Source: Devosia ginsengisoli
GTDB lineage: Bacteria; Pseudomonadota; Alphaproteobacteria; Rhizobiales; Devosiaceae
Length of the DNA: 64,000 nt
NCBI RefSeq assembly: GCF_007859655.1
Contig: NZ_CP042304.1
Location: forward strand, 3,908,501-3,972,500
Reading direction: 5' to 3'
The translations under genes were made by a program, and so were the position numbers. How positions within the stretch are numbered: position 1 is the first letter of the stretch; each line of letters opens with the position of its first letter. The notes below the pieces were generated by a model, which did no database searches, was not told the DNA's origin, and was given only the letters and a program-made list of their open reading frames with translations. Positions 1-64,000 of the stretch are shown here, in pieces.

Positions 1-58
1 CCAGGGTCAGGCCCAGATCAGCCGGGTCGATATCGCCGAGAACCGTGCGGACGATCAC
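1..58 (-). CDS. Phosphotriesterase-family hydrolase, N-terminus only
   Basis: Only the first 19 codons lie in the window and the gene runs off the left edge. The GTG start overlaps the stop of the FAD oxidoreductase by four bases (GTGA), so the two are translationally coupled. The visible peptide begins MIVRTVLGDIDPADLGLTL, which is how phosphotriesterase-like (PTE/PHP) proteins start just before their first metal-binding HxH. The family assignment rests on this short stretch and the operon position; the active site cannot be seen. Confidence 0.6.
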   Translation of the reverse strand, partial: MIVRTVLGDIDPADLGLTL

Positions 59-1350
59 AGCACGGCTCCCATATCGGCAAGCCGTTCGCGGATCAGCGTG
101 GCGGGCAAGGTGCGCGGCGCTACACCCATGCTGGTGGAGAGTGCAGCCGCGACACCGGCCGCCTGGCCCATGGCCAGGCACTGGCCGATCGAGCGCACGC
201 TGGCATGGGCATCATGCGATGCGCTGAGGCAACGGCCGGCAACCAGCATTCCGTCGACATCCTGCGGCAACAGGCACCGATAGGGGATGCCATAGGTGCC
301 GCTATCGGGCACATATTCCCAGCGGGTATTGCCGCCGGCATGATGCTCCTCGATCGGCGCGCCGCATTGCGCGATGGCGTCGTCGAACTGGCGGGCCGCC
401 AGCACGTCTTCGCGGGTCAGCCAGTATTCACCCTTGATGCGGCGGGTCTCGCGGACGCCGATCTGGATGGCCAAGCCTCCCAGCACCGACTTTTCATAGC
501 CCGGCACGTTATCGACGAGGAAGCGCGCATATTCGAGCGCCTGCAGCCGGCCCTCCCTTTCGGCGGCGGAGAGCTGTTGCACATCGGTGCCGTCAACGCC
601 GCCAACGCGGGTCATATTGGTCACCATCACGCCGTCATGCGGGGTGATGTGGGCGCTGCCTTCCTTGCGCGGCAGATTGTAGCTGTCGCTCTTGGCCGCC
701 ATCAGGTCCCACATGGCCTGCTTGGGAAAGGCCTTGGCGGCCGCCATGTCGACATTGATCATCTTGAACGTGGTGGTCAGCGACTGGGCGATGCCCAGGG
801 CTCCAGAGTCCTCGAATGGCGCACCGGCGCGGGCGGCCACGGTAGCGTCGCCCGACGCATCGATGATGGTCGTGGCCATAATCGCCTGCGGCCCCTTGGG
901 CGTGCCGACAAGGACGCCCTTGAGCTGTGATCCGTCGCGCAGCAGGTCAATGAAGTAGCTGTGGAACAGCACCTTGACGCCCGCATCATGCGCCAGCTTG
1001 TCCCACACCACCTTGAGCACTTCGGGGTCATAGGTGAGCCCGGCGCCGGCGCCATAGGTATTGGGCCGCTTGATGAGCACATTGTGCGCCGAAAGTCCGG
1101 CAATCACATCGTCAGGAATGCCGCCGACGACCTTTTTCTCGGTCTGGCCCGGCGTATAGAAGCCATAGAAGGTATCGAGCACCATGACGCCGGTGCCGCC
1201 GAGGAAGCCGTAGCGCTCGACGAGAACGACACTGGCGCCCTGGCGCGCTGCGGCAATGGCAGCGGCCGAGCCGGCGCTGCCACCGCCAATCACCAGCACG
1301 TCGCATTGTGCGAGTACTGGCAGGTCGGTTTTGTAGTTCAAGCTGGTCAT
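55..1350 (-). CDS. FAD-dependent oxidoreductase (FAD_oxidored type)
   Basis: A 431-residue flavoprotein. Near the N-terminus (residues 18-45) it has the dinucleotide-binding pattern VLVIGGGSAGSAAAIAAARQ followed by the acidic strand end VVLVER and the motif GFLGGTG typical of the FAD_oxidored (PF12831) group. A late GMLVAGRC segment contacts FAD in related proteins. I chose the ATG at 1350: it overlaps the upstream SDR stop as ATGA and has GGGGAG about 8 bases upstream. The protein is cytoplasmic with no signal peptide. In this operon with an SDR, SIS protein and phosphotriesterase-like protein it probably oxidises a sugar-derived compound; the substrate is unknown. Confidence 0.85.
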   Translation of the reverse strand: MTSLNYKTDLPVLAQCDVLVIGGGSAGSAAAIAAARQGASVVLVERYGFLGGTGVMVLDTFYGFYTPGQTEKKVVGGIPDDVIAGLSAHNVLIKRPNTYGAGAGLTYDPEVLKVVWDKLAHDAGVKVLFHSYFIDLLRDGSQLKGVLVGTPKGPQAIMATTIIDASGDATVAARAGAPFEDSGALGIAQSLTTTFKMINVDMAAAKAFPKQAMWDLMAAKSDSYNLPRKEGSAHITPHDGVMVTNMTRVGGVDGTDVQQLSAAEREGRLQALEYARFLVDNVPGYEKSVLGGLAIQIGVRETRRIKGEYWLTREDVLAARQFDDAIAQCGAPIEEHHAGGNTRWEYVPDSGTYGIPYRCLLPQDVDGMLVAGRCLSASHDAHASVRSIGQCLAMGQAAGVAAALSTSMGVAPRTLPATLIRERLADMGAVL

Positions 1351-2105
1351 CCTGCGACTCCCCACCCCCCGGCAACCTCGAGCACGGTCCCGGTTACAAA
1401 TCTGGATTGATCGAGCGCCAGAAAGCCGATGGCATCGGCCACGTCTTCGGCAGAGCCGAAGGTGCCGGTCAGTGGCTGGCGATGCTTGATATAGGCCTTG
1501 GTCGGCTCGTCGCCCTGAGCCCGCAGGCTCATCGGCGTTTCAATGAGGCCGGGCGCCACGGCATTCACCCTGATGCCGTGATCGGCATAATAGGCGGCCA
1601 TGGTCCGGGTCAGCGCGATGATGGCGCCCTTGGATGCCGCATAGGCATGGGTGGCGAAGAGCTTGGCCGGGGCATAGCCCAGCACCGAAGCGGTATTGAC
1701 GATGCTGCCATGGCCCGCCGCCATCATCGGCTCCAGCGCGGCGCGGCACATGCGGAAGGTCGTGGTGAGATTGGTATCCATCACCGTGTCCCAGCCTTCG
1801 TCGGTGCAGCTATGCACCGGGCCGTCGCCGAAGCGCCTACCGCTGATGCCGACGACATTGACCAGCACGTCGATGCGGCCGAAGCGGGCCAGCACCTGCG
1901 CTACGGCATCGGCTGCCGCATCGGGTTCGGTCAGGTCATGCTGGATAGCCAGCAGGTCCGGAATGGTTTCGCCCAGCGCGGCGAGATTATCGGGCGCACG
2001 GTCGAGCGCGGCAACGCCGAGGCCCTGGCGCGACAGATAGCGCGCCGTGGCTGCGGCAATGCCCGAGGCCCCGGTGACGAGGGCGATTGAACGGTCAGGC
2101 GCCAT
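1347..2105 (-). CDS. Short-chain dehydrogenase/reductase
   Basis: A 252-residue classical SDR. It has the N-terminal nucleotide-binding strand (ALVTGAS), the NVVG stretch equivalent to NNAG, the catalytic Ser in NTASVLG, the YAASK catalytic Tyr/Lys motif, and the usual C-terminal VTGTVLEVAGGWG. The glycine loop reads TGASGIAAAT rather than TGxxxGxG, apparently one residue short with the last glycine changed, which could alter cofactor binding. The start overlaps the SIS gene by 11 bases and the stop overlaps the FAD gene by four, so the whole set is one operon. Probable NAD(P)-linked sugar or sugar-acid oxidoreductase; substrate unknown. Confidence 0.88.
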   Translation of the reverse strand: MAPDRSIALVTGASGIAAATARYLSRQGLGVAALDRAPDNLAALGETIPDLLAIQHDLTEPDAAADAVAQVLARFGRIDVLVNVVGISGRRFGDGPVHSCTDEGWDTVMDTNLTTTFRMCRAALEPMMAAGHGSIVNTASVLGYAPAKLFATHAYAASKGAIIALTRTMAAYYADHGIRVNAVAPGLIETPMSLRAQGDEPTKAYIKHRQPLTGTFGSAEDVADAIGFLALDQSRFVTGTVLEVAGGWGVAG

Positions 2106-2874
2106 AGAGCACCTTCACGCGGTCGCGATAGTCGTTATAGGTGTCTTCGAAGCGCTGTTTCGATGCTTCAGCGCCCATTGTATGGGCACTGGCCAGCACC
2201 AGCGGCATCTGGCCGCGCGCTGCCAGGTCGGCGGCAATCAGGCACTTTATGGCATTGACCACGGCCGTATTGCCGATGGTGCTGCCAGGACCGACAGGCA
2301 CGTCGACGCCGGGAATGTCCACCATGGCGTCGCCCGGCACCGCGCAATTGTCGATCACCAGATCGGCGATATCGGCCAGCTTCTTGCCGGAGGAATGCCC
2401 GCTCGGCAGCAGGGCGGAATACTGGGCGGCAATGATGGCAATGACCTTCATGCCGCGCGCCTTGGCGCCCAGCGCCACATCCACCACCACGCCATTGGTT
2501 CCGGAGGTGGAGAACACCACCATCACGTCATAGTCGCGCAGCACGTAATTGGAGAGAATGACTTCGCCGAACCCTTCCTGGCGTTCGATCCACATCGCCT
2601 GGCGCTGGCCGTTCGAGCCGACCACCTGGGTGTGGTTGGTCATCGACAGTTCCACCATGGGGTGGAAGCCGGGAAAGCTGCCATAGCGGGGAAACACTTC
2701 CTCGACCGCCATGCGCGAATGGCCGGTTCCGAACAGATGCACCAGGCCCTTGCGGGCGATGGCGTCGGCGCACCAGGTCGCGGCGGTTTCGATCGCATCG
2801 CCCTGGGTGTCGCGGACGCGCTTGAGCAGGGCTTCCGCCGCGTCGAAATAGGCGGTGGCGGGCGTTCTATCCAT
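2095..2874 (-). CDS. SIS-domain sugar-phosphate-binding protein (UPF0309-like)
   Basis: A 259-residue single SIS domain. The phosphosugar-binding loops are visible as HLFGTGHSRM (about residues 46-55) and VVFSTSGTNG (about 119-128). The length and the long insertion after the first loop fit the UPF0309 group of SIS proteins rather than GlmS or MurQ. It sits between a GntR/HutC regulator and an SDR, close to a ROK kinase, as expected for amino-sugar or phosphosugar metabolism. It may isomerise or deaminate a sugar phosphate; the reaction is not defined by sequence alone. The start overlaps the regulator by eight bases. Confidence 0.85.
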   Translation of the reverse strand: MDRTPATAYFDAAEALLKRVRDTQGDAIETAATWCADAIARKGLVHLFGTGHSRMAVEEVFPRYGSFPGFHPMVELSMTNHTQVVGSNGQRQAMWIERQEGFGEVILSNYVLRDYDVMVVFSTSGTNGVVVDVALGAKARGMKVIAIIAAQYSALLPSGHSSGKKLADIADLVIDNCAVPGDAMVDIPGVDVPVGPGSTIGNTAVVNAIKCLIAADLAARGQMPLVLASAHTMGAEASKQRFEDTYNDYRDRVKVLYGA

Positions 2875-3655
2875 TGGTCGTGTCTTCCTTTCGGGTAATC
2901 AGGGTGTTGCCGGCCGAGAGCTTGACGCGGAAGCTGGATTTGTCGCCGCGGCCCCAGCGCTGGGTGAATTCGACGGGCTGGCCTTTGTCGGTCACCACAG
3001 TTCGTTCGGTGTAGACCAGCGGCGCGCCCGGCTCGACGTCGAGCAGTTCTGCCAGTTCGACATCGGCAGAGACCGCTTCGATCGTCTCTTCGCCACCGGC
3101 CAGCGTGATGCGGTAATGGGTCAGCAGCGTATGATAGAGCGAGCCGGCCAGATCGAATGTCGCCAGCCCCGGCGCCAGTGTCTCGTTGATATGGGAAATC
3201 TCGTAGAGCAGCGGTTCGCCATCGATCAGGCGCACGCGTCGCAGGGTGACCACTGGCCAGCCCGGCAATTGGTTGAAAACCCGGGCGACCTTCTCGCTTG
3301 CCGAGGTGAGACCGGTTTCCAGCACGCGCGAGGTCGGCTCGAACCCCTGCGCGCGCATATTCTCGCTGAAGCCCGCCAGCAATTCGAGCCGCTGCTCGAC
3401 CTTGGGCTGGCTGGAGAACGTCCCCTTGCCCTGCCGCCGGATGAGCCAGCCTTCGTTTTCCAGCTCCTGGATGGCCTGGCGCACCGTGGCGCGCGATACG
3501 CCAAGCTCGCTCGTCAACTGCCGCTCCGAGGGCAGGGGCTGGTCTTCGGACCACATGCCGCTACGCAAGCCATGCAGCAACACATCCTTGAGCTGCACAA
3601 AGAGTGGTGTTGGCGAGCGATGATCGAGGACGGTGCGCAGGTCGCTGGGGTTCAC
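2867..3655 (-). CDS. GntR/HutC-family transcriptional regulator
   Basis: A 262-residue regulator with an N-terminal winged helix (about residues 18-78; PLPSERQLTSELGVSRATVRQAI is the recognition region) and a C-terminal UTRA ligand-binding domain (about 95-240). It is the first gene of the leftward operon and is divergent from the ROK kinase operon. The palindrome just upstream resembles sites for HutC-type regulators such as DasR/NagR, so it probably represses both directions until a phosphosugar ligand binds. Ligand not known. Confidence 0.92.
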   Translation of the reverse strand: MNPSDLRTVLDHRSPTPLFVQLKDVLLHGLRSGMWSEDQPLPSERQLTSELGVSRATVRQAIQELENEGWLIRRQGKGTFSSQPKVEQRLELLAGFSENMRAQGFEPTSRVLETGLTSASEKVARVFNQLPGWPVVTLRRVRLIDGEPLLYEISHINETLAPGLATFDLAGSLYHTLLTHYRITLAGGEETIEAVSADVELAELLDVEPGAPLVYTERTVVTDKGQPVEFTQRWGRGDKSSFRVKLSAGNTLITRKEDTTNG

Positions 3656-3671
3656 GTTGTGCTTCTGAAAT

Positions 3672-3705
3672 TACTGGTATGGACATTAGGTGGTCCGTAC
3701 CAGTA
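3672..3705. promoter_or_regulatory. GntR/HutC operator between divergent operons
   Basis: A 13-bp inverted repeat with one mismatch: TACTGGTATGGAC at 3672-3684 and GTCCGTACCAGTA at 3693-3705, with an 8-bp spacer. Each arm resembles the DasR/NagR consensus ACTGGTCTAGACCACT (recalled family knowledge), so this could be two facing sites. It lies between the regulator start (3655) and the kinase start (3748). Confidence 0.75.
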
Positions 3706-3747
3706 TACAGGTCTCCAGCATCTGGCAAGTGTCCAAGGCGACAGAAA

Positions 3748-4752
3748 CTGACCCACTATTCCAAACCCGGCTTTCCCACCGCCACCATCGGCATCGATCT
3801 GGGCGGAACGCGCTACAAGATCGGCTGGCAGGTGGCGGGCGGCGGCCTGACCGATACGGTCACGCTATCCACCGGCTCCCACCGCAAGGTCGACGTCGTG
3901 CTGGCCGAGGTGGCCGAAGCGGTTTCCGCCATGGTCGAGCGCGCCCATCTTGCCCGCGAATCCATCGTTGCGGTGGGCATCGGTGTTCCGGCAGTGATCG
4001 ATCCGGCCGTTGGACGGATCATCCTTCTTCCCAATTTTTCCGAGAGCTGGCAGGGCTTTCTGCTCACTGATGCGCTGAGCGCGCTGATCGGATTGCCGGT
4101 CTATCTCATCAATGACGCGCGCAGCTTTACGCTGGCCGAAGCGCGCCTTGGCGCCGGGCGCGGCACCGCCAACCTGCTCGGGGTAACGCTGGGCACCGGC
4201 GTTGGTGGCGGCCTCGTGCTCGACGGCAAGCTGCGCTTCGGGCCCAACCATATGGCCGGGGAATTCGGCCATATCAGCATCGATCCGCATGGCCTGCGCT
4301 GCGGGTGTGGCGGGCTTGGCTGCATCGAATCCTATGCGTCGGGTCCGGCCATCGCCGCCACGGCCCTGCGCCCCCTGCTGCAGGGTCGTGCGCCGATGCT
4401 GCGCGAACTGATCGGCGGCGACCTGAACGAGCTCGATGCCGACGCGGTTGCGGCGGCGGCGCGGGAGGGCGAGGCCGAGTGCCGCGAGATTTTCGAGCGC
4501 GTCGGGCATGCGGTGGGGCTGGGCATCGCCCACGTCATGAAGATTGCCGACATCGAGCGTGTCATTGTCGGCGGCGGCGTTGCCGAAGCGGGTGAGATGC
4601 TGTTCGGCCCGATCCGCGAGACGGTTCGCGCCAATACAGCGGTGTTCGGCCCGGTCCAGCCGCAGATCGCTGCGGCAAGCATCGAACAGCCCGGCGCCAC
4701 AGGCGCGGCCCTATGGGCACGGGAACGATTTTCGGAGGAGCATAGAGCATGA
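3748..4752 (+). CDS. ROK-family sugar kinase
   Basis: A ROK kinase with the N-terminal phosphate loop IGIDLGGTRYKIG, the catalytic Asp in YLINDARSF, a GTGVGGG loop and the ROK zinc motif CGCGGLGCIE preceded by GEFGHISID. The start is uncertain. The only upstream in-frame ATG (3679) lies inside the operator palindrome. A CTG at 3748 has AAGG nine bases upstream and gives a 334-residue protein of normal ROK length, so I prefer it. The stop overlaps the next start as ATGA. It probably phosphorylates a hexose or amino sugar for the downstream dehydrogenases; specificity unknown. Confidence 0.85.
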   Translation: MTHYSKPGFPTATIGIDLGGTRYKIGWQVAGGGLTDTVTLSTGSHRKVDVVLAEVAEAVSAMVERAHLARESIVAVGIGVPAVIDPAVGRIILLPNFSESWQGFLLTDALSALIGLPVYLINDARSFTLAEARLGAGRGTANLLGVTLGTGVGGGLVLDGKLRFGPNHMAGEFGHISIDPHGLRCGCGGLGCIESYASGPAIAATALRPLLQGRAPMLRELIGGDLNELDADAVAAAAREGEAECREIFERVGHAVGLGIAHVMKIADIERVIVGGGVAEAGEMLFGPIRETVRANTAVFGPVQPQIAAASIEQPGATGAALWARERFSEEHRA

Positions 4753-5819
4753 AAACCTGGCGCATTGCCGGCATCAATTTCGACCACATGCATATGGGCG
4801 ATCTGCTGCGCCTGGCCCATGACCATCCTCAGGCCGAGATCGTCGCGCTTTGCGATGCCGATCCGGCGCGTATGCGGACGGCGAAGCAGAATTTCGCTAT
4901 TCCCGACAGCGCGATCTATACCGATATCGACCGCTGCATCGCCGAGGCGAAGCCTGATCTGGTCATCCTGTGCCCGGCCACCGCCCATCATGCCGATTTC
5001 GTGGAACAGGTCGCCAAACACGACGTGGCCATTCTCGTCGAAAAGCCATTCGCCGCGTCCCTGGCCGAGGCCGATCGCATGATCGCCGCAACGCGCGACA
5101 GCCTACTTGTGATCAACTGGCCGCTGGCCTGGTATCCGCCCCATATCACCACCAAGCGCCTGATCGACGAAGGGGCGATCGGCGAAGTGATCGAGGTGCA
5201 CTATTATGACGGCAATCGCGGCCCGCTCTATCACCGCGCCGACAAGATCGAGGTTGAACAGGATGCGGCCCTGGCCGAAAAGGCCGGCTCGTGGTGGTAC
5301 AGCAAGGCGGCCGGCGGCGGCAGCCTGCTCGATTATCTGGGCTATGGCGTAACGCTGGGCACCTGGTTCTTGGATGGGCGCGCGCCCATCGAAATCACCA
5401 CCACAATCGATACGCGCGACGGGCTTGAAGTTGACGAGCATTCGGTGACCGTAGCCCGCTATGCGACCGGCCTGTCCAAGTTCGAAACCCGCTGGGGCGC
5501 GTTCAGCGATCCCTGGCTGACCCAGCCGCAACCCAAATGTGGTTTCGTCGTCGTCGGAACCGAAGGCACCATTGCCAGCTATGACTACGAGACCACGATC
5601 AGCATGCAGACGCGCGTCAGGCCCGGGATCCACACCGTGCCGGTCGATACCATTGCAGCGCCCTACCGCAACCCCATCGAATATGTGCTGCACTGCATGG
5701 AAACCGGTGAGGCCATCAAGGGTCCGCTCGATCCCAAATTGTCGCGGATCGGCCAGCAGATTGTCGATAGCGCCATGCTGTCGGCCAGCGAAAAGCGCAC
5801 CGTGAGGCTCCTGCCATGA
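4749..5819 (+). CDS. Gfo/Idh/MocA-family oxidoreductase (first)
   Basis: A 356-residue protein. The N-terminal Rossmann domain lacks the canonical GxGxxG and instead reads IAGINFDHMHMGDLL; the family EKPFA motif (catalytic Lys) is present near residue 99. The C-terminal alpha/beta domain has the expected length. It overlaps the kinase stop and the next Gfo/Idh/MocA start by four bases each, so three genes are coupled. Probably an NAD(P)-dependent sugar or cyclitol dehydrogenase. The altered nucleotide loop means cofactor binding should be checked. Confidence 0.87.
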   Translation: MKTWRIAGINFDHMHMGDLLRLAHDHPQAEIVALCDADPARMRTAKQNFAIPDSAIYTDIDRCIAEAKPDLVILCPATAHHADFVEQVAKHDVAILVEKPFAASLAEADRMIAATRDSLLVINWPLAWYPPHITTKRLIDEGAIGEVIEVHYYDGNRGPLYHRADKIEVEQDAALAEKAGSWWYSKAAGGGSLLDYLGYGVTLGTWFLDGRAPIEITTTIDTRDGLEVDEHSVTVARYATGLSKFETRWGAFSDPWLTQPQPKCGFVVVGTEGTIASYDYETTISMQTRVRPGIHTVPVDTIAAPYRNPIEYVLHCMETGEAIKGPLDPKLSRIGQQIVDSAMLSASEKRTVRLLP

Positions 5820-6937
5820 GCGAAACGACGACCGCGAGCGCCGATTCCTACGCCCTGACCGACGCTCCCAAAGGCGTGGCCGTGGCGCCAGATCTGCCCT
5901 ATCAGCCACGCGACCCTCAGGCCTACCGTCCCCGGATTGCCCTGATCGGGGCCGGTGGCATCACCTTTGCCCATCTGGGAGCCTATCGGCAGGCCGGCTA
6001 TGACATTGTCGCCATCTGCGACCAGGATATCGAACGCGCCCGCAACCGGCGTGACGAATTCTACCCCGAAGCTGCCATCACCACCGATGTGGACGATATT
6101 CTCGGCCGCGACGATATCGCCGTGGTCGACATTGCCACCCATCCGGCGGCCCGCGTCTCGCTGATCGAGCGGGCGCTGGACGCGCGCAAGCATGTGTTGT
6201 CGCAAAAGCCCTTCGTGCTCGATCTCGACGTCGGCGAGGCCCTGGTCGAGCGGGCGGATCGCAATGGCGTCAAGTTGGCCGTCAACCAGAATGGCCGCTG
6301 GGCACCGCATTTCGGCTATATGCGCGAGGCCGTTCGAGCCGGGGTGGTCGGGGAGGTGCAAAGCGTGCATCTGGGTGTCCATTGGGACCACACCTGGACC
6401 AAGGGCACGCCCTTCGAAGATATCGACGATCTGGTCTTCTACGACTTCGCCATTCACTGGTTCGACTTTTTGGCGAGCCTGATCGGCGATCGCGCCACCA
6501 ATGTCTTCGCGACGCGGGCCCATGCCGCCGGGCAGCAGATGCGGCCGCCCATGCTGGCGCAGGCGCTGGTTGAATTCGAAGGCGGCCAATGCTCGCTGGC
6601 CTTCGATGCCCATGCCCGGTTCGGCCCGCTCGACACGACCTATATTTCGGGCACCGAGGGATCTCTCGTCAGCCAGGGCCCCAATCTCGGCAGCCAGGCC
6701 GTCACGCTTTATACCGCAGAGGGCGAGGCTCATCCGCTGCTGCAGGGCGCCTGGTTCAACGATGGCTTTCATGGCGCCATGGGCGAATTGCTCTGCGCCA
6801 TCGAAGAAGACCGCGAGCCCATCAACGGCGCTCGCGGCAATCTGCTGAGCCTGCAACTCTGCTTTGCCGCCATCGCCTCCTCGCATAGCAAAGCTCCGGT
6901 TCGTCCCGGAACGGTCCGCAAACTCTCGGTCGCTTAA
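5816..6937 (+). CDS. Gfo/Idh/MocA-family oxidoreductase (second)
   Basis: A 373-residue protein with an extended N-terminus of about 40 residues before a canonical ALIGAGGITFAHL nucleotide loop, and QKPFVLD in place of the usual EKP, keeping the catalytic Lys. The later segment FYDFAIHWFDF carries the His expected for this family. It differs clearly from the first copy, so the pair is not a recent duplication and may act on successive intermediates or as a heteromer. The stop overlaps the convergent lacI-type gene by four bases. Confidence 0.88.
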   Translation: MSETTTASADSYALTDAPKGVAVAPDLPYQPRDPQAYRPRIALIGAGGITFAHLGAYRQAGYDIVAICDQDIERARNRRDEFYPEAAITTDVDDILGRDDIAVVDIATHPAARVSLIERALDARKHVLSQKPFVLDLDVGEALVERADRNGVKLAVNQNGRWAPHFGYMREAVRAGVVGEVQSVHLGVHWDHTWTKGTPFEDIDDLVFYDFAIHWFDFLASLIGDRATNVFATRAHAAGQQMRPPMLAQALVEFEGGQCSLAFDAHARFGPLDTTYISGTEGSLVSQGPNLGSQAVTLYTAEGEAHPLLQGAWFNDGFHGAMGELLCAIEEDREPINGARGNLLSLQLCFAAIASSHSKAPVRPGTVRKLSVA

Positions 6938-7941
6938 TTCGGCGCGCCGGTGCTGCGGCCCCAGTGCACGACACAGGCGATGACGCGCTGCTGCGGTGGC
7001 ACGTCGGCCGGCTGTTCGATGATTTCGGCCAAAGCGGCACTGACCGCGCCCGGCGGCGGGGCGATGGTGGTGATGGAATGGCTCTCCCACCCGGCCAAAG
7101 CCACACCGTCATGGCCCACAATGGCGAGATCATCCGGCACCGCGTGGCCCAGCGCGGCAGCGGCATCCTTGACGCCAATGGCCATCAGGTCATTGGCGCA
7201 GACGATGACATCGGGCTGCATGCGGCGCAGCAGCAGCGAGGCCTCCCTGTAGCCGGACTCGTAGGAGTAATCGCCATGCTCGACGAGGTCGAAGACCAGG
7301 CCATGCCTGGCCAGTGCGGCGGCGAACCAGGCCATGCGCTGCTTGTCGACATGGCTCGAGGCGCGGCCCGAGAGATAGACGAAATGCCGCCGCCCTTGCA
7401 CCACGAGATGATCGACGATCTCCGCTGTAGCCGCATCCGCGTCGAGCCGTACATCCGAGATATCCCGTCCCTCCAACGGTTCGGACGAGGCAATGATGGG
7501 CACGGCCGAATGGAAGATGCGGGTGGCGTCGGCGATGGAAACGGCGTCGGAATAGAGCACGACGTGATCGACCTGATAGGTCGAGGCGATGCGCATCAGC
7601 CGGCTGCGATCCTCATGGTCGGCGCAGCGCAAAACCAGCGGCATCCGCTCCTGTTCCTGCAGGCGCCGGATGAGTTGGTCGAGCCCTTCGGCTTCGGCCG
7701 GATTGGCGACCGTATTGACCACCAAAGCCACCAGTCGTGACTGGTTGTTGTTGAGCACCCGCGCCATGGCATTGGGGCGAAAGCCATGTTCGTCGGCCAG
7801 GGCCAGGATGCGGGCGCGGGTCGCCGGCTTCATACTCGAATTGGCAGCAAAGGCGCGCGATATGGTCGCCGAGGACACGCCAGCCAGCTTGGCCAGTTCG
7901 ACCGATGTTATGCCCCTGCGCCGCATCCTATGTCTCCGCAC
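6934..7941 (-). CDS. LacI-family transcriptional regulator
   Basis: A 335-residue LacI-type repressor with an N-terminal helix-turn-helix (SVELAKLAGVSSATISRAFA, about residues 12-31), the hinge (RPNAMARVLNNNQS) and a periplasmic-binding-protein-like ligand domain. The start may be GTG 7941, two bases after the stop of the upstream gene, or ATG 7926; spacing favours neither. It is cotranscribed with the upstream Gfo/Idh/MocA gene. A LacI-type palindrome in front of that gene is the likely operator, giving autoregulation. Inducer unknown, presumably a sugar. Confidence 0.92.
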   Translation of the reverse strand: MRRHRMRRRGITSVELAKLAGVSSATISRAFAANSSMKPATRARILALADEHGFRPNAMARVLNNNQSRLVALVVNTVANPAEAEGLDQLIRRLQEQERMPLVLRCADHEDRSRLMRIASTYQVDHVVLYSDAVSIADATRIFHSAVPIIASSEPLEGRDISDVRLDADAATAEIVDHLVVQGRRHFVYLSGRASSHVDKQRMAWFAAALARHGLVFDLVEHGDYSYESGYREASLLLRRMQPDVIVCANDLMAIGVKDAAAALGHAVPDDLAIVGHDGVALAGWESHSITTIAPPPGAVSAALAEIIEQPADVPPQQRVIACVVHWGRSTGAPN

Positions 7942-7943
7942 CG

Positions 7944-8954
7944 CTATCGGGGCGCCGTCACCTCTAGCGTAACCGCTTCGCCATCACGAGAGGCCGAGAG
8001 CTTGATCGCATCCCACAGCCGGGCAAAGCGCAGGCCATTGGCAATGGTGGACGGATTGGCCAGCCGCCCGTTGCGCACCGCCTGGAAAGTGTGCATTGGC
8101 GTATCGCGTGTTTCGCCTTCCTCGCGCGGCTCGGCTATGCCGCCAATGCTGACCTCGCGCCACTTGCCCCAGGCGTCGATGCGCACGATGGCCTTGGTGT
8201 AGAAAAAGGTGATGGCGGAGGCACAGCCCGGCGGGCCGTCGCCGGCGGCATTGAAGGTGACGAGCGCGCCATTGCTGAGCCGCGCCGCCACGGCCGTTGC
8301 AAGGTCCACCGCAATGCCGCGATTGCTGGCATAGGCCGAGAGCCGGGCGAATTCGGCATCGGCCAGCACGCAGACCGTGTTCATCATGTGCGCGCCGGTA
8401 TCGAACATGAAGCCGCCGCCCGAAATGGCCGGGTTCTGCTTCCACTGGCCGGCGTAGTTGTTCTTCCAGCCTTCCCAAATGGAGGCGCTGACGCTGACCA
8501 GTTCGCCGAATTCGCCGCGCCGAGCCCGGTCACGTGTGTCATGCACCAGCGGAGACAGCCCGCCCTGGAAGGCGATGACCACGGTGCGGCCAGTGCGCTT
8601 TTCGGCCTCGACCAAGGCGAGGGCTTCCTCGACCGTGGTGACCATCGGTTTTTCCAGTAGCAGGTCATAGCCGGCTTCGATGACCGCCAATGCATTGGCG
8701 CCGTGGAAGACATGTGGCGTCGACACATAGACAGCGTCCATCTGCCCCTTGAGGGCAGCGAGCATGGTTTCGGCATCAGGGTATTCGGCGGGGCGCGGTG
8801 CCCCGGCGGCCTCGCAGGTATCGGCAAAGCGCTTGCGCGATACTTCGCTGACTTCGGCCGTGGCGACGATCTTTACATCGTCCATCGCCGCCCAGCCGCG
8901 GGCATAGTCCGCCGCCTTGAGGCCGGCCCCGATCACGCCCAGGCGCAACACCAT
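7944..8954 (-). CDS. Gfo/Idh/MocA-family oxidoreductase (third)
   Basis: A 336-residue oxidoreductase. The nucleotide loop LGVIGAGLKAADYARG starts near residue 5 and LEKPMVT carries the catalytic Lys. The later GGGFMFDTGAHMMN segment supplies the conserved Asp and His. I chose ATG 8954, which has GGGAGG about 5 bases upstream. It is divergent from the thuA-like gene across a LacI-type operator. Proteins of this family next to ThuA (as ThuB) act in trehalose and other disaccharide oxidation in rhizobia; by analogy this may be a keto-glycoside pathway. Confidence 0.87.
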   Translation of the reverse strand: MVLRLGVIGAGLKAADYARGWAAMDDVKIVATAEVSEVSRKRFADTCEAAGAPRPAEYPDAETMLAALKGQMDAVYVSTPHVFHGANALAVIEAGYDLLLEKPMVTTVEEALALVEAEKRTGRTVVIAFQGGLSPLVHDTRDRARRGEFGELVSVSASIWEGWKNNYAGQWKQNPAISGGGFMFDTGAHMMNTVCVLADAEFARLSAYASNRGIAVDLATAVAARLSNGALVTFNAAGDGPPGCASAITFFYTKAIVRIDAWGKWREVSIGGIAEPREEGETRDTPMHTFQAVRNGRLANPSTIANGLRFARLWDAIKLSASRDGEAVTLEVTAPR

Positions 8955-8985
8955 GATTTCCTCCCATGAACCCGCTTGTCTGCAA

Positions 8986-9003
8986 AATGTAGACGTGTAC
9001 ATT
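8986..9003. promoter_or_regulatory. LacI-type operator
   Basis: An 18-bp near-perfect palindrome, AATGTAGACGTGTACATT, with the central CG typical of LacI-family sites and only one mismatched pair. It lies between the Gfo/Idh/MocA gene (start 8954) and the divergent thuA-like gene (start 9051), so it could control both directions through the LacI regulator at 6934-7941. Confidence 0.75.
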
Positions 9004-9050
9004 ATTGCCCGTCAAGGTCGCCAAATGGCGCCGAACCGAGGGAGAGAGAC

Positions 9051-9779
9051 GTGACCATCCGCGTGACCATCTGGAATGAAGGCCGCCACGAAAAGCGCGA
9101 TGCGCCGGTGGCGAAAATCTACCCCGATGGCATGGATGGCGCGATCGCTGCCGGTCTTGGGGATCGCGACTTCTCCATCGAGCGGCGCTCTCTCGACGAT
9201 CCCGAACAGGGGCTGACCCAGGAATTGCTGGATCGCACCGATGTGCTGACCTGGTGGGGTCATGTGGCCCATGACGAGGTGAAGGACGAATATATCGACC
9301 GGGTGCAGCAGCGCATCTTGGCCGGCATGGGGCTGGTCGTGCTGCATTCGGGGCATCATTCCAAGATGTTCCGCCGCATGATGGGCACCAATTGCAACCT
9401 GGCCTGGCGCGAATTGCCCGAGGGCGATCTGGAGCGGGTCTGGGTGACCAACCCGAACCATCCGATTGCCGAAGGCGTGCCGCCCTTCTTTGAAATTCCG
9501 CAGTCGGAAATGTATGGCGAGCCCTTCGACATTCCGGCCGCCGACGAGATCATCTTCATGAGCTGGTACAAGGGCGGCGAAGTGTTCCGCTCGGGCCTGA
9601 CCTTCTATCGCGGGCTGGGCCGCATCTTCTATTTCTCGCCCGGCCACGAGACCTTCCCGATCTACCACAATCCCATGGTGCAGCATGTGATCGGCAACGG
9701 TATCGAATGGGCCATGCGACCTCATTCCGGTGCGCGCAAGCTCGACAATTGGCATCGCAAGGAGCCGATCCACCGCTAG
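9051..9779 (+). CDS. ThuA-like (trehalose utilisation) protein
   Basis: A 242-residue protein of the ThuA-like glutamine-amidotransferase fold. Visible features are VTIWNEGRHE at the N-terminus, WWGHVAHDEV, VVLHSGHHS in the position of the class-I amidotransferase nucleophile elbow (Ser, no Cys) and SPGHETFP near the C-terminus. The GTG start at 9051 has GGGAGAG about 6 bases upstream. ThuA proteins in rhizobia take part in trehalose and sucrose-type disaccharide breakdown through 3-keto intermediates; the divergent Gfo/Idh/MocA gene is the matching ThuB-like partner. Substrate is inferred from family only. Confidence 0.85.
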   Translation: MTIRVTIWNEGRHEKRDAPVAKIYPDGMDGAIAAGLGDRDFSIERRSLDDPEQGLTQELLDRTDVLTWWGHVAHDEVKDEYIDRVQQRILAGMGLVVLHSGHHSKMFRRMMGTNCNLAWRELPEGDLERVWVTNPNHPIAEGVPPFFEIPQSEMYGEPFDIPAADEIIFMSWYKGGEVFRSGLTFYRGLGRIFYFSPGHETFPIYHNPMVQHVIGNGIEWAMRPHSGARKLDNWHRKEPIHR

Positions 9780-9781
9780 GA

Positions 9782-10852
9782 CTAGGGCACGCCGTCTGGC
9801 GCCAGCGCGCAGGCGGGGGCGTTTTCGTCCCAGACGATCTCGATGGTGGAATGGGTGATGCCGTAGTCGGCGTTCAGCGCCTGCTTGACCCCCTGTGTCA
9901 CCGCACCGGCATCGGCGCCGGGTGTCAGCACGATTTCCAGCGTCGCCACGGGTTTACCCGAGGTGATGGACCAGACGTGGACATGCCGGACGGCGGCAAG
10001 GCCAGGCACCTTGGCCACCAGTGCCTTGCTCAAATCCTCGACCACCACATTGCCCGGCGTGCCCTCCATCAGGATATGCAGCGAGCCGCGGAACAGCTTC
10101 CAGGCGCTGCGCAGCACCAGCAGGCTGACAAATACCGACAGGATCGGATCGATCGGCATCCAGCCGGTGACCCAGATGGTGACGGCGGCGACGATGGCCG
10201 CGACCGAGCCCAGCAGGTCGCCCAGCACATGCACCATGGCGCCGCGGATGTTGACGTGTTCCTTGTCGCCGCGCGATAGCACGAGGAAGACGGTGATGTT
10301 GACCACGAGGCCCAGCACGGCGACGATGAACATGGGCCCGGCCAGCACTTCATGCGGCGTCATGAAACGCTGGATGGCCTCGTAGATGATCCAGCCGACC
10401 AGGGCGAACAGCGTGACGGCATTGATGAGTCCGGCCACCACTTCGAGCCGCATATAGCCGAAGGTGCGCTTGCCATCCGACGCACGGCGGCCGAAGCGGA
10501 AGGCGGCCCAGGCCAGCAGCAAAGCGGCCGCATCGGTCAGCATGTGCCCGGCATCGGCGATCAGCGCCAGCGAGCCGGAGAGCAGGCCGGCCACGACTTC
10601 CGCCAGCATGAAGCTGGCCGTCAGCAGGAAGCCGATCAGCACGACACGCTCATTGCCGGCACTCACCGTTGGTGCGTGGCTGTGGCCTGCATGGTCGTGG
10701 TCCGAATGATCGTGCCCGGCATGGTCGTGCCCCGTATGGTCATGGCCGTCGTGATGCTCATGCTCCGCATGATCGGGATCGGCATGCTCATGGCCGGCAT
10801 GATCGTGCCCATGGGCCATGGGACCCTGTTCCTTGCTGCCGTTAGCCATCAT
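9782..10852 (-). CDS. Cation diffusion facilitator metal exporter
   Basis: A 356-residue CDF/CzcD-type metal/proton antiporter of the inner membrane. The first 60 residues are a His/Asp-rich metal-binding tail (repeated HDHAGHEH-like units). Then come six membrane helices carrying the paired metal sites DAGHMLTD (TM2) and HVLGDLLGS (TM5), and a cytoplasmic C-terminal domain (HVHVWSITSG). The start has GGAG about 5 bases upstream. An ArsR/SmtB palindrome lies 20 bases upstream, so expression is probably induced by Zn, Cd or Co. The divergence from CzcD in the tail suggests zinc or cobalt. Confidence 0.93.
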   Translation of the reverse strand: MMANGSKEQGPMAHGHDHAGHEHADPDHAEHEHHDGHDHTGHDHAGHDHSDHDHAGHSHAPTVSAGNERVVLIGFLLTASFMLAEVVAGLLSGSLALIADAGHMLTDAAALLLAWAAFRFGRRASDGKRTFGYMRLEVVAGLINAVTLFALVGWIIYEAIQRFMTPHEVLAGPMFIVAVLGLVVNITVFLVLSRGDKEHVNIRGAMVHVLGDLLGSVAAIVAAVTIWVTGWMPIDPILSVFVSLLVLRSAWKLFRGSLHILMEGTPGNVVVEDLSKALVAKVPGLAAVRHVHVWSITSGKPVATLEIVLTPGADAGAVTQGVKQALNADYGITHSTIEIVWDENAPACALAPDGVP

Positions 10853-10872
10853 TCAGCTCCTCGAAATTCCTT

Positions 10873-10894
10873 CATATGAATACATGTTCATATG
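10873..10894. promoter_or_regulatory. ArsR/SmtB-type metal operator
   Basis: A near-perfect palindrome with arms CATATGAATA (10873-10882) and TGTTCATATG (10885-10894) around CA. It matches the classic 12-2-12 metal-regulator site with ATGAAxA...TxTTCAT halves. It lies between the arsR-like gene and the CDF exporter it should control. Confidence 0.8.
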
Positions 10895-10929
10895 TGCAGA
10901 TCAAGGCAAAAGCGATGGCGCCCCTGCGG

Positions 10930-11242
10930 TCAGGTGTCGCTGTCCTCGCTGTGGTCTTCCATCGCATGCTCGATCATGTCGGCCAGCATATGGGCGATAT
11001 GCTCGTCGGCCGTCTCGTAGAACACCTGTTTGTTGCGCCGCGTTCCCCGCACCAGCCGCGCCGCGCAGCAGGCGCAGATGGTGGCTGACCAGTGAGGGCG
11101 AAGCGTTGACGGCCTTGGCGATGTCGCCCACCGCGATGGGCTCGGAAAGACAGGCCAGCAGCACGCGCAGCCGCGTCGGATCGCCCAGCAGGCGATAGGT
11201 TTCGGCAATCACGGATATCTGGGCGTCGCTGGGTGTGCTCAA
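10930..11242 (-). pseudogene. ArsR/SmtB-family metal regulator, frameshifted
   Basis: The N-terminal part (winged helix; YRLLGDPTRLRVLL, SPSLVSHHLRLLRG) is in one frame and the C-terminal part (RLVRGTRRNKQVFYETADEHIAHML...) in another. The break is at 11052-11065 inside a CGCGGCGCGG stretch; restoring one CG pair would join the two into a normal ArsR protein of about 104 residues. The C-terminal DEHIAHMLADMIEHAMEDH keeps the His/Asp metal ligands of the alpha-5 site. No ATG is in frame; TTG 11242 is the best start but weak. It may be a sequencing error or a true loss that would make the CDF gene constitutive. Confidence 0.75.
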
Positions 11243-11361
11243 GGCGATGACTCGATGGGCTTGCTGAACCAAGAGGTAAGGCGCTTCGGGGCGAGGCGCC
11301 AGAGGGTGGCTCCATTCGCCCCGCCGTGCCAAGCTGGCGAAAAGACGAGGAGGAGTCGACC

Positions 11362-12351
11362 ATGAGTTTCCGCGCATTGCTGACCGACCGGGATGCCGAG
11401 GGCAAGGTGACATCGGCGGTCGAGGTGCTGGACGATGCGCGCCTGCCCGAGGGCAATGTGACGGTCGATATCGACTGGGCGGGGCTCAACTACAAGGATG
11501 GCCTCTGCCTCACCGGCGGGGGTGGGCTGGTGCGGACCTATCCGCATGTCGGCGGCATCGACTTTGCCGGTACGGTGCGCGACAGCGACGATATCCGCTA
11601 CAAGGCGGGCGACATGGTGGTGCTGACCGGCTGGCGCGTCGGCGAGACCCATTGGGGCGGCTATAGCGAGCGGGCCCGCGTCAATGCCGATTGGCTGGTG
11701 CCGCTGCCGCAAGGACTGACGACGCGTGATGCCATGATCGTCGGCACGGCGGGGCTGACCGCCATGCTCGCCATCGACCGGCTGGAAGCGGCGGGCCTGA
11801 ATCCGGAAGCGGGCGAAGTCCTGGTGACCGGCGCGGCCGGCGGCGTCGGCACGATTGCGACATCCATGTTGGCAAAGCTTGGCTATCAGGTCGCGGCTTT
11901 GTCGGGACGCCCTCAGCATGCCGAGGCGCTCAAGACGCTGGGGGCGGCGGGCGTGATCGACCGCGCGGAGTTCTTGGCCCAGCCCGACAAACCATTGGAA
12001 TCGGCACGCTGGGCGGCGGTGATCGACAATGTCGGTGGCAAGGTGCTGGGCAAGGTTCTCAAGCAGGTAAAATATGGGGGCTCCGTCGCCAGTATTGGTA
12101 ATGCCGGAGGTATCGAGCTTTCGACCAATGTATTGCCGTTCATCCTGCGGGGGATAAGTTTGTTCGGTATCGACAGCGTGATGCAGCCGTACAGCACGCG
12201 CGTCGCGGCGTGGGCGCGGATATCAGGGACGTTCGATCTTGGCGCCTATGCCGGGCTGGTGCGCGAGGTGGGGCTGGAGGAATTGCCCGAGGCGGCGCGG
12301 GAGATATTGGCGGGTGAGGTGAAGGGCAGGGTGCTGGCGAAGGTGGGGTAG
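11362..12351 (+). CDS. acuI: Acrylyl-CoA reductase AcuI-type (YhdH family) MDR
   Basis: A 329-residue medium-chain dehydrogenase/reductase. The N-terminal GroES-like domain has DWAGLNYKDGLCLTGGG, the motif of the YhdH/AcuI group. The nucleotide loop is GAAGGVGTIA (about residue 154), and the protein lacks zinc-ligand cysteines, as expected for quinone-oxidoreductase-like MDRs. ATG 11362 follows a strong GAGGAGGAG site. AcuI reduces acrylyl-CoA to propionyl-CoA with NADPH and protects against acrylate. The gene is divergent from arsR and probably unrelated in function. The exact substrate is inferred from family similarity. Confidence 0.85.
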   Translation: MSFRALLTDRDAEGKVTSAVEVLDDARLPEGNVTVDIDWAGLNYKDGLCLTGGGGLVRTYPHVGGIDFAGTVRDSDDIRYKAGDMVVLTGWRVGETHWGGYSERARVNADWLVPLPQGLTTRDAMIVGTAGLTAMLAIDRLEAAGLNPEAGEVLVTGAAGGVGTIATSMLAKLGYQVAALSGRPQHAEALKTLGAAGVIDRAEFLAQPDKPLESARWAAVIDNVGGKVLGKVLKQVKYGGSVASIGNAGGIELSTNVLPFILRGISLFGIDSVMQPYSTRVAAWARISGTFDLGAYAGLVREVGLEELPEAAREILAGEVKGRVLAKVG

Positions 12352-12381
12352 GGCAGGGTTGTGCAAAGCCCACCGGCGCTT

Positions 12382-12454
12382 CCCGCGGACTTGATCCGCG
12401 GGTCACTCTCAGCGCAGCACAAGCGGCGAAAGACCCCCGGATCAAGTCCGGGGG
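12382..12454. repeat. REP-like inverted pair
   Basis: Two facing 23-bp units, at 12382-12404 and 12432-12454, each itself palindromic around TTGATC or GATCAA (CCGCGGACTTGATCCGCGG and CCCCGGATCAAGTCCGGGG). This is the common alphaproteobacterial intergenic palindrome type. It lies between the ends of acuI and the convergent ABC exporter gene and may help terminate both. Confidence 0.8.
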
Positions 12455-12504
12455 AGGTACGGTGGATGGGTGAGATGGTGCCCGCACGAAACTGCCCGTC
12501 CCCG

Positions 12505-14382
12505 TCACCGATACCCCGCCGCCTGCAGCTCGAACAGTTCGGCATAGCGCCCGCGTAGGGCCAACAGCTCCGCGTGCGAGCCCGATTCCAGGATCGTCCC
12601 GTTTTCCAGCACGAGGATGCGGTCCGCCATGCGCACAGTCGAGAAGCGGTGCGAGATGATGACCGCGGTCTTGCCCGCGGCGAGGCTCTTGAAGCGGGAG
12701 AACACTTCCGCTTCCGCCTTGGCGTCGAGCGCGGCCGTGGGTTCGTCGAGGATGATGAGATCGGCGTCGCGCATATAGGCGCGGGCGATGGCGACTTTCT
12801 GCCATTCGCCGCCGCTGAGGTCGCGACCCTTCTTGAACAGGCGCCCGAGCTGCTGGTCGTAGCCTTCCGGCAGCTTTTCGATCACCGCATTGGCGAGGCT
12901 CAGTTCGGCGGCATTCTCGATGCGCGCCATGTCATTCTGGTCCTCGATGCGCCCCACCCCGATATTCTCGCGGGCGGTGAGGCTGTAGCGAATGAAATCC
13001 TGGAAGATCACGCCGATATGGGCGTGGATATCGGCGACGGAGAGCTCCCTGAGGTCCACGCCATCGATGGTGATGCGGCCTTCATCCGGGTCGTAGAGCC
13101 GGGTCAGCAGCTTGACGATCGTGGTCTTGCCGGCGCCATTCTCGCCCACCAGAGCCAGGGTTTCCCCGGCATGGAGCGTGAAGCTCAGGTGGCGGATGGC
13201 CCAGCCCTCGGTATCGGGATAGCGAAAGCCCACATCCTCGAAGGTGATGCCCTGACTGATCGGCTGGGGGAAGGGCTTCGGGTTGGCCGGGGAGAGGATG
13301 GTTGGCTCGATCTCGAAGAAGCTGAACAGGTCGTCGAGATACATCGACTGGCCGGCAATCTGGGTGAAGCCGAGCAGGATTTTCTGGAACAGGCCGTTGA
13401 GCCGCAGGAACGAGCCGGAGAGGAAGGCCAGGTCGCCGATGGTGAAGTCGCCGGTCACCGTGCGCCAGACGATGAAGCCATAGGCGCCGTAATAGGTCAG
13501 CGTCGAAATGGACGAGAACAATGCGCCCCAGATGGCGCGCTGCGTCGAGAGCTTGCGGTTTTCCAGATAGATGGTGTGGGCGAGCTGGCGGAAGCGGGTG
13601 ATGAGGAAGTCGCCCAGCCCGAAGAGCTTGAGTTCCTTGGCCGTTTCGGCGCTGGCCCCGATATAGCGGATATATTCGAGCTCGCGCCGCTCGGGCGTGC
13701 GCCAGCGGCTCATGAAATAGGCCAGCGTATTGAACCGCGTTTCCCCCCAGATGGCCGGCACGAAGCTCAGCGGCAGCAGCAGGATCAGCCACGGCGCATA
13801 GACGAAGAGGCCCGCCGCCAGTGTAGCGACGGTGATGATATCCTGCGCCTGGCCGAACATCTGGCTCAGCAGCGCATTGCGGCCGGCGGCCTGCCGGCGC
13901 GCCCGCTCCAGCCGGTCCTGATATTCCGCCGATTCGAAATGCATGAGGTCGAGCCTGGCGGCATGGGCCATCAGCTCGACGCTGACCGTATTGGAATGGA
14001 GCTCGGACAGCACCGAATCGACCAGGCCCGTGGCCCGCGCCAAAAGATCCGACGCGACCACCAGCGCCAGCTCGATGGCGAGCAGGACCACTATGAGATT
14101 GAGCGTGCCGCTGTTCCACCAGTCGGCAAAGCCGGGGCCGGGCGCGGTTATGGTGGTGAGGCGCACCACTTCGTCGATGATCAGCTTGCCCACATAGAGC
14201 ATGGCGATGGGCTGCAGCGAGGCGATGAGGCGCAGCCCGATGCTGGCTGCGGTGAGCGGGCGGCTGGTGCGCCAGATTTGCGCCACCAGTCGGCCGAGAT
14301 GGCGGAGGTTCTCGATACGCTCGCGGAATGTGGGAGCCTTGTCAGGCGTGGGCGGCGGTCGGCGCCCGGGAAGGTCGGTCAT
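12505..14382 (-). CDS. ABC exporter, fused permease and ATPase
   Basis: A 625-residue half-transporter. The N-terminal membrane domain (about residues 35-340) has around six helices. The ATPase domain has Walker A GENGAGKTT (about 427), Q-loop IFQDFIRYSL, signature LSGGEWQKVAIARA, Walker B LIILDEPTAALD and the switch His in ISHRFST. It should dimerise and export a substrate from the cytoplasm; no peptidase domain or partner gene indicates peptide, lipid or drug. It ends just after the REP-like pair and its promoter region at 14383-14470 is plain. Confidence 0.9.
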   Translation of the reverse strand: MTDLPGRRPPPTPDKAPTFRERIENLRHLGRLVAQIWRTSRPLTAASIGLRLIASLQPIAMLYVGKLIIDEVVRLTTITAPGPGFADWWNSGTLNLIVVLLAIELALVVASDLLARATGLVDSVLSELHSNTVSVELMAHAARLDLMHFESAEYQDRLERARRQAAGRNALLSQMFGQAQDIITVATLAAGLFVYAPWLILLLPLSFVPAIWGETRFNTLAYFMSRWRTPERRELEYIRYIGASAETAKELKLFGLGDFLITRFRQLAHTIYLENRKLSTQRAIWGALFSSISTLTYYGAYGFIVWRTVTGDFTIGDLAFLSGSFLRLNGLFQKILLGFTQIAGQSMYLDDLFSFFEIEPTILSPANPKPFPQPISQGITFEDVGFRYPDTEGWAIRHLSFTLHAGETLALVGENGAGKTTIVKLLTRLYDPDEGRITIDGVDLRELSVADIHAHIGVIFQDFIRYSLTARENIGVGRIEDQNDMARIENAAELSLANAVIEKLPEGYDQQLGRLFKKGRDLSGGEWQKVAIARAYMRDADLIILDEPTAALDAKAEAEVFSRFKSLAAGKTAVIISHRFSTVRMADRILVLENGTILESGSHAELLALRGRYAELFELQAAGYR

Positions 14383-14470
14383 GCGACAATGATAACCGGG
14401 CGGCGGGGGAGGGGGAATAGTTCGCCACGTTAAGGTGTCGTAACAATTGCCGCCGGCGTCTCAGTCGTCT

Positions 14471-14621
14471 CCCTCCCCCTTGTGGGGAGGGATCAAGGGT
14501 GGGGGTGTCGAGCGGTCCGCACCCGCCGAGTTCGGGGCGCGTTCGCCACCCCCACCCTGCTCGATTCAACGGACTTAGCAAGCTAAGTCCTATCTCGCTT
14601 CCCTCCCCACAAGGGGGAGGG
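14471..14621. repeat. MITE-like inverted repeat, family copy 1
   Basis: A 151-bp element bounded by facing 21-bp palindromic units (CCCTCCCCCTTGTGGGGAGGG at 14471-14491 and its inverse at 14601-14621). Inside, AGGGTGGGGGTG faces CACCCCCACCCT, and a hairpin GGACTTAGCAAGCTAAGTCC lies at 14571-14590. The same unit recurs at 21604-21733. It fills the gap between the ABC exporter and the aldo/keto reductase; the remaining 14383-14470 shows nothing. Confidence 0.8.
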
Positions 14622-14641
14622 TGGACGACTGCGAAATCTAG

Positions 14642-15631
14642 CTAGTACCGCTCGAACGCCTTGGGCTTGTTGCCCATGATGGCCTCGATTTTCTCAGCCA
14701 CATCGGGGGTCATCTTGTCCTTGGACTTGAGGGCCGAGAGGTTGTCCGCGAGCTGGGCTTTCTTCGAGGCGCCGAGAATGACGGTCGAGACATACGGGTT
14801 GTCGAGGCACCAGAGCAGCGCCAGGTGATGCACCGGCAGGCCGATTTCCTTGGCGAGCTTGGCCAGTTGCCTGATTTTTTCGAGCTTGGCCTTGCCGGCT
14901 TCGCTGGTCCAATCCTTCTTGAGCCATTCATAGCCCGGCAGGTTCATGCGGCTGTCTGATGGAATGCCGTCATTGTATTTGCCGGTCAGCGCGCCCGAGG
15001 CCAGCGGCGACCAGATGGTGGTGCCCAGCCCCATGAGATCGTAGAGCGGCAGATAGTCGTGCTCGACCTTTTCGCGGGTGAACAGGTTGTATTGCGGTTG
15101 CTCCATCTGCGGGCCGATGAGGTGGTTGGTCCGGGCAAAGGCCCAGGCTTCGGTAAGCTGCTGGGCGGTCCATTCCGAGGTGCCCCAATAGAGCACCTTG
15201 CCCTGGGTGATGAGATTGTGCATCGCCCAGACGGTTTCCTCGATCGGGGTCTCGATATCGGGGCGGTGGCAGAAATAGAGGTCGAGGTAATCGACCTGCA
15301 GGCGCTTGAGCGCGGCATGGGCCGCCTCGGTGACATGCTTGCGGTTGAGACCTTTCTGCGTCGGCTTGGTGCCGCCCCAGAACACTTTGGAGGAGACGGC
15401 ATAGGAGTCGCGGCTCCAGTTGAGCTTCCTGAGCGCTGCGCCCATCAGCGTTTCGGATTCGCCGGCCTCGTAGCCCTCGGCATTGTCGAAGAAATTGACG
15501 CCTTCGTCATAGGCCAGGCCCATCAGTGCCAGGGCCTCCTTTTCGTCCACCTGCTTGGAGAAGGTGACCCAGCTGCCGAGCGACAGCTCGCTGACCTTGA
15601 GGCCGGATTTGCCCAGGCGACGATATTCCAT
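14642..15631 (-). CDS. Aldo/keto reductase, Kv-beta-like
   Basis: A 329-residue aldo/keto reductase of the potassium-channel-beta-like group. The catalytic tetrad is visible as Asp in FFDNAEGY (about residue 49), Tyr in the same motif, Lys in SSKVFWGG (about 82) and His in YFCHRPD (about 122). The C-terminal ILGASKKAQLADNL binds NADPH. Length is normal for the family. It probably reduces aldehydes or ketones in the cytoplasm; the physiological substrate is unknown. Monocistronic, preceded by a short plain region. Confidence 0.92.
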   Translation of the reverse strand: MEYRRLGKSGLKVSELSLGSWVTFSKQVDEKEALALMGLAYDEGVNFFDNAEGYEAGESETLMGAALRKLNWSRDSYAVSSKVFWGGTKPTQKGLNRKHVTEAAHAALKRLQVDYLDLYFCHRPDIETPIEETVWAMHNLITQGKVLYWGTSEWTAQQLTEAWAFARTNHLIGPQMEQPQYNLFTREKVEHDYLPLYDLMGLGTTIWSPLASGALTGKYNDGIPSDSRMNLPGYEWLKKDWTSEAGKAKLEKIRQLAKLAKEIGLPVHHLALLWCLDNPYVSTVILGASKKAQLADNLSALKSKDKMTPDVAEKIEAIMGNKPKAFERY

Positions 15632-15803
15632 GACACTGTTCCTGATGGTTTCGCGGCTCCGCGCCGCCTTGATATATCGGCAGTTGCCGATGGACTGAAC
15701 GCTAATCCCTGGCGTCCTGTCTGTAAAGCGGCGGGCCGAACGTCATTGAACCATGACGCGGGCGACCGCGTTCGAAACCCATGCACACAGCGAGGATGTG
15801 ACC

Positions 15804-16178
15804 ATGCTCAAGGATATCGACTCATCAGCCATCGTGGCGGTCAGGGATATGTCGCGCGCCAGGGACTTCTACCAGAACAAGCTCGGGCTCGAACTGACCC
15901 ACGGCGACGACAACGTTCTCTCCTTCAAAACCGGCAAGACCACGCTCAATGTCTATGTCTCCGACTTCGCCGGCACCAACAAGGCCAATGCCGTTGTCTG
16001 GGGTGTCGGTGACCAGCTCGACGCCATTGTCGCCGATCTGACGGGCAAGGGGATAAGTTTCGAGCATTATCCGGATATGGGGCTCGACTATAAGGACGGC
16101 ATCCACTCTGCAGGGAGCTTCAAGGCCGTCTGGCTGAAGGATCCCGACGGCAATATCCTGCACCTGAACAATATGTAG
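15804..16178 (+). CDS. VOC (glyoxalase-like) protein
   Basis: A 124-residue single vicinal-oxygen-chelate domain: AIVAVRDMSRARDFYQNKLGLEL opens the first beta-alpha-beta-beta-beta unit, and WLKDPDGNILHLNN closes the second with the conserved Glu position replaced by His. I chose ATG 15804, with GAGG about 9 bases upstream, over an upstream in-frame ATG. Members of this family bind metals and act as lyases, dioxygenases or resistance proteins; nothing here identifies the substrate. The stop is adjacent to the convergent HAD gene. Confidence 0.87.
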   Translation: MLKDIDSSAIVAVRDMSRARDFYQNKLGLELTHGDDNVLSFKTGKTTLNVYVSDFAGTNKANAVVWGVGDQLDAIVADLTGKGISFEHYPDMGLDYKDGIHSAGSFKAVWLKDPDGNILHLNNM

Positions 16179-16880
16179 TCAGGGCATTTCGCGCAGGAAG
16201 CGCGCCAGGTTGTCGGTGATGTGATGGACATGGGGGCCGGACGTGCGGTCCAGCTCCCAGGCCTCGACCTGTTCATGCACATAGCCGGCATCAGCCACCA
16301 CCTGCACCGTCGCCATGCCGATTTCATGCGGCACGACGAGGTTCTTTTCCAGGTCGTCGAACATCACCGCGCTGGTGGGGTCGATGCCGTGCAGCGCCAG
16401 GAACCCGTCATAGGCCGAGCGATGCGGCTTGGGCACGAAGGTCATGGCCCGGATGTCGTGGACATGCTCAAAAATGTCGGCGCCCCCCAGCCGGGTGAGG
16501 ACCGAGCGGGCATGGCCGGTATCGCCATTGGTGAGGATGAACTTGCGGCCCGGCAAAGCGCGGATGGCGTCGACCAGATCGGGATGGGCCGCGACCGGCG
16601 AATAGTCGATGGCATGAACCGTGTTGAGGAAGTGATCGGGATCGATCTCGTGCTTGAGCATGAGTCCGTTCAGCGTGGTGCCGAAGTCCCGATAATAGCT
16701 CTTCTGCAGGGCGCGGGCGGCCTCGAAATCGAGCCGCGTCACATCCATCACATAGTGGGTGATGCGGCTGTCGATCTGCGCGAAGAGATTGCATTCGCGC
16801 GGATAGAGGGTGTTGTCGAGGTCGAACACCCAATCGGTAATGTGGCTCAGGCTGCGGATGGGCGGCGTCATGTCGTTCAT
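16179..16880 (-). CDS. HAD-type pyrimidine 5'-nucleotidase
   Basis: A 233-residue HAD hydrolase. Motif I is FDLDNTLYP (nucleophile and acid/base Asp), motif II LTNGD, motif III Lys in VPKPHRSAYDG and motif IV FDDLEKN. The sequence pattern, particularly DLDNTLYP with the helical cap, matches the SDT1/PPN1-like pyrimidine 5'-nucleotidase subgroup, which dephosphorylates UMP and CMP and related compounds. Cytoplasmic. Tail-to-tail with the VOC gene with no gap. Confidence 0.88.
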   Translation of the reverse strand: MNDMTPPIRSLSHITDWVFDLDNTLYPRECNLFAQIDSRITHYVMDVTRLDFEAARALQKSYYRDFGTTLNGLMLKHEIDPDHFLNTVHAIDYSPVAAHPDLVDAIRALPGRKFILTNGDTGHARSVLTRLGGADIFEHVHDIRAMTFVPKPHRSAYDGFLALHGIDPTSAVMFDDLEKNLVVPHEIGMATVQVVADAGYVHEQVEAWELDRTSGPHVHHITDNLARFLREMP

Positions 16881-16926
16881 GGTCGTCTCAGTATAGCGCA
16901 GCTTCCTGAATGATTCACGTCAAGCG

Positions 16927-18108
16927 TTAGGGAGCGTCAGGGCGGAGCGGTTCGTTGGCAGTGAACGTGGGTCCGAGCAGCGGGACAATACCAGTCTTGG
17001 CGACCGCCGCAGCTACCATGAGCGAGATCAATGTGACGGGCGCCGGAGGGTTGATCCGTGCCTCCAAGCTGGACGGTTCGGCCAGGAACGCGCGCAGTGC
17101 CGGGCGAGCCTGTGCTGCCAACTCCGGAACATCGAGGGTTTCTATCACGGTCATACCCGCCTGTTCAGCCTCCGCCAGAACGGTGTCGCGGTCGCCTCGC
17201 TCATCGGCCAAATAATCGATGACTTCTTTGAGGAGAGGGCCAGCGTCGATACGAATGCTGGCGTCATCAATTACCACCCCGATCAAGGCGCTAACCAGTG
17301 CCTGGGCGATATCGGGGCTGCCCTGCTCAGCGGCGGCCATGAAGGCGATGTACTTCTCGACCTTATCCTGGGTCAAACCGCTGACCACAAGTTCTGTCCG
17401 TGACGCGCCGAATTCGCCAAAGCCCGTATGGTTAATGTAGGTAACAAGGCCGCTATCCTGCCAGACAATTGAATCGCTAAGGTCCAGCGCGAGTTCGTCC
17501 ACATCCAGCGCCACCAGCATTTTGGCAAAGGTATCGGATCGGGGTGGGAAGTCCGTCAGGTTGAACGTCAAGCCTCTGACAGCCGCCGACAGCGCCACAC
17601 CGGTAAGCGCCTCGTTAGCGAATGTCGGCTCGATTCCGATCGAGAAGCCTTCGACGACCATCATTGGGACGTCGCGCCAGGTGAATAGGCCCGCATCTAT
17701 AGCGAACGAAGGAAACGTTCCATCCGAACCGGATTCGCCCGGCACCACATAGCCGGTCAACGAGAAGTCATTCAGCCTTGCCGTGACAACGCGGGTTGAC
17801 GTGTCACGAAGGACGATCTCCGGCGCTGAGATAGTCTCCACGACATAGCCGCCATCGGGCTGCATCGTTATGCCAGCAAAGGTAAATTGTCCTTCCAAAA
17901 GAAACGTCGTGTCCCCCAGCTCGACGCCCACATTGTCCACGACCACGGCTTCGCCTGCGGCCCTGGCCCGACCGAGATATGTCAGGCCGCCGACGCCGGC
18001 AGTCTCGATACTCCGCACGAAGGCATCGACATCCAAAGCAAACGCCGCATTGCCGGTCAGCGCCAGACTCACTCCGAACAACACACCAAGAATCTGCTTC
18101 TGCGACAT
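16927..18108 (-). CDS. Secreted protein of unknown function, paralogue A
   Basis: A 393-residue exported protein. The N-terminal MSQKQILGVLFGVSLALTGN and following AAFA form a Sec signal peptide with a likely cut before LDVDAF. ATG 18108 has GGAG about 9 bases upstream. The rest is beta-rich with no known catalytic motif; it aligns by eye with the neighbour at 18232-19479 (LD.DAFV..I at the mature N-terminus, a similar order of segments, and a C-terminal LISLMVAAAV/LLVLMAAAAN patch). Codon use looks less GC-biased than the neighbour. I cannot assign a function. Confidence 0.8.
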   Translation of the reverse strand: MSQKQILGVLFGVSLALTGNAAFALDVDAFVRSIETAGVGGLTYLGRARAAGEAVVVDNVGVELGDTTFLLEGQFTFAGITMQPDGGYVVETISAPEIVLRDTSTRVVTARLNDFSLTGYVVPGESGSDGTFPSFAIDAGLFTWRDVPMMVVEGFSIGIEPTFANEALTGVALSAAVRGLTFNLTDFPPRSDTFAKMLVALDVDELALDLSDSIVWQDSGLVTYINHTGFGEFGASRTELVVSGLTQDKVEKYIAFMAAAEQGSPDIAQALVSALIGVVIDDASIRIDAGPLLKEVIDYLADERGDRDTVLAEAEQAGMTVIETLDVPELAAQARPALRAFLAEPSSLEARINPPAPVTLISLMVAAAVAKTGIVPLLGPTFTANEPLRPDAP

Positions 18109-18181
18109 ACTGGGCTCCAAGGCGATCAACATCTCTTCGCCTTAAGCAGCACCCTGCGCAAGTAGGGCTTTCTCCAAAAGC

Positions 18182-18210
18182 AAAAGGCGGCGCCGGATGG
18201 CACCGCCTTT
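18182..18210 (-). terminator. Rho-independent terminator of paralogue B
   Basis: AAAAGGCGG at 18182-18190 faces CCGCCTTT at 18203-18210, with further pairing inward, followed on the minus strand by a short T run. It lies just after the stop of the gene at 18232-19479 and before the gene at 16927-18108, so it separates the two paralogues. Confidence 0.7.
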
Positions 18211-18231
18211 CATGGGTCCAGACCAACCGGA

Positions 18232-19479
18232 TTAGTCGACCGGCTGGTTGGCTTCGACGGCCAGGCCCAGGGCGGTGATGAGGCCGGCCGGGTTGGCGGC
18301 GGCGGCCATCAGCACCAGCAGCGAAGTGGGCGAGGGCGGTGCCACCTTGACTTCGAGGCTCTGCGGATCGTCGAGGAAGGCCGAAACCGGCGGCACGACG
18401 AGGTCGTTGAGCGCCGGAATGCCCGATTCGGCCAGCATGGCCGGCAGCATGGCCTTGAGGCCTTCAACGAACGTGGCGCGATCGGCGCCGGACTGGGCGG
18501 CGAAGAAATCGAGCAGCTTGCCGGCCAGCGAGGCATCGTCATAGCGGATCGAGGCAGAGACGATGTTGACGCCCTGCATCAGCGCCATGCCCTGCATCAT
18601 CTGGGCCTGCGCCTGTTCCTCGGTCGGCTCGCCGCCCGTGCCCATCGCTGCCTGCATGGCATAGATCTGGTCGAGCACGGTGGGGGTGAAGCCGGTAATG
18701 TCGAAGGTGAGGTCGAGCGCGCCGACATCGTCGAAGTCGAATGTGAGCGCGGTGACATCCATATGGCCATCGGCCATGGCCCAGCTCATCTCCATATAGA
18801 TTTCGCCGGTCACGCTGGTGAGCCCCAGCGCTTCGATCGTGGCGCCAGCGGCCGGGTCTTCCTCGGCAACCGAGGTAAGGTCGGCCGACATGCCGCTGAT
18901 CAGGAAGGTCGATGCCAGGTCGGTCAGTTCGGTCGTCGCGAAGGACGGGTTGAAGGTCGACTGCGAGGCCATGGATTCAAACGAGAAGACTTCCTCGCCA
19001 TCGCGGGTCAGCGAGAGCGGGCCGGTGCTGAACGACTGGAACAGCTGCAGCAAGCCGATGGACGGCGCGGGATTGCCCGCCGGCAGGTAGAAGCCATCGA
19101 CGCGGACGTCGCTCAGCGTCAGGTGGCCGGCCGGTTCCTCGGCAAAGTCGGTGTCGATATCCGGAATGGTGACGGATTCGGCGGTGTAGCTGCCATCGGC
19201 ATTCTCGACGACGCCGGTGAAGGTCACTTCGGTGTCGAAGGTCAACGGCTCCATGGCCGCGTCGGGCGAGGAGACGATGGTGACAGTGCCGCCATCGACA
19301 GTGATCGTGTCGCCATCGAGCGCAGCGGCGCCGAAGGTGAAGTCATAGCCCAGGGGCCTGTAGACTTCGGCGATGCGATCGACGAAGGCCTGTGCATCGA
19401 GCGCCATGGCGGGGCCCATCAGGGCAACGGTCGCAACCCCGCTCAGCAGCAGCAGGCGGGTTGTCTTTGTGGTCCTCAT
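18232..19479 (-). CDS. Secreted protein of unknown function, paralogue B
   Basis: A 415-residue exported protein. The signal peptide MRTTKTTRLLLLSGVATVAL followed by MGPAMA is cut before LDAQAFVDRI. ATG 19479 has GGAG eight bases upstream; ATGs further upstream lack this. The mature part is acidic, beta-rich and Met/Gln-rich around residues 270-300 (EEQAQAQMMQGMALMQG). It resembles paralogue A at both ends of the protein. Proteins like this are seen as unannotated periplasmic families in Hyphomicrobiales. No function can be assigned. Confidence 0.82.
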   Translation of the reverse strand: MRTTKTTRLLLLSGVATVALMGPAMALDAQAFVDRIAEVYRPLGYDFTFGAAALDGDTITVDGGTVTIVSSPDAAMEPLTFDTEVTFTGVVENADGSYTAESVTIPDIDTDFAEEPAGHLTLSDVRVDGFYLPAGNPAPSIGLLQLFQSFSTGPLSLTRDGEEVFSFESMASQSTFNPSFATTELTDLASTFLISGMSADLTSVAEEDPAAGATIEALGLTSVTGEIYMEMSWAMADGHMDVTALTFDFDDVGALDLTFDITGFTPTVLDQIYAMQAAMGTGGEPTEEQAQAQMMQGMALMQGVNIVSASIRYDDASLAGKLLDFFAAQSGADRATFVEGLKAMLPAMLAESGIPALNDLVVPPVSAFLDDPQSLEVKVAPPSPTSLLVLMAAAANPAGLITALGLAVEANQPVD

Positions 19480-19669
19480 CGTCGTCTCCGGCATTTGTGT
19501 GAGTATGTTTTGTCGGGGTGGGCGCATTGAGCAATGACCGGCGCCATTCTGTGGCAGATGGCCCCTTGTCCGTTGAATTGCAATAGATTCCGGCCGCATG
19601 GTGGCCGGTCTTCTTTATTGTCGGTTTACTGCAGCATAACGCCGGCGACAGTGTTGTGACACTCCCGGT

Positions 19670-21193
19670 TCAGGGGCGGCCACGGTCGAGAAAGCGCCGA
19701 TAGGCCGGATTGTCGGTTTCCTCCCAATAGGGGAAGCCGATGGCATCGATATGGGCGAGGAAATCGTCCCGCGTCGCATTAGGCACCTGCACACCGACCA
19801 GCACACGGCCATAGTCGGAGCCATGGTTGCGATAGTGGAACAGCGAGATGTTCCAGCGGTCGTTCAGGCCTTCGAGGAATTTGAGCAGCGCCCCCGGCCG
19901 CTCGGGGAACTGGAAGCGGTAGACCACTTCGTCATCGAGGTCGCTCACGCGCCCGCCGACCATGTGGCGGACATGGAGCTTGGCCACTTCATTGTCGGTG
20001 AGGTCGGTCACCCCGAGGCCGTGCTTTTCCAGCAGCGCGATGATCTCATGCTTTTCGGCATCGCCGCCCGTCAGCTTGATGCCGACGAAGATATTGGCCG
20101 AGGCGCCATGGGCGAAGCGGTAGTTGAATTCGGTTATGGAGCGCTGGCCGAGCAGGCGGATGAAGGCGCGGTAGCTGCCTGGTCGCTCGGGAATTTCGAC
20201 TGATAGCAAAGCCTCGGCCCGCTCGCCGATCTCGGCGCGCTCGGCCACGTAGCGCAACCGGTCGAAATTGACATTGGCGCCCGAATTGATGGCGATCAGC
20301 GCGCCCTCGGGCGCTTCGCCCAGCTCCACCTGCCGCCGCAAGCCGGCGAGGGCCAGTGCGCCGGCCGGCTCGGCAATGGCGCGCATGTCATCGAAAATAT
20401 CCTTGATGGCGGCGCAGATCTCGTCGGCCGAAACGGTGACGATATCGTCGAGCAGCTCGCGGCAGAGCCGGAAGGTCTCTTCGCCCACCTGCCGCACGGC
20501 CACGCCATCGGCAAATAGGCCCACCTGGTCGAGTGCCACCGGATGGCCGGCCGCAATGGCCGCCTTCATGCTGGCCGCCTCTTCGGGCTCGACGCCGATG
20601 ACGCGGATTTCGGGGCGCAGGAACTTGACGAAGGCGGCAATGCCGGCGGCCAGCCCGCCACCGCCGACCGGGATATAGATGGCGCCGATCTCGCCCGGAT
20701 GCTGGCGCAGCAGCTCCATGCCGATCGTGCCCTGGCCGGCGATGACATCGGGGTCGTCGAAGGGGTGGACGACGACATAGCCATGCTTTCCGGCCAGTTC
20801 GGCCGCATGGGCGCGGGCGGCATCGAACCCGTCGCCGAACAGCAGCACTTCCCCACCCAGCCGGCGCACCGCGTTGACCTTGATGATGGGCGTGGTCGTG
20901 GGCATGACGATGATGGCGCGGATGCCCAGCCTTGTGGCGGAGAGCGCCACGCCCTGCGCGTGATTGCCGGCCGAGGCGCAGATGACGCCGCGGGCGCGTT
21001 CGGCTTCCGTCAGCTGGGCGATGCGGTTATGCGCGCCCCTGATCTTGAAGGAGAAGACCGGCTGCATGTCCTCGCGCTTGAGCAGCACCTCGGCGCCCAG
21101 CCGGGCCGACAGCAGCTCCATCTTTTCGAGCGGGGTTTCCTCGGCCGCTTCATAGACCGACGAGGTGAGGATGCGGCGGACATAGTCCTGCAT
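19670..21193 (-). CDS. ilvA: Threonine dehydratase (biosynthetic)
   Basis: A 507-residue PLP enzyme that deaminates threonine to 2-oxobutanoate, the first step of isoleucine synthesis. The PLP Lys is in FSFKIRGAHNR (about residue 55), with SAGNHAQGVA and the PLP-phosphate loop PVGGGGLAAGI. The C-terminal third holds two ACT-like regulatory domains (RPGSYRAFIRLLG and RPGALLKFLEGL), so isoleucine feedback control is expected. I chose ATG 21193 with GGAG eight bases upstream. Length matches the long biosynthetic form. Monocistronic. The 70 bases downstream (19600-19669) show nothing. Confidence 0.95.
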   Translation of the reverse strand: MQDYVRRILTSSVYEAAEETPLEKMELLSARLGAEVLLKREDMQPVFSFKIRGAHNRIAQLTEAERARGVICASAGNHAQGVALSATRLGIRAIIVMPTTTPIIKVNAVRRLGGEVLLFGDGFDAARAHAAELAGKHGYVVVHPFDDPDVIAGQGTIGMELLRQHPGEIGAIYIPVGGGGLAAGIAAFVKFLRPEIRVIGVEPEEAASMKAAIAAGHPVALDQVGLFADGVAVRQVGEETFRLCRELLDDIVTVSADEICAAIKDIFDDMRAIAEPAGALALAGLRRQVELGEAPEGALIAINSGANVNFDRLRYVAERAEIGERAEALLSVEIPERPGSYRAFIRLLGQRSITEFNYRFAHGASANIFVGIKLTGGDAEKHEIIALLEKHGLGVTDLTDNEVAKLHVRHMVGGRVSDLDDEVVYRFQFPERPGALLKFLEGLNDRWNISLFHYRNHGSDYGRVLVGVQVPNATRDDFLAHIDAIGFPYWEETDNPAYRRFLDRGRP

Positions 21194-21319
21194 GGCGGGC
21201 ACTCCATTTCGTGCCGTGTTGGATGCCCGGCGCAGTGTTTTGTCAATCGGGCATGGGGAAGCGCCGCCTGCAATGCGGTTGTCGATAGACGAACGCATGC
21301 CAGGACTGGCAGCGAGCGG

Positions 21320-21379
21320 ATCCCGAGACGGCCTTCGCCTCTGGTAAATTTAGTAATGAGACGGAAACCGTCTCGGGAT
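21320..21379. repeat. Inverted repeat upstream of ilvA
   Basis: A perfect 12-bp inverted repeat, ATCCCGAGACGG at 21320-21331 and CCGTCTCGGGAT at 21368-21379, with a 36-bp AT-richer spacer. It lies in the long non-coding stretch 21194-21920 and might be a hairpin or a repeat-family end. No gene is visible around it. Confidence 0.6.
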
Positions 21380-21603
21380 GCCGGGACTTGCTCGGACGGC
21401 GCGATCGCAGACCCTAGCGGTTAGCCGTAGCACCCCGCCCAAACGCCTCGTCCGCTCGACCCGGAGCGGAGCGCGACCTCCACTCCCCCGGCTGGCTTCC
21501 GGACACCCGTCGCTGCAGCGCCGCCCGTATCCCGGAAGATGGGGAGGATGATACGCGCGGTTTTGGGGTGGGGGATAAGATGGATAGATTTATGCTTGTG
21601 AGT

Positions 21604-21733
21604 ACCCCCACCCTCATTCCCTCCCCACAAGGGGGAGGGAAGCCTGGCCCGTGGCCACGGACCTATCGAGTGAAACTCAGAATACGGTTATGCGCCTCCC
21701 TCCCCCTTGCGGGGAGGGAATGAGGGTGGGGGT
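21604..21733. repeat. MITE-like inverted repeat, family copy 2
   Basis: Inverted arms of 36 bp at 21604-21639 and 21698-21733 differ at one position, with a 58-bp spacer. Each arm contains the same CCCTCCCC..GGGGAGGG palindrome and ACCCCCACCCT tract as the element at 14471-14621. The rest of the gap 21194-21920 has no coding signal. Confidence 0.85.
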
Positions 21734-21780
21734 GGTTTGGCCCGATCCCCCTTGCGGCTGCGGCTTGATCTCGGGATGGG

Positions 21781-21799
21781 TCCCGGCTCAAGGCCGGGA
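21781..21799. repeat. REP-like single palindrome
   Basis: TCCCGGCTCAAGGCCGGGA is a single palindrome of the REP-like type, related in form to the pairs near 12382 and 31044. It stands alone in the gap before the DUF385-like gene. Confidence 0.6.
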
Positions 21800-21920
21800 T
21801 GACATCGGGGGGTGGGGTGACAAGGGTGCTACCTCCCCGGATATTTTTCCCGCGCGAGCGGGTTGAACTCTCAACGCCGCCTACCGATGTCGAGGAAGTG
21901 CACACCGAGAGGATTCCAGC

Positions 21921-22346
21921 ATGAGCGACTTCAACGCGCAGGTCATTGCCGATTTCAAGCAGCATGGCGGCCAGCCGGGCGGCCATTTCAAGGATTCTCC
22001 GGTTCTGCTGCTGCACTCCATCGGCGCGAAATCGGGGCAGGAGCGGTTGCAGCCGCTAATGTATCTGCGCCAGGAAGCCAGCGGCCCCTGGTATGTCTTC
22101 GCCTCCTATGGCGGCGCACCGAAGAATCCGGCCTGGTTCCACAATCTCGTTGCCCATCCAGAGATCGAGATCGAAGTTGGCGACGGCACGGATATCGAGC
22201 GCATTCCCGTGCGCGCCCGCGTGGTCGAAGGCGATGAACGCACGACTGTTTATGCCGAGCAGGCGCGCCGCTTTCCCCAATTTGCCGACTATCAGAAGAA
22301 AACCACGCGCGAGATCATCCCCGTGGTGGAACTCTCCAGGCGCTGA
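21921..22346 (+). CDS. Nitroreductase/deazaflavin-dependent-type protein (DUF385)
   Basis: A 141-residue protein of the small split-beta-barrel DUF385 family. Recognisable are VLLLHSIGAKSGQER, PLMYLRQ, WYVFASYGGAPKNPAWFHNL and the closing YQKKTTREIIPVVEL. In actinobacteria this family binds F420; outside them FMN or other cofactors are possible, so the cofactor here is open. ATG 21921 has GAGAGG upstream. Adjacent to a TetR gene but with a 120-bp gap. Confidence 0.85.
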   Translation: MSDFNAQVIADFKQHGGQPGGHFKDSPVLLLHSIGAKSGQERLQPLMYLRQEASGPWYVFASYGGAPKNPAWFHNLVAHPEIEIEVGDGTDIERIPVRARVVEGDERTTVYAEQARRFPQFADYQKKTTREIIPVVELSRR

Positions 22347-22401
22347 CAGAATACGGGCTTCGGCGCTGCCGGAGCCCTGCATCCCGGTCATGGCTGCTTC
22401 T

Positions 22402-22415
22402 CAATCAAATGATTG
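22402..22415. promoter_or_regulatory. TetR operator candidate
   Basis: A perfect 6-2-6 palindrome CAATCAAATGATTG, followed by a further GATTGATGGATTGG stretch of repeated ATTG half-sites. It lies about 50 bases before the tetR start at 22469 and could be the autoregulatory site. Confidence 0.6.
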
Positions 22416-22468
22416 ATTGATGGATTGGATCGCGCTATAGGCACTGCCGCATCATGCGGAGGGCCGCC

Positions 22469-23074
22469 ATGGCCATGGATATTTCGCAGACCGGCAGACG
22501 CGAAAGCGGCGACGACCGCCGCCTCGCCATTGCCCAGGCTGCGCGGGCGATCATTGTCGAAAAGGGCCTCGAAGGCCTGCGCACGCGCGACATCGCGGCG
22601 CGCGTCGGCATCAATATCGCGACGCTCCATTATCATGTGCCATCCAAGGAAGCGCTGGTCGCGCTGGTGGCGGAATCGCTGCGGCATGACTTCAGGGCCC
22701 AGTCCCTGCGTCACCCGCGGACGGGCAAGAGCGGGCTCGAACAGCTGCGGCTCGAATTCGACGATTTCCGCGAAACCGTCGTCGATATGCCCGATCTCAT
22801 CATCATACTGACAGAACTTGTCGAACGGGCGAGGCGTGATGCAGCCATCGCCGAAATCATGCTGCCCATGCGCGATTTCTGGCGAAGCCAGTTTGCCGAG
22901 ATTTTCCGACTTGGCATTACCGACGGTTCGTTCCGGCCGGACCTCGACCCCGAGGCGGCCGGCCTGATTTCAACTGGCGCCCTCTCCGATTGCTGGCGCC
23001 AGCCCAAATTGTCGCTCTCCCTGCTCGACCGCGTGGCGGCCGAACTGGAGCGTGCCTTCATTCGCAAGTCCTGA
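22469..23074 (+). CDS. TetR-family transcriptional regulator
   Basis: A 201-residue TetR protein. The N-terminal HTH (LRTRDIAARVGINIATLHYHVPSKEALVALV) is standard, followed by a ligand domain of about 140 residues. ATG 22469 is preferred because GGAGG lies seven bases upstream; another in-frame ATG at 22454 precedes that site. The MFS pump gene follows with little gap, so the regulator most likely represses a tetR-MFS operon through the palindrome at 22402-22415. Confidence 0.9.
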   Translation: MAMDISQTGRRESGDDRRLAIAQAARAIIVEKGLEGLRTRDIAARVGINIATLHYHVPSKEALVALVAESLRHDFRAQSLRHPRTGKSGLEQLRLEFDDFRETVVDMPDLIIILTELVERARRDAAIAEIMLPMRDFWRSQFAEIFRLGITDGSFRPDLDPEAAGLISTGALSDCWRQPKLSLSLLDRVAAELERAFIRKS

Positions 23075-23124
23075 CTGCAAGGAATTTTCCATGTCCGCCC
23101 AAACAACTCACCCAACCGGGGCCG

Positions 23125-24588
23125 ATGCCCCGCTCGATCCCGCGCCGCTGGCTGGCGCTGGGCATCCTGCTGATCGCCAATTTCATGAACCTGATCGATG
23201 TGACCATCGTCAATGTCGCGCTGCCCTCCATGCGCGACGGGCTGGGCGCCACCGACAGCCAGATCGAATGGGTGATCGCCGTCTATATCCTGGCTTTCGC
23301 GCTGGGCCTGCTGCCCTTCGGCCGTCTCGGCGATATCCTCGGCCGCACCAGGCTTTTTCTCTGGGGCGTGGCTGGCTTCACTGCCGCTTCGGCCCTGTGT
23401 GGCCTGGCGCCCAATATCGAATTCCTCATCGCCGCTCGCGCCATCCAGGGCCTGGCCGGCGCCATGATGACGCCGCAAGTGCTGGCCATCGCTACCGTCA
23501 CCTTCCCGCCGCATGAACGTAGCCAGGCCTTTTCGCTGTTCGGCCTGTCGGCTGGTCTTGCCTCGGTCTGTGGCCCCATCCTGGGCGGCGCGCTGATTTC
23601 GGCCAATCTCTTCGGGCTGGACTGGCAGCCCATCTTCCTCGTCAATATCCCGATCGGCATCGCCGCCGTGATCGCCGGCTGGTTTCTCATTCCGCGCCTG
23701 CCCGGCCATGCTGCCCTGCGCAATGATTATGTCGGCATCGTCCTGTTCGGCCTCGGCATAGTCGCGGTGGTCTTCCCCATCGTCGAGGGCCGCGCCTATG
23801 GCTGGCCGCTCTGGGCTTTCGGCATGATCGCGGCCGGCCTTTTGCTGCTGGTTGCCTTCGTGCTGTGGACGCGCGGCCGGGCCGCATCAGGCGCGCCGCA
23901 ATTGCTGAATTTCGATCTCATTACCAACAAGCAATTCATGTTCGGCGCCTTTGTCGTCACCATCTATGCCTCGGGCATTCCCGGCTTCTTCATGGTGATT
24001 TCCCTGCTGCTGCAGGGCGGCTTCGACTTCACCCCGCTGCAATCGGGCCTGACCAATACGCCCTTCTCGGTGGGCGTGCTGATCGCCTCGGGTATCGCCG
24101 CACGCTTCGGCGCCAACTACCTGCGCTCCCGGCTGGCCATTGCAGGCGCCCTGCTATCGCTCGGCATCCTCTGGCTGCATTTCTACATTGCCGGGGTCAC
24201 CGACAGCATCGACTCCTGGGCCTTCCTGCCGCCGCTGCTGATTGCCGGTGTCGGGCTGGGGCTGGGCTTCTCCTCGCTGTTCCAGCTCGTGCTGGCCAAT
24301 GTGCCGCCGCGCGATGCCGGGGCCGGTTCGGGGGCTTTGCAGGCCTTCCAGCAGGTGGGTGGCGCGCTCGGCGTCGCCATTATCGGGGAAATCTTCTTCA
24401 CCCGGCTCGGCAATGGCTTTGCCGGTGGTGCGACGCCCCATGCCGCCTTTGCCGACGCGTCGAGCCTGGCGCTCTGGTATGTGGTGGGCAGCTTTACCCT
24501 GGTCCTGCTGCTGGCGCCGTTCTTCCGGCGACCCAGGGGCGGGCAGGGCCATGGTGCTCCCGTCCGGCCGGTCCTGGTTGAAGCCTGA
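23125..24588 (+). CDS. MFS multidrug efflux pump (DHA2 type)
   Basis: A 487-residue transporter with about 14 predicted membrane helices. The first helix carries NLIDVTIVNVALP (the DHA2 motif D1) and motif A is GRLGDILGRTR. Motif C-like GLASVCGPILGGAL is also present. The start is odd: the best ribosome site (AAGGAA) precedes ATG 23091 in another frame, whose peptide MSAQTTHPTGAD would join this protein if one G of GGGG at 23118-23121 were removed. As written, translation must start at ATG 23125 with a weak site. Drug or metabolite export by proton exchange; controlled by the upstream TetR. Confidence 0.88.
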   Translation: MPRSIPRRWLALGILLIANFMNLIDVTIVNVALPSMRDGLGATDSQIEWVIAVYILAFALGLLPFGRLGDILGRTRLFLWGVAGFTAASALCGLAPNIEFLIAARAIQGLAGAMMTPQVLAIATVTFPPHERSQAFSLFGLSAGLASVCGPILGGALISANLFGLDWQPIFLVNIPIGIAAVIAGWFLIPRLPGHAALRNDYVGIVLFGLGIVAVVFPIVEGRAYGWPLWAFGMIAAGLLLLVAFVLWTRGRAASGAPQLLNFDLITNKQFMFGAFVVTIYASGIPGFFMVISLLLQGGFDFTPLQSGLTNTPFSVGVLIASGIAARFGANYLRSRLAIAGALLSLGILWLHFYIAGVTDSIDSWAFLPPLLIAGVGLGLGFSSLFQLVLANVPPRDAGAGSGALQAFQQVGGALGVAIIGEIFFTRLGNGFAGGATPHAAFADASSLALWYVVGSFTLVLLLAPFFRRPRGGQGHGAPVRPVLVEA

Positions 24589-24592
24589 TCCG

Positions 24593-24619
24593 AAAAGGGC
24601 GCCTGCGGGCGCCCTTTTT
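24593..24619. terminator. Bidirectional terminator
   Basis: AAAAGGGCGCC and GGCGCCCTTTTT form a strong GC hairpin with A and T runs on both sides, between the convergent MFS and FAD monooxygenase genes. It should terminate both. Confidence 0.85.
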
Positions 24620-25851
24620 CATTGCACCGGCTGCGCCAGCGGCGTGCGGTCGGCGCGGAAGGCATAGAGCTTTTCCTGCATCCGCGCGCCCATGGGCATG
24701 AAGAGCGGCAGCATCAGGTCGCGCAGGCGCAGGGCCAGCCAGGATTGCGCCTGTTTCTGCGCGCCCACGGCACGACCGAGAGCGATGGCCTTGTGCACCC
24801 GTTCGCGCCGCAGCCCTTCGAAGCGGGCATAGGCGCTGGCATGGTCGGGCGCCGAGGATAGGCAGGCAGCCAGCACCACGCCATCCTCGATGGCCAGGGA
24901 CGCGCCTTGCCCGGAATGCGGCGCCACGGCATGGGCGGCATCGCCCATCAGCAGCACGCGGCCGGACGACCAATGCGGCAGCTCGGGCATGTCGTAAATC
25001 GGGTAGTGCCGGTCGATACGCGGCGTCGCGGCCAGGATTGCCCCGGTATCGAGCGGGTCGCCATCATGCAGGGCGGCCAGCTTGCCTGCATAGGCGGCGC
25101 CATCCACGACCGGGCCGGTTTCGCTTTCGGGGGCCGGATAGGAATTGAACCAATAGACCGGTCCGCTGCCCTGCTTGATATAACCGAAGAAGCCGCGGCG
25201 GCCGAACATCATGTTCATCGCCCCGCCGGTATCGGGCACATCAGGCGCTTCGGCAAAGCCGCCAGTGCCGATGAGGCCGGAATAGCGGGGCTGCGGCAGA
25301 TCCGGGAAGATTTGCCGGCGCAAGGTGGAGCGCAACCCGTCGCAAGCCAGGGCCAGGGCGAAGCGCTGTTGTTCGCCATTGACGGCCAGCACCACGCCGT
25401 CGGCGTCCTGCACGATGTCGGTAATGCCGGCGCCATGATGGATGGCGATGCCGGCCTCTAGCGCTGCGTCGAGCAGGATGCCCGCCAGCGCGCCGCGCCG
25501 CAGCGTGATCGAACCGGCGCCATAGGTGGCAGCATGGTTGGCATAATCGACCAGCGTCAGCCGCTTGCCGGCCTCGTTAAAGATGGCGAGCGCGCGTGTC
25601 GGCAGGCCGGCTTGCATGACTCGGTCGGCAAGGCCCAGGGCGCGCAAAGCGTTGCAGCCATTTGGCGCCAGCGTCAGGAACAGCCCCTCGTCGCGGAGCT
25701 GCTGAGATTGCTGGCGTTCGAACACCATGGGCGCGAAACCGGCCTGCTTGAGCGCCAGGGCGGTCGCCAGCCCGCCAATGCCGCCGCCGCAGACGGCAAT
25801 GGTGGATGATGGGGACAGGGGGCTTGCGGAGAGCGGAAGGATGACTGACAT
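24619..25851 (-). CDS. FAD-dependent monooxygenase
   Basis: A 410-residue class A flavoprotein monooxygenase. The first FAD motif is CGGGIGGLATALALKQAG (about residue 21), the DG motif is LACDGLRSTLR, and GDAAHAVAPHSGQGASLAIED is the third FAD motif. It uses NAD(P)H and oxygen to hydroxylate a small, often aromatic, compound; the substrate is not evident. It is divergent from a MarR gene across two palindromes, so MarR control by an aromatic ligand is likely. Confidence 0.9.
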   Translation of the reverse strand: MSVILPLSASPLSPSSTIAVCGGGIGGLATALALKQAGFAPMVFERQQSQQLRDEGLFLTLAPNGCNALRALGLADRVMQAGLPTRALAIFNEAGKRLTLVDYANHAATYGAGSITLRRGALAGILLDAALEAGIAIHHGAGITDIVQDADGVVLAVNGEQQRFALALACDGLRSTLRRQIFPDLPQPRYSGLIGTGGFAEAPDVPDTGGAMNMMFGRRGFFGYIKQGSGPVYWFNSYPAPESETGPVVDGAAYAGKLAALHDGDPLDTGAILAATPRIDRHYPIYDMPELPHWSSGRVLLMGDAAHAVAPHSGQGASLAIEDGVVLAACLSSAPDHASAYARFEGLRRERVHKAIALGRAVGAQKQAQSWLALRLRDLMLPLFMPMGARMQEKLYAFRADRTPLAQPVQ

Positions 25852-25869
25852 TGTACGAACGCCTTATTA

Positions 25870-25898
25870 TTAGATAATCTAACAATTAGATGATCGAA
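25870..25898. promoter_or_regulatory. Two tandem MarR-type sites
   Basis: TTAGATAATCTAA at 25870-25882 is a perfect 13-bp palindrome and TTAGATGATCGAA at 25886-25898 repeats it with one mismatched pair, 16 bp apart. Both lie between the divergent monooxygenase and marR starts. Confidence 0.75.
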
Positions 25899-25903
25899 CT
25901 AAA

Positions 25904-26368
25904 ATGTCAAGCCTGAGCAAGGACGGATTGATCGCGGAACTGGGCACGCTGGTGATGCGCTGGCAGGATGCCACGCAGCGCCACGACGAGGCGGTGGGTG
26001 CGCGCTGGCGGCTCAACGCATCCGAGCGATTATGCCTGAGCTTCCTGATGCAGGGGCCGCAAACCGCGAGCGCCATCGCTGCCGAAACGCGGCTGACGCC
26101 GGCAGCGGTGACGGCGCTGGTCGATCGGCTGGCCGAACGCGGCTTCGTGCGCCGTCGCCCCGATCCTGGGGATCGGCGCAAGGTCATGGTCGAGGCGGGG
26201 GATGCGGCAATGGCGCTGGTGGCGGAGGCCTATCAGCCGCTGCAACAGGCCGGCGAGGCCATGCTGGCGCGCTACAGCGAGGCGGAACTGGCGGCCTTCA
26301 GGCGGATATTGCTCGATAGTATCGCGGTGCAGGAGCAGATGACCGGTGCGCTGACGAGCGGGCAATAA
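25904..26368 (+). CDS. MarR-family transcriptional regulator
   Basis: A 154-residue MarR protein with a central winged helix (SAIAAETRLTPAAVTALVDRL, wing RRRPDPGDRRKV) flanked by dimerisation helices. The ATG at 25904 follows the second palindrome by five bases and has no clear ribosome site, so autorepression would block it directly. It probably controls the divergent FAD monooxygenase in response to a phenolic or other small ligand. Confidence 0.92.
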   Translation: MSSLSKDGLIAELGTLVMRWQDATQRHDEAVGARWRLNASERLCLSFLMQGPQTASAIAAETRLTPAAVTALVDRLAERGFVRRRPDPGDRRKVMVEAGDAAMALVAEAYQPLQQAGEAMLARYSEAELAAFRRILLDSIAVQEQMTGALTSGQ

Positions 26369-26392
26369 AAAGGCCGCCTGCAGGCGGCCTTT
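26367..26392. terminator. Terminator between marR and porin gene
   Basis: AAAAAGGCCGCC and GGCGGCCTTT pair around TGCA right at the marR stop. A and T runs on both sides make it usable for the convergent outer-membrane gene as well. Confidence 0.85.
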
Positions 26393-26412
26393 CGATTCTC
26401 TAGGCGCGGCGC

Positions 26413-27081
26413 CTAGAACTTCCAGGCCAGACCTGCGCGGACCACCGAATTGCTCGGCTCACTGGTGCCGCCGCCCGGCACGTCGTTGACGCCGTAATGG
26501 GTCCAGGTGGCGTTGAGGCGGGCCATGAGGTTTTCGGTGACCAGCATGTCGACGCCCAGGCCAAGCTGGATGCCGCCGGCCGTGAATTCCGTGCTGGCGC
26601 CGCCACGGCTGGGGCTGAGATCGAAATGACCCCATGAATAGCCAACCGTGCCATAGGCCAGCACATTGGGGGCCACCGGATAACCCAGCGTCGCGCGCAC
26701 GGCCGCATCCCACTTGAGGGCGCCGTAATTCTGCCTGCCATTATATTCGAACTGGGTGGCGACATTGTTGACTTCGCCATCGATGCCCAGCACCAGCCAG
26801 TCATTGAGCTGGTAGCGGTAGCCGGCAAACACACCGGCGCTGCCACCGATATCACCAAGCAATTCCTCGCCCAGCACCAGGACGGCCGGATCAATCTCGT
26901 GGCTCTTCATGGCGACCAGGCTGCCCTGCGCACCGACATAGAAGCCGTCCCAGGCCGAATAGCTCGGCTGGTACATGCCGCTGGTGACCACCGGGGCCAT
27001 CATCGACTGGGCCTGCGCCGCCCCGATCGAGCCGAGCGCCACGACAGCGGCCGCAGCCAGCAGTTTGAATTCCTTACGCAT
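26413..27081 (-). CDS. Omp25/RopB-like outer-membrane beta-barrel protein
   Basis: A 222-residue precursor. MRKEFKLLAAAAVVALGSIG plus AAQA is a Sec signal. The mature protein opens with WDGFYVGAQGS, the start typical of Omp25/Omp31 eight-strand barrels in Hyphomicrobiales, has repeated AGYRYQL, LGYPVA and GTVGYSWGHF strands and ends in ...RAGLAWKF, a terminal Phe as expected for BAM-inserted barrels. ATG 27081 is chosen because the longer form would disrupt the signal. Structural or porin-like outer-membrane role. Confidence 0.88.
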   Translation of the reverse strand: MRKEFKLLAAAAVVALGSIGAAQAQSMMAPVVTSGMYQPSYSAWDGFYVGAQGSLVAMKSHEIDPAVLVLGEELLGDIGGSAGVFAGYRYQLNDWLVLGIDGEVNNVATQFEYNGRQNYGALKWDAAVRATLGYPVAPNVLAYGTVGYSWGHFDLSPSRGGASTEFTAGGIQLGLGVDMLVTENLMARLNATWTHYGVNDVPGGGTSEPSNSVVRAGLAWKF

Positions 27082-27218
27082 GACAAAAACCCCGCAAACC
27101 TGATGGCTAAAATTTGCCACGACTTGTCCGGACCGGGCTATGCCATAAGCGCCACATCCCGGCCAATTCGCCCGGGATGTGCCAAATGGTTAGCGAAACG
27201 TCAACGCGGTGGTTTGTC

Positions 27219-28118
27219 CTAGCGGACGATCAGCGTGCCGGCGCCGAATTCGGTGAAGAGCTCGACCAGCACGACATGGGGCATCTTGCCGTTGAGGATC
27301 ACCACGCCCTCCACGCCATTGTCGAGCGCCTCGAGGCAGGTTTCCACCTTGGGGATCATGCCACCCGAAATGGTGCCGTCGGCGATGAGCTCCTTGGCTT
27401 CGCGCACACTCAGTTCGGGGATGAGCTTGCCGTTGCGGTCGAGCACGCCGGGCACGTCGGTCAGGAACAGCAGACGCTTGGCGCCGAGCGAGCCGGCAAT
27501 GGCGCCGGCAAAGGTATCGGCATTGATATTGTAGGTATTGCCATCGCGGCCGGGGGCCACCGGGGCGATGACCGGGATCATCTCGGAGCGCGCCAGCAGG
27601 TCGAGCAGGGTGCGATCGACCTCGACGGGCTCGCCGACAAAGCCGAGATCGAGCACTTTCTCGATATTGGAGGTCGGGTCCTTGATGGTCTTTTCGGCCT
27701 TCTTGGCGAAGACCATATTGCCGTCCTTGCCGCACAGGCCAATGGCCCATTCCCCCTCGGCATTGATCAGCGCCACGATTTCCTTGTTGATGGAGCCGGC
27801 CAGCACCATCTCGACCACTTCCATGGTCCGCGCATCGGTAACGCGCAAGCCACCCTCGAACTTGGATTCGATGCCCAGATTCTTGAGCATGGAGGCAATC
27901 TGCGGCCCGCCGCCATGCACCACGATCGGATTGACCTTGGACTGCTTGAGCAGGGCGATATCGCGGGCAAAGGCCTGGCCGAGCTTGAGGTCGCCCATGG
28001 CATGGCCGCCATATTTCACCACGACGGTCTTGCCCTCGTAGCGCTGCATATAGGGCAGGGCCTGGGCGAGAATCCCGGCGTCGTGGCTGAACCGGTCGGT
28101 CGAAGGCTGATCAGTCAT
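27219..28118 (-). CDS. argB: Acetylglutamate kinase
   Basis: A 299-residue amino-acid kinase that phosphorylates N-acetylglutamate in arginine synthesis. Signature parts are VVKYGGHAM (Lys for phosphate), VVHGGGPQI (glycine loop), [13 protein letters not shown] and the C-terminal [12 protein letters not shown]. In-frame ATGs also exist at 28145 and 28130; 28118 (MTDQPSTD) is the conventional one, but no ribosome site is strong. In many Hyphomicrobiales argB lies just after engB; here several genes separate them. Confidence 0.95.
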
Positions 28119-28307
28119 GGACAGACCCATTCTGTTGGTAGGCATATTGAGACCGCAACGGGTCTAGAACATCAATGCTCAAAGGAAAAGCCGTTATGCG
28201 GCATTTGCGCATTGATCCTTTTTAAGGTCTGTTGCGTTCTCGGACTGGGTTGGACGTCGCCACCGCAAAGGAGGCGGCCCGGCCATGTCGGGAGGCAGAC
28301 CGGTTTC

Positions 28308-28859
28308 ATGTCCACCACATCCCCGTCGCGGGACATCGCCGATCTCATCGCCCGCTGCGCCCTGCGCGACCGCGCGGCTTTCCGCCTGCTCTACGAGCGA
28401 ACCAGCGCGAAACTCTTCGGGGTGACCCTGCGTATCTTGAAGGACCGTTCGGAGGCCGAAGAGGCTATCCAGGAGGTCTATGTGAAAATCTGGCAGCGGG
28501 CGGATCGCTACGTGGCCGGCAATACCAGCCCGATCAGCTGGCTGGTGGCCGTGGCGCGCAATCATGCGCTCGACAGGCTGCGGGCGCGCCGTCCGGCCGC
28601 CGACGATATCGATGTGGCGCTGGAGATTCCCGATAGCGGCCCCAGCCCGGAACGCGCCGCTGTCGACAGCGAGGAGCGCGGCCGGATCGACCATTGCCTG
28701 GGCCTGCTCGATCCCGATCGGGCCGAGGCGGTGCGCGGTGCCTATCTCGATGGCTATAGCTACGAGGAACTGGCATCGCGTTTTGCCGTGCCTCTCAATA
28801 CGATGCGGACCTGGCTGCGCCGGAGTCTCATCAAACTGAAAGAGTGCCTCACGACATGA
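28308..28859 (+). CDS. ECF sigma factor, SigK-like
   Basis: A 183-residue extracytoplasmic-function sigma factor. Region 2 is LYERTSAKLFGVTLRILKDRSEAEEAIQEVYVKIWQ with ISWLVAVARNHALDRLR at 2.3-2.4. Region 4 is DPDRAEAVRGAYLDGYSYEELASRFAVPLNTMRTWLRRSLIKLKECL. The stop overlaps the anti-sigma start as ATGA. Pairing with an RskA-type anti-sigma and a fasciclin gene mirrors mycobacterial SigK. Its start is ATG 28308; the GGAGG upstream is rather far (about 12 bases). It probably directs transcription of its own operon and of oxidative or envelope genes. Confidence 0.93.
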   Translation: MSTTSPSRDIADLIARCALRDRAAFRLLYERTSAKLFGVTLRILKDRSEAEEAIQEVYVKIWQRADRYVAGNTSPISWLVAVARNHALDRLRARRPAADDIDVALEIPDSGPSPERAAVDSEERGRIDHCLGLLDPDRAEAVRGAYLDGYSYEELASRFAVPLNTMRTWLRRSLIKLKECLTT

Positions 28860-29566
28860 GCGCGAGCGACGACATCGGCGGAGACCATGAAGGGCATAGC
28901 GCCCTGGTGGCCGAATATGTGCTCGGCCTGCTTCCGGCAGGCCAGCATGAGCGCGTCGGTCGGCTGATCGAGGCCGATGCCGCCCTGCGGGCCGAGCGCG
29001 ATTTCTGGGTCGCCCGCTTTGCCGCGCTCGACGGCGAATATGAAGCAGAGCCCGTACCCGCCCATCTCTTCGCTGCCATCGAGGCCCGCGCCTTTGGCGA
29101 AGGGCAGAAGCGCGTGTCGCTGTGGGAGAGCCTGATGGTCTGGCGCGGCATTGCTGCCGGGGCGGTGGCCGTCGCCATTGCCGCGATCGGCTTCAACCTG
29201 CTGCAGCCGGCGCCCGATGTGGGGACGCTCACCAACCAGCTCGTCGCCGCGCTGGAAGAGGAGGGCAGCGATGTCAAATTCGTCGCGCTTTATGACGGCA
29301 GCGGCAATGTGCGGCTGACGGCTCTGTCGGGCGAGGCGGTGCCGGACCGCGATTTCGAGCTCTGGGCCATCCAGGGCGACAATGCGCCGGTCTCCATGGG
29401 CGTCATCCCGGTGGGCGAGCGCAGCACGGTCACCGTCTCGCCGGAAATCCTGGCGGGCTGGGGCGAGGGTTCGGTGCTGGCCATCACGCTCGAGCCCGAA
29501 GGCGGCTCGCCCAGCGGCGCCCCGACCGGACCGATCGTCGCCAAGGGCGCGGTGACGCGGATTTAG
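28856..29566 (+). CDS. Anti-sigma factor, RskA-like
   Basis: A 236-residue single-pass membrane protein. The N-terminal cytoplasmic part (ALVAEYVLGLLPAGQHERVGRL) is the sigma-binding helix region, one membrane helix (about residues 96-113, IAAGAVAVAIAAIGFNL) follows, and the outer domain (FVALYDGSGNVRLTAL, FELWAIQGDNAPVSMGVIP) is the RskA C-terminal domain (PF10099). Translation is coupled to the sigma gene. It should hold the sigma factor at the membrane and release it on an envelope signal; no zinc-binding HxxxCxxC motif is seen. Confidence 0.92.
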   Translation: MSASDDIGGDHEGHSALVAEYVLGLLPAGQHERVGRLIEADAALRAERDFWVARFAALDGEYEAEPVPAHLFAAIEARAFGEGQKRVSLWESLMVWRGIAAGAVAVAIAAIGFNLLQPAPDVGTLTNQLVAALEEEGSDVKFVALYDGSGNVRLTALSGEAVPDRDFELWAIQGDNAPVSMGVIPVGERSTVTVSPEILAGWGEGSVLAITLEPEGGSPSGAPTGPIVAKGAVTRI

Positions 29567-29575
29567 GGTCCGAAA

Positions 29576-29660
29576 CCTCATGGTGAGCTTGTCGAACCAC
29601 GAGGTGGGCGAGTGGAGTTATTGTGCCACGGCCTCGTCCTTCGACACGCTCAGGATGAGG
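29576..29660. repeat. REP-like inverted pair
   Basis: Two facing 29-bp units, 29576-29604 and 29632-29660, each around a GAGCTTGTCGAA or TTCGACACGCTC core with CCTCA..GAGG ends. This is a very common alphaproteobacterial intergenic palindrome. It separates the anti-sigma gene from the fasciclin gene. Confidence 0.8.
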
Positions 29661-29815
29661 CTTGGTGAACGTGCGGCCTGACCGCGATTGTGGCGTGGAG
29701 AAGATAGCGATCTTCACGACCCTCACGATCTGCTTGAAACTCTTTCCGTCGCCCTTCCGTACCTTCCCCTGTCCCAGCCGAATGAATGGGAACGAAACAC
29801 AGGAAGGAACGACAG

Positions 29816-30379
29816 ATGAATTTCCGCACCCTTACCCTTGCCGCCATGCTTTCCGTCTCCGCTCTCTCGGGCGCTGCCTTTGCCCAGGACAATCCCATGG
29901 TTGGCGGTGCCGCCATGTTCGCCGACAAGAACATCGTCGAAAATGCCGTGAACTCGGCTGACCACACGACCCTGGTTGCCGCCGTGCAGGCTGCCGGCCT
30001 GGTCGAGACACTGTCGGGCGAAGGCCCGTTCACCGTGCTGGCCCCGGTCAATGCCGCCTTCGACGCCCTGCCGGAAGGCACGGTCGAAACGCTGCTCAAG
30101 CCTGAAAACAAGGAGATGCTGTCGACCATCCTGGCCTGCCATGTCATTCCGGCCAAGGCGCTCTCCACCGACATCGTGGGCATGGTCGAAGCCGATGGCG
30201 GCGAGCATGTCGTGGATACCGTGGGCGGCTGCAAGCTGACGCTCAAGGCCGCTGACGGCAAGGTCACCGTGACCGACGAGAACGGCACCGTGGCCAATGT
30301 CACCATTCCCGACGTGATCCAGTCCAACGGCGTGATCCATGTGATCGACGCCGTGCTGACGCCGAAATCGGCCATGTAA
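29816..30379 (+). CDS. Secreted fasciclin (FAS1) domain protein
   Basis: A 187-residue exported protein. MNFRTLTLAAMLSVSALSGA plus AFA is a Sec signal with a cut before QDN. One FAS1 domain follows: H1 motif FTVLAPVNAAFDALP, H2 motif VIHVIDAVLTP, with the Tyr/His core. ATG 29816 has AGGAAGGA upstream. FAS1 proteins mediate adhesion or bind ligands in the envelope. With the upstream sigma/RskA pair it recreates the SigK-RskA-MPT70/83 arrangement known from mycobacteria, so it is the likely regulon member. Confidence 0.92.
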   Translation: MNFRTLTLAAMLSVSALSGAAFAQDNPMVGGAAMFADKNIVENAVNSADHTTLVAAVQAAGLVETLSGEGPFTVLAPVNAAFDALPEGTVETLLKPENKEMLSTILACHVIPAKALSTDIVGMVEADGGEHVVDTVGGCKLTLKAADGKVTVTDENGTVANVTIPDVIQSNGVIHVIDAVLTPKSAM

Positions 30380-30438
30380 CAGGCCGGCCATCGGCCGGCT
30401 CTGTAACGAAAAGCGGCGCCAGTCCGAATGGCACCATA

Positions 30439-30462
30439 GAGAGGCCGCTGCGGCGGCCTCTC
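30439..30462. terminator. Terminator-like hairpin after fasciclin gene
   Basis: GAGAGGCCGC and GCGGCCTCTC form a perfect 10-bp stem with a TGCG loop. There is no T run, so termination strength is uncertain. A second short hairpin (GGCCGGCC..GGCCGG) lies just after the fasciclin stop. Confidence 0.55.
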
Positions 30463-30530
30463 ACCACAACTTGACTGCCATCGGCCCGATCGGAGCTGTA
30501 GAATGGCCGTCGGATCGCAAGGGAACAGAC

Positions 30531-31028
30531 ATGGCCAAGATCGATCGCCGCACAATGCTGCTCGGCGGCACCGCCATAACCGCGCTCGCCGCATTCAGCT
30601 ATCTGCGCCCCACCGGCGCGAGCATTGCCGCCGAGGGCGACTTCCCGTTCAAGCTGACCGATGCCGAATGGCGCGCCCGGCTTTCCCCCGACGCCTATTA
30701 CATCCTGCGCGAAGAAGGCACCGAACGCGCCTTCAGCTCACCTTTGCTCGACGAACACCGCGAGGGCATTTTCGCCTGCGCCGGCTGCGACCAGCCGCTG
30801 TTCGACTCTGCCACCAAGTTCGACAGCGGCACCGGCTGGCCGAGTTTTTATGATTTCATTCCCGATGCCCTCGGCACGCGCGAAGACAGCAGCTTTGGCA
30901 TGATGCGGGTTTCTCTGCATTGCTCCAATTGCGGCGGTCATCAGGGCCATGTCTTCGAAGACGGTCCGCCGCCCACCGGCCTGCGCTACTGCATCGATGG
31001 GCTGGCGCTGAAGTTCATTCCGGCCTAA
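30531..31028 (+). CDS. msrB: Tat-exported peptide-methionine (R)-S-oxide reductase
   Basis: A 165-residue MsrB with an export signal. The N-terminus DRRTMLLGGTAITALAAFSYL is a twin-arginine-like signal, unusual for this normally cytoplasmic enzyme. The MsrB domain has both zinc CxxC pairs (ACAGCDQPLF and CSNCGGHQGHVF), FDSGTGWPSF and the catalytic Cys in RYCIDGLAL. ATG 30531 has AAGGGA upstream. Periplasmic repair of methionine sulphoxide fits the neighbouring envelope-stress sigma system. The electron donor is not encoded nearby. Confidence 0.92.
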   Translation: MAKIDRRTMLLGGTAITALAAFSYLRPTGASIAAEGDFPFKLTDAEWRARLSPDAYYILREEGTERAFSSPLLDEHREGIFACAGCDQPLFDSATKFDSGTGWPSFYDFIPDALGTREDSSFGMMRVSLHCSNCGGHQGHVFEDGPPPTGLRYCIDGLALKFIPA

Positions 31029-31043
31029 CGGATGCCCACCGAC

Positions 31044-31130
31044 CGTCACCCTCGGGCTCGACCCGAGGGCACTGTACTGAATTGCGCGTCCGGCAAGTGA
31101 AGAGCCCTCGGGTCAGGCCCGAGGGTGACG
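31044..31130. repeat. REP-like inverted pair
   Basis: Facing 27-bp units at 31044-31070 and 31104-31130, of the type GTCACCCTCGGGCTCGACCC / GGTCAGGCCCGAGGGTGAC. Spacer 33 bp. Located between msrB and the amidotransferase gene. Confidence 0.8.
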
Positions 31131-31220
31131 ATCAGTGGACGTGGCGCAAGGCACTGGGGTTACTCCGCACGGTCCTGTGGGGTATAGGAGGCGCAAGCCA
31201 CTCCTCTGCCCACGAGTCCC

Positions 31221-31928
31221 ATGAAGCTCACCATCATCCAGACCGGCGAAGTTCCCTTGCCGCTGCGCGACCGGTTCGGTCCCTATCGCAAGATGTTCGA
31301 GACCATGTTCGACGGCACGGGGCAGGGCTTTACCTATGACATGGTGCCGGTTTCGGACGGCGCGCCGCTGCCCGATCCGGGCGAGCTGGACGGTATCGTT
31401 CTGACGGGATCGCCGGCTGGCGTTTATGACGACTATGCCTGGCTCGACCCGCTGCGCGCCTTCATCCGCGATGCCTATGGCCGCAAGACCCCCATGCTCG
31501 GCGTCTGCTTCGGCCACCAGATCATGGCCGACGCGCTGGGCGGGGATGTGCGCAAGTCCGAAAAGGGCTGGGGCCTGGGGCGGCATACCTATGCCGTCAG
31601 GGGCCGGCCCGGTTTCATGGCCGACGCGCCGGCAGCGCTGGCGGTGGCCTGCTCGCATCAGGACCAGGTGATCACCCCGCCCGACGAGGCCGAGGTGATC
31701 CTGGGTTCCGATTTCACCCCCAATGCCGGGCTGGCCTATCGCAATGGCGCGGCGCTGAGTTTCCAGCCGCATCCCGAATTCCACGACGACTATACGCTGG
31801 CGCTGGCCGAGCTGCGGCGTGGCAAGGCGCCGGACGAAATAGTGGAAACAGCCATATCCTCCATTGCCACCCCGTCGCACAGCGCGGACGTTGCCGGCTA
31901 TATCGGGCAGTTTTTCAGAGGACGCTGA
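31221..31928 (+). CDS. Class I glutamine amidotransferase-like protein
   Basis: A 235-residue stand-alone GATase1 domain. The nucleophile elbow is LGVCFGHQIMADAL (Cys), and the catalytic His/Glu are in FQPHPEF. LTGSPAGVYDDYAWL matches GuaA-like and YfeJ-type proteins. No synthetase partner is encoded beside it. It could act on gamma-glutamyl compounds; substrate unknown. The next gene follows after one base, so they are cotranscribed. Confidence 0.9.
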   Translation: MKLTIIQTGEVPLPLRDRFGPYRKMFETMFDGTGQGFTYDMVPVSDGAPLPDPGELDGIVLTGSPAGVYDDYAWLDPLRAFIRDAYGRKTPMLGVCFGHQIMADALGGDVRKSEKGWGLGRHTYAVRGRPGFMADAPAALAVACSHQDQVITPPDEAEVILGSDFTPNAGLAYRNGAALSFQPHPEFHDDYTLALAELRRGKAPDEIVETAISSIATPSHSADVAGYIGQFFRGR

Positions 31929-31929
31929 C

Positions 31930-32325
31930 ATGGCTGTTGCGGAAAAGCTCGGTGCCGTCGATGCCTATCTCGATGGGCTCCAGCACGCCCGCAAGGCCGA
32001 TGTGGCGGCCCTGCGGCTGGTGATCCTGGCCGCGGTGCCCGAGCTGGTCGAGCGCATCAAGTGGAACGCCCCCAGCTTCGGGCTGGGCGATGACGACCGC
32101 ATCACCATGCGGCTGCATCCCGGCGACCGGGTGCAACTGATCCTGCATCGCGGGGCCAAGGCCGGTGCCGACGACTTCTTCCGCTTCGAGGACCCGGACA
32201 GGCTGATCAGCTGGGCGGCGCCCGATCGTGGCGTCATCACCTTCTGCGATGCCGAGGACCTGGTCAGCCGGTCAGCTGCGCTGAGCGCAATCCTGAAGCG
32301 CTGGGTGGCCTGCACGACCCGGTAG
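31930..32325 (+). CDS. DUF1801-domain protein
   Basis: A 131-residue protein with the DUF1801 (YdhG-like) pattern: ADVAALRLVILAAVPELVERIKWNAPSF and HPGDRVQLILHRGAKA, ending in a C-terminal helix LSAILKRWV. The function of the family is unknown. ATG 31930 has GAGGA upstream; the start directly follows the amidotransferase stop. Confidence 0.88.
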   Translation: MAVAEKLGAVDAYLDGLQHARKADVAALRLVILAAVPELVERIKWNAPSFGLGDDDRITMRLHPGDRVQLILHRGAKAGADDFFRFEDPDRLISWAAPDRGVITFCDAEDLVSRSAALSAILKRWVACTTR

Positions 32326-32361
32326 TTTCACCTCTCCCCCATAGGAGAGGTGACGAAGGCT

Positions 32362-33006
32362 TCAGCTTTCCAGCAGCATGGCGATTTCGGTGCGCAATTC
32401 GCGCAGGCCCTCGCCCTTGAGGCTCGACGTCAGGATCACCTGCGGATGCGCCGCCGGGCGCTTTGTTATGGCGGCCTGGGTGGCTGATATCACCTTGGTC
32501 AACTCGCCCGCCGACGGCTTGTCGGCCTTGGTCAGCACCACCTGGTAGCTGACCGCCGCCTTGTCGAGCTCGTTCATGACGGTGAGGTCATTGTCCTTGG
32601 GACCGTGGCGGCCATCGACCAGCACATAGACGCGGCGCAGGGTGGCGCGGCCGGTGAGATATTGATGGATGAGGCGCGTCCATTGCCGCACCTTGTCCTC
32701 GGGCGCCTTGGCATAGCCATAGCCGGGCATGTCGACGATCCTGAGGCTTTCGCTCTGGCTCTCGAAGATGTTGAGCTCCTGCGTACGGCCCGGCGTATTG
32801 GACGTACGCGCCAGCGAGGACGTGCCGCACAGCGCGTTGATCAGGCTCGACTTGCCGACATTGGAGCGGCCGGCAAAGGCGATCTCGACCCGGTCCATCG
32901 GCGGCAAGTCGGCAATGCGCACGCAGCCTTTGACGAAAAGGAAGGGCCGCGCGAACAGCAGGCGGCCGCGTTCGATCATGTCGGGCGAATAGTCGACTTC
33001 GCTCAT
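32362..33006 (-). CDS. engB: Ribosome biogenesis GTPase EngB/YsxC
   Basis: A 214-residue GTPase needed for large-subunit assembly. Motifs: G1 [12 protein letters not shown]2 TPGRTQ, G3 [12 protein letters not shown]4 LTKADK and G5 TSSLKG. I chose ATG 33006 (MSEVDYSPD), because the longer form would run through a GC hairpin; the ribosome site is weak. It follows yidC in the usual alphaproteobacterial order. Confidence 0.95.
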
Positions 33007-33030
33007 GGTAGTGCTCGCTTCAAACAGTAA

Positions 33031-33054
33031 GCCCGCCGGAGGGGGCCGGCGGGC
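33031..33054 (-). terminator. GC hairpin between yidC and engB
   Basis: GCCCGCCGG and CCGGCGGGC make a perfect 9-bp stem with a 6-base loop, 29 bases after the yidC stop. No T run follows, so it may attenuate rather than stop transcription into engB. Confidence 0.55.
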
Positions 33055-33082
33055 ATTTAGCATGGCTGATCGATACTGGCGA

Positions 33083-34912
33083 TCAGGACTTGGTGGGTTC
33101 GGCTTCCTTCGGCTTGCGCTTGAAGGCGTCGAGAATGTTGCCGAGCAGGTTCACCTCGGCGCCGTGGCGCTTCATGATGAAATACTGCTGGGTGACCGAG
33201 AGCGTGTTGTTCCACGCCCAGTAGATCACCAGGCCCGCCGGGAAGGTGCCCAGCATGAAGGTGAAGATGACGGGCATCCAGTTGAAGATCATCGCCTGGG
33301 TCGGGTCCGGCGGCGGCGGGTTGAGCTTCATCTGCACCCACATGGTAATGCCCATGATGACCGGCCAGATGCCCAGATGCAGGAAGCTGCCGATAAAGGG
33401 CAGCACGGTCGGATCCCAGGGGATCAGGCCGAACAGGGTGAAGATATTGGTCGGATCGGGCGCCGCCAGATCCTGGATCCAGCCGAAGAACGGCGCATGG
33501 CGCATGTCGAGGCTGATGAAGATAACCGTATAGAGCGCGAAGAAGACCGGGATCTGGATCAGGATCGGCCAGCATCCGGAGAGCGGATTGATCTTTTCCT
33601 TGCGGTACAGCTCCATCATCGCCTGCTGCTGGGCCGGACGATCGTCCTTGAGACGCTCCTGGATGGATTTCATTTCCGGCTGCACGCGGCGCATGGCGGC
33701 CATGGAAGCGTAGGACCGGTTGGCCAGCGGGAAGAAGATGGCCTTGACGATAACCGTCACGCAGAGCACGGCGACGCCGAAATTGCCGATGATGCTGTAG
33801 AGGAAGCTCAGCAGGTAGTACATCGGCTTGGTGATGAAATGCAGCCATCCCCAGTCGATCAGCAGTTCCAGCCGGTCGAAGCCATATTCGGACTGATAGG
33901 CCGAAATGACCGATTCTTCCTTGGCGCCGGCAAAGAGGTAGCTTTCGCGGGTAGCCGTGGCCCCCGCCGCGACGACGACCGGCGTGGTTTCCACATAGCT
34001 GGTCTGGTAGTCGTCATAGCCGGCCGCGTTGGACCAGTTGAAGCGCGCATTGAGCGCGGTGCCGGCCGGCGGCAGCACGGCGGTGGCCCAGTATTTGTCC
34101 GAGAAGCCGAGCCAGCCCGAGGTGTTTTCGTAGGTCACCTGCCGGTCGTTCTGCAGGTCGGTATATTTCTTGGAAATGAGGTTGTTGTCACCCAGCACGC
34201 CATGCGGGCCTTCATGCTGGATGAAGAAGTTGGCCACATGCGGCGTGTTATGGCGGACCACCCGCGCATAGGGATAGAGCGCGACATCGCCCGCGCCCTG
34301 GTTCTCGATCGCCTGGCTGATGGTGAACAGGTAATGCTCATCCACCGAAATGGTGCGACGGAAGATCAGGCCCGCGCCATTGTCCCAGACCAGCGTCACC
34401 GGCGTGGTCGTGGTCAGCGCGGTATTGGCGCCCTCGACCGACCACAGTGTCCGGCTATCAGGCACTGCGATATTGGCACCGGTGACCGGCACCCAGCCCT
34501 CTTCGGCGAAATAGGCATTGGGCACGCCCGCCGGGGTCAGCAGGGTAATGACCGGGGAATTCGCGTCGACCGTCTCGCGATACTGCTTGAGGCGCAGGTC
34601 GTCGATGCGCGCGCCGGTCAGGTTGATGGAGCCGGACAGGTCCTCGGTATCGATGCTGACGCGCTGGCTGGCGGCAACCGCTTCCTCGCGCGAGGCATAG
34701 GTCTGCGTGCCTGATGGCGCGGGCGTTGCGGCTGCTTCCCCCGGCGTCGCGGGGGTTGCCAGCGCGGCATCGGCCGCTGCCTGCTGCTCGGCGGCGATCT
34801 GGGCCTGCTGCTGGGCGCGTTCCAGTTGCGGGCCGGCCACGAAGAACTGCCAGCCGAACAGCACGACCATGCTGAGCACGATGGCCAGGATGATGTTACG
34901 ATTATTTTCCAT
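33083..34912 (-). CDS. yidC: Membrane protein insertase YidC
   Basis: A 609-residue inner-membrane insertase. The first helix ([20 protein letters not shown]) is followed by a Gln/Ala-rich linker and a large periplasmic domain (to about residue 350). The conserved C-terminal five-helix core begins at [30 protein letters not shown] and includes the hydrophilic-groove Arg region. Length and layout match Gram-negative YidC. The start shares one base with the rnpA stop (TAATG). Confidence 0.97.
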
Positions 34913-35313
34913 TATCTTGGTTTCCGTGGGCCGCGGCCGGAAGATTGGCGCTCGTCACTCGATCTGGGTGTGTGCACGCGTTGGATCAGCACGCCCAGAT
35001 CGGCAACCAGTTTGGCGAAGGGTTCGCTGAGCGCTTCCCGTCGTCCGACCAGCACATAGTCATGGTGAGGGATAAAGTCACGCGCGCATGCTGTCACAGC
35101 CGCGCGAAGGCGACGTTTTATGCGATTGCGCTGGGGAGAATTGCCGGACTTCTTGGTGACCGTAAAGCCGATGCCGGGTTCGGCGCCCTCGGCGGCGATC
35201 ACCTGCAGCCCAAACGCAGAACGCCCGGCGCGATTGCCCCGGGCGGCCCGTTGAAACTGGTTCCGCTTGGTCAGCCGGCGCAGGGCGCCGGGCTTCTGCT
35301 CGCTGGCCGTCAT
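34912..35313 (-). CDS. rnpA: Ribonuclease P protein component
   Basis: A 133-residue basic protein. The RNR motif region reads NSPQRNRIKRRLRAAV, and FTVTKKSG and DYVLVGRREAL match the RnpA core. The C-terminal tail after about residue 110 is a variable, charged extension. It assists the catalytic RNA in tRNA 5' maturation. It lies 14 bases after rpmH and overlaps yidC by one base, so the three form an operon. Confidence 0.95.
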   Translation of the reverse strand: MTASEQKPGALRRLTKRNQFQRAARGNRAGRSAFGLQVIAAEGAEPGIGFTVTKKSGNSPQRNRIKRRLRAAVTACARDFIPHHDYVLVGRREALSEPFAKLVADLGVLIQRVHTPRSSDERQSSGRGPRKPR

Positions 35314-35327
35314 GCGGCCACGCAGCC

Positions 35328-35462
35328 TTAGGCCGTGAGCTTCTTGCGGCCGTCGCGACGGCGCTTGTTGATGATCGCACGACCGTCCTTGGTGGCCATA
35401 CGGGCACGGAAACCGTGACGGCGGGCACGCACGAGCTTGGAGGGCTGGTATGTACGCTTCAT
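35328..35462 (-). CDS. rpmH: 50S ribosomal protein L34
   Basis: A 44-residue basic protein, [20 protein letters not shown] onward, ending [11 protein letters not shown], the near-invariant L34 sequence. It is too short for many gene finders' length cut-offs. It is the first gene of rpmH-rnpA-yidC and has a clear sigma-70 promoter about 105 bases upstream. Confidence 0.98.
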
Positions 35463-35565
35463 GACATCAAACCGCGCCGGGCACGGTTCCTCTTATTGGG
35501 CTGCTCAAGGCAAGAATTTCGGACACACATCAAGCGCCAGGCGCCCACGGTGCGGGTTGGTGGGG

Positions 35566-35594
35566 TCTATAGGGAAAAGCCGGGCACAAGTCAA
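35566..35594 (-). promoter_or_regulatory. Sigma-70 promoter of rpmH operon
   Basis: On the minus strand TTGACT (35594-35589) and TATAGA (35571-35566) are separated by exactly 17 bases, an excellent housekeeping promoter in a high-GC genome. The leader to rpmH is about 100 bases. Confidence 0.8.
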
Positions 35595-35692
35595 CGCGAT
35601 CAGCACGACTTCCTTGCGCCTGTTGCCCCGTTGTTTTCGCGGGCATATCACCCCATAAAGTCTGTCACCATCTCTTCTGGCCACTGGCGGTA

Positions 35693-37120
35693 ATGGCAGA
35701 CCTAATCAGACCCGATCTCTGCGTCATCGGCGCCGGTGCCCTCGGTATCGATCTGGCCCTGCTGGCCCGGCAGCGGGGGCTCGACGTCGTGCTGGTCGAT
35801 ATTGCCGGCACCGAACTGGTCGGTCCCGCCCAGGGCAGCCTGCGTCGCGCCGCTTTCCTCGCCAGCGCTGCGCGGGCGCAGGCGATCCGTACGGCCGGCC
35901 ATGTGGGCCTCGATGCGGCTCCGCCCAAGCCCAATTTCCGCGCCATCGGCGAACATGCTGTAGCAGTCGCCGCCACTGCCGCCCCGCGCGATGCCGTGGA
36001 GCGGCTGGCCGCGCTGGGGGTCGCCGTGCTCGAAGGCGCCGCTGGTTTTGCCGACCAGCGCAGCCTGCGCTGTGGCGACACCACCATCCGGGCCCGCCAG
36101 TTCGCCCTCGCCACCGGGGCGCAGCCGGTGATTCCCGCTCTGCCGGGCCTCGACGACGTGCCCTATTTCACGCCCGAGACCATTGCCGACAATATCCGCA
36201 AGCTCAGCCATCTCGTCGTCATCGGCGGCAGTCCGCAGGCTTTCGAGCTGGCCCAGGCCTATCACCGGCTGGGCTCCATGGTAACCCTGGTGCCGCAGGG
36301 TGGCGTGCTGCCGGGCTTCGAGCCCGAACTGGTGGCCATCCTGCTGCAGGTTCTGCGCGAGGAGGGGCTGGTGATCCGCGACGAGGCGGAGGTGACGGCC
36401 ATCGTGCCGCGCAACCAGGGCACCGGCGTCACGCTGCAGACGCCTGCCGGCGAAGACAGCCTCGATGTCTCCCATATCCTTGTCGCCATGGGACGTGCGC
36501 CGGTGCTCGATGCCGCTTTGCTCGACAAGCTGAAGCTGCGCCGCGATCGCCTGCGGCCCGATCATCTGCTGGTCGGCTCCGACGGGCAGACCTCCAATGC
36601 CCGCGTCAGTGCCATTGGCGGCGCCGCCGGACAGGAGCATCCGCATGTCGCCGCAAGGCAGGCCGGGCTATTGGTGGAGCGATTGCTCGGCCAGGGCAAT
36701 GGCCAGCTCGATCCCCATAAACTGCCGCGCTTCGTGGCCACCGAGCCCGCTTTGGCCCAGTTGGGTACTTTTGCCGGCGACAAGTCATTGCGGGCCGGCC
36801 AGAGCGTGTTGCGCGCCAACCTGGCTGAAACCGATGCCGCGCGCGCCATGGGGCAGATGCAGGGCGCCGTCCGCCTCGTCATCGGCAGCAAGGGCGCCAT
36901 TGCCGGCGCTGGCGCCGTCGGCCCCGGTGCGGGCGAGATCATCGCCATGCTGGCTCTGGCCGTGTCGCGCGGCCTGACGCTGGGCGATCTCGCCCATCTG
37001 GCCCTGCCGCAATCGAGCATCGGTGCGGCGCTGCTCGAACTGGCCGACCGGCACCTGGCGCAGCAGGAGCAGCCCGGCTGGAAACGCCGCCTGCCAGCCC
37101 TTGCGCGCTTCCTGCCCTGA
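35693..37120 (+). CDS. Pyridine nucleotide-disulfide-oxidoreductase-like flavoprotein lacking redox cysteines
   Basis: A 475-residue protein with the fold of lipoamide dehydrogenase or mercuric reductase: FAD motif CVIGAGALGIDLALLARQRG at the N-terminus, LATGAQPVIPALPG, the NAD loop LVVIGGSPQAFELAQAY and a dimerisation domain (PRFVATEPALAQLG...). Where the family has GGTCxNxGCxPSK (about residues 40-55) this protein has VGPAQGSLRRAAF, so the redox-active Cys pair is gone. It cannot do disulfide exchange by the usual route. It is followed 51 bases later by a histidine kinase; the pairing may be functional. Confidence 0.85.
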   Translation: MADLIRPDLCVIGAGALGIDLALLARQRGLDVVLVDIAGTELVGPAQGSLRRAAFLASAARAQAIRTAGHVGLDAAPPKPNFRAIGEHAVAVAATAAPRDAVERLAALGVAVLEGAAGFADQRSLRCGDTTIRARQFALATGAQPVIPALPGLDDVPYFTPETIADNIRKLSHLVVIGGSPQAFELAQAYHRLGSMVTLVPQGGVLPGFEPELVAILLQVLREEGLVIRDEAEVTAIVPRNQGTGVTLQTPAGEDSLDVSHILVAMGRAPVLDAALLDKLKLRRDRLRPDHLLVGSDGQTSNARVSAIGGAAGQEHPHVAARQAGLLVERLLGQGNGQLDPHKLPRFVATEPALAQLGTFAGDKSLRAGQSVLRANLAETDAARAMGQMQGAVRLVIGSKGAIAGAGAVGPGAGEIIAMLALAVSRGLTLGDLAHLALPQSSIGAALLELADRHLAQQEQPGWKRRLPALARFLP

Positions 37121-37171
37121 CCCCCGTTCGGGGGCTTACGCCCCGCCCGGCTTTCCTTATAATGATTTGAA

Positions 37172-38602
37172 ATGACAGCCGAACGCAGCGCCCCGCCCGG
37201 CCGGTTCTCCGGTCTCTCGATCAAGCTCATCGCCACCATCATCGCGGTGATACTTCTGGTCGAGGTTGTGGTGTATCTGCCCTCCCTGGCCACGTTCCGT
37301 GCCAACTGGCTCGATGACCGGCTGCGCGTCGGCGTGGTTGCGGCGCGTGTGCTCGATGCCGTGCCCGACGTCATGGCGCTGCCGCGCGAACTGACCGATC
37401 GCCTGCTGACCTCGGCCGGCGCCAATGCCATCGTCTATCGCCGCCAGGGCCAGAGCCAGCTCATTGAGCTGGCCAGCCCGGTGCGGCCCGATGTGGTTGT
37501 CACCGCCGACATGCGGCAGGCCGATCTGATGACGCTGATCGTCGGCGCCATCGACGTGCTGTTCGCCAGTCCAGACCGTACCCTGCGCATTGTGGGGCAG
37601 GGCGATCTCGACGATAGCCTCGTCGAACTGCTGATGTCGGAGCGCCCGCTGCGCCAGGACATGCTGGCCTATTCCCGCCAGATCGGCATTGTCTCGCTGG
37701 CGATTGCCGTCGTGACCGCCGTGGCGCTCTACCTGCTCGCCAGCTTCCTCTTCATCTATCCGGTGCGCCGGCTGACCCAGAATATGCTGGCCTTCCGCCA
37801 GGCGCCCGAAAATGCCAGCCTCATCATCACCCCCTCGGCACGGCGGGATGAAATCGGCATTGTCGAGCGCGAGCTGGCTGCCATGGAATCGGACCTTTTT
37901 TCCATGCTGCGCCAGCGCCGGCACCTGGCCGATCTGGGCCTGGCCGTCGCCAAGATCAACCACGATCTGCGCAACACCCTGACCTCGGCGCAACTGCTGT
38001 CCGACCAGGTGGCGACGCTTGATGATCCCAAGGTGCAGCGACTGGCGCCGCGCCTCGTCACCACGCTGGACAAGGCCATCGGCTTCGCCCAATCCGTGCT
38101 CGACTATGGCCGCGAAACCGCGGCGCCGCCCGTGCTGGCGCCGGTGGCCATGCTGGCGCTGGTGGATGACGCGGCTTTCGAGGCCCGCCTGGTCGGCCAC
38201 CCCGCCATCGGCTTTGCCAACGCGGTGCCTGAATCGCTGGTGCTCAACGTCGATGCCAGCCAGCTCGGCCGCGTCCTGCTCAACCTGCTCAAGAATGCCC
38301 GCGAGGCGCTCGAAGCCGCCGGCACCGCGATTGCGTCCCCCCAGGTTTCCGTCACCGTCAGCGAGGACGAAGAAACCGTGACCCTCTCGGTCAGCGACAA
38401 CGGCCCCGGCCTGCCGCCACGGGCCCGCGAAAACCTCTTCGTCGCCTTCGAGGGCTCGGCCCGTGCCGGCGGCACCGGCCTGGGCCTGGCCATTGCCCGC
38501 GAAATCACCGAGGCCCATGGCGGCAAACTGCTGCTGGCCGACCAGCCCACCGGCACCCGCTTCGACCTGATCCTGCCCACCACGCTGCGCGTCGACGTCT
38601 GA
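37172..38602 (+). CDS. Sensor histidine kinase, orphan
   Basis: A 476-residue membrane kinase. TM1 (about residues 15-37) and TM2 (about 171-193) flank a periplasmic sensor region. A HAMP-like linker follows (FIYPVRRLTQNMLAF). The phospho-acceptor helix is VAKINHDLRNTLTSAQLL, with His near 267. HATPase boxes: N box NLLKNAREAL, G1 DNGPGLP, G2 GTGLGLAIA. No response regulator gene is adjacent, so the partner lies elsewhere. The signal is unknown. Confidence 0.93.
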   Translation: MTAERSAPPGRFSGLSIKLIATIIAVILLVEVVVYLPSLATFRANWLDDRLRVGVVAARVLDAVPDVMALPRELTDRLLTSAGANAIVYRRQGQSQLIELASPVRPDVVVTADMRQADLMTLIVGAIDVLFASPDRTLRIVGQGDLDDSLVELLMSERPLRQDMLAYSRQIGIVSLAIAVVTAVALYLLASFLFIYPVRRLTQNMLAFRQAPENASLIITPSARRDEIGIVERELAAMESDLFSMLRQRRHLADLGLAVAKINHDLRNTLTSAQLLSDQVATLDDPKVQRLAPRLVTTLDKAIGFAQSVLDYGRETAAPPVLAPVAMLALVDDAAFEARLVGHPAIGFANAVPESLVLNVDASQLGRVLLNLLKNAREALEAAGTAIASPQVSVTVSEDEETVTLSVSDNGPGLPPRARENLFVAFEGSARAGGTGLGLAIAREITEAHGGKLLLADQPTGTRFDLILPTTLRVDV

Positions 38603-38608
38603 ATTGGG

Positions 38609-38651
38609 GCGTTTCCAGCAAAAGCGGCACGGTTTTGCGGTCCGGAAACGC
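38609..38651. repeat. Hyphomicrobiales-type intergenic palindrome
   Basis: GCGTTTCC and GGAAACGC form outer arms, with GCAAAA and TTTTGC inside, followed by AAACAAGGACTTTGAGCG. This resembles the dispersed intergenic repeat common in Rhizobium-related genomes. The rest of the 38603-38929 gap shows no gene. Confidence 0.65.
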
Positions 38652-38929
38652 GGCAAACAAGGACTTTGAGCGATTTCGCCGGGCGGCCGAAGGGCTCTGG
38701 CCGACCGGCCCTTGCTCCGGCATGCTTCCTCAAGCATTCTCGACACGCAGCACCTCATCCGCTCCCGCAAAAGCCTGCGCGACCTTGGCTCTGTGCTCCG
38801 GCGACCGCCCAGTGACGAAAAACTGTCACCGGCGCGCTTGCCAAGCCGGAACCGCCCATGTATGGGTTGCGCCGCTTCAGGCCATTGAGCGTTCCGCCAC
38901 CGTCTGAACAGCCGTCCACGACGGCCTGC

Positions 38930-39006
38930 GCGCCCGTAGCTCAGCTGGATAGAGCACCAGACTACGAATCTGGGGGTCAGGAGTTCGAATCTCTTCGGGC
39001 GCGCCA
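38930..39006 (+). tRNA. tRNA-Arg (anticodon ACG)
   Basis: A 77-nt cloverleaf: acceptor stem GCGCCCG/CGGGCGC, D-arm GCTCAGCTGGATAGAGC, anticodon loop CTACGAA within CAGACTACGAATCTG, T-arm with GTTCGAATC, discriminator G and encoded CCA. The ACG anticodon is read as ICG in bacteria. Confidence 0.97.
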
Positions 39007-39317
39007 AAATACTGCCATTCAGAATAAAACTGCGAACTAACGACCGGCGCGTCGTCTATTGGCTTAGCCCTTGACGGCTTCCGACCCAATTTCTTGCCGT
39101 TCAGGATCGAATCGCGAGCTTCTAAAGATGCCATGATCTGCCGCCGCAGATTGCATTGATGGAACCCCTGGCTCGGTTGAGCCTGCCAGGAGCTCCCGCC
39201 AATTTGGCTGTGCGTCTCAAGCCGGGACAGCATACCCAAGAATAGCAGCTGCCTACCGCGAGGACGTACTGCTCCGGACAGATCGTGCCGCCAATCATGC
39301 GTTGACGACAGGTGGCA
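39007..39317. other. Intergenic region after tRNA-Arg
   Basis: No convincing gene, terminator or repeat seen in these 311 bases. An open frame on the minus strand reads through the tRNA antisense and is rejected. Base composition is lower in GC than the neighbours. No integrase or repeated tRNA 3' end was found. Confidence 0.5.
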
Positions 39318-40433
39318 TTACGCGTCCTCGCGCTTCATGCTGCTCGTGGATACGGTCTTCATCGGTACATCGAGGCGCAGGCCGGATAGGCGATCGAAGC
39401 TCTGGATCAGTTGGGGTGGAAAGGTCAGCCACATTGTGTTGCCGTCGATTTTGTCATCGCCTGGCGGCAATACCACGGCGACTTCGCTGCCATCGAGGTT
39501 GCAATAGGCTACCCGCGAACCGCCCAGTTCTTCGACCAGATCGACAGTTGCCGGCAGGCCCTGTCCCTTCACAGCCGATAGCGCAATATTTTCGGGGCGG
39601 ATACCTATGGTCAGCGTGGTGCCAGCGAGCAGGGTCGATTGTCCTATCGCCACGTCGTTGGCAATGCCGTCCAGCGTGACCTTGCCGCCCAGGCCAACGG
39701 TGGCTGGCAAAAGGTTCATCGCCGGCGCGCCCATGAAGCCGGCGACAAAGATCGAGGCGGGGCGGCGATAGACCTCGGCGGGCGAGCCGATCTGCTCGAT
39801 ACGGCCGGCATTCATGACGATCAGCGTATCGGCCAGGGTCATGGCCTCGACCTGGTCATGGGTCACGAAAATGGAAGTGGCGTTGAGGCGTTTGTGCAGG
39901 CGCTTGATCTCGATGCGCATCTGCACGCGCAGCAGGGCGTCGAGATTGGAGAGCGGTTCGTCGAACAGGAAGACATCGGGTTCGCGCACGATGGCCCGAC
40001 CCATGGCAACACGCTGGCGCTGGCCGCCGGACAGTTGCGCCGGGCGGCGGTCGAGATAATCGGTGAGGTTGAGGATTTTGGCGGCGTGATCGACGCGCAT
40101 GTCGCGCTCGGCAGCAGGAAGCCTGGCGAGGCGCAGCGGGTAGGAAATGTTCTGCCGCACTGTCATGTGCGGGTAGAGTGCGTAATTCTGGAACACCATG
40201 GCGCAGCCGCGGTCGGCCGGCTCGATGTCGTTCATCACGGTGCCGCCGATGGCGATGGTGCCCGCAGTGATGTCCTCGAGGCCGGCAATCATCCGCAGCA
40301 GGGTCGACTTGCCACAGCCCGAGGGGCCGACGATGACCACGAAATGGCCGTCGGGCAGGGCAACATCGATGCCATGTAGCACGGGCTTGCCGTCATAGGA
40401 TTTCTTGACGTTGGTGATCGTGACATCGGCCAT
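39318..40433 (-). CDS. ABC sugar/glycerol-phosphate importer ATPase (UgpC/MalK type)
   Basis: A 371-residue ATPase of the CUT1 group. Walker [14 protein letters not shown]-loop [11 protein letters not shown], signature [14 protein letters not shown], Walker [14 protein letters not shown] and switch His [11 protein letters not shown] are intact. The C-terminal regulatory OB domain (GIRPENIAL) is present. The start shares a base with the phosphatase stop (TGATG) and has GGGAG upstream. Last gene of the six-gene operon 39318-45189; by homology it would energise uptake for both binding proteins in the region. Confidence 0.94.
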
Positions 40434-41170
40434 CAGAATTCTCCCACAAGGCGGTTGCGCAGGCGTTCGATCGTAATCGGTGTCAGTCCGATGCGCTCGA
40501 TATAGGCAGCGATGGAGCCGAACTCGGCAGTGATGAAAGCAAGGGTGGCGGCCATGGTGGCGGGCTCGGAGGCCAGCAGGCGCTGGAAGCTCGCGGGGTC
40601 GGCGCCACGCGCCACGGCGCCAGCGGTGATGTCGGCGACGATCGGCGCGATGAGGCGTGCGGTCAGCGCATAGTCCTCGACGATGAGCGCGGGTTCCACG
40701 CCGGCAATCCCGAGCAACAGGGCGGCGACGATGCCAGTACGGTCCTTGCCGGCGGTGCAATGGAAGAGGACGGCACCGGGTGGGGCGTCGGCGATGATAC
40801 GCAGCACCTGCGCCAGCGCGGGCTGCCGCCGCATAAGCGCGAGCTTGTAGAGTTCGAGCAATACGTCGCCCTCGTCCATCTGGGCAGGAGCCAGGCCATC
40901 GAGCAGGGAGATGTTGTGATAGATGACCGCAGTATGTCCGTTGAATGGATTGGGCTGATGGGTCAACTCATCGCCGTGCCGGAGATCGATGACGGTGGTG
41001 ATGCCCGAGGCGAGCATCGTTTCTACCCCTTCCTCGTCGAGCCGGTGTAGGGCGTCGGCGCGGAGCAGGCGGCGCCAGCGGGTCTGGCCGCCGGATGTGG
41101 CATAGCCGCCTAGGTCGCGGACATTATAGGTGCCCTTGATGGGCAGGTGACGGGTGGGTGCGGGTTGCAT
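40433..41170 (-). CDS. Tyrosine-phosphatase-like protein (Y_phosphatase3), copy 1
   Basis: A 245-residue protein with the CX5R phosphatase loop [10 protein letters not shown] (about residue 133) and the N-terminal NVRDLGGYA plus DLRHGDE typical of the Y_phosphatase3 family (PF13350). The general-acid Asp is not certain. ATG 41170 overlaps the permease stop as TGATG; longer forms are rejected. Finding a phosphatase inside an importer operon suggests it dephosphorylates the imported compound or a product of the phosphodiesterase. Similar to the copy at 45911-46645. Confidence 0.88.
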
Positions 41171-42045
41171 CAACGGATTCCGGATTTCATGAAGGATTGG
41201 ACGACCTGACGCTGCAGGACGATATAGATGACGAGAACCGGCAGGCTGGCCAGCGTGGAGGCAGCCATGAGCGGTCCCCATTGGTTGCCTTCGGCGGTCA
41301 TGAACATCTGGATGCCGATCTGGACGACGCTGTTTTCGGCTGTGCGGCTGAGCAGCAGAGGCCAGAAATACTCGTTCCAGGTCGAAATGAAGATGAGGAT
41401 GGCCAGCGAGGCGATGGTGCCGCGCAGGTTGGGCACCAATACCTCCCACAGGATGCGCCAGTTGCTGGCGCCATCCATGCGGGCGGCCTCGATAACTTCC
41501 CTGGGGAAACCGCGCATGGCCTGGGCCAGCAGCATGATGGCGAGCGCCGCGGCAATATTGGGCAGGATGAGCGCAAGCACGCTATCGAGCAGGCCCATTT
41601 GCGCGATCAGCAGGTAGTTGGGGATCATCACCACCTGGAAGGGGACCAACCAGGTGAGCGCCACGGCGGTATAGACCAGCTTGTCGAGCGGGAACCGCCA
41701 GCGGGCAAAGGCGAAAGCGGCCAGAATGCCGGTCAGCAATTGGAAAACGGTCGAAACCGCGGAGAAGACCAGGGTGTTGACCAGCATCCGTGCGATCGGG
41801 ATGGCGTCGATGGCGCGGGTGTAGTTGTCGAGCGAGGGCTGGGTCGGCCAGAGGCTGGTTTCAAACAGCGTATTGGCCGGGCGGAAGGAACTGACCAGCA
41901 TCCAGTAGACCGGAAACAGGCAGAAGATCGACAGCAGCACCATGAGCAGGTGGCCCGCGGCCGTGTTGAGGCCGGATTGGGTCGATATGCGACGCAGAGT
42001 GGCGGGCCGGGCCAGGGCCGGGCGGGCAAGAGCATCAGTTGTCAT
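41170..42045 (-). CDS. ABC importer permease (UgpE/MalG type)
   Basis: A 291-residue inner-membrane permease with about six helices and the EAA loop EVIEAARMDGASNWRILWEVLVP at about residues 193-215 for ATPase contact. It overlaps the other permease by 11 bases and the phosphatase by three. CUT1 family, second permease of a heterodimer. Confidence 0.94.
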   Translation of the reverse strand: MTTDALARPALARPATLRRISTQSGLNTAAGHLLMVLLSIFCLFPVYWMLVSSFRPANTLFETSLWPTQPSLDNYTRAIDAIPIARMLVNTLVFSAVSTVFQLLTGILAAFAFARWRFPLDKLVYTAVALTWLVPFQVVMIPNYLLIAQMGLLDSVLALILPNIAAALAIMLLAQAMRGFPREVIEAARMDGASNWRILWEVLVPNLRGTIASLAILIFISTWNEYFWPLLLSRTAENSVVQIGIQMFMTAEGNQWGPLMAASTLASLPVLVIYIVLQRQVVQSFMKSGIR

Positions 42046-42954
42046 GGAAGGAATACCTGTCGATCAGGCGGAACAGCACAAAGGCCACGACGCCGAAGCC
42101 AAGGAAGAGAATGACCGCCGAGGCCGAGCCCCAACCCACCGACATGGTGGAGAAGCCAAAATCCCAGAGCAGGTAATAGATATTGGTAGTAGCCCCGAGC
42201 GGACCGCCCCCGGTCAGCACGTTGATATAGGTGAAGCTCCATTGCGCGCCGAGCAGGATGGTCATGACCACGAGGAACAGCACGGTGGAACTGAGCAGCG
42301 GCAGGCGGACGTCGCGGATGATTTCCCATTTGCCGGCGCCGTCCATGCGGGCGGCTTCGATCAGCGTCGGATTGATGTTGGCGTTGGCGGCCGAAAGGAT
42401 GAGGGTGGAAAAGCCCATCAGCTTCCAGCCGGTAATGACGATGACGGTCCAGATGGCGACATCGGGATCGGAGAGAAACTTCACGGGATCGAGACCCATC
42501 CCCTTGATGGCCTGGTTGGTCAGGCCATAGCTGGGATCGAGCAGCCAGCGCCATACGGCGGCGGCTACGACCGGCGCGATGATCATCGGCACGAAGATAA
42601 TGGCGCGGTAGATGTTGCGCCAGCGCTCGGGCAAGTCATGGGTATAGATGGCGATGGCCAGCGGAATGAGCACGGCCAGCGGCAGCAGGCCGAGAATATA
42701 GACGCCGGTATTGCGCAGGGCCTGCCAGAACTTGGGCAGGGCGAAAATGCGCTGGTAATTTTCCCAGCCGACAAAGATCTGCGGTGAGGTGGGCAGCATG
42801 TTCCACTGGTAGAAGCTGAGCCGCATGGCATCGACCAGCGGCCAGTAAATCCACACGACCAGCGTAATCAGGGCGGGGGCCAGGTAAAGCCAGGGAGTCC
42901 AGCGCGCGTTGCTGACGCGTCGCAGGCGGGTCGGGGGGTGGAAGCAACCGCCAT
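42035..42954 (-). CDS. ABC importer permease (UgpA/MalF type), frame broken near start
   Basis: The main frame carries a permease with EAA loop LIEAARMDGAGKWEIIRDVRLP and about six helices. Its natural start is ATG 42954 (MAVASTPR, AGGAG site) in another frame. The frames join if the C run at 42938-42933 (minus strand) is seven rather than six long, giving MAVASTPPTRLRRVSNARWT and then the first helix LYLAPALITLVVW. As written, translation could only start inside that helix (GTG 42856), which would remove TM1. A one-base error or phase variation is likely. It pairs with the permease at 41170-42045. Confidence 0.85.
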
Positions 42955-42981
42955 GGCGCGGCTCCTATATGAGAGAGTGGC

Positions 42982-43003
42982 TGGCCCGCCCGCAGGCGGG
43001 CCA
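42982..43003 (-). promoter_or_regulatory. Intercistronic hairpin after binding-protein gene 1
   Basis: TGGCCCGCC and GGCGGGCCA form a perfect 9-bp stem with a CGCA loop, six bases after the binding-protein stop, with no T run. Such hairpins protect upstream mRNA and allow the binding protein to be made in excess over the permeases. Confidence 0.7.
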
Positions 43004-43009
43004 AGGGGA

Positions 43010-44299
43010 TCAGGGCATCAAGGCCTGGGCATTGGCCTGGGCATCGGCCAGGGTGGCCGCGACATCGGCGCCGCCGAAGACCGACATTTCCACCGCGTCC
43101 ATCATGGTCTTGCCGATCTGACGGTAGTTCGGGCCGGGCATCGGGTCCCAGGGCTCGAGACGATCGAGCTGCTCCAGATTGGGGGCAACCAGCGGATGCT
43201 CGGCGACCCAGCCGGCGAGATAGTCGGGATCGGTGACGATGGCCGGGCGCAGGGGCAGGTAGCCGATTTCCGAGGTGATGATGGTATAGCCATGCTCGGA
43301 GGTCAGGAACTTCATCAACTCCCAGGCGGCGCGTTGCTTGAGCGGGTCGGCGGTGTGGATGGTGAGGGCGCTGCCCGAATTGTTCGGGCGGGTCGGCTTG
43401 TCGCCGAAGCGCGGCATGGAGGACGAACGCAGCTCGTAATTGCCCTCGGCGCCGGCCACCAGCGAGCCCTGCAATGCGCTGGTCTGCAGGTACATGCCCA
43501 GATTGCCCGAGGCCATGCCGTCGATGGCGCCGGCAAAGTCGTAATTTTCGTAGACGCCGGCATCGTAGAGGTCGCGCAGCATGGTGACGGCCTCGACCGC
43601 TTCCGGCTCGGCGAATTTCAGCGTGGTGCGGTCGCGCGAGATCACTTCGCCATTGTTGGAGCGCACGACGCCCTGGAACAGCCAGTCGACTGCGCCCGGT
43701 CCGGTAATGCCTCCGGTAAAGCCTTCGGCGTCGGTCTTTTCCTCGATGGCGAGAGCCGCCGATTTGACGTCCGCCCAGGTCTGTGGCGGATTGTCCGGAT
43801 CAAGGCCGGCCGCGCGGAAGAGGTCGGCATTGTAGAACAGGATCGGCGTCGAGAATGTATAGGCCAGGCCATAGGTCTTGCCGTTCAGCACGCCCAGCTT
43901 GGTGCCGTTGGGATGCATGCCTTCGAGATGGGCGGCGATTTCCTCGGCGGGGGCAATGTCTTCCAGCGCCCGGGCGCCGAAATTGGTCACCGAAAAGTCG
44001 AGATCGCTGAACACGGTCTGGACCAGGTCAACCGGCATGCCGGCGGCCAGGTCGGCCTGGATGCGGCTGCCGTCGGCGCTGGAATAGCCGATACCCTCGA
44101 CGGTGACGTTCGGGTTGGCTTCCATGAATTCGTCGATCAGCTTCTGCGTGGCTTCGGCACCGAGGCCGGCAGTGGCCAGATTGTAATTGTAGAAGGTGAT
44201 GGTGACGGGCTGGTCGAGGCTGGGCGCCATGGTCTGGGCGAGCACGGGAGCAGCCGTGGAGAGCGCCAGCAAGCTGGCAAGGATGGTCATGCGGAGCAT
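43010..44299 (-). CDS. ABC solute-binding protein (extracellular family 1), copy 1
   Basis: A 429-residue periplasmic binding protein. MLRMTILASLLALSTAAPVL plus A is a Sec signal (cut before QTMAPS), no lipobox. The mature part has the family-1 layout: VTITFYNYNLATAG, GRIQADLAAGMPVDLVQTVFSDLDF-like hinge, YGLAYTFSTPILFYN and PGPNYRQIGKTMMD near the end. ATG 44299 has AGGA nine bases upstream; an ATG at 44317 overlaps the phosphodiesterase stop but has no site. Likely ligand a glycerophosphodiester or sugar phosphate, by context only. Confidence 0.92.
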   Translation of the reverse strand: MLRMTILASLLALSTAAPVLAQTMAPSLDQPVTITFYNYNLATAGLGAEATQKLIDEFMEANPNVTVEGIGYSSADGSRIQADLAAGMPVDLVQTVFSDLDFSVTNFGARALEDIAPAEEIAAHLEGMHPNGTKLGVLNGKTYGLAYTFSTPILFYNADLFRAAGLDPDNPPQTWADVKSAALAIEEKTDAEGFTGGITGPGAVDWLFQGVVRSNNGEVISRDRTTLKFAEPEAVEAVTMLRDLYDAGVYENYDFAGAIDGMASGNLGMYLQTSALQGSLVAGAEGNYELRSSSMPRFGDKPTRPNNSGSALTIHTADPLKQRAAWELMKFLTSEHGYTIITSEIGYLPLRPAIVTDPDYLAGWVAEHPLVAPNLEQLDRLEPWDPMPGPNYRQIGKTMMDAVEMSVFGGADVAATLADAQANAQALMP

Positions 44300-44313
44300 G
44301 GTTGTGGTTCCTG

Positions 44314-45189
44314 TCATTCAGCAGCGGCGACGGCGGTGTCGGCTTCGTATTTCTTCAGCATCTCGGCCATGCCGGAGAAGGTGAAGCTGTGCAGTTCGCG
44401 ACGGGTGGCCGCCTGCGGCGCGAAGGTGATGGTGAGACCCGAGGGCCGCACGGTGCCGATGGCGAAGGCGGCGCCTTCGAGCATGCGCAGGCCTTCATGC
44501 AGCCAGAGCACGTCGGTGGCGGCATGCTGGCCGATGCCGACAACGGCGGGGATGCCGTACCAGTTGGATACGCGGTCGTAGTGGATATGGCCCGAGAGGA
44601 TGCCCAGCACGGTCTTGCCGGCGACGGCCTGGCGCAAGGCCTCGGTATCGGCGTAGGACAGCGATTCCCACTCCATGGTCGGGTTGTGCGTATCGAGCGC
44701 CGGCGCGTGGTGCATGACGAGCAGCTTGGGCAGCGCGGCATGGTTTTCGAGTTCGGCCTTGAGCCAGTCGAGCTGGCCCGGCTCGAACGAACCGCCGACC
44801 TTGTCGGGCACGCTGGAGTCGAGAACGATGACGTGGATGCCGGCAATGACTTCGGCATGGTCGTAAGGGGCATCGACATTGTCGGTGCGGCCGAGCATAG
44901 CCGGATAGAAGCCGTCGCGACGGTCGTGATTGCCCAGCGCATAGAGGACCGGCATGTCGAGGCCGGATTCCGCCACGATCGACTTGAGGTTTTCGTAGCT
45001 GCCCTGGTCGCCGCGGTTTGTCAGGTCGCCGCTGGCGACGATGAATTTGGGCTGAGGCACCAGCGTCTTGATGTCCGCCAGGATGCGCCGCAGCGTCGTC
45101 GTGGTGTCGGAGAAAAGATGATCATCCTGCACGGCGGTATTACCGACATGCAGGTCGGTCAGATGGATGAAAGTGACGGGGTCGGACAT
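44314..45189 (-). CDS. Calcineurin-like metallophosphodiesterase (GpdQ/CpdA-like), copy 1
   Basis: A 291-residue metallophosphoesterase with all family motifs: IHLTDLHVG (Asp, His), SGDLTNRGD, GNHDRRDGF, VMHHAPALD and SGHIHYDR. The pattern matches class III cyclic-nucleotide or glycerophosphodiester phosphodiesterases (CpdA, GpdQ). No signal peptide, so the substrate is cleaved inside the cell after import. ATG 45189 has GGAGAG upstream. First gene of the operon; a TetR gene is divergent across a palindrome. Confidence 0.92.
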   Translation of the reverse strand: MSDPVTFIHLTDLHVGNTAVQDDHLFSDTTTTLRRILADIKTLVPQPKFIVASGDLTNRGDQGSYENLKSIVAESGLDMPVLYALGNHDRRDGFYPAMLGRTDNVDAPYDHAEVIAGIHVIVLDSSVPDKVGGSFEPGQLDWLKAELENHAALPKLLVMHHAPALDTHNPTMEWESLSYADTEALRQAVAGKTVLGILSGHIHYDRVSNWYGIPAVVGIGQHAATDVLWLHEGLRMLEGAAFAIGTVRPSGLTITFAPQAATRRELHSFTFSGMAEMLKKYEADTAVAAAE

Positions 45190-45316
45190 GGGCGCTCTCC
45201 TTGCTCTGGTGGGGTCCAGCGGCAAAATTTTCGCTGTAACTCTTTGTGGCGCATAAGTTTTGTTACAAACATCTTGTGTGGCGCCTTCGTTAGGGTTAGC
45301 TTCCCTCCATGACAGG

Positions 45317-45334
45317 TGAATGAAGGTTCATTCA
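45317..45334. promoter_or_regulatory. TetR operator
   Basis: A perfect 8-2-8 palindrome, TGAATGAAGGTTCATTCA, immediately before the tetR start at 45339 and within the divergent promoter region of the importer operon. Confidence 0.8.
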
Positions 45335-45338
45335 GTTT

Positions 45339-45905
45339 ATGGATGTTGTCCTCGACAAGCGTGAGCGCATACTAGCAGCGGCCGCACGGCTCATCGTTCG
45401 CAACGGCTTGCAGTGCTCCATGGCCGCGATCGCCGAAGAGGCAAGCGTGGCCACCGGCTCGCTCTACAATTACTTCGACTCCAAGGAAGCGCTGGTGCTG
45501 GGCGTCTATACGCGCGTCACGGCATTGATGACCGAGAGCCTCGTGACCCCGTCCGGCGGGGATAGCGGCGAAGAGCCGGTGCGCCGCTATATCGAGAGCT
45601 ATATCGACTTCATCTGGGAGGATCCCGACCGGGCGCGGCTGTTCGATTATCTCGACAATAATCCACTGATTACCCTGAGGGACGCCAAGGCCATTTTCGG
45701 CGCCTTCGTCGAGCACGGCATCGCCATGATCGAGGCGGCGCAGGCTGCGGGTGTGGTTCGAGCAGGCCCGCCGACCATGATCATGAGCTTCATGCGCGGG
45801 TCCATCCGCAATACGCTGAAGCGCCGGCGCATGACCGAGACCAGGCTGACAGATGCCGACCGACAGCTTGTGGCCGCCATGTGCTGGGCCGCCATCGCCG
45901 CCTGA
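45339..45905 (+). CDS. TetR-family transcriptional regulator of importer operon
   Basis: A 188-residue TetR protein with HTH (MAAIAEEASVATGSLYNYFDSKEALVLGVY, about residues 28-57) and a short ligand domain with LTDADRQLVAAMCWAAIAA at the end. ATG 45339 follows the palindrome by four bases, so repression would be direct. It should control itself and the divergent operon starting at 45189; inducer unknown. Tail-to-tail with the second phosphatase gene, five bases apart. Confidence 0.93.
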   Translation: MDVVLDKRERILAAAARLIVRNGLQCSMAAIAEEASVATGSLYNYFDSKEALVLGVYTRVTALMTESLVTPSGGDSGEEPVRRYIESYIDFIWEDPDRARLFDYLDNNPLITLRDAKAIFGAFVEHGIAMIEAAQAAGVVRAGPPTMIMSFMRGSIRNTLKRRRMTETRLTDADRQLVAAMCWAAIAA

Positions 45906-45910
45906 GGCGG

Positions 45911-46645
45911 CTAGGCACATAGGCGGTCGGCCAGCAGGGCCACCTCGGAGCGCGTCAGCCCGATTCCAGCAAGGTAGGCGTCGATGCCACCATGAGCGAT
46001 GTCGAGATGGTCGAGCATGACCAGCATGGTCGCAGCATCGCTGGCAAGCACGCGCTCGACATGTTCGGGCCGGCCGCCAGCTGAAAGCGCGCGCTCACGT
46101 AACTGGCCGATCAGGTCGTCCGCTGCGGCGGTGAGCGCATAGTCGGCGACGATGTCGGCGCGACCGACGCCGGAAATCAGCAGCAAGAGCGCGGCAATGA
46201 TGCCGGTGCGATCCTTGCCCGCCGTGCAGTGGAACAGGACGATGCCGCGCGGCGCGGCGATGACGGCGCGCAGCACCTCGGCGAGTTGCGGGCGGCATTT
46301 ATCCAGGGCGTCGCAATAGCGCCGCGCCATGTCGAAGGGCACCGCGCTCATGGCGATGGGCGCCAGGGCGTCAAACAAGGCGATGTTGCGGTAGGCGACC
46401 GTGGCGTGCTCGCGAAAAGGATGCGACGTAAGACTGGTCTCATGCGGCCCGCGCAGGTCGATGACCAGCGTCAGGCCATCCTCGACCAGTCGAGCGATGC
46501 TGTCGTCGCGCAGGGGATGCAGGGCCTCGCCCCGCAGGATGCGACGCCATTGTGTAGCGCCGCCGGTGATGCGGGCATAGCCGCCCAGATCGCGGATATT
46601 GTGGGTGTCGGGCAAGGGCCAGTGACGCATCGCCGCCATGGTCAT
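45911..46645 (-). CDS. Tyrosine-phosphatase-like protein (Y_phosphatase3), copy 2
   Basis: A 244-residue homologue of the protein at 40433-41170 with the same [10 protein letters not shown] loop, NIRDLGGYAR and DLRGPHE motifs and similar length. ATG 46645 has GGAGG seven bases upstream. It is the last gene of the small operon tetR2-phosphodiesterase 2-binding protein 2-phosphatase 2. Role as for copy 1. Confidence 0.88.
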   Translation of the reverse strand: MTMAAMRHWPLPDTHNIRDLGGYARITGGATQWRRILRGEALHPLRDDSIARLVEDGLTLVIDLRGPHETSLTSHPFREHATVAYRNIALFDALAPIAMSAVPFDMARRYCDALDKCRPQLAEVLRAVIAAPRGIVLFHCTAGKDRTGIIAALLLLISGVGRADIVADYALTAAADDLIGQLRERALSAGGRPEHVERVLASDAATMLVMLDHLDIAHGGIDAYLAGIGLTRSEVALLADRLCA

Positions 46646-46672
46646 GGCTGCCTCCGTTCAGTCGAAAGAGAT

Positions 46673-46693
46673 GGGCGCGGCACGGCCGCGCCC
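46673..46693 (-). promoter_or_regulatory. Intercistronic hairpin after binding-protein gene 2
   Basis: GGGCGCGGC and GCCGCGCCC form a 9-bp stem with an ACG loop, nine bases after the binding-protein stop, mirroring the hairpin at 42982-43003 in position though not in sequence. Confidence 0.65.
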
Positions 46694-46701
46694 GGTCGGC
46701 A

Positions 46702-48001
46702 TCAGGGCATCAGGCCCTGGGCATTGTCCTGGGCGAAGCTCAGCACTTCGGAGACATCGCCTTCACCAAGCACGGCTTCGACGACTGCCTCCTTCATCAT
46801 GGCCTCGGCCTGGCGGTAGTTGGGGCCGGGGAAGGCAACATTGGGAGTGAGCCGAGACAGCTGTTCCAGGTTCGGACGGATCAGCGGATGGGTTTCGGTC
46901 CACGGACCGAGAAAATCCGGATCGTCGACGATATCGAGGCGCAGCGGCAGGTAGCCGATCTTGCTGGTGATGATGGTGTAGCCGTATTTCGAGGTGAGGA
47001 ACTTCATCAGCTCATAGGAGGCGCGCTGCTTGACCGGGGCCTTGGAGAAGCTGAACAGGGCGCTGCCCGAATTGGTCGGGGTGGTCGGTTTGTCAGCGAA
47101 GCTCGGCATGGCGGCGACGCGCAGCTCCCAATTGCCTTCGGCAGCGGTCGAAAGGGCGTTCTGCAAGGCGCTGGTATAGAGATACATGCCCAACTGGCCG
47201 CTCAGCATGGCATCGTTGGCGCCGGCAGGGTCGATCCGGGCATGCGCGCCGCTATCGACCATGTCGCGCAGCATCCGCACCGCTTCGATGCCTTCGGGAT
47301 TGGCGAAGGTCAGGGTGTTGCCGTCGCGGACATTGCCGCCATTGGACATCAGGATGGCCTGATAGACGAAGGTGCCATCGGCCGGGCCATAGGCGCCGGG
47401 GAAGAAGCCTTCGGCATCGGTCTTTTCGACGATGGCTTCGGCCGCGGTCTTTACCTCGGCCCAGGTCTTGGGCGGATTGTCGGGGTCGAGACCGGCAGCA
47501 CGGAACAGGTCTGCGTTGTAATAGAGGATCGGGGTCGAGAAAGTGTAGGCAAGGCCATAGGTCTTGCCGTCGACCTTGCCGAGATCGAGGCCGCGGGGGG
47601 ATCATGCCGTCGGTCAGCTCGGCATAGCCGTCCGAGCCGGCCATGTCTTCCAGGGCATTGGCGCCCAGGTCGCTGGCGACGTAGATTAGGTCGCGAAACA
47701 CCAGTTGGGCCAGGTCGGGCTGCTGGCCAGCGGCCATATCGGCCTGCAGACGCGTTCCGATCTCGTTGGACGGCACGCCGATGGTCTCGACCGTGATATT
47801 GGGGTTTTCTTCCTCGAACCTGGCCAACAGTTCGCGTGTGGCGTCGGCGCCAGCGCTCGCGGTGGCGAGGTTGTAATTGTAGAAGGTGATGGTCACCGGT
47901 TCGGTGATGTCATCGGCCATTTGGGCGAAGGCCATGCCGGAAAGGGCGGTAAAGCCCAAGCCGGCGGCGGCCAGCAGCTTGATGAAATTGCGTTTGATCA
48001 T
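46702..48001 (-). pseudogene. ABC solute-binding protein (family 1), copy 2, frameshifted
   Basis: The signal MIKRNFIKLLAAAGLGFTAL plus SGMAFA and the N-terminal lobe are in one frame (to DGMIP), the rest (GLDLGKVDGKTYGLAYTF... to AQDNAQGLMP) in another. The break is the C run at 47600-47595 (minus strand): five Cs instead of six would give a continuous protein of about 432 residues aligned throughout with copy 1. ATG 48001 has AAGGA eight bases upstream. Otherwise intact, so a sequencing error or phase-variable run is more likely than old decay. No permease accompanies it. Confidence 0.85.
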
Positions 48002-48026
48002 CGGTGGGGTCCTTGGAGTTGGGAGA

Positions 48027-48881
48027 TCAGCCTGCGGCGGCGTCGGCCAGGGCAGCTTCCTGCTTTTGACGGAGGAGCTTGAGGTCGTAGCGATTGAGTT
48101 CGGCTCGGGTCTGGGGCAGGGGCACCAGAGCCATGGTGAGGCCGGAGCGGCGGATGGTACCGATGCCGAACGAGGCGCCTTCCACCATGCGCAGCACATC
48201 GGTGGTGAGAATGTCGGTGGCGGCATGCTGGCCCATGCCGACGATGACCGGAATGCCGTGCCACACCGAGAAGCGGTCGTGGTGGATATGGCCGGAGAGA
48301 ATGCCCACCACATTGCGGCCCCTGAGCAGAGCCGCGAGCTGCTGGGACTGATTGAACTCGATAGTTCGCCAATGGTCCCAGGGCGGGGTATCGCCAAGCG
48401 CTGGGGCGTGATGGGCGACGATCAGCTTGGGCAGATCGGCATGGCTGTCGAGCGCGGCTTCGAGCCAGGCGAACTGTTCGGGCTCGATACTGCCTCCGAT
48501 CTGGCCGGGCGTGGTGGTATCGAGGGTGATGACATGCACCGCTTCGATGACCTGCTCGTGATCGTAGGGCAGGTCGAGGGCTTGGGTCTGGCCGAGCATG
48601 CCCTCGTAGAAACCAGCGCGGGTGTCATGGTTGCCGATGGCATAGACCACGGGCAGGTCGGTGGCGGCCATGATGGCCTTCAGCTGGCGGTAGCTGTCGG
48701 CGTCGCCGCGATTGGTCAGGTCGCCGCTGGCAATGATGAATTTGGGCGCCTGGTCCATGCTGGCGATCAACTCGAGCACCCGGGCCAGCGTCCTGGACGT
48801 GTCGCTGAACAGATGGTCGTCAGCGACGGCGGGGTTGCCGACATGCAGGTCGGTGATATGGATGAAACTGGTCTCGGCCAT
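48027..48881 (-). CDS. Calcineurin-like metallophosphodiesterase, copy 2
   Basis: A 284-residue homologue of the protein at 44314-45189: IHITDLHVGNPAV, SGDLTNRGDADSY, GNHDTRAGF, VAHHAPALG and SGHIHHDRF are all kept. Cytoplasmic. The start has GGAG about eight bases upstream. Followed after 25 bases by the second binding protein gene. The two enzymes differ enough to have diverged in substrate. Confidence 0.92.
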   Translation of the reverse strand: MAETSFIHITDLHVGNPAVADDHLFSDTSRTLARVLELIASMDQAPKFIIASGDLTNRGDADSYRQLKAIMAATDLPVVYAIGNHDTRAGFYEGMLGQTQALDLPYDHEQVIEAVHVITLDTTTPGQIGGSIEPEQFAWLEAALDSHADLPKLIVAHHAPALGDTPPWDHWRTIEFNQSQQLAALLRGRNVVGILSGHIHHDRFSVWHGIPVIVGMGQHAATDILTTDVLRMVEGASFGIGTIRRSGLTMALVPLPQTRAELNRYDLKLLRQKQEAALADAAAG

Positions 48882-48925
48882 GGGTCGTGCTCCGTTGCTG
48901 GAGCATGGCCTAGGCCCCTACCGTC

Positions 48926-49609
48926 TCAGCGACGTGACGAGTTTGGAACAACGTTTGAATTGGTCGAAGGTGGTGTGGTGAACATCGGTGTCGTCGCCGC
49001 GACGACCTGTTCAAGCACGATCAGGGGATCGTCCAGGTTCAGCGCATGGCTGGTCAATTCGTCGGTACGGCGCCGGTTACGCGTCATCTGCGAGCGAACG
49101 CCCAGCAGGCAGGAGATGCGGAAGCCGATATCCACGTCGCTGAGCCAGGGCGCAATCGTTCGGAAGTGCGGAATGAACACGCGGTGATGATCGATGTCTT
49201 CGATCATGGGGCGGAATATCTCGGGGTGTTCGCTGGACTGGGCCAGGTTGGTCATGTGTCGCAGCACGTTATAGCTGGATGCTCGATCGAGGCTCCAGCG
49301 GATGGACGGGCCGACCATGGCGACGATAAGGTCTTCGATGCTTGCAGGTGCCGGATGCGCCCGCTGTACCGCCGCCTGCAGCATTGCCAGTCGCTCGGCG
49401 TTCAGCTTCATATAGACCCGCTCGGCCACTGAAAAGATCAGTTGCTCGACACTTCCAAAATGATAGCTGACTGCACTGACCGCAGCGCCCGCCCGCCGCG
49501 CAATGCTCCGGACAGTAACTTCGTCTGGGTGATCAGCAGCATTGAGCAGCGCCTCGCACGCAGCCTGCAGCTTCTCTGCCGTGACGCTCTTGTTGGTTTC
49601 CCGCCGCAC
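48926..49609 (-). CDS. TetR-family transcriptional regulator of second module
   Basis: A 227-residue TetR protein: HTH VRSIARRAGAAVSAVSYHFGSVEQLIFSV (about residues 33-61), then a ligand domain and a Ser/Asn-rich C-terminal tail. The start is GTG 49609 with a weak site. It is upstream of and in line with the second phosphodiesterase gene (44-base gap), unlike the divergent TetR of the first module, and is not closely similar to it. Confidence 0.88.
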   Translation of the reverse strand: MRRETNKSVTAEKLQAACEALLNAADHPDEVTVRSIARRAGAAVSAVSYHFGSVEQLIFSVAERVYMKLNAERLAMLQAAVQRAHPAPASIEDLIVAMVGPSIRWSLDRASSYNVLRHMTNLAQSSEHPEIFRPMIEDIDHHRVFIPHFRTIAPWLSDVDIGFRISCLLGVRSQMTRNRRRTDELTSHALNLDDPLIVLEQVVAATTPMFTTPPSTNSNVVPNSSRR

Positions 49610-49794
49610 GCGCAGAACATGGCACCAGGGTCGTGACAGCCGTGTGAACCCCGGCGTTTCCCGTTTAGATTATTCGTCGGCGGAATACAGGCTTGCCAAT
49701 GTCCCGGGGCGACATCCACGCAGCTGGCAAACGCGAATTTCTGCTGGCTCCACGCTGCACGAGACCATGCAATTCATGCCCCCCGAGTGCGCCC

Positions 49795-50276
49795 CAAAAT
49801 GGAAGTGCATTCCAGGATGGTGGTCCGATCCAAGGCGCGGAGATCAACACCTTTGAAATCGTGCGCGGCTTTGCCAAGGTGTTTTCGGCAGATTGCCGCT
49901 ACTTCGTAGCCCCAATCTATGCAGATTCGCCCGAATCCCGCGTGGCCATCATTTCCCAGCCGCCGCACATTCGAGTCCATCTGCAATGTCGATCTGGCCT
50001 ATCTTAGCGTCGGTGACGTTTCCGATCGCTCTCTGCAGGTGCGCTATGGCCTGCCCGATGGCATCGATAGCCGAGCTTATCGCCCATGGCGCGGTTGGCG
50101 ACCTGGCCGGCCATTTCCTCAATGCGCGGGGCGTGCCGCTGGATCGCACGATCAACCGCCAAGCATTGGCCCCCGAGCTTTTCAGTCTCTCGAAGATACG
50201 TCACCGGCTCGTGGTTGGCGGGGCGCCTACAAAGGTACCTATCGTGTCGGCCATATTGGCGACGGCTAGAGGGTAG
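49795..50276 (+). pseudogene. Remnant of SorC/DeoR-type sugar-binding regulator
   Basis: Pieces of the SorC sugar-binding domain appear in order but in three frames: FEIVRGFAKVFSADCRYFVAPIYADSPESR then ISQPPHIRVHLQ, then VDLAYLSVGDVSDRSLQVRYGLPD, then AHGAVGDLAGHFLNARGVPLDRTINRQAL...RHRLVVGGAPTKVPIV. No HTH and no C-terminal end are found. Order and motifs (GAVGD, VGG at the end) are those of SorC regulators of sugar operons. Several indels plus missing ends indicate genuine decay. The area before it (49610-49794) has no gene. Confidence 0.7.
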
Positions 50277-50722
50277 GAGGGAAATCACCTATTGATTTCA
50301 ATGAAATAGGTGTTCGCAGTTCTGTTCTGACCGGCGCGCCATTTCGCTAGCTATCAGTTGCGCGGCATCCGTTCTGCCTGCAGCCGGTCTACATTGCGCC
50401 CCATACCGGTCGTTCCGACTGACATTGGAACTCGCCGAAAGCTGACCGTCTGCCGGCGCCAAACTGGGTGGAGAGCAGACTGGCAGCTTCCGGCAGATAG
50501 GCAAGCATTGCAGACGCTGTGTACGTGCGGGGGCTCGGGTCGACTGACCACCCCAATCGTCGACATCGCCTTGGCAGTATGGATTTTGGGTTGGCGAAGT
50601 TACTACCTCCATCCGCAGCAGTTTCAAACGCTTAGCCCTCGGCGATACAGGGGATTAGTGGATAATTAAGCATCATATTCGCAACATCGGGCATTACTTG
50701 ATTTCATTTCAGTCCGGTCGCC
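50277..50722. other. Non-coding stretch with one hairpin
   Basis: No supported gene. CACCTATT (50286-50293) faces AATAGGTG (50305-50312) with an inner ATTGATTTCAAT palindrome, a likely hairpin just after the decayed regulator. The rest shows no motif; it may be further decayed sequence. Confidence 0.5.
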
Positions 50723-53693
50723 ATGCAGGGAAGCCGTTTTTTCCGAACAGTTTTGCCGTCCCGCCGGTCTCTGCTCCTGTCGGCGGCGCCCTTCGTCGTG
50801 GCGCTGGCGGCGCTCTCGCCGGCATCGGCGCAAGTCTTCATTGGCGGGGACAGCACGCCGTTAAATCCTGCGCTCGTCGACGGCAGCGTCGACCTGGAGA
50901 TTGGTGTGAACGGTTCGGGTGACCTGACCATTCTCAATGGCGGCGTATTGACCAATAATACAAGTTACGTCGGCAACGATGTGGGGGGCATCGGCGTCGC
51001 AATGGTCTCGGGCCAGGACTCGCGATGGAACAATCTGGGCGACGTTGTCATCGGGCAGTATGGCAATGGAACGCTCGATATTCTTGCCGGCGGGTTCGTC
51101 AGCGGGGAGACAGGCTATATAGGCGCTAGTCCGGGCGGCATCGGTGTCGTGACGGTTTCAGGCGAGGATGGCTCAGGCAATGCTTCCGCCTGGTCTCTTC
51201 AGCAAGGTCTGAACATCGGACAGGAGGGGGACAGGTACGCTGAACGTCGCACAGGGCGGTCGCGTCACGACCGTCGGCCGAATCAGCGTTGGTTCCTGGG
51301 GAACAGGCAATATTGAGCTTTCCGATAGCGCCACGGTGTCGAGCGATGACGCCATCATTGGCGTCGTCGGTTATGGAGAAGCCCTCCTGACATCGGGCGC
51401 GGCCTGGACCGTGGCGGAACAGTTCACGGTCGGTCTGGTCGCCCAAGGCGTTCTGCGCATTGAAGACGGCGCCAGCCTGACCAGCAACCAGGGCTATGTG
51501 GGTGCCAATGCCGGTGGCGACGGCAATGTGACTGTCACCGGGGGCGCGAGCTGGGAGATAACCAGCTTTAATCTCAACCTCGGCAATTACGGCGTTGGGG
51601 AGATGACCATCGAAGATGGCGCGCGGGTTTACGCCAATAGCGGCGTCGATCTCGGCATATCGGATGTGACGGCCAGCGGCACGCTGAATGTACTGGGCAC
51701 GCCGGGTGCGCGCGGGGTGCTGGAAACCAGTGGTTTCCAGGGCGGCATAGGCACCGCAAATGTCACCCTGGATGGCGGCATTGTTCGCGCCATCTACGAC
51801 AACACGAATTTTTTCAGCAATTACGGTGCCCAGCAGGTCACCCTCGACGCCGGCGGCGGTATCATCGACACCAATGGGCACGATATCGGCATCGCCCCCG
51901 TCATGACCGGGACGGGCAGCCTGACCAAGGAAGGGCTGGGCACGCTGACTCTCACCGGCGCCAACACGTATGGCGGTGGCACGACGATCGCGGCCGGCAC
52001 TTTGCAACTGGGCAATGGCGGCACGAGCGGCAGCATTTTGGGCAATGTCGCCAATAGCGGCGTCCTGGCTTTCAATCGCTCGGACGCGGTGACCTTTGGC
52101 GGGACGGTCAGCGGGACGGGTGGCGTTTGGCAGGTCGGCACCGGGCAGACCACGCTCAGCGCCAATAGTGCAGCCCTGTCGGGCGTCTCCAGGGTCTATG
52201 ACGGCATTCTTTCGGTCGATGGCACGCTTGGCGGATCGTTCGAGGCCATAGGCGGACGATTGCAGGGCATCGGCCAGGTGGGGGCGACGACGAATTTTGC
52301 CGGTGGCACCATCGCCCCGGGCAATTCGATCGGCACGCTGACCGTGGCCGGCAATTATCTCGGCAATGGCGGTACGCTCGAAATCGAAACGGTGCTGGGC
52401 GACGACAGTTCGGCCACCGACCTGCTGGTCGTGACCGGCGACACGGCCGGCAGCACCAATGTTCGCGTCATCAATCTCGGCGGCCTCGGCGCACAGACCA
52501 CTGAAGGCATCAGGATCGTCGATGTCGGTGGCGTTTCCGGCGGCGATTTCACGCTTCTGGGGCATTATGCCTTCGAAGGAGCGCCCGCCATTGTCGCCGG
52601 CGCCTATGCCTATCGTCTTCATCAGGGCGGCGTCAGCACGCCCGCCGACGGTGACTGGTACCTGCGGTCGGCCCTGGTCAATGGCACGACCCCGACCGGG
52701 CCGCTATATCAGGCCGGCGCCCCGATTTACGAGGCCTATGCGACGGCACTGCAGAGCTTCAACGACCTCGAAACCTTGCAGCAGCGCGTCGGCAACCGGT
52801 CCTGGACGGGTGGTGGGGTCGAAGCGGGCGCTGTGCCCGAAGCGGCCGACCCCAATAGCGGCATCTGGGGCCGCATTGTCGGCCACCACGCCAGTCTCGC
52901 CCCCCGGTTCACCACGACCGGCGCGGACATCGATGTCGGCACCTGGCAATTGCAGGCCGGTGCCGACCGGCCACTCTATTCGCACGAGCAGGGCACTCTG
53001 GTCGGCGGGGTTTCAGCGCGATACGGCACCATTGCGGGCGACGTCACTTCGATGTTCGGAAACGGTTCGATCAGCAGCACCGGCTATGGCCTGGGCGGAA
53101 CGCTGACTTGGTATGGTTCGGGCGGCTTTTACCTCGACGCCCAGGCGAACGTGACCTGGTATGACAGCGCGCTCTCTTCCGCCACCGCGGCAACCAGCCT
53201 GGTTTCGGGCAATAATGGCTTCGGTTACGCCCTCGGCGTCGAAGCCGGCCAGCGGATCGCGCTGGCGCCGAACTGGTCGATCACGCCACAGGCGCAGCTA
53301 ACCTATTCCGATGTCCGCCATGATGGCTTTACCGACGCCTATGGTGCCGCTGTTTCGCTGGTCGAAAGCAATGACCTCAATATCCGGCTGGGCCTTTCGG
53401 CCGACTACCAGGATAGCTGGACCGATGCGTCCGGCGAGACCAGCCGTCTCCATGCCTATGGCATCGCCAATCTCTATTACGACGTTCTGCCGGACAGCAG
53501 GACCGACCTTGCCGGGGTGGAACTGGTAAACACCCAGGACAACCTCTGGGGCGGCCTCGGGATCGGCGGCACCTATGCCTGGGGCGACGATAAATACGCC
53601 ATCCACGGCCAGGGCAGCGCCAATACAAGCCTCGTCAATTTCGGCAACAGCGTCAGCCTTGCCGGCACGGCCGGGCTCACCGTCAGATTTTAG
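50723..53693 (+). pseudogene. Type V autotransporter, one frameshift
   Basis: A large autotransporter of about 990 residues in two frames. The first part (from 50723) has the signal MQGSRFFRTVLPSRRSLLLS...ASAQ and repeats such as GSGDLTILNGGVL and GNGTLDILAGGFV. The break is GGGGG at 51226-51230: four Gs would give NIGQEGTGTLNVAQGGRV and continue to the end. The passenger has PATR beta-strand repeats (GLGTLTLTGANTYGGGTTIAAGTLQLG region). The C-terminal barrel (from about 52850, SGIWGRIVGHHASL) ends in TAGLTVRF. Surface adhesin role by family. Isolated from other genes, beside a decayed regulator. Confidence 0.85.
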
Positions 53694-53774
53694 GGCGTTT
53701 CAGGAATCCAGGGCATCCAGCCCGGCCCCTCGGTGATGATCGAACAGCCGGCCGAGGTTACAAGCCATAGATTT

Positions 53775-53805
53775 TTGGGCCTTTCGCAGATTACGAAAGG
53801 CCCAA
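53775..53805. terminator. Bidirectional terminator
   Basis: TTGGGCCTTTCG and CGAAAGGCCCAA pair perfectly over 12 bp with a seven-base loop, flanked by T and A runs, between the convergent autotransporter and cupin genes. Confidence 0.85.
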
Positions 53806-53811
53806 GCATTT

Positions 53812-54162
53812 TTATCGGACGACCACGAAAATCTTCCGAATTGTCTCGATCGTTTTCCAACGTCCGGTAAAGCCGGGATTGAGGACGAAATTGTCGCCTG
53901 CGCGGTAGGTTGCGGTCTGGTCGCTCCCGTCGGGGGTGATCTCAGCAACCCCCTCAAGGATATGGCAGAACTCAAAGGCTTCGCCTTTAATCGATTTGTA
54001 GGTGCCGGGCGTTGCTTCCCATACACCGACTTCGACATTGCCTTTGGCTTGCGCCTGCAACCAGGAGGTGAAGAGCGGATTGCCTTCGATGAGGCGGTCA
54101 GCTGCGGGTGCGCCGGCTACGCCTTCAGTTGTCGGCCTGGTCTCGATCGTCTGTATTAGCAT
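53812..54162 (-). CDS. Cupin (EutQ/DUF861-like) protein
   Basis: A 116-residue single cupin: GVWEATPGTYKSIKGEAFEFCHILEGVAEITPDG is motif 1 in a diverged form (no clear HxH triplet) and FVLNPGFTGRWKTIE motif 2. Cupin_3 proteins often accompany amine and ureidoglycine metabolism. The start overlaps the oxidase stop (TAATG), so it is cotranscribed with the DadA-like gene. Confidence 0.87.
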   Translation of the reverse strand: MLIQTIETRPTTEGVAGAPAADRLIEGNPLFTSWLQAQAKGNVEVGVWEATPGTYKSIKGEAFEFCHILEGVAEITPDGSDQTATYRAGDNFVLNPGFTGRWKTIETIRKIFVVVR

Positions 54163-55499
54163 TAGTGTCCACTCTGTCGGTTATGCTTGCGAACACCCCA
54201 TGCACGGTCGATATCGTCGCGCATGCGGTAATAGCTTCCCACCATCGGCAGGAACCAGGTATCGCCATTGTAAAAGGGCAGGCCCGGGAAACGGTGTTTC
54301 TCAAAGGCACAGCTGTAGTCGCGCGCCTGGGCAACTTTCCGGGCAGTCTGGTAGCCTAGATAGGTCATCATCGAGATGCCGCTGCCATTGCAGCCCATGC
54401 AGTAATGCAGGCCGTCGATCTTGCCCATGTGAGCGGTCGCGTCGAGCGTAAAGCCCAGCAAGCCGGACCACGCATAGCTGACCTTGACGCCCTCGATCTG
54501 TGGAAAGCGCTCCACCATTGCCCTCTGCAGCAGCATGCCGATCTTTTCTTCACCGACCTGCGTGAAACGCGCGCGGCCCCCGAAAATAACGCGCGTCCCG
54601 TCGGGCGAAGGTCGGTAATAGTAGAGCACGCGCTTGCTGTCGGAGATCATCTTTCCCTTTGGAAACAGCTCCTTCATCGTGCTTTCGGGCAGCTTTTCGC
54701 TGGCGATGATATGGCTGGCAACAGGGATGATGCGCTTGCTGAGCGCCGGGGTGACCGCCGAAGTATAGCCATTGGTGGCGACAATGACGTCATCCACCAG
54801 GCATGCGCCGGCCGAGGTGGTCACCTTCCATAGCTTGCCCTGCTGCTCCAGCTTGGTCACCGGCGTGTTCGAGATGAACTGAACGCCGCGGCGCAGGCAG
54901 GCCTCGATAAGCCCTTTCACGTAAAGGGCCGGCTGGATCGTGGCACCGTCATCGGTGACCATGCCGCCGAAATAATAGTCGCTGCCCACCTCGCTGCGCT
55001 GCTCTTCGCGTGACAGAACATAACTGTTCGTCGCAGTCGTCGAATTGAGCTCGGCAGCGCGTTTGCGCATATCTTCGTAGTGGCGGGGCGTGGCGGCGCC
55101 GACAAACCGGCCGGCATGGCGCAGCTTGCAGTCGATATTTTCTTCTTCGATGAGCTTGAGGACCAGGGGGAAGGCCTGGGCCGCATCAGTGCGAAGTTCG
55201 CGGATGACACTGCTCGGCAGGGTCTGCTTGCCGGTGAAGCTCTTGCCGATGCCGAGCGCCGCGCCCACGCCGCCGCCATTGCGCGAGCTGGCGCCCCAGC
55301 CGATCTCCCTGGCGTCGACCACCACAACCTGAACGTTCCGCTTCGAGAGCTCCAGCGCTGCCGAGAGCCCCGCAAAGCCCGAACCGATGATCAGCACCGG
55401 GGCGCGAGCCGGCAACTCGCCTTCGCTGCGCAGGGGCGCGAAGTCTTCCCACCAGTAGCACCGGGCCTGAAAATCGTCTGCCAAGACGCTGTCTACCAT
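54162..55499 (-). CDS. DadA-like FAD-dependent amine/D-amino-acid oxidase
   Basis: A 445-residue DAO-type flavoprotein. LIIGSGFAGLSAALELSKRN is the FAD loop (about residue 36) and WGASSRNGGGV the second contact, as in gamma-glutamylputrescine oxidases (PuuB). GLHYCMGCNGSGISMMTYLG near the C-terminus completes the FAD site. ATG 55499 has GGGAG upstream. Next to a peptide-type ABC importer, it probably oxidises the imported amine, amino acid or opine. Substrate open. Confidence 0.88.
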   Translation of the reverse strand: MVDSVLADDFQARCYWWEDFAPLRSEGELPARAPVLIIGSGFAGLSAALELSKRNVQVVVVDAREIGWGASSRNGGGVGAALGIGKSFTGKQTLPSSVIRELRTDAAQAFPLVLKLIEEENIDCKLRHAGRFVGAATPRHYEDMRKRAAELNSTTATNSYVLSREEQRSEVGSDYYFGGMVTDDGATIQPALYVKGLIEACLRRGVQFISNTPVTKLEQQGKLWKVTTSAGACLVDDVIVATNGYTSAVTPALSKRIIPVASHIIASEKLPESTMKELFPKGKMISDSKRVLYYYRPSPDGTRVIFGGRARFTQVGEEKIGMLLQRAMVERFPQIEGVKVSYAWSGLLGFTLDATAHMGKIDGLHYCMGCNGSGISMMTYLGYQTARKVAQARDYSCAFEKHRFPGLPFYNGDTWFLPMVGSYYRMRDDIDRAWGVRKHNRQSGH

Positions 55500-55547
55500 T
55501 TTCTCCCTCGCAGGGTTGACAACAAAACGTCGCAATGCGCTATCTGC

Positions 55548-55582
55548 TATCGTAATGCGATTGTTTCTAACGCATATCGATA
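55548..55582. promoter_or_regulatory. Inverted repeat in oxidase/importer divergent region
   Basis: TATCGTAATGCG (55548-55559) and CGCATATCGATA (55571-55582) pair at 10 of 12 positions across an 11-bp spacer. A TTGACA lies nearby at 55516-55521. It is a candidate operator for the IclR protein at 60938-61738 or another regulator. Confidence 0.5.
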
Positions 55583-55615
55583 ACTTTTCGAGTGCGCAAT
55601 AGGGAGTGGTATTGG

Positions 55616-57232
55616 ATGAAAAAGGGAATGGGCCGCTTGACGGCGGCTTTGGTGCTTTCGGTCACGACAGCGGGACTGGCCCATGCATCGGTGCTCACCA
55701 TGTGTACCGAGGGCAGTCCGGAGATTTTCAATCCCCAACTGTCGAACAATGGGGTGACCGCCAACGTCCTGAGCCAGATTTACGATAATCTGGTTTCGGT
55801 TCGGCAGTCGGACCTCTCGATCGAAGCCGCGCTGGCTGAATCCTGGGATGTCTCCGAGGACGGCAAGACCTATACCTTCCACCTTCGCAAAGGGGTGAAC
55901 TGGCAGTCCAATGCCGACTTCACGCCAACCCGCGAATTCAATGCTGACGACGTGATCTTCAGCTTCGGCCGCATGATGGACCCCTCCCACCCGTTCCACG
56001 AAGTGAGCGGCGGCGCCTATATCGGCTTCATCAACAAGCTGGGAGACAATCTCGAAAGCGTTGAGCGAATTGACGACTATACCGTCTCGTTCACCCTCAA
56101 GCGCCGCGATGCGACCTTCCTCGGCGTCATGGCTTTCCAGCCGATGGGCATTATTTCGGCGGAATACGGCGCCGCGATGCAGGCCGTCAATTCCATGGAA
56201 AAGGTCGATCGCCAGCCTATCGGCACGGGTCCTTTCCAGCTCGAGCATTTCCAGCAGGATGCGCAGGTGCGCCTCAAGGCGTTCCATGAAACCTGGGGCG
56301 AAGCTGCAGGCCGCGCGGACAAGTCACCCCTCGTGGACACTGTCGTGATGCTGATCACCCCCGACGCCTCCACCCGCGTCCAGCGGGCCCTGGCCGGGGA
56401 ATGTCATATCGCCCTTTACCCCAACCTTGCCGATGCGGACATCATCCGTGGCAGCGACAAGGTCGACCTAGTCGAAACCGAAACGGCGTCCACTGGTTTC
56501 CTGACCTTCAACTTCCGCGACGAGCGCTATCAGGATGCGCGCGTACGCGAGGCACTGACGATCGGTCTGGACATCGAGCGCCTTACCGATGTCGTTTACC
56601 AGGGCATGGCCCAGCCGACCGTGGCGATCATCCCCAACACGTTCTGGGGGCACAACGCCGATCTCGAAGTGCCCTCCTATGATCCGGAACGCGCCAAGAC
56701 GCTGCTCGCCGAGGCCGGTTTTGCCGATGGTTTCGAGACCGATGTATGGGCGCTCCCCGTCGTCCGGCCCTATATGCCGAACGGCCGCCGCGCTGCTGAG
56801 ATCATCCAGGAGGACTGGAGCAAGCTCGGCGTGAAGGTCAACATCGTCACCTATGAATGGGCCGAGTATATCGAGCGCGCCCGCAATGGCGAAGGCCAGG
56901 TCGCTATGTTCGGCGGCATCTGGGACTATCCCGATCCGAGCCAGATTCCCAACAGCTACCTGTCTTGCGATATCAACGGCAAGCCGAGCCCGTCCAATAT
57001 CGGTGCCTGGTGCAATGACGAGTATAATTCGATCCTGCGTCAGGCTTCCGAGTCCACCGATCAGGTCGAGCGCGAAGCTCTCTACAAGGAACTGCAGGCC
57101 GTATTCGCACGCGAAAAGCCGGCGATCGCCTTCGCCTCTTCGCCGACGCTGACGGTCATCTCCAACTCTGTAGATGGCTATCATCCGGCATCGGTCGGCA
57201 CGTCCTCGCTGGCCGGCGTGAGCCTCAAATAA
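55616..57232 (+). CDS. Peptide/amine ABC binding protein (DppA-type, SBP_bac_5)
   Basis: A 538-residue periplasmic protein. [20 protein letters not shown] plus LAHA is a Sec signal. The mature domain has [33 protein letters not shown] and [19 protein letters not shown], the family-5 signature region, as in DppA, and a Cys pair late ([10 protein letters not shown]...WCNDEY). Start ATG 55616 has GGGAG upstream. Ligands of this family include dipeptides, haem, opines and nickel; the neighbouring oxidase suggests an amine or opine. Confidence 0.92.
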
Positions 57233-57238
57233 TATCGA

Positions 57239-57266
57239 TGCCCTCCGGCGCTTGCGCTGGAGGGCA
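57239..57266 (+). promoter_or_regulatory. Intercistronic hairpin after binding-protein gene
   Basis: TGCCCTCCGGCGC and GCGCTGGAGGGCA pair over 13 bp with one wobble, a two-base loop and a TGTTTTCC tail. Lies six bases after the binding-protein stop and before the permease; partial termination or mRNA protection is likely. Confidence 0.7.
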
Positions 57267-57297
57267 TGTTTTCCTTCAGGCACGGAATTCAAGGCAG

Positions 57298-58299
57298 ATG
57301 GTCATCAATATCCTTCGCAAGCTTGTGGTGCTGATCCCCACATTCATCGGTGTGACCATTGCGGCATTTCTGTTCATCCGCCTGCTGCCGGGCGATCCCA
57401 TACTGATGATGTCCGGCGAGCGTGCGCTGAGCCCCGAACAGCATGCGGAACTGTCGCACAAGCTGGGCTTCGACCAGCCGCTTTTCATGCAATATCTGAA
57501 CTACCTCACCGGCGTGCTGCATGGGGATTTCGGAACGTCGATCTCGAGCCGGGAACCGGTTCTCACCATTTTCTTCAAACTGTTTCCCGCCACGCTCGAA
57601 CTGGCAGTCTGCGCGCTGGCGATTGCTGTTCTGCTCGGCATTCCATTCGGCATCTTTGCCGCCATGAAGAAGGGGTCCATGTGGGACCAAGCGGTCATGG
57701 GAACGGCCCTGGTAGGGTATTCAATGCCCATCTTCTGGTGGGGTCTTCTGCTCATCGTGGTATTTTCCGGCATGCTGGGCTGGACGCCGGTGTCCGGGCG
57801 GCTGGCGGCGCTCTACTATTTTCCGCAGGTCACTGGCTTCATGGTCATCGACGCTGCGATATCCGGACAGGATGGCGCGCTCGGCTCGGCCCTGAGCCAC
57901 CTCATATTGCCCTCGATCGTCCTGGGCACGATCCCTCTTGCCGTCATCGCGCGCCAGACACGATCCGCCATGCTCGAAGTGCTGGGCGAAGACTATGTCC
58001 GGACCGCCCGCGCAAAAGGGCTCAACACCTACAGGGTCATCGCTATTCACGCGCTGCGCAATGCGTTGATCCCGGTCATCACCACGGTCGGCCTGCAGCT
58101 TGGTGTCCTGCTCGGGGGCGCCATCCTCACCGAGACGATTTTTTCCTGGCCTGGCATCGGCAAGTGGTTGGTGGATTCGGTTTCGCGCCGTGACTACCCG
58201 GTTATCCAGGGCGCCCTGCTGATCATCTCCATGCTGGTCATGGCGGTGAACCTGATCGTCGACGTTCTTTATCGTCTCGCAAACCCACGCCTTCGCTAG
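57298..58299 (+). CDS. Peptide-type ABC permease (DppB)
   Basis: A 333-residue permease. TM1 ILRKLVVLIPTFIGVTIAAFLFIRLLPGDPI and the conserved loop (SAMLEVLGEDYVRTARAKGL) with the EAA-type interaction motif mark the DppB family. ATG 57298 has AAGG upstream with short spacing. Forms a channel with the DppC-like partner. Confidence 0.94.
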   Translation: MVINILRKLVVLIPTFIGVTIAAFLFIRLLPGDPILMMSGERALSPEQHAELSHKLGFDQPLFMQYLNYLTGVLHGDFGTSISSREPVLTIFFKLFPATLELAVCALAIAVLLGIPFGIFAAMKKGSMWDQAVMGTALVGYSMPIFWWGLLLIVVFSGMLGWTPVSGRLAALYYFPQVTGFMVIDAAISGQDGALGSALSHLILPSIVLGTIPLAVIARQTRSAMLEVLGEDYVRTARAKGLNTYRVIAIHALRNALIPVITTVGLQLGVLLGGAILTETIFSWPGIGKWLVDSVSRRDYPVIQGALLIISMLVMAVNLIVDVLYRLANPRLR

Positions 58300-58312
58300 C
58301 ACGGTGAGCAAA

Positions 58313-59227
58313 ATGACAATGTCGCAAGGTTCTTCCATGCCGATAGTGGCGACGGCCCAGGTCAAGCAGGCCTGGGGCCTCGACTTCTGGTTCTATTTCT
58401 CCCGGAATCGCGGCGCCGTTCTCGGCCTGGTGATTTTTTGCGCCCTGACGCTGATAGCGATTTTTGCGCCTCTCATCGCGCCCTACACTGCCAACGAGCA
58501 GTTCAGGGATGCGGTGCTGCTGCCGCCGTCGTGGCAGACGGGCGGCCGGGCCGAGTTCTTGCTGGGCACCGATCCCATCGGGCGTGACCTGCTATCGCGC
58601 CTGATCCACGGCACCCGGTATTCCCTGATGATCGGTCTGGTCGTCAGCGCCTTGTCCTTCACCGGAGGCGTCGTGATCGGCGTCGTTGCCGGTTACTGCC
58701 GTGGCTGGGTGGACACCATGGTCATGCGCATCATGGACGTCATCCTGGCATTCCCCTCTTTGCTGCTGGCGCTGGTTCTGGTGGCGGTACTGGGCCCTGG
58801 CCTGTTCAATGCCATGATTGCCATCGCCATCGTTTCCCAGCCCCATTTCGTCCGACTGGCCCGCGCTGCCGTAATCGCCGAAAAGGACAAGGACTATGTC
58901 ATTGGCGCCAAGGTCGCGGGGGCAGGGCACCTCTATCTGATGTTCCGCACGATCCTGCCCAACTGCCTCTCTCCGCTGATCGTGCAGGCGACACTGTCGT
59001 TCTCCAGCGGCATTCTCGATGCGGCGGCTCTGGGCTTTCTGGGCATGGGGGCGCAGGCACCGACGCCGGAATGGGGCACCATGCTCGCCGAGGCGCGTGA
59101 ATTCATCCTGCGCGCCTGGTGGGTCGTGACCTTGCCTGGCCTGGCCATTCTGATCACCGTTCTTTCGATCAACCTGGTGGGCGATGGCCTGCGTGATGCT
59201 CTCGATCCCAAGCTCAAGAGATCATAA
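58313..59227 (+). CDS. Peptide-type ABC permease (DppC)
   Basis: A 304-residue permease with an N-terminal OppC-like segment (FYFSRNRGAVLGLVIFCALTL), the FLLGTDPIGRDLLSRLIHGTR motif and the EAA loop (AKVAGAGHLYLMFRTILPN). A GTG at 58304 in the same frame is possible; ATG 58313 is preferred since GGTGAG lies close upstream. Confidence 0.93.
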   Translation: MTMSQGSSMPIVATAQVKQAWGLDFWFYFSRNRGAVLGLVIFCALTLIAIFAPLIAPYTANEQFRDAVLLPPSWQTGGRAEFLLGTDPIGRDLLSRLIHGTRYSLMIGLVVSALSFTGGVVIGVVAGYCRGWVDTMVMRIMDVILAFPSLLLALVLVAVLGPGLFNAMIAIAIVSQPHFVRLARAAVIAEKDKDYVIGAKVAGAGHLYLMFRTILPNCLSPLIVQATLSFSSGILDAAALGFLGMGAQAPTPEWGTMLAEAREFILRAWWVVTLPGLAILITVLSINLVGDGLRDALDPKLKRS

Positions 59228-59230
59228 GCC

Positions 59231-60070
59231 ATGGTTTTGCTTTCAATAGAAAATCTCGTTGTCGAGTTCCCGGCCAGCACGGGATGGTTCCGTGCGGTGG
59301 ATGGCGTATCCATGTCGGTGAATGAGGGAGAAATCCTGGCCATCGTGGGGGAGTCAGGGTCGGGCAAGTCCGTCTCCATGCTGGCAGTTATGGGCCTGCT
59401 TCCGCCCGCTGCAAGGGTTTCTGCCGATAGGCTGGAATTCGACGGCAAGGATTTGCGCAGTCTCTCGGCACGTGAGCGCAGCAAGATCATCGGTCGTGAG
59501 ATTTCCATGATCTTTCAGGAACCGATCGCCAGCCTCAATCCGTCATTCACCGTCGGCTATCAGATCGATGAAGTGCTCAAGGCCCATACAAGTCTTTTAG
59601 GGCGGGAGCGGCGCGAACGGGTACTCGAACTGCTGGCAGACGTCGGGATTCCGGATCCGGCTGTGAAGCGGGATTCATACCCGCACCAGCTCTCCGGTGG
59701 CCAATGCCAGCGCGTGATGATTGCCATGGCCGTGGCCTGCAAGCCAAAGCTGCTGCTGGCGGATGAGCCGACGACCGCTCTTGATGTCACCATCCAGCGC
59801 CAGATTCTGGATTTGCTCATGCAGCTGCGAAGGGAAACCGGTCTGGGCCTCGTATTGATAACGCACAATCTTGGCGTGGTTGCCGCAACGGCCGATCGCG
59901 TCGTGGTCCAGTATGATGGGCGCAAGATGGAGGAGGGCGACGTGGTCTCCATATTCGAGTCGCCCAGGCACGAATATACGCGCGCGCTTCTGGCTGCGCT
60001 GCCGGAACGCGCCATGGGCGGCCGTCTGCCCTCGGTCGCTGATGGTCTGGCGATGGAGCAGGCGCAATGA
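59231..60070 (+). CDS. Peptide-type ABC ATPase (DppD)
   Basis: A 279-residue ATPase: Walker A GESGSGKSV, Q-loop IFQEPIASLNP, signature LSGGQCQRVMIAMA, Walker B LLLADEPTTALD. It ends about 45 residues earlier than typical DppD and lacks the Cys motif of the oligo_HPY C-terminal domain. The start is three bases after the permease and the stop overlaps the next gene (ATGA). Confidence 0.93.
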   Translation: MVLLSIENLVVEFPASTGWFRAVDGVSMSVNEGEILAIVGESGSGKSVSMLAVMGLLPPAARVSADRLEFDGKDLRSLSARERSKIIGREISMIFQEPIASLNPSFTVGYQIDEVLKAHTSLLGRERRERVLELLADVGIPDPAVKRDSYPHQLSGGQCQRVMIAMAVACKPKLLLADEPTTALDVTIQRQILDLLMQLRRETGLGLVLITHNLGVVAATADRVVVQYDGRKMEEGDVVSIFESPRHEYTRALLAALPERAMGGRLPSVADGLAMEQAQ

Positions 60071-60909
60071 CGCAGGCTGCATTCGAGGCCCGTGCGCTGG
60101 TTCGAGATTACGGCTCCACTGGCGGCTTCTGGGGACGTTCCCTGCCGTTACGCGCGCTGAAGGGCGTTTCCCTCCGCGTCGAGAAGGGAAAGACCCTGGC
60201 GATCGTGGGTGAGTCAGGCTGCGGCAAGTCGACATTGGCCCGCATTGTCACGCTCATCGATGAGCCCACCAGTGGCGAGTTGTTTCTCGATGGCACCAGC
60301 ATCAGCAAGTCGGACCTGAAGCGCGACAAGGGGCTGCGTAAGGAAATACAGATCGTTTTCCAGAACCCCTATGGCTCGCTCAATCCGCGCCAGACGGTAG
60401 GAAAACTCCTCGAAGAACCCTTGCTGTTCAATACCAGGATGTCGGCGCAGGACAGGCAGGACGCCGTATATGAGATGCTGCGCAAGGTTGGCCTGAAAGA
60501 AGAACACTACGGCCGCTACCCGCACATGTTTTCGGGCGGGCAGCGCCAGCGCATAGCCATCGCCCGAGCGCTCATGTTAAAGCCGCGCCTGCTGGTTTTG
60601 GACGAACCGGTTTCTGCACTGGATTTGTCTGTCCAGGCCCAGGTTTTGAATCTGCTTTCTGATCTCCAGAAAGATATGGGACTAACCTATATTTTCATCA
60701 GCCATGATTTGTCCGTGGTCCGCCATTTGGCGCACGAAGTCATGGTGATGTACAAGGGCGAAGTGGTCGAGGAGGGGCCCGTGGACACAGTCTTTGACAG
60801 GCCCCAGGCGGACTACACGCGGAAACTGCTTGCCGCGACGCCAACGACAGACCTTGCTGCCATCAAGGCGCGGATTGCGGCCCAGGCAAATCTGATGGCG
60901 CAGAAATAG
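60067..60909 (+). CDS. Peptide-type ABC ATPase (DppF)
   Basis: A 280-residue ATPase: Walker [13 protein letters not shown]-loop VFQNPYGSLNPRQ, signature FSGGQRQRIAIARA, Walker B LLVLDEPVSALD, switch His ISHDLSVVRH. Also short at the C-terminus relative to DppF. Last structural gene of the importer; the iclR gene follows after 28 bases. Confidence 0.93.
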   Translation: MTQAAFEARALVRDYGSTGGFWGRSLPLRALKGVSLRVEKGKTLAIVGESGCGKSTLARIVTLIDEPTSGELFLDGTSISKSDLKRDKGLRKEIQIVFQNPYGSLNPRQTVGKLLEEPLLFNTRMSAQDRQDAVYEMLRKVGLKEEHYGRYPHMFSGGQRQRIAIARALMLKPRLLVLDEPVSALDLSVQAQVLNLLSDLQKDMGLTYIFISHDLSVVRHLAHEVMVMYKGEVVEEGPVDTVFDRPQADYTRKLLAATPTTDLAAIKARIAAQANLMAQK

Positions 60910-60937
60910 TTCAAAACCGCTTGGAGAGTGCACGAAC

Positions 60938-61738
60938 GTGACCGCCCTTGAGCATGATACCTTCGCGCCAAAAGACGACGGCCTTTTTGTTGCATCGCTG
61001 GCAAAGGGCTTTCGCGTTCTGGAAAGCTTCCACGGGCGTCGACGCAGGTTGACTCTCAAGGAGATTGCCGAACTTGCGCAAATCGGCATGAGTGCCACCC
61101 AGCGCGCGGTCTCAACGCTGACAACACTGGGCTATCTGGCCAAAGACGAGCAGACGCGGACCTACCGCCTCACGCCGAAGACCCTGGCCTTGTGCTGGGA
61201 ATATCTCTCCAACTCCGATCTGCATGATGTTGCCCTGCCCATAATCCGTGGGTTGGCAGAGAGATTTGGCGAGACAGTCAATCTCTCCGAGCGGCTGAAC
61301 AATGAGCTTGTCGTCGTGGGGCGCGCGCCCGGCCGTCATGCGGTTCCCGTCAATGTCGGCATCGGCACGCGCTATCCTTTGGTCAGCACTGCGCCGGGCC
61401 TTGCCATCCTGGCCTATAGCGATCCCACGGCGACGAAAGAGTTCATCGATACGACGACGATTATTCCCTGGACCAAGCACACGATCACCAGCAAGGCGGA
61501 AGTTCTGGCCGAGATCGACAGGATCCGAGTGAATGGCTTTGCCGTCGGCAGCCAGCTCATGCATGATGGCCATGTGTCGATTGCTGCGCCAATTCTCGAC
61601 AGCTTCTCCGGCAGCGCCATCGCCGCAATCAATCTTTCTGCCTATTTGGAGCGCTGGACTCAAATCGACGTGATGTCGACACTGGTTCCTGCAGTCAGAG
61701 AAGCTGCAAATTCGATTAGCGCAATGCTCAGGCATTAG
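60938..61738 (+). CDS. IclR-family transcriptional regulator
   Basis: A 266-residue IclR protein. The N-terminal winged helix is FVASLAKGFRVLESFHGRRR then TLKEIAELAQIGMSATQRAVSTL; the C-terminal effector domain has SERLNNELVVVGRAPG and the LVSTAPGLAILAY stretch. GTG 60938 has GGAG about 10 bases upstream. Distal position in the dpp-like operon suggests it controls that operon, perhaps through the palindrome at 55548. Confidence 0.92.
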   Translation: MTALEHDTFAPKDDGLFVASLAKGFRVLESFHGRRRRLTLKEIAELAQIGMSATQRAVSTLTTLGYLAKDEQTRTYRLTPKTLALCWEYLSNSDLHDVALPIIRGLAERFGETVNLSERLNNELVVVGRAPGRHAVPVNVGIGTRYPLVSTAPGLAILAYSDPTATKEFIDTTTIIPWTKHTITSKAEVLAEIDRIRVNGFAVGSQLMHDGHVSIAAPILDSFSGSAIAAINLSAYLERWTQIDVMSTLVPAVREAANSISAMLRH

Positions 61739-61748
61739 CTGCGCCGAC

Positions 61749-62675
61749 CTAAATGGTTCGATCAGGGAATTCGTCACCGCGCTGGCTGATGGAGTTCCAA
61801 AATTTTTCGACAATGGGCCGTTCGCGCCGCGCCCGGCGATAGAGGCGGACTTCGACGCTGAGCTGCCAACGCTCGCTGCCCGCGGGCAGCAATGTTCCCT
61901 TGGCCAATTGCTCGCCGATACGGTTCTGCGGCATCCAACTGACGCCATTGCCGTGGATCAGCAGGCCCAACAGGTTCTCGCCATTGGTGCCGGCAAAGGC
62001 CCGGACCGTGGGGGGATGCAGGCGCTCGATCAGCAGATCCACCATATGACCAATATAGGAACCGGGCAGCCGCGCCAGATAGGGCATGGGCTCGATCCCT
62101 TCCCGGTCGAGGCTGAAGAGCGGCTCGCGCCCATTGGCATTGGGGGCGCTAACCGGGATGATCTGCTCGAGCCCCAATACGCGGAAATCGAACTCGGGTC
62201 GGTCGAAGACCGTCGGGATTTCGGGGGAGCAGTAGCTGAGGAAGAAATCGACCTGCCCCTGCTGCAGCGCGATGCCGTCTTCGCTCCAACTGCGCGAAGA
62301 GAGCATTAGCGGGATGATCTCCGGCATCAGCGCCTTCTTGCGGGTGATCCATTGTGGATAGAAGGACTGGGCAAGGCTGCTGGCCGACGAGAACATGACC
62401 TCATTCTGGCCCTTGCCCTCGAGTTGTGCCGCATTTTCCAGCGCCAGGCGCACGCTTTCGACAATGGCCTCGCTGTCCCGATAGAGCTGTTCGCCCAAGG
62501 GTGTCAGTGTTACCGGCAAATGCTTGCGCTGCACCAATTCGCCACCAAACACCTGCTCCAGCGAGCGGATACGCTTAGAAAAAGCTGACTGGCTGATGCT
62601 GCGCCGCCGTGCGGACAGGCTGAAACTACGCGTCTCCACGAGGGTGCGGAAATCCTCGATCCAGTTCAGGTCCAT
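61749..62675 (-). CDS. LysR-family transcriptional regulator
   Basis: A 308-residue LysR protein: MDLNWIEDFRTLVETRSFSL opens the HTH (RRRSISQSAFSKRIRSLEQVFG), and the rest is the effector-binding domain. ATG 62675 is preferred over 62696 because the family conventionally starts at this motif, though neither has a strong site. Divergent from the MmgE/PrpD gene with a palindrome between them, the usual LysR arrangement. Confidence 0.92.
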   Translation of the reverse strand: MDLNWIEDFRTLVETRSFSLSARRRSISQSAFSKRIRSLEQVFGGELVQRKHLPVTLTPLGEQLYRDSEAIVESVRLALENAAQLEGKGQNEVMFSSASSLAQSFYPQWITRKKALMPEIIPLMLSSRSWSEDGIALQQGQVDFFLSYCSPEIPTVFDRPEFDFRVLGLEQIIPVSAPNANGREPLFSLDREGIEPMPYLARLPGSYIGHMVDLLIERLHPPTVRAFAGTNGENLLGLLIHGNGVSWMPQNRIGEQLAKGTLLPAGSERWQLSVEVRLYRRARRERPIVEKFWNSISQRGDEFPDRTI

Positions 62676-62704
62676 GCCGAGTTTGGGTCCGTCCATGCAC
62701 TTTT

Positions 62705-62722
62705 TGGAATAACACTATTCCA
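62705..62722. promoter_or_regulatory. LysR-type binding site
   Basis: TGGAATAACACTATTCCA is a perfect 7-4-7 palindrome containing the T-N11-A LysR pattern. It is 30 bases upstream of the lysR start and 80 before the divergent gene. Confidence 0.75.
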
Positions 62723-62801
62723 TATATGGGTTGGAACCCAGGTGCAAACCCACGCTAGGCTTTTCTCCAAGCTGCATTCCACCGGAGAAAAAGTTCTACC
62801 A

Positions 62802-64000
62802 ATGCCCGCCTCGACCGAAATGGCCGCTCCCAGCAATGTCAGCGAAATCATACCGATGGCCGACTATGCCGCCAGGGCTCTGTCTCTCGCGCTACCGGAC
62901 GCCGTGGTCGAAAAAGCCAAGCACCATATCCTCGATACGCTCTGCGCCATGATTACCGGGGTGCATCTGGACGTGGGCAAGATGGCGCTCTCCTATTCGC
63001 AGACGCTGGGCGCGGTCGAAGGCGCCAGTGTCGTGGGCAGTCCGCGCCTGCTGCATCCGGCCGACGCGGCCATGATCAACGGCATCATCGCCCATGCCGA
63101 CGAGACCGATGACAGCCATCCCGCCGCCATCGGGCATCCCGGTTGCGCCATCGTGCCGGCGGCGCTGGCAGCGGCCGAGCATAATGGCCGCTCGGGCGCT
63201 GACTTCCTCAAGGCGGTGGTGCTGGGCTACGACTATTATGCCCGCATGAACCTGGCGCTGGGGCCCAACCATATCTATGCCCGCGGCCACGGTCCCTATT
63301 CCATCGGCGGTAGCTGGGGCGCGGCCGCGGCGGCGGGCGCGCTTTATGGCATCGACCGGGAGCGGCTGCGCTATGTCTTCTCAAACGTCGCGCAGCAGAC
63401 CTCTGGCATTGCCACCTGGATGCGCGATGTCGACCACATGGAAAAGGCCTTCCACTTCGGCGGCCTACCGGCGCGCAATGGCGTCGCTGCCGCCTCGATG
63501 ATCGCCCATGGCTTCAACGGCACCGACGACGTCATGCATGGCCGCGGCAATTTCATGGATGCATTCTCCGACGCGCCGCAGCGCGCGCTTCTCGCCGACG
63601 GGCTGGGGTCGCGCTTCGAAATCATGCTGACCAATATCAAGAAATGGTGCGTCGGCTCGCCCATCCAGGCGGCCCTGGATTCCCTCGAATATCTCATGGA
63701 ACACGAAGGCGTCAGCCGGGACAATGTGATCTCGATGGAGGCTCTTTTGCCCAGCCACGTGGTCGATGTGGTTGAGGATCGTGGTGTTCCCGACATCAAT
63801 TGCCGGCACTGCCTCGCCCTGATGCTGGTCGATGACGGCTTCGGCTTCCATGCCTCGCACGATTATTCCCGCCTCACCGATCCAGCGGTCGTGGCGATGA
63901 AGGCCAAAATCGCCCTTCTGCCCTCCGACGAGCTGGCCGAGGCCAAGCCGATCCGCCAGGCCATCGTGCGGGCGCGGCTTGCCGACGGCCGTCAGGTCGA
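62802..64000 (+). CDS. MmgE/PrpD-family protein, 3' end missing
   Basis: About 399 residues are visible; the gene runs off the right edge. It has IIPMADYAARALSLALPDAV at the N-terminus, HADETDDSHPAAIGHPG (the family HxDDSH motif), IGGSWGAAAAAGALYGID and NIKKWCVGSPIQAALD. MmgE/PrpD includes 2-methylcitrate dehydratase and cis-aconitate decarboxylase relatives; many soil-bacterial members have unknown substrates. ATG 62802 follows GGAGAAA. Probably under the divergent LysR. Confidence 0.9.
   Translation, partial: MPASTEMAAPSNVSEIIPMADYAARALSLALPDAVVEKAKHHILDTLCAMITGVHLDVGKMALSYSQTLGAVEGASVVGSPRLLHPADAAMINGIIAHADETDDSHPAAIGHPGCAIVPAALAAAEHNGRSGADFLKAVVLGYDYYARMNLALGPNHIYARGHGPYSIGGSWGAAAAAGALYGIDRERLRYVFSNVAQQTSGIATWMRDVDHMEKAFHFGGLPARNGVAAASMIAHGFNGTDDVMHGRGNFMDAFSDAPQRALLADGLGSRFEIMLTNIKKWCVGSPIQAALDSLEYLMEHEGVSRDNVISMEALLPSHVVDVVEDRGVPDINCRHCLALMLVDDGFGFHASHDYSRLTDPAVVAMKAKIALLPSDELAEAKPIRQAIVRARLADGRQV

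Follow-up and report, generated by a model that had tools for sequence, protein, structure and literature searches.

What is taken up by an importer whose operon encodes a phosphodiesterase and a phosphatase of its own? The question is raised by a locus of Devosia ginsengisoli situated in the 64,000-nucleotide stretch of DNA analyzed here (the window). It was approached through the gene content, the enzyme and binding-site residues, the promoter, and the related loci of other genomes.

Organization of the locus

The features of the locus are listed in Table 1. In module 1, the genes encoding the phosphodiesterase PDE, the solute-binding protein SBP, permeases 1 and 2, the phosphatase PTP, and the ATPase follow in this order on the minus strand, with the regulator TetR1 transcribed divergently. 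All components named by the initial annotation, that is, a CUT1-type importer, a phosphodiesterase, a CX5R phosphatase, and a divergent TetR, were recovered in place by Pfam and NCBIfam. The transport genes have the CUT1 composition, namely an SBP_bac_1/8 protein, two BPD_transp_1 permeases, and a MalK-type ATPase with the OB/TOBE region (Pfam domains ABC_tran, OB_MalK, and TOBE_2). The ATPase scores above the UgpC cut-off of NCBIfam, and the permeases are UgpA/E-like, yet far under the NCBIfam cut-offs. The proposed coupling of the genes is borne out by four overlaps (PDE/SBP, permease 1/permease 2, permease 2/PTP, and PTP/ATPase), the sole spaced junction being SBP/permease 1. The gap at this junction holds a hairpin; in the five relatives that were folded it holds hairpins too, of differing sequences (z-scores -0.95, -2.7, -4.1, -4.3, and -3.7). 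The phosphatase gene stands with a corrected start at 41170. The frame of permease 1 is lost in a C-run (42933-42938) close to the N-terminus, which is open in 17 of the 18 relatives compared, the exception being locus L003. Locus L015 is 96% identical over 11 kb, with 87 gap openings there and many frame breaks.

The operon as initially delimited is upheld for module 1 but covers only half of the locus, for it missed a second module, TetR2-PDE2-SBP2-PTP2 (45911-49609), which has no permeases or ATPase. Also missed were the overlap of the TetR operator with a Pho-like box, the occurrence on plasmids, and the lipid-phosphatase P-loop.

Table 1. Features of modules 1 and 2, with positions in the window
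Feature	Position	Strand	Evidence or remark
ATPase, UgpC type	39318..40433	-	NF008653, 500 bits (cut-off 432)
PTP, Y_phosphatase3, 245 aa	40433..41170	-	PF13350, 200 bits
Permease 2	41170..42045	-	BPD_transp_1
Permease 1	42035..42954	-	BPD_transp_1; frame open from GTG 42856; true start probably 42954
GC-rich hairpin, SBP/permease 1 gap	42983..43002	-	folding z-score -2.0
SBP, UgpB-like CUT1 solute-binding protein, 435 aa	43010..44317	-	SBP_bac_8, 101 bits
PDE, phosphodiesterase of class III (calcineurin-like), 291 aa; heads the operon	44314..45189	-	Pfam Metallophos, 57 bits
Pho-box-like direct repeat CCTTCAT-N4-CTGTCAT	45309..45326	-	overlaps the operator, reads towards PDE
TetR operator	45317..45334	.	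found in 18/18 regions
TetR1, divergent regulator	45339..45905	+	TetR_N, 50 bits
PTP2, second Y_phosphatase3	45911..46645	-	170 bits
SBP2	46702..48001	-	one frame break in C-run 47595-47600
PDE2	48027..48881	-	Metallophos, 56 bits
TetR2, head of module 2, strand as module 2	48926..49609	-	TetR_N; TetR_C_30 just under cut-off

The phosphodiesterase and the phosphatase

The metal ligands of class III phosphodiesterases are D-x-H, GD, GNHD, H, and GHxH. PDE combines a Metallophos domain with these ligands (D12/H14, G54-D55, GNHD86-89, H160/H161, and GHIH200-203), all invariant in 20 aligned sequences, in agreement with the GpdQ/CpdA-type motifs reported for it initially. Its nearest solved structures are Rv0805, followed by 2dxl/2zo9/3d03, which we take to be GpdQ. 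Though the metal-site motifs and the fold family are shared with CpdA, SpdA, Rv0805, and GpdQ, PDE is neither CpdA nor SpdA proper, scoring under both cut-offs (67.7 versus 225 bits for NF008359 and 78.9 versus 400 bits for NF050112, respectively), and its gene is linked to an importer. The substrate specificity of class III phosphodiesterases is described as not readable from sequence (PMC4222275). Since no signal peptide was seen on inspection, PDE is likely to be cytoplasmic.

The CX5R loop of the Y_phosphatase3 domain is letter-identical in PTP and PTP2. The P-loop pattern HCXXGKDR[TA]G fits all 18 aligned PTPs, with one 10-residue version in 17 of them and HCSAGKDRTG in the remaining one. 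It is the P-loop of the atypical lipid phosphatases, for example MptpB and Lmo1800 (PMC3091653), and is common to PTP, these enzymes, and Pho16B, for which phytase activity and a signal peptide are described (PMC6409689). Unlike Pho16B, PTP has no signal peptide that could be seen and is encoded within an importer operon. By its P-loop, PTP can be assigned to the atypical lipid phosphatase family, with a putative activity towards phosphoinositides or inositol phosphates.

The binding protein

SBP matches both SBP_bac_8 and SBP_bac_1 and fails the UgpB equivalog cut-off (NF008211, 60.5 versus 411 bits). Compared with the phosphate contacts of Escherichia coli UgpB, Ser144 and Tyr346 are identical, Ser270 is replaced by Thr, and Tyr65 is absent, whereas most glycerol contacts are lost, Gly307 alone being kept out of Glu89, Trp192, Arg397, and Gly307 (roles of the positions according to PMC12718374). 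MalE carries none of Ser144, Ser270, Tyr346, and Gly307, and the SBP of locus L076 has Gly at the Ser144 position. The pocket could agree with a phosphodiester ligand. The folds nearest to the predicted structure (pLDDT 87.5) are CMMBP, UgpB, MalE3, and dinucleotide-binding proteins; sugar binders and phosphate binders differ by no more than a few Z units, too little for the fold to decide the ligand class.

The promoter

Read towards PDE, the operator TGAATGAA-CC-TTCATTCA has perfect 8-bp arms and a 2-bp centre, in keeping with the perfect operator claimed initially. The form TGAATGAA-NN-TTCATTCA recurs in all 18 intergenic regions compared, which rules out a chance occurrence. The overlapping Pho-box-like site, scored against an assumed Pho-box consensus, is one of 16 with at most two mismatches in 4.48 Mb. 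Its TGTCAT is present in 19 of 21 operator-bearing regions, and its first half is confounded with the TetR palindrome. The same pattern is also found upstream of cpdB, a PhoR-like kinase gene, ugpB, and phnG; of the 16 best genomic sites, at least three, that of module 1 included, precede a phosphorus gene. The operon may be under PhoB control, and the Pho-like site agrees with a role in phosphorus scavenging.

Related loci

The conserved neighbourhood for which a check had been proposed was found: when 20 related loci (Devosia, Brucellaceae, Chelatococcus, Rhizobium, and Microvirga) were compared, 18 had all six genes in unchanged order. The viewed plasmids of Agrobacterium and of the Sulfitobacter group carry this arrangement as well. 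The gene set is common to some plant- and algae-associated bacteria.

The set also occurs in rearranged forms. In two roseobacters the PDE-PTP pair, its genes overlapping, lies behind an unrelated Opp-type importer (with SBP_bac_5 seen for L054), and one roseobacter pair adjoins a Na/Pi cotransporter gene and ugpB. Two Actinomycetota have the re-ordered set RpiR-ATPase-SBP-PTP-PDE-permease-permease. Elsewhere a PDE of this superfamily and a CUT1-like importer are accompanied by another phosphatase, either EEP or an annotated HisN. At L014, L089, L061, L127, L130, and L131, a PDE-importer set was found with no phosphatase in view. The stretches viewed at L060, L124, L128, and L107 hold a PDE relative but no importer, a PDE relative lies beside iron-type importers at L129, and L065, L066, and L067 have PTP relatives without PDE. 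In the class sample, PTP matches at E <= 1e-25 are present in 35 of 385 genomes, and the 33 stretches taken cover 34 of the 43 PTP places outside the window. These PTPs (91-156 bits over the whole list) are mostly without PDE or SBP by HMM search; only those of L076 and L101 are linked, and in both cases the PDE is so diverged that the HMM misses it.

The flanking genes gave no clue to the substrate, the neighbours viewed varying between lineages, and neither of the two KduI/IolB (inositol-type) matches in the genome is near the operon. Since the genome encodes elsewhere two UgpB proteins over the cut-off and a UgpB-like/GDPD pair, the operon is not its sole glycerophosphate route.

The second module

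PTP2 is the only further PF13350 match of the genome at E <= 0.001, and in seven of the eight relatives with module 2, all but L015, SBP2 is encoded by a single uninterrupted frame (431-434 aa). A recent tandem duplication is rejected, because both PDE2 (100/98, L089 included) and PTP2 (100/99) group with L051/L052/L063, which are plasmid operons of Rhizobium/Sinorhizobium; within the PDE clade the branching order has low support (88/71), and either origin of the module fits the SBP tree. Module 2 could supply another receptor together with its enzymes, for a related diester, borrowing the ATPase and the permeases of module 1, which the two modules would share.

Comparison with known systems

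UgpBAEC and the GDPD-type UgpQ serve glycerophosphodiester uptake. The CUT1 importer, the UgpC-type ATPase, the cytoplasmic phosphodiesterase, and phosphorus scavenging are as proposed here, whereas PDE is calcineurin-like rather than GDPD, a dedicated phosphatase is added, and control is by TetR. In the Acc system of Agrobacterium, AccA is of the SBP_bac_5 type with an Opp-type importer, in contrast to the SBP_bac_8/1 protein of module 1 (the roseobacter variant does use an SBP_bac_5 importer), and AccF, AccG, and AccR probably belong to families other than PDE, PTP, and TetR. The Acc scheme is nevertheless similar to the proposed pathway: the importer AccABCDE, the phosphodiesterase AccF, and the phosphatase AccG are described as importing, cleaving, and putatively dephosphorylating a sugar phosphodiester, agrocinopine, and are plasmid-borne (PMC4526662), as are some relatives of module 1. 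In Phaeobacter, a phosphodiesterase has a locus tag adjoining a sugar-type ABC importer (MED193_11288/11293/11308; PMC10132767, Table 1); this enzyme and the ATPase of the set are reported as induced by phosphorus starvation and undetected without phoB, with the SBP still induced in the phoB mutant (PMC10132767). The rows of that table list no phosphatase beside the set, which resembles the operon in its annotation. By title or start of abstract, none of the open-access matches listed describes the combination of PDE, importer, and PTP. As far as its genes tell, the system works like Ugp-GDPD and Acc, with other enzyme families.

Proposed pathway and alternatives

We consider it probable that the operon serves phosphorus (and carbon) scavenging, a diester being imported, cut in the cytoplasm by PDE, and dephosphorylated by PTP. 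This import-cleave-dephosphorylate scheme, put forward initially, gains from the conserved neighbourhood, the recurrence with other importers and phosphatases, the pocket, and the Pho-like site, but the sets without a phosphatase count against it. In the periplasm SBP would bind a small phosphodiester, which the CUT1-type importer would bring in intact; PDE would yield an alcohol and a phosphomonoester, and PTP would remove the phosphate from the latter. The ligand class and the intracellular order of cleavage are what we infer from these data; because of the phosphatase family, our guess is a glycerophosphodiester whose head group is inositol or a sugar. TetR1 would repress from the operator overlapping the Pho-box-like activator site. 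The genes would then be expressed only when phosphate is scarce (PhoB) and an inducer, perhaps the monoester made by PDE, is present.

CUT1 importers mostly carry sugars, and the top structural match of SBP is a cyclic maltosyl-maltose binder. Given the PDE-importer sets without a phosphatase as well, an unphosphorylated oligosaccharide might be imported, with PDE lowering cAMP and PTP acting on proteins. This is unlikely in view of the PDE-PTP pair behind an Opp-type importer, the other phosphatase folds standing in for PTP, the repetition of PDE and PTP alongside SBP2, the overlap of the regulator site with the Pho-like box, and two sugar-binder alignments without the UgpB-type Tyr. A plain extra UgpBAEC for glycerol-3-phosphate or glycerophosphocholine, suggested by the UgpC-level ATPase and the UgpB-like SBP, is very improbable: SBP scores 60 bits against a cut-off of 411, conservation is lacking at Glu89, Trp192, and Arg397, which contact the glycerol moiety, and the genome already has its two UgpB. 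It is also rather unlikely that the importer takes RNA breakdown products, such as 2',3'-cyclic nucleotides or short dinucleotides, which PDE would open or cut and PTP would finish.

With phosphodiester scavenging as the preferred reading, a more general scheme can be put forward tentatively, as a possibility that we ourselves rather doubt. The importer core would be a plug-in organophosphate scavenging platform taking receptor-plus-enzyme cassettes (PDE-SBP or TetR-PDE-SBP-PTP), each with its own phosphodiester, to be cut inside the cell. The cassette would move on plasmids and across phyla, and refit to an Opp-type importer or another phosphatase fold. The promoter would be an AND gate, with the TetR operator placed over the upstream Pho-box half and PhoB acting only after the inducer removes TetR.

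Soil and marine bacteria can obtain phosphorus from dissolved phosphodiesters, yet to our knowledge few routes for the import and cleavage of these compounds have been described. The transferable gene kit is a concrete candidate for such a route, and its binding protein, two enzymes, and regulatory site can each be assayed. If the pathway is true, an atypical lipid phosphatase would have a nutritional role rather than one in host attack. This gene set of a soil bacterium probably pulls in a phosphate-linked molecule and frees its phosphate by two cuts, which makes it a candidate route in the phosphorus cycle.

Organization of the two modules

The initial annotation had described an operon combining a CUT1-type importer with a calcineurin-like (class III) phosphodiesterase (PDE) and a Y_phosphatase3 phosphatase (PTP), transcribed divergently from a TetR gene. 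All these genes are indeed present (module 1) and overlap at four of the five junctions, the exception being that between the UgpB-like solute-binding protein (SBP) gene and permease 1. This gap contains a GC-rich hairpin in the window (z = -2.0), and hairpins of differing sequence were found there in five selected relatives (z from -0.95 to -4.3). Permease 1 has an apparent frame break, possibly a sequencing error, in a C-run near its N-terminus and is intact in 17 of 18 relatives.

Behind tetR1 lies a second set, module 2, which had been overlooked and has neither permeases nor ATPase. Its SBP2 is intact in seven of the eight relatives that carry the module. In the host genome (4.48 Mb), PTP and PTP2 are the only two Y_phosphatase3 matches at E <= 0.001.

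Positions of the genes of both modules in the window
Module	Feature	Position	Strand	Remark
1	Operon, PDE to ATPase	45189 down to 39318	minus	
1	PDE	44314-45189	minus	first gene of operon
1	SBP	43010-44317	minus	
1	Permease 1	to 42035	minus	
1	Permease 2	41170-42045	minus	
1	PTP	40433-41170	minus	
1	ATPase (UgpC type)	39318-40433	minus	
1	TetR1	45339-45905		divergent from PDE operon
2	TetR2	48926-49609	minus	
2	PDE2	48027-48881	minus	
2	SBP2	46702-48001	minus	one apparent frame break in C-run, possibly a sequencing error
2	PTP2	45911-46645	minus	

Translations of other parts of the window show a seemingly split autotransporter-like gene on the plus strand (50723-53693; adjacent open frames 50723-51316 and 51336-53693). 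At 54162-61738 they give a plus-strand Dpp/Opp-type ABC operon, coding for an SBP, two permeases, and two ATPases and followed by an IclR-like regulator gene; the opposite strand carries an FAD oxidoreductase gene. Elsewhere in the genome (G000:C1:3836402-3838354), a UgpB-like SBP scoring 228 bits, below the cut-off, is directly followed by a GDPD gene.

Conservation and origin

The initial annotation had proposed conservation of the neighbourhood among relatives as a check, and it holds: a PDE scan of genome contigs yielded 20 loci, 18 of which have the six genes in order with divergent tetR1 (L003 and L015 with frame breaks). The closest are mostly from Devosia, the nearest being a MAG labelled Devosia ginsengisoli (96% identity over 11 kb). 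Locus L014 retains tetR1, PDE, SBP, and both permeases, whose other 2.8 kb yielded neither PTP nor ATPase; in L022, only partial PDE and SBP are left. Judging by translations, this remnant adjoins (L022:2328-8198) an ABC importer accompanied by a GDPD-like gene and, in divergent orientation, an IMPase-like gene, apparently an independent importer set with its own diesterase and phosphatase. In Rhizobium mayense (L018), PDE-SBP is doubled within one operon.

A sample of the order comprising 397 genomes has PTP of the operon type (over 350 bits) in four and PDE of the operon type (over 350 bits) in six, and the four genomes having both carry them in one shared operon. The other two comprise L089, with PDE, SBP, permeases, and ATPase and no PTP, and L107, with PDE alone within 10.7 kb. 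The distribution in the order is thus sporadic; together with the location of operon copies on plasmids, some typed conjugative, and next to IS21 and Tn genes, it suggests horizontal transfer.

Module 2 was found in eight of the 20 PDE loci (seven Devosia, one Chelatococcus). A tree of 41 PDEs and one of 38 PTPs place PDE2 (support 100/98, L089 included) and PTP2 (100/99) with Rhizobium/Sinorhizobium plasmid operons of the order TetR-PDE-SBP-permease-permease-PTP, and module 1 with TetR1-type operons (96/97 for PDE, 91/97 for PTP); the SBP tree does not resolve the origin of module 2. From the PDE2 and PTP2 groupings, module 2 looks like such a plasmid-type operon that lost its permeases, and it may work through those of module 1.

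TetR operator and Pho-like box

The operator that the initial annotation called perfect, TGAATGAA-NN-TTCATTCA, recurs in all 18 intergenic regions compared. When three plasmid operons are added, TGAATGAAC is present in 21/21 regions and the right arm is complete in 20 (exception L048). TGTCAT lies at a fixed distance in 19, replaced by TGTCAC in L053 and TGTTAC in L049, and a TA ten bases beyond this position is invariant. The operator is absent from the regions of L051, L052, L054, L059, L062, L068, L089, and L123.

Taken as one element, CCTTCAT-N4-CTGTCAT has two mismatches to the Pho-box consensus. When up to two mismatches are allowed, the host genome contains 16 sites; when three are allowed, it contains 215, versus 82 for a control pattern. 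Such sites precede cpdB, the gene of a PhoR-like kinase (290 bits versus a cut-off of 334; a long opposite frame also covers this site), and additionally ugpB and phnG, both selected by eye and with three mismatches each. The PhoR-like kinase gene is distinct from cpdB. Five downstream proteins were scanned, the fifth being an SBP_bac_8 protein (L140); on this basis, three of the 16 best sites are known to lie upstream of phosphorus genes, namely those of cpdB, of the PhoR-like gene, and of the present operon, if phosphorus-related. The cpdB-like gene (L136:1501-3017) encodes a 2',3'-cyclic nucleotide phosphodiesterase with a TAT signal. In Phaeobacter MED193, phosphorus starvation induces a predicted phosphodiesterase and the ATPase of a sugar ABC set whose locus tags adjoin; both are undetected in the phoB mutant, and the SBP is induced in both backgrounds, mutant included (PMC10132767, Table 1).

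Re-wired versions

The following records were chosen by hand and therefore serve as examples, not frequencies. Overlapping PDE and PTP genes follow a two-ATPase importer in Pseudosulfitobacter pseudonitzschiae (L054), where the importer's SBP is of the SBP_bac_5 family, and in Sulfitobacter alexandrii (L059), where a Na/Pi cotransporter and ugpB adjoin the locus. Arthrobacter (L068) and Microbacterium sediminis (L123) have RpiR-ATPase-SBP-PTP-PDE-permease-permease; Dietzia (L122) has this set with no PDE annotated. The order PDE-SBP-permease-permease-PTP occurs without a neighbouring ATPase in L051, L052, and L063. Other PDEs of this superfamily stand with a CUT1-like importer and a different phosphatase: EEP in Nitratireductor (L062), and in Martelella (L125) one annotated as HisN, with PDE and importer in divergent orientation. 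In Rhizobium 007 (L126), an ABC ATPase fragment precedes a PDE gene that overlaps the gene of a HAD phosphatase, and RpiR genes are present.

PDE-importer sets with no phosphatase seen occur in L061, L127, L130, and L131. Counter-examples are PDE relatives with no importer in the stretch (L060, L124, L128) or adjacent to iron-type importers (L129), and PTP relatives with no PDE alongside (L065, L066, L067).

Proposed function

PDE and PTP have no signal peptides by inspection and are linked to importers; hence an intact diester would be imported before cleavage. Dephosphorylation of the resulting monoester is likewise predicted, since phosphomonoesterases of varying fold are often, though not always, encoded alongside. 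RpiR regulators, whose SIS domains sense phosphosugars, hint at a phosphosugar effector for the actinobacterial versions. The phosphatase family of PTP is active on phosphoinositides (PMC3091653), and one member on phytate (PMC6409689); by analogy, an inositol-type substrate is a guess, and an unlikely one. A rival nucleotide route has, in our view, a low probability.

The overall logic of phosphodiester import and cleavage is common to Ugp-UgpQ and Acc. None of the literature matches listed describes as a system this combination of families, with receptor and enzymes forming a module, importers and phosphatases exchanged between versions, and a TetR operator overlapping a Pho-like box; we know of no such account either. 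One related phosphodiesterase lies between two iron-type importers, adjoining a siderophore receptor (L129:2523-12774), which suggests that PDEs of this superfamily serve further imported compounds too.
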